DNA of 22,562 bases, from positions 1-22,562 of the IMG/VR virus record IMGVR_UViG_3300012920_000304. One strand, given 5' to 3'. Source of the stretch: a virus. Made by a program: the position numbers and the translations under genes. The stretch's first letter is position 1. Each line of letters begins with the position of its first letter. This document shows, piece after piece, positions 1 to 22,562 of the stretch. Below the pieces are notes generated by a model that saw nothing but the letters and a program-made list of their open reading frames with translations, was not told the DNA's origin and searched no databases.

Positions 1-1
1 C

Positions 2-58
2 TATGTAGTTAAAGTGACCACAAACAGGTCTGTTGAATCGTGCCGTATGAGTAATTAA
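2..58 (+). CDS. Possible C-terminal end of an upstream gene
   Basis: Frame 2 is open from the window edge to a TAA at 56-58, giving 18 codons (ending ESCRMSN). The other two forward frames stop within the first 12 bases. The stop lies 19 bases before a late promoter, so this is a plausible gene end, but 18 codons are too few to recognise a family and the open frame could be chance. No terminator is visible after it. Confidence 0.25.
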   Translation, partial: YVVKVTTNRSVESCRMSN

Positions 59-77
59 GTGCGCCTAAAATTGTGCC

Positions 78-85
78 TATAAATA
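78..85 (+). promoter_or_regulatory. T4-type late promoter (TATAAATA)
   Basis: An exact TATAAATA, extended to TATAAATAT, sits 48 bases before the first full gene in a non-coding gap. In T4-like phages this octamer is the -10 element read by the late sigma factor gp55 together with the sliding clamp, and no -35 element is needed. The only other exact copy I noticed is in the other intergenic gap, before gp6. It would drive the run of genes from the tail-tube cap to gp25 late in infection. The sigma factor itself is not in this window. Confidence 0.75.
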
Positions 86-133
86 TAGTTACAGTATACA
101 AAATTTAATAAGGAAACACAACCGGAAAATATA

Positions 134-970
134 ATGTTTAAGAATGCATTTAAAGACGTAGGTAGAATAGTAAAGAATGTTGCCGGAGGAGCCATTAACA
201 AGACTCTTGCACGTCTTACTGGAGCAGGCATACAGGGTGATTCAAGGCTTGTAAACGCACAGGCAAAATGGAGTGGTAGAACAGACACAACAGATTGGCG
301 TGTGAGGTTGCAAATACCGCAAGGGTCACCATTAGAATCTTTTTTCTTTGACAGCAATCCTTTACTTGCTCCGTTGAAAGAAAACAGAGGCTTCTTTTGG
401 CCTTTGACTCCAGCAATGGTAATACAACATACAGCCAATTACAATGCAATGGACATGGTACACAGCAATTATCCAGCACAGGCTTATCAAAACTCACAAG
501 TGGATCAACTTAACATCAATGGAGAGTTTCCTGTGCAAAATAATGAAGATGCTCAGTATTGGGTAGCAGTGGTAAATTTTTTAAGAACAGCCACTAAAAT
601 GTTTTTTGGAAGTGATCAAGGTTTGAATGGATTGAAAGGATCGCCTCCACCAATTTTGCACCTATCAGGTTACGGAGATCACATGTTTCAAAAAGTGCCT
701 GTGATCCTGAATACTTTTAACGTGGAATTAAGATCAGGTATAGATTACATTTCTACAAAACAGTCCGAAGTGTACGGAACGCCAACAGAAGAGTTTGCTG
801 ACTTTGATGTTAACGGACCTGTGGCCCAAACATGGGCACCAACCCTGTCTCTGATTTCTGTGTTGATCACTCCAATATATTCCAGAGATTCAGTGAAAAA
901 TTTCTCAATGAGTAAATTTGTCAAAGGTGAACTAAACGGTAAAGGACGTAACGAAATAGGATTTATCTAA
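134..970 (+). CDS. Baseplate tail-tube cap/initiator protein (gp48/gp54-like)
   Basis: A 278-residue protein, likely the piece that joins the baseplate hub to the tail tube. In T4 this job is shared by gp48 (364 residues) and gp54 (320 residues). Visible features are a short basic/amphipathic N-terminus, then a region with FFWPLTPAMVIQHTANYN and a Q/N-rich stretch (residues about 95-140), and a C-terminal part with VPVILNTFNVEL followed by a hydrophobic run ending near SRDSVKNFSMSKFV. I recall this pattern from the tube-cap proteins of cyanophages. It is upstream of gp53, hub and spike, as expected for an axial baseplate part. The ATG has only a weak GGA at 124-126 as ribosome site; a better AGGA at 111-114 is too far. 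Its stop overlaps the next start as TAATG. Choosing between gp48 and gp54 is not possible by eye. Confidence 0.7.
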   Translation: MFKNAFKDVGRIVKNVAGGAINKTLARLTGAGIQGDSRLVNAQAKWSGRTDTTDWRVRLQIPQGSPLESFFFDSNPLLAPLKENRGFFWPLTPAMVIQHTANYNAMDMVHSNYPAQAYQNSQVDQLNINGEFPVQNNEDAQYWVAVVNFLRTATKMFFGSDQGLNGLKGSPPPILHLSGYGDHMFQKVPVILNTFNVELRSGIDYISTKQSEVYGTPTEEFADFDVNGPVAQTWAPTLSLISVLITPIYSRDSVKNFSMSKFVKGELNGKGRNEIGFI

Positions 971-1269
971 TGGCCAAATATTCGCAAACGTCACCTTATT
1001 TTGAAACAGAACAATTTGGAGATTTTCTTGATATTCTCACTCCAAGAACTATTACAGCGGAAGGAGACGACCAGGATTATAAAATTGAAAGAACTTATGC
1101 TTACAGACCTGACCTTTTGGCATTTGACTTGTATGGATCTCCAAGGCTATGGTGGGTATTTGCACAAAGAAATCCAGATGAAATAGAAGATCCAATTTAT
1201 GATTTTAAACCAGGAGTCACTATTAAGTTGCCAAAAAAAGACAACGTGCTCAAAGACCTAGGAGTGTAG
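970..1269 (+). CDS. 53: Baseplate wedge protein gp53
   Basis: A 99-residue protein matching the core of the gp53 wedge family. The diagnostic stretch is YAYRPDLLAFDLYGSPRLWW (residues about 43-62), followed by VFAQRN and a proline-rich IYDFKPGVTIKLP end, which resembles a LysM-type fold. In T4, gp53 (196 residues) helps lock wedges together around the hub. This version is about half that length, keeping the conserved LysM-like part. Start is ATG at 970, sharing one base with the previous stop (TAATG), with AGGA at 958-961 eight bases upstream; coupled translation is likely. The hub gene begins just after its TAG stop. Confidence 0.85.
   Translation: MAKYSQTSPYFETEQFGDFLDILTPRTITAEGDDQDYKIERTYAYRPDLLAFDLYGSPRLWWVFAQRNPDEIEDPIYDFKPGVTIKLPKKDNVLKDLGV
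1260..1264 (+). promoter_or_regulatory. Ribosome binding site that fixes the GTG start of the hub gene
   Basis: AGGAG lies inside the last codons of gp53, six bases before GTG at 1271. No ATG follows at a suitable distance, and protein similar to the rest of the chain begins at this GTG, so the rare start codon is the supported choice. Confidence 0.7.
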
Positions 1270-1270
1270 T

Positions 1271-3568
1271 GTGCCTGATTTCAGAAATTTTTTTTCAAAG
1301 TTCAACAGTAAAAAAGCAGATATCAAAAGAACAGTAACTGGAGTAGTAAAGCCAGGAACTAGAACTCCCGGAGGAGTGGGTGGCACAAGTGCCTACAGTC
1401 GTAGCGGAAGAGATTCATACACAGGAAAGTCAGATGCCGAGCCAAATCCTTTACATCAATTTGCATCCTACAATACTTTGTTCACTCTGAGTGCATTGAC
1501 TTCAGCAGAAATAAGTGATTCTAAAAGTTTCTTCCGTAGCAAACCACATCATATAATTGCGCAGAGTTCTGGTATAGAATCAAAAAATAATTATAGACAA
1601 GGTCCTCCAGGCCCAAGCGGAAATAAATTCAGTGCTGATGACAAAAAAATAATTGAGAAAAACAGTGCAATACGTGAAGCCGCTAATAAGTCCAGTTTGG
1701 AGTTTCAACAAAACAGAGACATTTATTTCAAAAATGTTGAAATACTAAGTGTGCCTGGATACAATGAAAAAAGGCGACTTACAAGTGCAACTAAAATTGA
1801 CATTGAATTAGTCGAGCCTTATGGTTTAACTTTTTTAGACAAAGTAAGGGCGGCCGCTTTCAAAAACGGTTTCTTAGATCATTTGACAGCACCTTTTTTG
1901 CTGACCATTGAGTTCAGAGGATTTGATGAAAACGGAAAGCCTCTTTTAAAGGAGACCGAAGCACTGAAGCGTGTTATCCCCGTAAAATTAATGACTTGTG
2001 AAATAGATGTGAATCAAGGTGGATCTTACTATAGGATATCAGCAATACCCTACGACGAATTTGGATTGCAAAATCTTTACATTTATCCTAGAACATCTGG
2101 AGAATTACGTGGAGAGAAACTTACCATCAGTGACGCAGTGTCAAAATTGGAAACTTTGTTAAATGAGCAAAACAAAGAAGAAACCAAAGGCGAGTTTAAC
2201 AGTAAACCAGATCAGTATCAGATCACTGTTGACGAAACTTTACTGGAAAACGGCGAAGAAATAGATTACAAAATATTGAACCAAGCAGGAATGGGAAAAA
2301 CCGCTACAGAAGGTCCAGGAGGCAATTTCACATACAAATATATTCCCATATCAACCGGAGTTAGTGTTTTGAAGGTTTTAGAAGAAATTATGAAATCCAA
2401 TAAAAATTTTGGCAAGAAAACATTTGATGAGTGGGCCAACAAGATTCAAAAAATGGGCAGTGCAGGATCCAATGATTATAATGCGGCCACTGATTTATAT
2501 TTCAAATATTTCCGTATAAGAAGTAACATTGTGCCTGGTGAGTTTGATCCAATCAGACAGACCAGTCAGAAGAAAGTCATAATTGTAGTGGAGCCTTACT
2601 ACATCAATGCATACAACCTGGCATCAGCAGGCATACACAACGGAGCCAGCCTACAGACCTACATAGCAAAACGCTACAATTATATTTTTACAGGAGAAAA
2701 TGTTGATATATTGGATCTTGGAATCAACTACAAAGTTGCCTATTATCAAACTAGGCTGAAAGATCTTGACGCCAAAGATACTAAGGATTTCAAAAAAAGT
2801 AACACGCCTGAAACAAAAGACACCGATACTCCGTCAGGCCAGACAGTTCCTGCGCAGGGAATACCAGATGTACTATTAACACAAACAGAAGTAGGATTGG
2901 CCAAAACAGAGAGCGGAAATAATGCCACAAAGGTTGACCCACAGACCGAACAATTTTTTGACGCTATCACAAATCCAACCGCTGACATGGTTATAATTAG
3001 GATGGAAATATTAGGTGACCCTGCCTGGCTAGGGCAGTCACAGTTCATGCCTCCCAGTCCGCGTCCACGTGGTCCTGGCATATCTACCGATAACAACATT
3101 GCCTATTTCCGTGGCGGGCAAAAAACAAACGTATGGAATCCAGAATTAAAATGTTACAACAGCGAAGCGGCAGAGCCAGTGATTGACCTACAATTTGTGG
3201 TACCAGATGACATAGATGACGTGAAAGGCACATACGATATTTCAAGTTCTCAACGAGCCATTTTTTCCGGACTATATAAAGTTTATCAAGTAAGGCACAG
3301 CATGGTAGATGGTAAATTTACACAAGAACTAACTATGGTAAGATATAATAATCAAGACAGACCTGCAAGTTCCGGAGTCAGCAACAAAACAATTACGACC
3401 ACGAACGGTATCATACAAAACGGAACATCAGGGCCACCTGCTAGTGCAAGATTTGGAAAAAATTATGGTAATCGCAGTAGTGCAAACAATGTTCCACCAA
3501 GCCAAAGAAGCAGGCGATCTAGCAATCAACCAAGAAAAATTCAGCAACCAGAAGGAGGCAGTTTCTAA
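1271..3568 (+). CDS. Probable baseplate hub protein (structural counterpart of gp27)
   Basis: A 765-residue structural protein between gp53 and the gp5 spike. Marine T4-like phages usually carry an unnamed virion protein here. I infer it is the hub that holds the spike trimer, as gp27 (391 residues) does in T4. Supporting signs are a barrel-like region at residues about 149-275 (KNVEILSVPGY, then LTIEFRGFDENG and SYYRISAIPYDEF), a second at about 435-495 ending INYKVAYYQTRLKD, a GDPAWLG motif near residue 580, and a late YKVYQVRHSMVDGKFTQEL. That last pattern (V-x-x-V-x-H, G-x-F-x-x-x-L) is typical of contractile-tail hubs such as P2 gpD. Residues 1-150 and the last 80 are low-complexity and basic. 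The tail holds SANNVPPS (737-744), repeated in gp5. Start is GTG with AGGAG six bases before; the stop abuts the gp5 ATG. The hub role rests on position and weak motif likeness. Confidence 0.6.
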   Translation: MPDFRNFFSKFNSKKADIKRTVTGVVKPGTRTPGGVGGTSAYSRSGRDSYTGKSDAEPNPLHQFASYNTLFTLSALTSAEISDSKSFFRSKPHHIIAQSSGIESKNNYRQGPPGPSGNKFSADDKKIIEKNSAIREAANKSSLEFQQNRDIYFKNVEILSVPGYNEKRRLTSATKIDIELVEPYGLTFLDKVRAAAFKNGFLDHLTAPFLLTIEFRGFDENGKPLLKETEALKRVIPVKLMTCEIDVNQGGSYYRISAIPYDEFGLQNLYIYPRTSGELRGEKLTISDAVSKLETLLNEQNKEETKGEFNSKPDQYQITVDETLLENGEEIDYKILNQAGMGKTATEGPGGNFTYKYIPISTGVSVLKVLEEIMKSNKNFGKKTFDEWANKIQKMGSAGSNDYNAATDLYFKYFRIRSNIVPGEFDPIRQTSQKKVIIVVEPYYINAYNLASAGIHNGASLQTYIAKRYNYIFTGENVDILDLGINYKVAYYQTRLKDLDAKDTKDFKKSNTPETKDTDTPSGQTVPAQGIPDVLLTQTEVGLAKTESGNNATKVDPQTEQFFDAITNPTADMVIIRMEILGDPAWLGQSQFMPPSPRPRGPGISTDNNIAYFRGGQKTNVWNPELKCYNSEAAEPVIDLQFVVPDDIDDVKGTYDISSSQRAIFSGLYKVYQVRHSMVDGKFTQELTMVRYNNQDRPASSGVSNKTITTTNGIIQNGTSGPPASARFGKNYGNRSSANNVPPSQRSRRSSNQPRKIQQPEGGSF
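3479..3502 (+). repeat. SANNVPPS motif in the hub C-terminal tail (copy 1)
   Basis: Residues 737-744 of the hub read SANNVPPS, followed by Q-R. The same eight residues, followed by M-R, occur near the gp5 C-terminus at 5693-5716. The two DNA copies differ only at a few third positions. Confidence 0.75.
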
Positions 3569-6016
3569 ATGAAGGACTATGTAAGAGGTCACGTATCTAC
3601 ACCCAAGGCTCCAGGTTCTGATCAATCATGGGGAGAACTTAATGCAGGGCCTTACATTGGTACTGTGAAAAACAATATTGATCCACTCAGAATGGGAAGA
3701 CTACAAGTAAATATTCCTTCACTGTCAAAGACTGCTGACCCATCTACAGATAATTTAATTACGTGCGAGTACCTTTCACCTTTCTATGGTGCCAAAGACA
3801 TAAGGCACAATATACCAGGTTCAACAAAATATTCAGCCAGTCAACACAGTTATGGATTCTGGGCAGTGCCACCTGACATTGGCACTAGAGTGTTAGTTAT
3901 TTTTGCAGAAGGCAAAATGGACGAAGCGTTTTGGATAGGCTGTGTGCAAGAGCCAGTCACCAATCACATGATTCCTGGTATTGCGGCCAGTGAAAAAACA
4001 TGGGACAAAAGTTCAGGAGGCCCGGCCGGACAGTTTTCCAGCAACATAGATAAAGAAAAAACATACGGAACAAAAGAGGTTCCAGCAGGTGAATTGAATA
4101 GAACAGCACCAGATTCAGATCCAGGAAGAAACTATGATAATTTTAATAAACCAATTCACCCTTTGGCAGATCTATTGGCTCAACAAGGTTTAAGTGCAGA
4201 TGATGTACGTGGAACAACCACAAGTTCAGCACGTAGAGAAACACCAAGTGCCGTAATGGGTATAAGCACACCAGGAAGAAAAGATTTGTCTACTACTGAA
4301 CAACCTGTGGGTACAAAGGATGCAAAATTCAATGATTTTGTCACTAGGGGTATAGGGCACACTTTTGTAATGGATGACGGTGCAGTGGATGGAACAAATC
4401 AACTTATACGACTACGAACCGCGACTGGTCACCAGATGCTTTTGCATGACACAGACGGTGTGGTCTATATTGCCAATGGATCTGGTAACAGTTGGCTTGA
4501 GATGAGTCCAGACGGAAAAATTTATATTTTTGCACAAGAAGGATTTAACCTCAGAGGCGATGGAGATTTTGAATTACATTCTGGAGGAAATATTTCATTT
4601 CACGCAAAAAATGATATAAGGTTCACTGCAGAAGGAAGTGTTATTAACAATGCTGAAAATTATCTTTTAAACATTGGCAAAAAGGGAATTTTTCACAACG
4701 CCGAGGAAGGATCAATTAGGTCTGCCGGACGTGATGGAATCACATCTTACACGCAAGGAGTACAACTACACGGCGCAGGAGGAAGAATTGACCTTGCAGG
4801 TGCCCAGGTACACTTCAACTCGGTGGCGGCACAACCAACATGGGGTCCTAGTTGGCTTAATCCCGATGCAGTTGGAATAGTCACAGACGAAAGTCAAAAC
4901 GATGTTAACATCACAGTTGGTCCAGGCGAAAGACTTGAGGCTAACACTGCCAAAACAAAAACAACTGTATCAAATCTTGTGACACATGAACCTTTTACTA
5001 GAGCGCCATCGGCGGTGATTGAAACAGTTTCGCAGTGGCAGGATCCTGTAAAATGGAAACAATTGAGTGAGACTCCTGGAACATTAGAGTACATGGCACA
5101 GAAGAATAGAGAAAATAAAAATCCAAGTGTTGCTAAGACACAGTTTCTAGCAGACCAACAGAAATATATTTCAGACAACAGTCTACCACCTTCTTTAAGA
5201 AACAAAAACATTACACAAAAATCTTCAACTGATATCACCAGCATTATAGGTAAACTGCAGAAAAAACAAACTTTGAACAGAACTGAACTTAAGACATTAT
5301 CTGACACTGGTATATACAATGCCAGAGAAGCCAGAATTGCAGGGCAGTCAGTTGCAGAAAATGTTAACGCAAACGGATCAGTGATTATTTCAAAAGCCAA
5401 ACGAACACTTAAAGATATTGATGCCTCCGGTATGTTTAAAGGTAAAAAGACAGGCGGATTCAATAATCTTGACGTGGGCAAAGCCAAAGAATTATATGAT
5501 ACCTTTGCTGGAAAATACAATGACATTTATAATGTGGCAACAGTGATTCCAAATTTATCCAAAGATGATGTGGGCAGTTTGATTATCAACAAAGTAACTG
5601 GAGGTAATATCACAAGTCTTTCAGCGCCGGTTGTGCAGAAACAGGCAATTAAATATCTATCAAAAAACATAGGGAAATTTTTTAGTAGAGGCAGTGCAAA
5701 TAATGTACCTCCAAGCATGAGAGGCACAGCCTCAGGCAAAATTGCACAACTAGGAGCCACGTTCAAAGCGGGTCTAAGTTCAGCAGTCAGTAGCATAGGA
5801 AAATTTTTCAGTGATGCAAGACTCAAAGAAGACGTACATAAAATAGGCGTATCACCACAAGGAATCAACATCTATATGTTTAAATACAAACACAGCAAAG
5901 GCACATATCAAGGAGTATTGGCCCAAGAGGTACCGTGGGCGAGTGAGATGACAGATTCTGGTTATTGGATGGTTGATTATGCAAAACTTGATGTGGACTT
6001 TAGGAGATTGAACTAA
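3569..6016 (+). CDS. 5: Baseplate central spike gp5 (no lysozyme domain, S74 C-terminus)
   Basis: An 815-residue spike protein, expected to form a trimer at the baseplate tip. Domains in order: an OB-fold at residues about 28-130 (GTVKNNIDPLRMGRLQVNIP, then YGFWAVPPDIGTRVLVIFAEG and FWIGCV), a Ser/Thr/Pro-rich linker (about 135-260), a gp5C/VgrG-like beta-helix at about 263-420 (GHTFVMDDG, IRLRTATGHQMLLHDTDGVV, then repeating short strands), a long mostly helical or disordered extension (about 430-745) with SANNVPPS at 709-716, and a short S74 intramolecular chaperone domain at 748-815. T4 gp5 (575 residues) has a lysozyme domain between OB-fold and helix. I see no such domain, so this spike should not digest peptidoglycan itself. 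The start is strongly supported by AAGGAGG at 3552-3558, ten bases before the ATG. The stop overlaps gp25 as TAATG. Family assignment is firm; the role of the long extension is unknown. Confidence 0.88.
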   Translation: MKDYVRGHVSTPKAPGSDQSWGELNAGPYIGTVKNNIDPLRMGRLQVNIPSLSKTADPSTDNLITCEYLSPFYGAKDIRHNIPGSTKYSASQHSYGFWAVPPDIGTRVLVIFAEGKMDEAFWIGCVQEPVTNHMIPGIAASEKTWDKSSGGPAGQFSSNIDKEKTYGTKEVPAGELNRTAPDSDPGRNYDNFNKPIHPLADLLAQQGLSADDVRGTTTSSARRETPSAVMGISTPGRKDLSTTEQPVGTKDAKFNDFVTRGIGHTFVMDDGAVDGTNQLIRLRTATGHQMLLHDTDGVVYIANGSGNSWLEMSPDGKIYIFAQEGFNLRGDGDFELHSGGNISFHAKNDIRFTAEGSVINNAENYLLNIGKKGIFHNAEEGSIRSAGRDGITSYTQGVQLHGAGGRIDLAGAQVHFNSVAAQPTWGPSWLNPDAVGIVTDESQNDVNITVGPGERLEANTAKTKTTVSNLVTHEPFTRAPSAVIETVSQWQDPVKWKQLSETPGTLEYMAQKNRENKNPSVAKTQFLADQQKYISDNSLPPSLRNKNITQKSSTDITSIIGKLQKKQTLNRTELKTLSDTGIYNAREARIAGQSVAENVNANGSVIISKAKRTLKDIDASGMFKGKKTGGFNNLDVGKAKELYDTFAGKYNDIYNVATVIPNLSKDDVGSLIINKVTGGNITSLSAPVVQKQAIKYLSKNIGKFFSRGSANNVPPSMRGTASGKIAQLGATFKAGLSSAVSSIGKFFSDARLKEDVHKIGVSPQGINIYMFKYKHSKGTYQGVLAQEVPWASEMTDSGYWMVDYAKLDVDFRRLN
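5693..5716 (+). repeat. SANNVPPS motif in gp5 (copy 2)
   Basis: Residues 709-716 of gp5 repeat the octapeptide of the hub tail, here 39 residues before the S74 domain. A shared docking or processing signal is possible; the sequence does not show which. Confidence 0.75.
5810..6013 (+). other. S74-type intramolecular chaperone/autoprocessing domain at the gp5 C-terminus
   Basis: Residues 748-815 begin SDARLKED and continue with KIGVSPQGINIYMFKYK and YQGVLAQEV. This is the compact form of the peptidase S74 domain found at the ends of many phage fibre proteins. In the family, the domain helps a trimeric beta structure fold and then cuts itself off before the first serine, using a Ser/Lys pair five residues apart. 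Here S748 and K753 keep that spacing. Cleavage would remove 68 residues. The domain is shorter than the endosialidase type and lacks its long helical part. Confidence 0.8.
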
Positions 6017-6429
6017 TGGCATACGGAGACAGTGGCGACAGCGGTAACGCAAGTAAAGGTATTACTTTCAAAGGTTTTTCGTCAAGAGCAGACAGGCAGA
6101 ACTTTAAGTTATATGACTTTGAATGTGCTAAACAAGATTTAATCAATCGTCTTTCTGTGCGTAAGGGAGAACGTGTTGAAAATCCTGAATTTGGTACTAT
6201 AATATACGATGCTTTGTTTGAACCTTTGACAGAGGATCTTAAAGAACAGATCATTGAGGATGTTACTGAAAATTTAAATGCTGATCCACGTATCAGCACC
6301 GAGGAAATTACAGTATCTGAAGCAGACAAAGGCATTGCCATACAGGCTTCCATACGATACGTGCCACTAGATATCACAGAAAAACTACGGTTTTCATTTG
6401 ATGAAAACTCTGCTTTACGTCTATCTTAA
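6016..6429 (+). CDS. 25: Baseplate wedge protein gp25
   Basis: A 137-residue protein, close to the 132 residues of T4 gp25. The conserved gpW/gp25 core is seen at residues about 36-100: YDFECAKQDLINRL, RKGERVENPEFGTIIYDALF and EPLTEDLKEQI. The EPLT segment lies where the family's conserved E-P-R-type motif sits, with P kept and R replaced. In contractile systems, gp25 joins the sheath's first ring to the wedge core and is one of the most conserved baseplate proteins. It starts at ATG 6016, sharing one base with the gp5 stop, with AGGAG at 6002-6006 nine bases upstream. It is the last gene before the second late promoter. Confidence 0.88.
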   Translation: MAYGDSGDSGNASKGITFKGFSSRADRQNFKLYDFECAKQDLINRLSVRKGERVENPEFGTIIYDALFEPLTEDLKEQIIEDVTENLNADPRISTEEITVSEADKGIAIQASIRYVPLDITEKLRFSFDENSALRLS

Positions 6430-6449
6430 TATACGCCGTTAATTTAATA

Positions 6450-6457
6450 TATAAATA
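6450..6457 (+). promoter_or_regulatory. T4-type late promoter (TATAAATA) before gp6
   Basis: Second exact TATAAATA, again extended to TATAAATAT, in the 42-bp gap between gp25 and gp6. The centre is about 18 bases before the gp6 ATG, so the 5' leader would be only about 8-10 bases. That fits the lack of a clear Shine-Dalgarno sequence before gp6. It would let gp6 and the giant gene be transcribed separately from the upstream group. Confidence 0.75.
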
Positions 6458-6471
6458 TCCATACAAACAGT

Positions 6472-9400
6472 ATGGCCACTACAGACAGACAAAACAGATT
6501 ACTTGTAGCCGAGGATTGGCGTAAGATTTATCAGGCTTTTCAACAAGCAGATTTCAAAAGTTACGACTTTGAAACTCTAAGAAGAACTATGATCACGTAT
6601 CTACGTGAAAATTATCCTGATGACTTCAACGATTTTGTTGAAAGTTCAGAGTATGTAGCACTTATAGACCTAATTGCATACATGGCACAGAGTTTATCAT
6701 TTAGAGTTGACCTCAACGCCAGAGAAAATTTTTTAGAAACTGCAGAAAGAAGAAATAGTATTTTAAGACTGGCAAGACTTGTCAGTTATAATCCAAAAAG
6801 AAATCAACCTGCCACTGGACTTTTGAAAATAGATTCAGTGTCAACAACACAAGATGTGTTTGATTCAACAGGCACTAACTTGGCAAACCAAAGCATAATT
6901 TGGAATGATAGTGCAAACAGCAATTATAGAGAACAGTTTACCACAATATTAAATGCCGCTAATCAAACAGGCCAAATAATTGGCAAACCGCGAGAGTCCG
7001 GAACCATTGGCGGAATATCAACAGAAATTTATACCTTGAACACTGAACAAAACGATTTACCAATTCAAAGTTTTTCTTCTACAATTGGCGGAACGTCTAG
7101 ACGTTTTGAAGTGGTTCCAAGCACCATACAAGAATCTGAAACCATTTACGAGGCAGATCCAATTCCTGGTACAGGATTAACATATGTGTCAAGAAATGAC
7201 GGGGCGGGTGATAGTTCTAACAACACAGGTTATTTTATGCTATTCAAACAAGGTGAACTTTTACAAGAAGATTTCACTGTGGACACCGCCATTACAAATT
7301 TTATAAAAAGCCTTAACAATGATAGTATCAACAACTCTGATATCTGGTTGTTTAAATTAGATCAATTTGGTTTGCCGCTTGAAAGATGGACTAAGGTGCC
7401 TGCTTTGTCAGGAAATAATGCCATATACAATTCGTTGGCAAAATCAGAAAGAAATCTTTACAACGTAGTTACTAAAGTAAATGACTCTATTGACCTAGTG
7501 TTTGGTGATGGCGTGTTCAGTAACCTTCCACTTGGGACATTTAGAGTGTATGCTAGAAGTAGTGATAATGCCAAATTTGCAATACAGCCAGCAGATATGA
7601 CAAACATACAAACAATCATACCTTATGTTGATAAAAACGGCGGCTTGCAAAGTCTTACTGTAACAATGAGTCTTAAAGCCAGTGTATACAATTCTGCTGA
7701 AACAGAATCAAATGATTCCATACGTGAAAAAGCATCTCAGGTTTATTATGCTCAAAATCGAATGATCACTGCAGAAGACTATCAAGTTATGCCTTTAAGT
7801 GCTTCACAAGAAATTATCAAAGTAAGATCAGTAAATAGGTCTGCTTCGGGCATATCACGTGCCAAAGAAATTGTTGATCCAACGGGTGCTTATTCTAATG
7901 TAAACACTTTTGCAGATGACGGAATAGTTTATCGTGAAGAATCAATACAAAAATTCACATTTAATTTTTCTAATAGAAATAATATCCAAAATGTTATACA
8001 AGCAGATGTTGAAACAAAAATTAAAGAACCTTACTCCAGACATTTTTATTATCTAAAATACGGAACAAAAGATTTAAGTTCCTTAAATGCTACATGGAAT
8101 AGTACCACAACCGACACTAACACAAATACAGGATTTTTCAATTCAGGAGGTGCTATATCTGTTGGAGATTTTGCCACATCAAACTTTAAATTTGTAAAGC
8201 CTGGAGCATTAATTAAATTTACATCGCCAGACACCAGAGAATTTTCCAATAATAAACTGGTGACAGCAGGGACTAATAATGCGGAAGACAGACTTTGGGC
8301 AAAAGTTGGCTCTGTTGTTGATGACGGTTCTAATGGTGGACTTGGAAACTTAGAGTCTGGACTTGGCCCTGTTTTACTAACAAACGTTGTACCAAACGGA
8401 GCAATAGTAAACAGTGTATTCGCTAACTTGACTACAACTTTCAGTGATACTTTGAAAACAGATTTAATTGATCGTATTGAAGCCTATGAAGATTTTGGTT
8501 TAAGATATGATGTTGAGTCAGAAACATGGAAAGTGATCACATCCACTAACCTCAGTGATAGCACTGTGTTTGCTTTGACCAATGCAGGCGATACTTCGGA
8601 TGGAAATTTAGATGCTAGTTGGTGGTTCAAATTTACCAATGATGGAAGCACCTACACTGTAAATTATCGTAGTCTTGACTACATCTTTGAATCAGAATCA
8701 CAAAATATGTTTCATTTTGATGCACAAGAAAAAATTTATGATTATAAAACTGGAAGAGTTGTAAAAGACACTGTAAAAATATTAGCCAGCAATACTATAC
8801 TTTCTAGTAGTAGTGCAATTGGCTATCCACTCACCTTTGCTGTCACCAATACTGTGACAGAAGCAGATGGATTCCAAGATAACAGAAAAGTAAAAATTGG
8901 ATTTTTAGATAGTGATGATGACGGTGTTGTAGATAATCCAGAACTGTTTGATATTTTCGTAGAGCCAGACACAGCCATCACGACAAAATTTGTATTTTTT
9001 GAAAAGTTTTTAAGTTACAATAACATTGAAAGATTTAGACCTTACGGAGCAAGTAATTTTCTTGTGTTTGAAAAGGAAACAGATGTAAACTTAGCAACCA
9101 CAACCTATGATGACAATCAATTGTTTTATTTCTATGATCAATTAGAAGATGTGGTTAAAAAATACAGTGCAACAACTAACACTCTGACAACGTCTACTGA
9201 TTATATTGCAAGACGTGGTAGGAGCAATGTAAACTTCCAATACAAACATCATGCCGGGCAGGAAACAAGAATTGACCCTGCTATATCAAATATTATTGAT
9301 TTATATCTATTGGAAAGAACATATGATAATTTATTTAGAATATTTTTACAAAACGGTGGTGAAGAGCCAAAACCAAGCACTAGCGATCAGTTAAGAATAA

Positions 9401-9975
9401 GTTATTCAGGAACATTAAATCCGCTTAAGAGTTTATCTGATCAAATCATATATCATCCTGTAAAATATAAAATTTTATTTGGAAAAAATGCAGAGGAAAA
9501 TTTACAAGCCACTTTCAAAGTTGTTAAAAATCCAGGTACAAATGTATCAGATGCTGTCATTAAGACTAGAATAATTGCCGCAATGAATCAGTTTTTTGCA
9601 TTAGATAATTGGGATTTTGGTGACAGTTTTTATTTTACAGAATTAGCCGCTTACATACACAATCAGTTAGCACCAGATTTGTTAACATTATTGATTGTTC
9701 CAAACCAGTCAGGACAGAGTTTTGGGTCTCTGTTTCAGATTGACGCCGGCGCAGACGAAATTTTTATCAGTGGGGCCACCGTTGATGATGTTTCAATAAT
9801 ATCAGCAGTGGGTGCCAACCAATTGGTTGCATCTGGAACTGTGGTAACATCAACAACAAATACAACAACTGGTACAAGCACTACTTCGGGATCAGCAGTG
9901 TCAGGCTCTACTACGTCCGGATCTTATTCTTCGGGATCAAGTTCATCATCAGGCAGTAGTGGGGCAGGATACTAA
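6472..9975 (+). CDS. 6: Baseplate wedge protein gp6, extended form
   Basis: A 1,167-residue wedge protein; T4 gp6 has 660. In T4, gp6 dimers form the inner ring of the baseplate. The N-terminus (residues 1-125) carries the family pattern: DWRKIYQAFQQADFKSYDFE, LIDLIAYMAQSLSFRVDLNA, then RENFLETAERRNSILRLARL. A J-like region follows (GDGVFSNLPLGTFRVYAR near 345, and AEDYQVMP near 435). The C-terminal core (about 985-1110) has LSDQIIYHPVKYKILFGKN, NWDFGDSFYFTELAAYIHNQ and ADEIFISGATVDD. The added length lies mainly in residues about 540-930, rich in Asp, Asn and Thr. The last 44 residues are an almost pure Ser/Gly/Thr tail. There is no clear ribosome site before the ATG; a short leader from the late promoter may explain this. 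The stop overlaps the giant gene start as TAATG. Confidence 0.88.
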   Translation: MATTDRQNRLLVAEDWRKIYQAFQQADFKSYDFETLRRTMITYLRENYPDDFNDFVESSEYVALIDLIAYMAQSLSFRVDLNARENFLETAERRNSILRLARLVSYNPKRNQPATGLLKIDSVSTTQDVFDSTGTNLANQSIIWNDSANSNYREQFTTILNAANQTGQIIGKPRESGTIGGISTEIYTLNTEQNDLPIQSFSSTIGGTSRRFEVVPSTIQESETIYEADPIPGTGLTYVSRNDGAGDSSNNTGYFMLFKQGELLQEDFTVDTAITNFIKSLNNDSINNSDIWLFKLDQFGLPLERWTKVPALSGNNAIYNSLAKSERNLYNVVTKVNDSIDLVFGDGVFSNLPLGTFRVYARSSDNAKFAIQPADMTNIQTIIPYVDKNGGLQSLTVTMSLKASVYNSAETESNDSIREKASQVYYAQNRMITAEDYQVMPLSASQEIIKVRSVNRSASGISRAKEIVDPTGAYSNVNTFADDGIVYREESIQKFTFNFSNRNNIQNVIQADVETKIKEPYSRHFYYLKYGTKDLSSLNATWNSTTTDTNTNTGFFNSGGAISVGDFATSNFKFVKPGALIKFTSPDTREFSNNKLVTAGTNNAEDRLWAKVGSVVDDGSNGGLGNLESGLGPVLLTNVVPNGAIVNSVFANLTTTFSDTLKTDLIDRIEAYEDFGLRYDVESETWKVITSTNLSDSTVFALTNAGDTSDGNLDASWWFKFTNDGSTYTVNYRSLDYIFESESQNMFHFDAQEKIYDYKTGRVVKDTVKILASNTILSSSSAIGYPLTFAVTNTVTEADGFQDNRKVKIGFLDSDDDGVVDNPELFDIFVEPDTAITTKFVFFEKFLSYNNIERFRPYGASNFLVFEKETDVNLATTTYDDNQLFYFYDQLEDVVKKYSATTNTLTTSTDYIARRGRSNVNFQYKHHAGQETRIDPAISNIIDLYLLERTYDNLFRIFLQNGGEEPKPSTSDQLRISYSGTLNPLKSLSDQIIYHPVKYKILFGKNAEENLQATFKVVKNPGTNVSDAVIKTRIIAAMNQFFALDNWDFGDSFYFTELAAYIHNQLAPDLLTLLIVPNQSGQSFGSLFQIDAGADEIFISGATVDDVSIISAVGANQLVASGTVVTSTTNTTTGTSTTSGSAVSGSTTSGSYSSGSSSSSGSSGAGY
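9841..9972 (+). repeat. Ser/Thr/Gly low-complexity tail of gp6
   Basis: Residues 1124-1167 of gp6 are almost only Ser, Thr, Gly, Ala and Val, ending GSSSSSGSSGAGY. The DNA is a run of near-repeated ACA/ACT/TCA/GGA codons. It is probably a flexible tether and lies directly before the giant gene. Confidence 0.85.
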
Positions 9976-12900
9976 TGGCTGACAATCCAATTAATCCACT
10001 TACTAATCAAGAAGTTGTACAACAAGGTTCTACCGAAATACGTAGGACAGTCCAGCATCTACCAGCATTTTATCGGACAGATACTAACCAAAGATTTTTG
10101 GCAAGTACCATGGATGCTTTGGTACAAAAAGGATCTCTAGAAAGACTTGACGGATTTATTGGTAGACAAGATGCATACACTAGAAAATCGGGTGATCGCT
10201 ATCTTTTAGCAACTGACAGGAATAGACTTGCCTATCAATTAGAACCAGCAGTAACATACACTAAAAATGATACCACGTCGGTTAATCCAGAAGACCAAGT
10301 TGAATTTACAGCCACGTATGATGATTATATTAATCAAATAAAATATTTTGGCGGAAAAGTAAGCAATCATGATAGATTGAATAAAGCAAAAATATACAGT
10401 TGGAATCCTGCTATTGATTATGACAAACTAATCAATTACAGAGAGTACTATTGGTTGCCTGAAGGGCCTAATGCATTAGAAATTGATGTGGTTGGTCCGG
10501 GTGCAGTAGTCGAATATAAAGTCACAAATGTGGTGAAAGGTGCCTATAATTTTAGTGTGCAAGATGGAACAAACAACCCAATACTGAAACTTTATAGAGG
10601 TAACACATACAAGTTTGATATAGATGCAAAAGGCCATCCTTTTTGGATCATGACAGAACCTTATAAGGATAAAATTTCAGCAGATGGATCTACATCAACC
10701 ATTTATGATACAGGGGTAACGAACAACGGTACTGACTATGGCACAATTACATTCACAGTGCCAGCCTCAGGTCCAAACACTCTGTATTACCAATGCGGCG
10801 TCCATGATAATATGAACGGAGTATTGCAAATTGCTACGATTCAAGACACCGACGACATAGATCCAGACAAAGAAATTATTGGTGCTAAAAATTATAGCAT
10901 CCGCACTTTAGATCTATCTAATGGTATGAAAATAAAATTTGCAAATAACAAAGTTAGTTCAACATATCAAAACAAAGAATACTATGTTGAAGGTGTTGGA
11001 GAAAAAATTACACTTACAGATGTTAGTAAACTTATCACTCCAGGCAGTTATTCAGAAGAATTTACTGTAGGATACGATTCCTTTATGTTTGACCAACAAC
11101 CTTACGGAAAAGCACTGTATAGGCCTGAATCCCTAGACTACATTACTATAAAAAGAGATTCGCTAGATAGGAACGCATGGTCAAGATACAATAGGTGGTT
11201 CCATCGATCTATAATTGAAGAAGTTGCACGTATTGAAGGATACACTGCTAACCTAAATGAAACAGACAGGGCCAAACGACCTATCATTGAATTTGATTCT
11301 GGTCTTGCTTTATATAATCACGGAACAGTGGCAAAAGATCCTATCAAGGTGATTGATACTGTCACAACTGATGCATTTAGCAGTGTGGTAAACCAACCTG
11401 GATATAGTGTGGATGGCATCACATTAGAAGAAGGAGACAGAATTATATTCACAGCAGATACAGACAATCTTGTGAAAAATAATATTTACGTAGTAAACTT
11501 TATCACTGCAACAGACAGCAGTAAAGTAATAGCGTTAACCAAAGCCACTGATGGCACACCAGCAAATGGTGATTCTGTTTTTGTGGAGTTTGGAACAACA
11601 AACATTGGCAAAACTTTTTATTATGACAGTGCAAGTACATCTTGGAAAGAAGCACAACAAAAGACTAAAGTTAATCAACAACCACTGTTTGGTATGTGGG
11701 ATAACAATCATGTCAGTTTTGATGACGAAACAACATATCCTAACAGTTCGTTTGCAGGTGCTAAGGTTTTTGAATATGCCACTAGTGACAGTGCAACAGA
11801 AGATACTGTCCTTGGCATCAAAGTAAAATATCAAACAATTAACAACATTGGTGATATTGTTTTTGACAGTGATCATACCAACGGGACATTTACCTACAAA
11901 AGTGATAAGCAAATTATTACTAAAAATTTAGCGGAGGGACATTTACATTACACAACCGATAGGACTTCTCACAATTCGAGAAGTGCATGGATTGAAAGGT
12001 TGTCTGAAAGTAAACAGCGGGTAAGTAGAACGTTTGAAGCCACAGAATTTGAAAAACAACTTTTTCCAATAGACTTTTATAAAGATAGTATTGACATTAC
12101 AGACTTGGAGATATCTGTTCAAGTAAATGGGGTTAATAAAAGTATTGAAACAGATTACACCCTCGTTGATGGCACACAAAACAAATATGTTAAATTTGTA
12201 AAAGAATTATCCATAGGTGATCAAATAAGATTAAACGTATACAGTGGCACTGTTAAACATAGCGAAAAAGGCATCTATGAAATTCCGTTAAATTTAGAAA
12301 CTAATACAGAAAATACACAGATAGGTACTTTTACATTTGGACAAATATTAAATCACGTAAAAGATATACAAGATAAAAATAGTGAAGTCACAGGCACTGT
12401 ACCTGGAGTGTCTAATCTACGTGACAAACCTGATGCAAGGCTGAAAGGTGGAAAAATAGTACAACATCAGGGTGCATTACTTCCAGCAATGTTTGGATTG
12501 ATTGATCAACAAGCAAATGTTATTAGATCAATTGAATATGTCAATCAACAATATGAATTATGGTACAACAGTTTCTTGACTAAAGCATTAGGTACAACAT
12601 ACGAAGGTGATCCAATCAGCAGACTGGACGAAATTATTGTAGCAATTGGAGAAGGAAAAAATTCACAATCACCTTTCTACTACGAAGACATGATTGGATA
12701 CGGTGAAAACGTTTCCGTCAGAACATATACTGTCAAAGACGATCTGGAAACAGAATACGCAATTGATAAGCAACACAGTTTGAAATCCTTAAGCAACCGT
12801 GCTGTATATGTGTATCTTAACAATGTACAATTATATGTTGGAGAAGATTACACGTTCAGCGACACAGATGATAGTATTTCAATTTCCGCTACTTTGGCAG

Positions 12901-15900
12901 ATGGTGATATAATCACAATCAGAGATTATGCCAATACAACAGGAAGTTATGTGCCACCTACTCCGACCAAACTAGGTATGTATCCAAAGTATAAACCTGA
13001 AATTATTACTGACGACACATACATTACGTCAACCAGTGTGATTAGAAAACATGACGGTTCGTATACCAAGGCCTATGGCGACGAGCGTGATGATCTTATA
13101 CTTGAACTAGAAAAAAGAATTTACAATAACTGCAAAGTCACATATGATAACAGTATACTAGATATAAACGATGTCATGCCTAGTGTGTTTACAAATACAG
13201 AATACACGCTTACCGAAATAAACGACACTATGAGCAGTGACTTTTATGTTTGGGCCGGAAGAAACAATGTACAATACATCAATAACACGGCGTTCCTTGA
13301 AGGTGAGCCGTTCACCTATAATTATTCAGGATCAACAGATAGAATCAAAGGAGAAAAGTTACCTGGGTATTGGAGAGCGATTTACAAATACTTTTATGAC
13401 ACAGACGCACCCCATCAAAGACCATGGGAGATGTTGGGACACAGCGAGAAGCCAACTGATTGGGAAGCAACATATGGTGCCGCGCCGTATACAGCAGGTA
13501 ATGATGTTCTCTGGACAGCCATAAGCACTGAGCCGGGTAGATACGGAAAACCAGAAATTAAATCTTATCTCCCAGTTGATGCGTCAGGAAACCTATTAGA
13601 TCCAATAACGGCTGGACTAGTTGATGTGCTTGACATTCCAGGTAGAACAAATAGTTGGAAATTTGGTGATCAAGCACCAGCAGAAACGGCATGGCGTAGA
13701 TCCAGTTCATATCCTTTTAGTGTGATCAAAACACTCGCATTAACAAAACCTGCTAAGTTTTTCTCAGTGTATTTTGACAATAGTAGATTGAAGTTAAACA
13801 CTGCAAACAATTATATTGATTCAGACACAGGAGTACGACAGAGATTGGCAACTGCAAAATATCATCTACAGACAGAAACAAATAATTCAACAGGAGTTGT
13901 CACTAGATACCAAACAGCAGGCTACCAACCTTTTGTAGTCAATTACCTCATATCACAAAATTTAGACACGGAAGTTTTCTTCTATAACAAAATGAAAAAT
14001 TTAAGTGTGCAGTTAGCATACAAGTTAGGTGGATTCTCTGATAAAAATAATCTAAAGATTCTTACTGATTCAGTGTCACCAGGATCCACATCAGGGTCCA
14101 AATTTATACCTGATGAGAATTACAAAATTTTGTTTAGGACATCCAATCCGGTAGAGACATTTGATTATTCAGGAGTCTTAATTGAGAAAAATGCAGAGGC
14201 AGGATCAGATGGATCCACTCTTTTAGGTGGATATAGAGTGCTTGGTTATTCTACTATAAAGCCATTTTTCAAATTTCAGTATCCTGTCAAAACTTCTTCG
14301 GCATCTGCTGTCCGCGTAGGGACAAAGGAAGTTAAACAATATAAAGATTATCAAGAAACGATCCAAACTATTCCATATGGCTATGTATTTGACACATTGC
14401 AGGACGTTGCAGATTTTTTACTAGGCTACGGACACTATCTTGAATCGCTTGGATTCAAATTCAACAAATATTCAAAAGAACTAAAGGAAACTGTAAATTG
14501 GAGCAACGCCGTAAAAGAGTTTTTATTTTGGACCACACAGAACTGGTCACCAGGTAGCGCCATTACAGTATCACCAGCCGCAGACGGATTCGAACTAGAC
14601 ACTAACAATACCATTGTTGGTCGATTAAGAAACATTGCTGGTGATTACTCAATGTTAGACGCTGGAGGCAGAAAACTAGATATAAGGGAAGTTTCTACTA
14701 AGCGTATAGGCAAAACATTTGATCTTGGAATCAAAAGTTCAGATATTGGATTATATAATATTTCTTTAAACACTGTTCAAAAAGAACACATTTTGTTATT
14801 TGATAATCGCACAGTTTTTTCTGATATAATCTATGATCCTTACACAGGCTTCAGACAACAACGTCTTAAAGTGGTTGGATGGAAAACAGCAAATTGGAAT
14901 GGTGATTATTATGCTCCTGGATTTATTTTTGATTCTGCAAAAGTAAATTATTGGAGCCGTAACACAGATTACAGAGTAGGTGACACAGTAGAATATCAAG
15001 GCAAATTTTATGTTGCTAAAATAAACCATAATAGTCTATCAAGTTTCGTTACAACTAATTGGACTTTGAAAGACGAAAAGCCTAAACCTCAATTGATTCC
15101 AAATTTTGACTATAAAATTTCGCAATTCAACAATTTTTATGACCTTGAGTCTAACAACTTTGATGAAGCACAAGAAAGACTGGCACAACGTTTAATTGGA
15201 TATCAAAATCGAGATTATCTAGAAAATTTATTTGTCAATGATGTTTCCCAATATAAATTTTATCAAGGATACATTAGAGAAAAAGGTACAAAAAATGCTA
15301 TTGATAAATTACTCAAGGCCAAATATGAAGATCAAGATATAACATTGGATCTTTACCCAGAATGGATGATACGTTCTGGTAGATTTGGTAACACTGATAG
15401 TAGAGAGAGTATACAAATAACATTAGACGAGTCAAAATTTGTCCGCAATCCACAAAGCATAGAGTTTTTCAACACAACAACTTTTGATAAGGATTATGAT
15501 AGAAGCCAAGCGGTCGCGGCCACTGGACTCTACTATAAACCTATAGATTATGATCCAAACACAACATTTTCACGTTATGATTATACAAAAGAAAACGTAG
15601 ATAGAGACAACGTGCAGATACTTAAGACTGCAGGATATCCACAACCGGGACAGGTGCAACACACTGCGTTTAATATTGTTGATTTATTGAATTTTGATGT
15701 TGAGTCATTAAAGCGTAATGATTTATTTTGGGTAGCAAACAAGTTCAACGCTGATTGGGACGTGTTCAGACTGTCTAATACTGGATTGAAAATAGTACAA
15801 TTACAATCTGTTGCAGATGGCCTAATTCAAATGACATTTAATGATTCTCATAATTTTGTTCAAGACACAAACAGAACTACCGCAGACTTTTTTGCTATAA

Positions 15901-18900
15901 CAAGTGCTCAGTTGACCGAACTTAACGCTGTGTATCAGGTTAATCAAATCATAGACCATAAAACGATTATAGTAGAGTATGGAGGAGGCACAGCCGAACT
16001 ACCAACATTGGATGATCAATCCACTGCTGACAGTTATGGAAATGTTTTAAAGTTTATATCAGTACGTTTGTCTTCTATGGACAATGTCAATGATATTATA
16101 CACTACAACGATTTCAAAGATAAGGACGCATCATTATCGTTGCCTGGAGATAAAGTTTTCACTGACAGTGATACTTCAGGACTATGGCGAGTCTACGAAA
16201 AGCAAGATCCATATAATTATACGAGACAGTTGTCTCCAAATTCTACAATAGCCAATCAAGATTTTGGATTCCGAGTTGTAGCACGTAATGATGGAAGAAC
16301 AATAGTTGTTTCCTCGCCAACACACAATCAAGGATTTATAAACTTCTTGTTTAGAAACACACCTAGTGGAGTGTTTCAAAATCAAGGGTCAGTTACAACA
16401 ACCGCAGGTGATGATAACACTGGTAGACTTGGGTACAGTCTGTCAATGAGCACAGATGAAAATTTTGTTGTGGCAGGTGCACCTTTTGCCAATAGTCTTG
16501 GATCTGATGGAAGCACAAGATTTTCTGATGCTGGATTAATAAAAATATTTGTTTGGGATCCTAACAGTTTCACATACTCAGCGTTATCAACTAGGCTACC
16601 ACCTACAGATGAAGCAAGTCAAAATTTTGGTTGGGCACACAAGATATGTGAACCATCAGCAGATTCAATTAGAAGTACTCCAGTCAAATACATGTTTGTG
16701 TCTGCACCAGGCATTAGCACTGATACTGGAGCGGTATACATGTATGAGTGGGGAGTTGGCGCAGACGGGTCAACATATGATACTTGGACTCAAAATCTCA
16801 CAATAAGTTCAAACGATGCTGGAACCAATAAGAGATTTGGACATGCATTAGCGGCCAACGATAACGGTGACTTGTTAGCAGTAAGTTCTAAAGCACCAGG
16901 TAAAGCAGGAATGGTTGAAATATTTAGGAGAACATCTCAGAGCAACGATGACAGTGTGGATCACAGTTTTACTCATATACAAACATTAAGCGGTGTGACG
17001 GCTGACGGTTCAAGTATCAACTCAGAATTTGGCCATGATTTAGCCATGAGTAAAGATGGAAACACACTAATAATTACGGCACCAGGTGCAGATCAAACTA
17101 ATCAAGCAGATTCAGGCACAATATATTACTACAAGTGGGACGCTGATGGTGACAGCACTCTAGCCTACACTTTGCAACAAACTATACTGGCACCAGATAC
17201 AGAAAGCAATATGAGATTTGGAAGCAGTATTGATATTAACGATAATGGCAACAGATTAGTGATTGGTGCTGAAAACTTTGGTAACTCAAGAAAAATGTTA
17301 TTTGATAGCGGTGCCACTACTTTTGATTTACAAGACACTGAATTTGTTGATGCAAACACTGGATCAGGTGCTGTGTACACAGCAACATTATATAATACAA
17401 AATATATTATAGATGATAGATTAGTTACAACAGATGTCACCTCAGACGATGATTTTGGTAAAGGAGTTTGTGTAATAGATGATGCTGTATTTGTTGGTGC
17501 GCCCAATGATGATGGAAACATAGGCACAGACGGTAGCACTGTTTTAGAAAATGACGGCACAGTTTCGCTTTTTGATTTGAAAAAGAGTGGAGACTTTGCG
17601 TGGAGTAACATCACAACTGAAACTGCTTTTGTAGATACTACAAAATTAGGACATACATTTGATTTTGATAGAAGGTCTAATCAGATTAGAAATTACTACG
17701 AACTTTATGATCCAGTCAAAGGACAAATACCTGGATTAGCAGATAGAGAAATAAACATCAAGACACCGTGGGATCCTGCAATTTATAATTTTGGTTCCAC
17801 TGCGAATTTCAAGACACCGTGGGCGGAAAAACATGTTGGAGAAACATGGTGGGATCTAAGTAAAGTCAAATGGCTATGGTATGAACAAGACTCACAAGAG
17901 TATAAAACAAATCATTGGGGCAAAACTTTTCCAGGATCTGAAATTCATGTATATGAGTGGATAGAAAGCACTCTATTACCAAGCGAATTTGTAGACGGAA
18001 TACCTGCATTTCCTGATGACAGCAAATACACAGTAAAAGAACGTTACAACTCTGAATTAGACCAGTTTATAAATTATTACTATTACTGGGTAAGAAACAC
18101 CACAACAATTCCAGCAAACAGCGTTGCTGAAAGGAAAAATTCAACATCATTTATTAGTAATTTACTAGCAAATCCGCAAGGGTTAGGAGTAAGATATTTT
18201 GCACCTACAGACACTAACAAAATGATTATTGTGAATGCCAGAAATTTAAGTAACGATTCTATTGTCCTTAATGTAGACATTAGGAAAAATAATTTTGACG
18301 GGTCTGCTCACAGTGTCTGGAAACTGGCCAGAGAAGGAGATCCACAGTATAGACCTGGAACATCTATTGAGCAAAGATGGTGGGACAGTTTAATTGGCAA
18401 AAATGAATCTGGCGACATGGTTCCAGATATTACATTACCCCTAAATGAACGTTATGGTAACAACATAAGACCGAGACAGAGTTGGTATGTAAATCGTTAT
18501 GATGCTCTAAAAGAAATAATAGACTATGCTAACTCAGTATTGAAGAAAAATCAATTATCTGGCACAATTAACTTAGATAATCTTAACAAAGCAGAACCTG
18601 AACCTACTTCTGCAAGTCTAGAATGGGACGCTACTGTTGATACATATGCGGAACTAACATATTTAAACACTGCTGACCTATCAGGTGCTGTCAAATATCT
18701 TGTAAAAGCAGATGAAACTGCTAATAATTTCTGGGCAATATACACTTGGGACGGAACAAGTTTCACAAGAACAAAATTACAATCATACAATTCATCATCA
18801 TATTGGAGTTATGTAGACTGGTATGGTACAGATCCAGAAGTGCATGAAATGATACATGATGAAAATACGCCAATTGATGCCCAAGTGACTTATGAATATG

Positions 18901-21900
18901 AACTTGATTCACTGGATCTTGATGTGGGCAAACACGTGAAAGTCACACAGGCAGACACAGGAGGATGGAAATTGTTTATGAAAACTACAACAGGCTTCAC
19001 AAATGTTGGTGTTGAAAATGGTACAATAAGATTGAGTACAAAACTTTATGATTATTCTCAGGATGCTACTGGATTCGCCGGCGGAGACAATTTTGACGAC
19101 AATTTCTTTGACCAAGAGCCAACAATTGAAACAAGAAATATTTTAACTGCAATAAGAGATGATTTATTCATCAACAGACTGGCGGTTGAATATAATAATT
19201 TATTCTTTATTGGTTTAAGAAAGGTATTAGCAGAACAAACTTATGTTGACTGGTTGTTCAAAACTTCATTTATTAATATCACCAACACAGTAAGACAACT
19301 AGATCAACGTAAAAGTTACACTGCTGGAACTGACAGTTGGGTTGAAAGTTACATAAATGAAGTCAAACCATTCCATTCAAAAATTAGAGAATATAAACTT
19401 GGATACGAATCAACGGACACGCAGGACGGCATATTTTCTGATTTTGATAATCCTGCATTTTACGATAATTCAACAAAGAAAATTCGTAACCTCAATACCA
19501 TAAGTGATACAGATAAACTTACTGAATATCCACATCAGATGTGGTATGACTATCATAAAAAATTTGTAACTTCAATAACAGTATCATATTCTGGATCAGG
19601 ATATGAAACTGCACCAACTGTGACCGTGATAGGCGGCACAACAGGTTCGACAGGCCCATTCCAAATCCAAGGTAACAGCAACAGAGGGACCACTTCTGGC
19701 ACGTATGGTTACTATTATCCATTATTCACTAGTGAACGTCATGCAAAAACTTGGGATAGCCAAAACAACAGCGGAACTGGCACCGCAACTGAGTTTAGTT
19801 TTGATGAATATGAAGGAACATTTTGGATGCCGGATGGTACAACAAACACAGGAAAAAGCACAAGAAACACAGTGTACAAAATGTATGAAACACCTGACAC
19901 GTCAGCGGCAACTGCCACAGCAACAGTGGTTGATGGCCGAGTAACAAAAATAAATTTAGTAAGTAACGGAAAAAACTATACTGCCACGCCAACTGTGGTA
20001 CTGACAGGCGGTAAGAACGATGGTACAACACCAAGTGACACGGCAAGAGCATATGCTAATTTACAAAATGATCTTGTGAGAGATATTGATACCACTATCA
20101 AGTTTGACAGAGTTCATCCAGTTCATGCTGTGGTAGATTGGACTATTAATACTTCTTACGCATATGGACAATTAATTAGATACAACAATGAATTATACAA
20201 GGCCACTGATCATTTTACGTCAAACACCAAATTCAATGACAACATTGGCAAAGTTTATAAAATACGAGGTGATGAAACAGGTTTAACCGCCGCAGATAGA
20301 ACCGCAGGATTCTACACACCAGATTCAGGTATGCCTGGAAATGAATTATCACAACTAATGTCGGGCGTAGATTACGGTGGCACAATGGTGACAGGATTGC
20401 TATTCCGTCAGGGGCAAGGATGGGACAATGCCAATTGGTATGACTATCCGTGGGACAATTTTGGTGACACACGTGTCAAAGCCTTTATTGCTGACGGCTC
20501 TACAAACACATACACGTTCTCAACTGCTCCTGCCAAGTCAGATGTATATTCTGTATACACCACTTTAGGCGATAGCACAAGAACTAAACTGTCAGATGTG
20601 TTTAGAGGAGATGGATCCACAACCAGTTTCCAACTCAGTACTACTCCAGACGAAAATGCTTTGGTAGAGTTCATTCCAATTGACGACGACGGAGTACTGA
20701 CACCAACGGATGATCGAACACTGGATACATTATTAAAAGGTGGCCTATTTAACACTGCTTTAGGCACAGCGGCCAGTGATATACTTACAGACGGTGATCA
20801 ATTTGTATCACCAGAAACAAGTTATGCACCAGAAGAGGCTGTACCAGGCCAAATGTTTGACACAGTTGACATCAAAGTTTACACATCACCAGAGTCTGGA
20901 GTTCCATTTATTACTGAAAATTTATATACAGGAGATGCTGTAACCACTAGTTTTGCATTAGGAGATTTCCCTGGATCTCTTGCATCAGTAACAGTTTCTG
21001 TAGACGGCACAGTCAAACGATTAACCACAGACTACACAGTTGATGTTGGAGACAAAACAATCACATTTGGAAGTGCGCCAGGCCTAGGGAAATCAATCAG
21101 TGTTAGAACTTTTGCTGTATCAGGTGAAAACTACAGAGTATTAGACCAATACCGAGGTGATGGATCAACAACCACATTCACCACAAGCACCAGAGGAGAA
21201 TTTAATTTGGATTCAACTGCCAGTGACATCTACGTGACCATTGACGGAGGCCCAACTACTTTATTTTCAACTACAACCACTGCAAACACAATCACAGTTA
21301 CATTTGACAGTGCACCAGCGGCAAACGCTTTTGTTCAGATTGCTGGTTTCAACAAATCAACCACATCCACAAGAAGTTTTGCAAGTATTAGAAATGAACT
21401 AATCACATTTAACAGTGCCATAACAAGATACACATTGTCGTTTCCTCCAGGAGCAATTGGTCCTCTATCAGGTTTGACAATGATCGAAGTGGGCGGAAAA
21501 ATGTTACGTGGCCCTGACATCAGTTACTATGTTGGAGATGGCACTACCACTAGATATGGATTCAATCCATTGACAGGTTTGGGAGAAGATTCAACATTTA
21601 CAAACACATTAGGTGAAGACAGCACAATTGATCCTGTGAAGACTATCACAGATCCGTCACAAATTGTTGTGCATGTCAATGGGGTGAAACAAGTTCAGAA
21701 CACAGATTATGTGGTGGATCTTGCAGGCACTATTCTGACTGCTGATGAAACTGACACAGTGGACACTACTTTAGTCACAACAGATGTGGCTGGATCTCCA
21801 GACAGGATTTCATTTGTTACAGCACCAGCACAAAATGACCTAATTGCAATTTCCACATTGGTTGATAATCATTACACAGTTGATGGCACAGATGTCATAC

Positions 21901-22562
21901 TAGAACCTGCTCAAATTTCTTCAGATGGATATTCTCTATCCAGTGGTGATGTGATAAATGTAACAACGTTTAATAATGCGCTAGGAATGAAACTTCGTAG
22001 GGAGGTATTGGAAGGCAAGACCAATAACGTATTCAAATTGCGATTTGATACCTTGAATCCAAGTTACACTTTTGCATGGTTTAATGGAGAACAGTTGACC
22101 CCAGGCACTGATTTCACAGTGTCAGGCAATACTTTGACTGTGTTGAATAAAACAAGTATCACATCTTCAGACAGATTGGATGTGATGTATTTTGCGGTTG
22201 AATCTGCAATTGGAGCAACAGGTTTTAGAATATTCAAAGACATGTTGAATAGAACTTTTTACAAACGAATTAACAAAAATGCCACAACAAAAATTGCACA
22301 AGATGTAACAGATGAATCTATCATTATTCAAGTTGAAGATGGAACTGTGTTGCCGGAGCCAAATGCGGCCAACAACATACCAGGTGTAATTTTTGTTGAT
22401 AAAGAAAGAATAGAATATTTTACCAAGTCAGGAGACACTTTAGGCCAACTAAGACGAGGCACACTTGGTACAGGAATTAAGGATCATAGTTCAGGCACAG
22501 CAGTGGTAGATGCGTCTGGTACTCAAACTATACCTTATACGGACACAGTATACACCAACACA
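9975..22562 (+). CDS. Giant multidomain virion structural protein (3' end outside window)
   Basis: One frame stays open for 4,196 codons to the window edge, so the protein exceeds 450 kDa. ATG 9975 overlaps the gp6 stop (TAATG), with AGGA at 9966-9969 five bases upstream. Order by residue: conserved head (20-170; FYRTDTNQRFLASTMDALVQ, INYREYYWLPEGPNALEI); cupredoxin-like domain (191-289); segment with RNAWSRYNRWFHRSIIEE (about 402-419) and GMWDNNHVSFDD (about 575); Trp-rich middle (RPWEMLGHSEKPTDW, near 1150); CBM5/12-like module (1659-1698); FG-GAP propeller (2096-2536); KTPW repeats and WWDLSKVKWLWYEQ (about 2595-2640); split GSGY repeat (3200-3346); second CBM-like module (3389-3431); beta-module run (3504-4074); and a VDKERIEYF/GQLRRGTLG segment at the edge. 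I recall similar huge proteins after gp6 in marine T4-like phages. By order it sits in the gp7 slot, but I see no gp7 likeness. It is probably a baseplate-attached adhesion or peripheral structure. No enzyme motif was found. Confidence 0.85.
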   Translation, partial: MADNPINPLTNQEVVQQGSTEIRRTVQHLPAFYRTDTNQRFLASTMDALVQKGSLERLDGFIGRQDAYTRKSGDRYLLATDRNRLAYQLEPAVTYTKNDTTSVNPEDQVEFTATYDDYINQIKYFGGKVSNHDRLNKAKIYSWNPAIDYDKLINYREYYWLPEGPNALEIDVVGPGAVVEYKVTNVVKGAYNFSVQDGTNNPILKLYRGNTYKFDIDAKGHPFWIMTEPYKDKISADGSTSTIYDTGVTNNGTDYGTITFTVPASGPNTLYYQCGVHDNMNGVLQIATIQDTDDIDPDKEIIGAKNYSIRTLDLSNGMKIKFANNKVSSTYQNKEYYVEGVGEKITLTDVSKLITPGSYSEEFTVGYDSFMFDQQPYGKALYRPESLDYITIKRDSLDRNAWSRYNRWFHRSIIEEVARIEGYTANLNETDRAKRPIIEFDSGLALYNHGTVAKDPIKVIDTVTTDAFSSVVNQPGYSVDGITLEEGDRIIFTADTDNLVKNNIYVVNFITATDSSKVIALTKATDGTPANGDSVFVEFGTTNIGKTFYYDSASTSWKEAQQKTKVNQQPLFGMWDNNHVSFDDETTYPNSSFAGAKVFEYATSDSATEDTVLGIKVKYQTINNIGDIVFDSDHTNGTFTYKSDKQIITKNLAEGHLHYTTDRTSHNSRSAWIERLSESKQRVSRTFEATEFEKQLFPIDFYKDSIDITDLEISVQVNGVNKSIETDYTLVDGTQNKYVKFVKELSIGDQIRLNVYSGTVKHSEKGIYEIPLNLETNTENTQIGTFTFGQILNHVKDIQDKNSEVTGTVPGVSNLRDKPDARLKGGKIVQHQGALLPAMFGLIDQQANVIRSIEYVNQQYELWYNSFLTKALGTTYEGDPISRLDEIIVAIGEGKNSQSPFYYEDMIGYGENVSVRTYTVKDDLETEYAIDKQHSLKSLSNRAVYVYLNNVQLYVGEDYTFSDTDDSISISATLADGDIITIRDYANTTGSYVPPTPTKLGMYPKYKPEIITDDTYITSTSVIRKHDGSYTKAYGDERDDLILELEKRIYNNCKVTYDNSILDINDVMPSVFTNTEYTLTEINDTMSSDFYVWAGRNNVQYINNTAFLEGEPFTYNYSGSTDRIKGEKLPGYWRAIYKYFYDTDAPHQRPWEMLGHSEKPTDWEATYGAAPYTAGNDVLWTAISTEPGRYGKPEIKSYLPVDASGNLLDPITAGLVDVLDIPGRTNSWKFGDQAPAETAWRRSSSYPFSVIKTLALTKPAKFFSVYFDNSRLKLNTANNYIDSDTGVRQRLATAKYHLQTETNNSTGVVTRYQTAGYQPFVVNYLISQNLDTEVFFYNKMKNLSVQLAYKLGGFSDKNNLKILTDSVSPGSTSGSKFIPDENYKILFRTSNPVETFDYSGVLIEKNAEAGSDGSTLLGGYRVLGYSTIKPFFKFQYPVKTSSASAVRVGTKEVKQYKDYQETIQTIPYGYVFDTLQDVADFLLGYGHYLESLGFKFNKYSKELKETVNWSNAVKEFLFWTTQNWSPGSAITVSPAADGFELDTNNTIVGRLRNIAGDYSMLDAGGRKLDIREVSTKRIGKTFDLGIKSSDIGLYNISLNTVQKEHILLFDNRTVFSDIIYDPYTGFRQQRLKVVGWKTANWNGDYYAPGFIFDSAKVNYWSRNTDYRVGDTVEYQGKFYVAKINHNSLSSFVTTNWTLKDEKPKPQLIPNFDYKISQFNNFYDLESNNFDEAQERLAQRLIGYQNRDYLENLFVNDVSQYKFYQGYIREKGTKNAIDKLLKAKYEDQDITLDLYPEWMIRSGRFGNTDSRESIQITLDESKFVRNPQSIEFFNTTTFDKDYDRSQAVAATGLYYKPIDYDPNTTFSRYDYTKENVDRDNVQILKTAGYPQPGQVQHTAFNIVDLLNFDVESLKRNDLFWVANKFNADWDVFRLSNTGLKIVQLQSVADGLIQMTFNDSHNFVQDTNRTTADFFAITSAQLTELNAVYQVNQIIDHKTIIVEYGGGTAELPTLDDQSTADSYGNVLKFISVRLSSMDNVNDIIHYNDFKDKDASLSLPGDKVFTDSDTSGLWRVYEKQDPYNYTRQLSPNSTIANQDFGFRVVARNDGRTIVVSSPTHNQGFINFLFRNTPSGVFQNQGSVTTTAGDDNTGRLGYSLSMSTDENFVVAGAPFANSLGSDGSTRFSDAGLIKIFVWDPNSFTYSALSTRLPPTDEASQNFGWAHKICEPSADSIRSTPVKYMFVSAPGISTDTGAVYMYEWGVGADGSTYDTWTQNLTISSNDAGTNKRFGHALAANDNGDLLAVSSKAPGKAGMVEIFRRTSQSNDDSVDHSFTHIQTLSGVTADGSSINSEFGHDLAMSKDGNTLIITAPGADQTNQADSGTIYYYKWDADGDSTLAYTLQQTILAPDTESNMRFGSSIDINDNGNRLVIGAENFGNSRKMLFDSGATTFDLQDTEFVDANTGSGAVYTATLYNTKYIIDDRLVTTDVTSDDDFGKGVCVIDDAVFVGAPNDDGNIGTDGSTVLENDGTVSLFDLKKSGDFAWSNITTETAFVDTTKLGHTFDFDRRSNQIRNYYELYDPVKGQIPGLADREINIKTPWDPAIYNFGSTANFKTPWAEKHVGETWWDLSKVKWLWYEQDSQEYKTNHWGKTFPGSEIHVYEWIESTLLPSEFVDGIPAFPDDSKYTVKERYNSELDQFINYYYYWVRNTTTIPANSVAERKNSTSFISNLLANPQGLGVRYFAPTDTNKMIIVNARNLSNDSIVLNVDIRKNNFDGSAHSVWKLAREGDPQYRPGTSIEQRWWDSLIGKNESGDMVPDITLPLNERYGNNIRPRQSWYVNRYDALKEIIDYANSVLKKNQLSGTINLDNLNKAEPEPTSASLEWDATVDTYAELTYLNTADLSGAVKYLVKADETANNFWAIYTWDGTSFTRTKLQSYNSSSYWSYVDWYGTDPEVHEMIHDENTPIDAQVTYEYELDSLDLDVGKHVKVTQADTGGWKLFMKTTTGFTNVGVENGTIRLSTKLYDYSQDATGFAGGDNFDDNFFDQEPTIETRNILTAIRDDLFINRLAVEYNNLFFIGLRKVLAEQTYVDWLFKTSFINITNTVRQLDQRKSYTAGTDSWVESYINEVKPFHSKIREYKLGYESTDTQDGIFSDFDNPAFYDNSTKKIRNLNTISDTDKLTEYPHQMWYDYHKKFVTSITVSYSGSGYETAPTVTVIGGTTGSTGPFQIQGNSNRGTTSGTYGYYYPLFTSERHAKTWDSQNNSGTGTATEFSFDEYEGTFWMPDGTTNTGKSTRNTVYKMYETPDTSAATATATVVDGRVTKINLVSNGKNYTATPTVVLTGGKNDGTTPSDTARAYANLQNDLVRDIDTTIKFDRVHPVHAVVDWTINTSYAYGQLIRYNNELYKATDHFTSNTKFNDNIGKVYKIRGDETGLTAADRTAGFYTPDSGMPGNELSQLMSGVDYGGTMVTGLLFRQGQGWDNANWYDYPWDNFGDTRVKAFIADGSTNTYTFSTAPAKSDVYSVYTTLGDSTRTKLSDVFRGDGSTTSFQLSTTPDENALVEFIPIDDDGVLTPTDDRTLDTLLKGGLFNTALGTAASDILTDGDQFVSPETSYAPEEAVPGQMFDTVDIKVYTSPESGVPFITENLYTGDAVTTSFALGDFPGSLASVTVSVDGTVKRLTTDYTVDVGDKTITFGSAPGLGKSISVRTFAVSGENYRVLDQYRGDGSTTTFTTSTRGEFNLDSTASDIYVTIDGGPTTLFSTTTTANTITVTFDSAPAANAFVQIAGFNKSTTSTRSFASIRNELITFNSAITRYTLSFPPGAIGPLSGLTMIEVGGKMLRGPDISYYVGDGTTTRYGFNPLTGLGEDSTFTNTLGEDSTIDPVKTITDPSQIVVHVNGVKQVQNTDYVVDLAGTILTADETDTVDTTLVTTDVAGSPDRISFVTAPAQNDLIAISTLVDNHYTVDGTDVILEPAQISSDGYSLSSGDVINVTTFNNALGMKLRREVLEGKTNNVFKLRFDTLNPSYTFAWFNGEQLTPGTDFTVSGNTLTVLNKTSITSSDRLDVMYFAVESAIGATGFRIFKDMLNRTFYKRINKNATTKIAQDVTDESIIIQVEDGTVLPEPNAANNIPGVIFVDKERIEYFTKSGDTLGQLRRGTLGTGIKDHSSGTAVVDASGTQTIPYTDTVYTNT
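10545..10841 (+). other. Cupredoxin-like domain with complete type-1 copper ligand set
   Basis: Residues 191-289 of the giant protein. The pattern is that of small blue copper proteins: a strand with PILKLYRGNTYKFDID, then GHPFWI (His221), then after 53 residues LYYQCGVHDNMNG with Cys274, His277 and Met280. The spacing C-x2-H-x2-M, followed by x-G-hydrophobic, equals that of amicyanin; plastocyanin has C-x2-H-x4-M. All four ligands of a type-1 copper site are thus present in the expected order. Whether copper is bound is not shown. The domain interrupts the conserved head region and the segment that follows. Confidence 0.75.
14949..15068 (+). other. CBM5/12-like carbohydrate-binding module 1
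   Basis: Residues 1659-1698 of the giant protein read YWSRNTDYRVGDTVEYQGKF, then YVA and, after a polar loop, TNWTL. This is the W-x(4-5)-Y-x2-GD-x-V-x-Y-x-G-x-x-Y-x-A ... W layout of chitin-binding type-3 modules, with the aromatic residues kept. It suggests binding to a surface polysaccharide. The module is short, so the match could reflect shared fold only. Confidence 0.6.
16260..17580 (+). repeat. Seven FG-GAP repeats: predicted seven-bladed beta-propeller
   Basis: Seven repeats start at residues 2097 (DFGFRVVARNDGRTIVVSSP), 2152 (LGYSLSMSTDENFVVAGAP), 2218 (FGWAHKICEP ... YMFVSAPG), 2288 (FGHALAANDNGDLLAVSSKA), 2352 (FGHDLAMSKDGNTLIITAPG), 2415 (FGSSIDINDNGNRLVIGAE) and 2494 (FGKGVCVIDDAVFVGAPN). 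Spacings are 55 to 79 residues. Most units end in G-x-h-x-h-aromatic, the outer strand of a blade. Seven is the number of blades in integrin alpha-subunit propellers. Several units keep a degenerate calcium loop (x-D-x-N-G). In the family, such propellers serve binding, often to cell-surface partners. Confidence 0.85.
17758..17823 (+). repeat. 15-bp direct repeat tcaagacaccgtggg
   Basis: Identical copies at 17758-17772 and 17809-17823, 51 bases (17 codons) apart and in the same frame, both encoding KTPW. It is probably a small in-frame duplication within the giant gene, just after the propeller. Confidence 0.8.
19572..20012 (+). repeat. GSGY-type repeat pair split by an inserted module
   Basis: Residues 3200-3222 (SITVSYSGSGYETAPTVTVI) and 3312-3346 (ATVVDGRVTKINLVSNGKNY, then TPTVVLTGG) look like the two halves of the common phage beta repeat of the form SItVtnGGSGYtsaPTVtiTGG. 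Between them lies a separate unit, 19710-19838, with YYYPLFTSERHAKTW and EYEGTFWMPDG, a pattern I recall from marine phage fibres. Confidence 0.6.
20139..20267 (+). other. CBM5/12-like carbohydrate-binding module 2
   Basis: Residues 3389-3431 of the giant protein read WTINTSYAYGQLIRYNNELY, then KATDHFTSNTKF. The aromatic and glycine layout matches module 1 and chitin-binding type-3 modules, though G-Q replaces G-D and the final Trp is absent. Weaker than module 1. Confidence 0.5.
20484..22194 (+). repeat. Run of about six related beta modules (GDGSTT ... VDGxxxxxxDYTV)
   Basis: Module starts are recognised by ADGSTNTYTF (residue 3507), GDGSTTSFQL (3545), GDAVTTSFAL (3653), GDGSTTTFTT (3729), GDGTTTRYGF (3855) and EGKTNNVFKLRF (4013). 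Most continue with a V-x-V-D/N-G strand, x-D-Y-x-V, then TITF-x-x-AP and an I-x-V-x-x-F end. The first is only about 40 residues, so it is a partial unit. Two older-looking relatives lie at about residues 700-770 and 918-990 of the same protein (VQVNGVNKSIETDYTL; VYLNNVQLYVGEDYTF). These are probably stacked Ig-like sandwiches that extend the molecule. Confidence 0.7.

Follow-up and report, generated by a model that had tools for sequence, protein, structure and literature searches.

A cupredoxin-like domain with a complete predicted type-1 copper ligand set in baseplate-region and tail proteins of marine phages

Introduction

In type-1 copper sites the ligands follow a known order, with a His coming first and a Cys...His...Met loop lying before the last strand. 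The domain that is studied here, which is located in the 22,562-nt stretch of the virus record IMGVR_UViG_3300012920_000304 that we analysed (the window), has in common with the cupredoxins amicyanin, pseudoazurin, plastocyanin and AcoP the predicted fold and the order His...C-x2-H-x2-M, with the loop length of amicyanin, but it lies within a giant virion protein rather than being a free electron carrier, and its first His is followed by Pro. Among phage tail proteins, the immunoglobulin-like domains are known as mobile accessory beta-sandwiches occurring in different virion proteins. Our domain is a mobile insert like them, while they differ from it in fold and have no metal ligands. It is also noted that cyanophages carry a genuine plastocyanin auxiliary gene, petE (PMC3037559). 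Its product is a copper protein too, but it is a free-standing electron carrier outside the virion.

Within phage particles, the C-terminal domain of cyanophage gp9 (PHROG 677) is homologous to the window domain and has the four ligands in common with it, with the difference that the gp9 copy ends a short connector protein whereas the window copy sits inside a giant one. Jumbo phages have giant virion proteins (PHROG 10938; PA5oct, Atu_ph07, SCTP-2, GAP32) that belong to the same family as the window protein and mostly adjoin a gp6-like gene, but have no cupredoxin domain at the site matching the insert. The At5g54830-like domain (PF25489) is the best Pfam match, although it is named after a plant protein. 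In the open-access literature, mostly at the level of titles and abstracts, we found no report of the domain in virions, which is weak evidence of absence, and the literature on cyanophage structure offered nothing useful on it.

Here, we argue for a reading to which we give somewhat better than even chances, namely that the domain is a mobile, metal-stabilised beta-sandwich module for docking or decoration in marine tail proteins, with a complete predicted type-1 copper site.

Results and discussion

The window and its tail genes

The window is filled by one block of contractile-tail genes, all on the + strand. They encode a wedge protein resembling gp53 (970-1269), a large structural protein (1271-3568), a hub protein of the gp5 type that includes an OB domain (3569-6016), a gp25-like baseplate wedge protein (6016-6429; PF04965, 2.6e-9; PHROG 261 and 43), a gp6-like baseplate wedge protein with jumbo-phage relatives (6472-9975; PHROG 10646, 7.2e-285) and, directly downstream of the last, a giant virion structural protein (9975-22562, open at the 3' end) of at least 4,196 residues, which matches PHROG 10938, 'virion structural protein', at 1.5e-164. 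Thus the domain does lie in a giant structural protein adjoining baseplate genes, as the initial annotation had it, with the gp25 and gp6 genes directly upstream. The best matches of the gp6-like and giant proteins are in the jumbo phages Phosso, Atu_ph07, PA5oct and SCTP-2, and the annotation of the PA5oct homologue of the giant protein bears the note ESI-MS/MS, which we take to mean detection in particles.

Some other features of the block are recorded here. The hub or spike-type protein at 3569-6016 appears to end in an S74 intramolecular chaperone domain (a weak match; PHROG 6121). A near-identical peptide, SANNVPPS(Q/M)R, is present near the C-termini of this protein and of its neighbour at 1271-3568, and a search through the ORFs of related loci did not recover it. 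In its central part (13974-18173) the giant protein contains FG-GAP repeats (PF14312, 1.9e-15), with matches to carbohydrate-binding modules just under the cut-off in the same part and weaker ones further on. No tRNAs were found within the window, and psbA, as a clue to the host, was absent from all ten related virus records, each of which is possibly a fragment.

The four candidate ligands

The cupredoxin-like domain with its C-terminal edge comprises residues 185-304 of the giant protein (10527-10886, + strand). In the ORF starting at 9975 the four predicted ligands occupy exactly the positions that the initial annotation had given them: His221, the first ligand, in the His-Pro motif GHPFWI (10635-10637); Cys274, the thiolate ligand (10794-10796); His277, the second His ligand (10803-10805); and Met280, the axial ligand (10812-10814), all on the + strand. 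The last three lie in CGVHDNM, the sole C-x2-H-x2-M among the 4,196 residues, which contain four Cys in total. When the giant protein was shuffled 5,000 times, any C-x2-H-x2-M appeared in 0.08% of the shuffles, and one with a His also 30-70 residues upstream in 0.04%. A chance origin of the motif is rejected on these shuffles together with the conservation of the ligands in homologues.

It is known that cupredoxin sites accept other metals and that other phage tail parts use structural metals. From this background it could be argued that the site holds a soft metal other than copper (Zn, Ni, Cd, Hg), or that it is a structural metal staple that is not specific to copper. Both the ligand set and the loop spacing are, however, specifically those of copper sites, and we regard this explanation as quite improbable.

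It had also been suggested that the site might serve as a structural disulphide lock. This is unlikely, since no Cys other than Cys274 is conserved in the stretch of the giant protein over which 55 homologues and the window were compared. Some loci of this set were retrieved with a domain query, and site-less copies are unrepresented in it.

Predicted fold

With 28 relatives AlphaFold2 gave a model of the domain with pLDDT 74.9, and with 49 more diverse relatives one with pLDDT 89.5 and pTM 0.83. In the better model six strands are assigned, at domain residues 20-23, 27-33, 39-42, 71-77, 85-90 and 97-103. His221 directly precedes a strand, Cys274 (domain position 90) ends the strand 85-90, and His277 and Met280 (positions 93 and 96) are in the loop before the last strand 97-103. 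The strand pattern that had been expected around the ligands is therefore borne out by the model, and the arrangement of a His in the N-terminal half and a short Cys...His...Met loop before the last strand is that of a type-1 site.

When compared with the PDB by Foldseek, the first model gave 23 matches at E<=0.001, to cupredoxins such as AcoP, amicyanin, pseudoazurin and rusticyanin. The PDB title of one of these, 3cvd, gives no protein name; we take this entry to be a plastocyanin. For the better model nearly all the matches are cupredoxins with probability near 1, the best being a pseudoazurin with an engineered amicyanin loop; the TM-scores to solved cupredoxins are about 0.4-0.5 and a single Foldseek E-value is <=0.001. 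The Greek-key beta-sandwich of the cupredoxin superfamily is thus found in the predicted structure, and the comparison with cupredoxins that the initial annotation had proposed comes out in its favour. Searching the PDB with the single sequence gave chance-like matches only. The fold class is well supported, but the domain is a distant member of the cupredoxins.

Note also that stand-alone 'beta-sandwich proteins' from metagenomic Pithovirus and Marseillevirus genomes (BFVD A0A481Z6J5 and others) match the predicted fold, one of them at 36% identity.

Relation to curated families

The profile of PHROG 677 is matched at 1.7e-20 over positions 327-409 of its 412, which places the window domain with the C-terminal domain of gp9, and the gp9 loci have the same four ligands as the window copy. 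Among the Pfam families PF25489 comes nearest, with 38 of the 49 family members at E<=0.1 and the best member at 4.7e-8, while the window copy scores 24.5 bits against a cut-off of 27. The curated copper families lie further off: four of the 49 members match TIGR02657 (amicyanin), with a best E of 0.0047, and one matches PF00127 (plastocyanin/azurin) at E 0.02, all below the respective cut-offs, and the window copy matches neither. Searched against PDB sequences, the family profile has as its best match, which is weak (E 0.019), an azurin with the short loop CAAHAAM, and its HPF falls opposite HPIHLHG of a multicopper oxidase in the alignment.

The label 'amicyanin-type' given initially consequently holds for the loop spacing only, since the first ligand is followed by Pro, as in HPIHLHG of the multicopper oxidase. 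Because the cut-offs of the curated copper families were not reached, the apt name is 'cupredoxin-like domain with a complete type-1 ligand set' and not 'amicyanin'.

Conservation and loss of the ligands

To follow the ligands among homologues, loci were collected with a query of 400 residues downstream of the cupredoxin-like domain, which is free of the domain and so places no selection on it. Each of the 26 close loci, which represent 19 distinct stretches, has the domain, and none lacks any of the four ligands. Seven more distant loci were also found: in L074-L076 the domain is retained but all four ligands are missing, and L072, L073, L077 and L078 have an interrupted domain without the Cys, L078 retaining a His. 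In L072, L073 and L078 the domain is apparently split by a large insertion. After the insertion comes a last-strand motif, which in L072 reads FYQDNTDENRFGKI.

Over a wider set the first His and C-x2-H-x2-M are retained in 83 of 86 domain copies, where the 86 are the distinct full copies collected together with those of four named phages (S-SCSM2R, DSL-LC01, Baldr and Melnitz-1, all four with the ligands present), the interrupted copies and the partial L076 being excluded; in eight rows the first His was scored as missing through alignment slips, the His sitting just past the scored column. The ligands are near-invariant among copies that are about 30-45% identical to the window copy and that reside in different host proteins. 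Common loss of the Cys or of either His, by which the initial annotation could have been overturned, is thus not what the homologues show. In the three failing copies, L033, L074 and L094, both His ligands and the Cys are gone together and the domain is kept, with the Met remaining in two of the three. The tree of copies needs three separate losses, of which only one is forced by well-supported branches, and the losses are too few for significance in an independent-pairs test on the tree. A concerted loss of the ligands is therefore suggestive rather than proven. Moreover, copper would be dispensable in some lineages, because three copies have lost the predicted site while the domain stayed.

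These data bear directly on the main sceptical rival to a metal-binding module, according to which the domain is a cupredoxin-shaped scaffold only, metal-free in the virion, with the ligand residues kept for packing or by common descent. Such a scaffold would explain that L033, L074 and L094 keep the domain without the ligands and that the divergent L072, L073 and L078 have no Cys and a large insertion, and it is consistent with the weak sequence matches to copper-protein models. It has difficulty, however, with ligands that stay near-invariant at about 30-45% identity in different host proteins and that vanish together rather than singly, and on balance we consider it unlikely.

Insertion and spread of the domain

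In the giant protein the domain is inserted between the conserved segments YYWLPEG and EIIGAKNY. In PA5oct and SCTP-2 the sequence continues from the conserved YYW segment to the IIG segment with no domain between, and in Atu_ph07 a different short stretch is present at the site. When the domain was used in tblastn, it was found in 330-353 of 50,697 phage records, the number varying with the query copy, and the jumbo relatives were not among these matches. The carriers are nearly all Synechococcus and Prochlorococcus phages, together with a few pelagiphages and one lake actinobacterial phage. The commonest place of the domain is the C-terminus of gp9, the connector between baseplate wedge and tail fibre; it is also present in P-SSM2, within a collagen-like fibre protein, and in the podovirus P-SCSP2, within a hypothetical protein that is fibre-like. 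A related domain type, whose query sequence is itself present in the records, was found in the tail fibres of phages of two further groups, the pelagiphages and the Methylophilales phages. The domain of the initial annotation is therefore one of hundreds of occurrences in the tail and baseplate proteins of marine phages.

Outside phage records, no plasmid-borne relatives were found at E<=0.01, and a scan of genome contigs gave five loci, all with domains of the giant-protein type and all in MAG contigs, which are most likely phage contigs binned with bacteria. Cellular relatives are rejected on the basis of this one scan.

Several neighbouring observations may be added. In S-ShM2 the gene after gp9, SShM2_097 (L038:3262-6243), encodes another, longer version of the domain, in which C-x2-H-x2-M is present. 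The N-terminal 700 residues of the giant structural protein of the same phage, inspected by eye, contain no such domain and look unrelated to the window protein. In S-SCSM2R a 168-residue domain protein (L139:2728-3234), whose neighbours are labelled FhaB and S8 peptidase, has the annotation PetE; this may be the tail-type domain mislabelled as plastocyanin.

The distribution has to be considered for another explanation, close to what the initial annotation had in mind, in which the domain functions in redox chemistry or in copper-dependent adsorption: it would exchange electrons or copper with a host surface or periplasmic partner, or act as a redox switch in attachment or assembly. Electron-transfer cupredoxins need such a complete and strongly conserved type-1 ligand set, and the connector and fibre proteins that carry the domain are near the host contact. 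By contrast, no common redox partner is evident because the hosts differ widely (cyanobacteria, Pelagibacter, Methylophilales, an actinobacterium), the jumbo relatives have no domain, and some copies keep the fold with the site lost. We thus think it slightly less probable still than the metal-free scaffold.

Proposed model

Based on these results, we propose the following for the docking and decorating module. Residues ~185-304 would form a cupredoxin-fold module inserted into a jumbo-type baseplate-region protein. It would belong to a family of such domains in virions, plugged by marine phages into proteins of the baseplate-fibre junction. Since the full type-1 ligand set of His, Cys, His and Met is retained, one copper ion is most likely bound by it, and the bound copper would make the ligand loop rigid. 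The module, presumably exposed, would then hold neighbouring tail or fibre subunits or touch the cell surface. Copper binding, surface exposure and the docking role are what we infer; the last is the most likely role because the insert is dispensable in homologues, the hosts are unrelated and the carriers are structural rather than enzymatic.

In favour of a module are the predicted fold, the retention of the ligands, the loss of the ligands as a unit, the absence of the insert from PA5oct and SCTP-2, and the carriers being baseplate and fibre proteins across cyanomyoviruses, podoviruses, pelagiphages and Methylophilales phages. Against a copper module are the modest TM-scores, the curated copper families staying below cut-off and the three site-less copies.

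Conclusions

The domain is widespread as a copper-type site in ocean phage tails and is apparently undescribed in the open-access literature as seen mostly through titles and abstracts. Even if it is metal-free, a module common to jumbo-type, T4-like and podovirus tails accounts for many segments of hypothetical tail proteins, and it calls for caution against labelling such matches as plastocyanin auxiliary genes.

If copper is bound, the T4-like cyanophages, which are among the best studied ocean viruses, would have a metal centre in their host-contact machinery that is described as such in none of the records and papers covered here, and phage tails would thereby be linked to the trace-metal chemistry of seawater, which can be tested with cultured phages such as S-ShM2, Syn9 and P-SSM2. 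A stronger proposal, which we hold to be unlikely, is that a large part of the ocean phages have copper-loaded type-1 centres in their virions, placed where baseplate and fibres meet, with copper binding or redox state controlling adsorption or tail stability. If this proposal is true, such centres would add a new class to the virion metal sites, and seawater would contain a pool of copper borne by phages.
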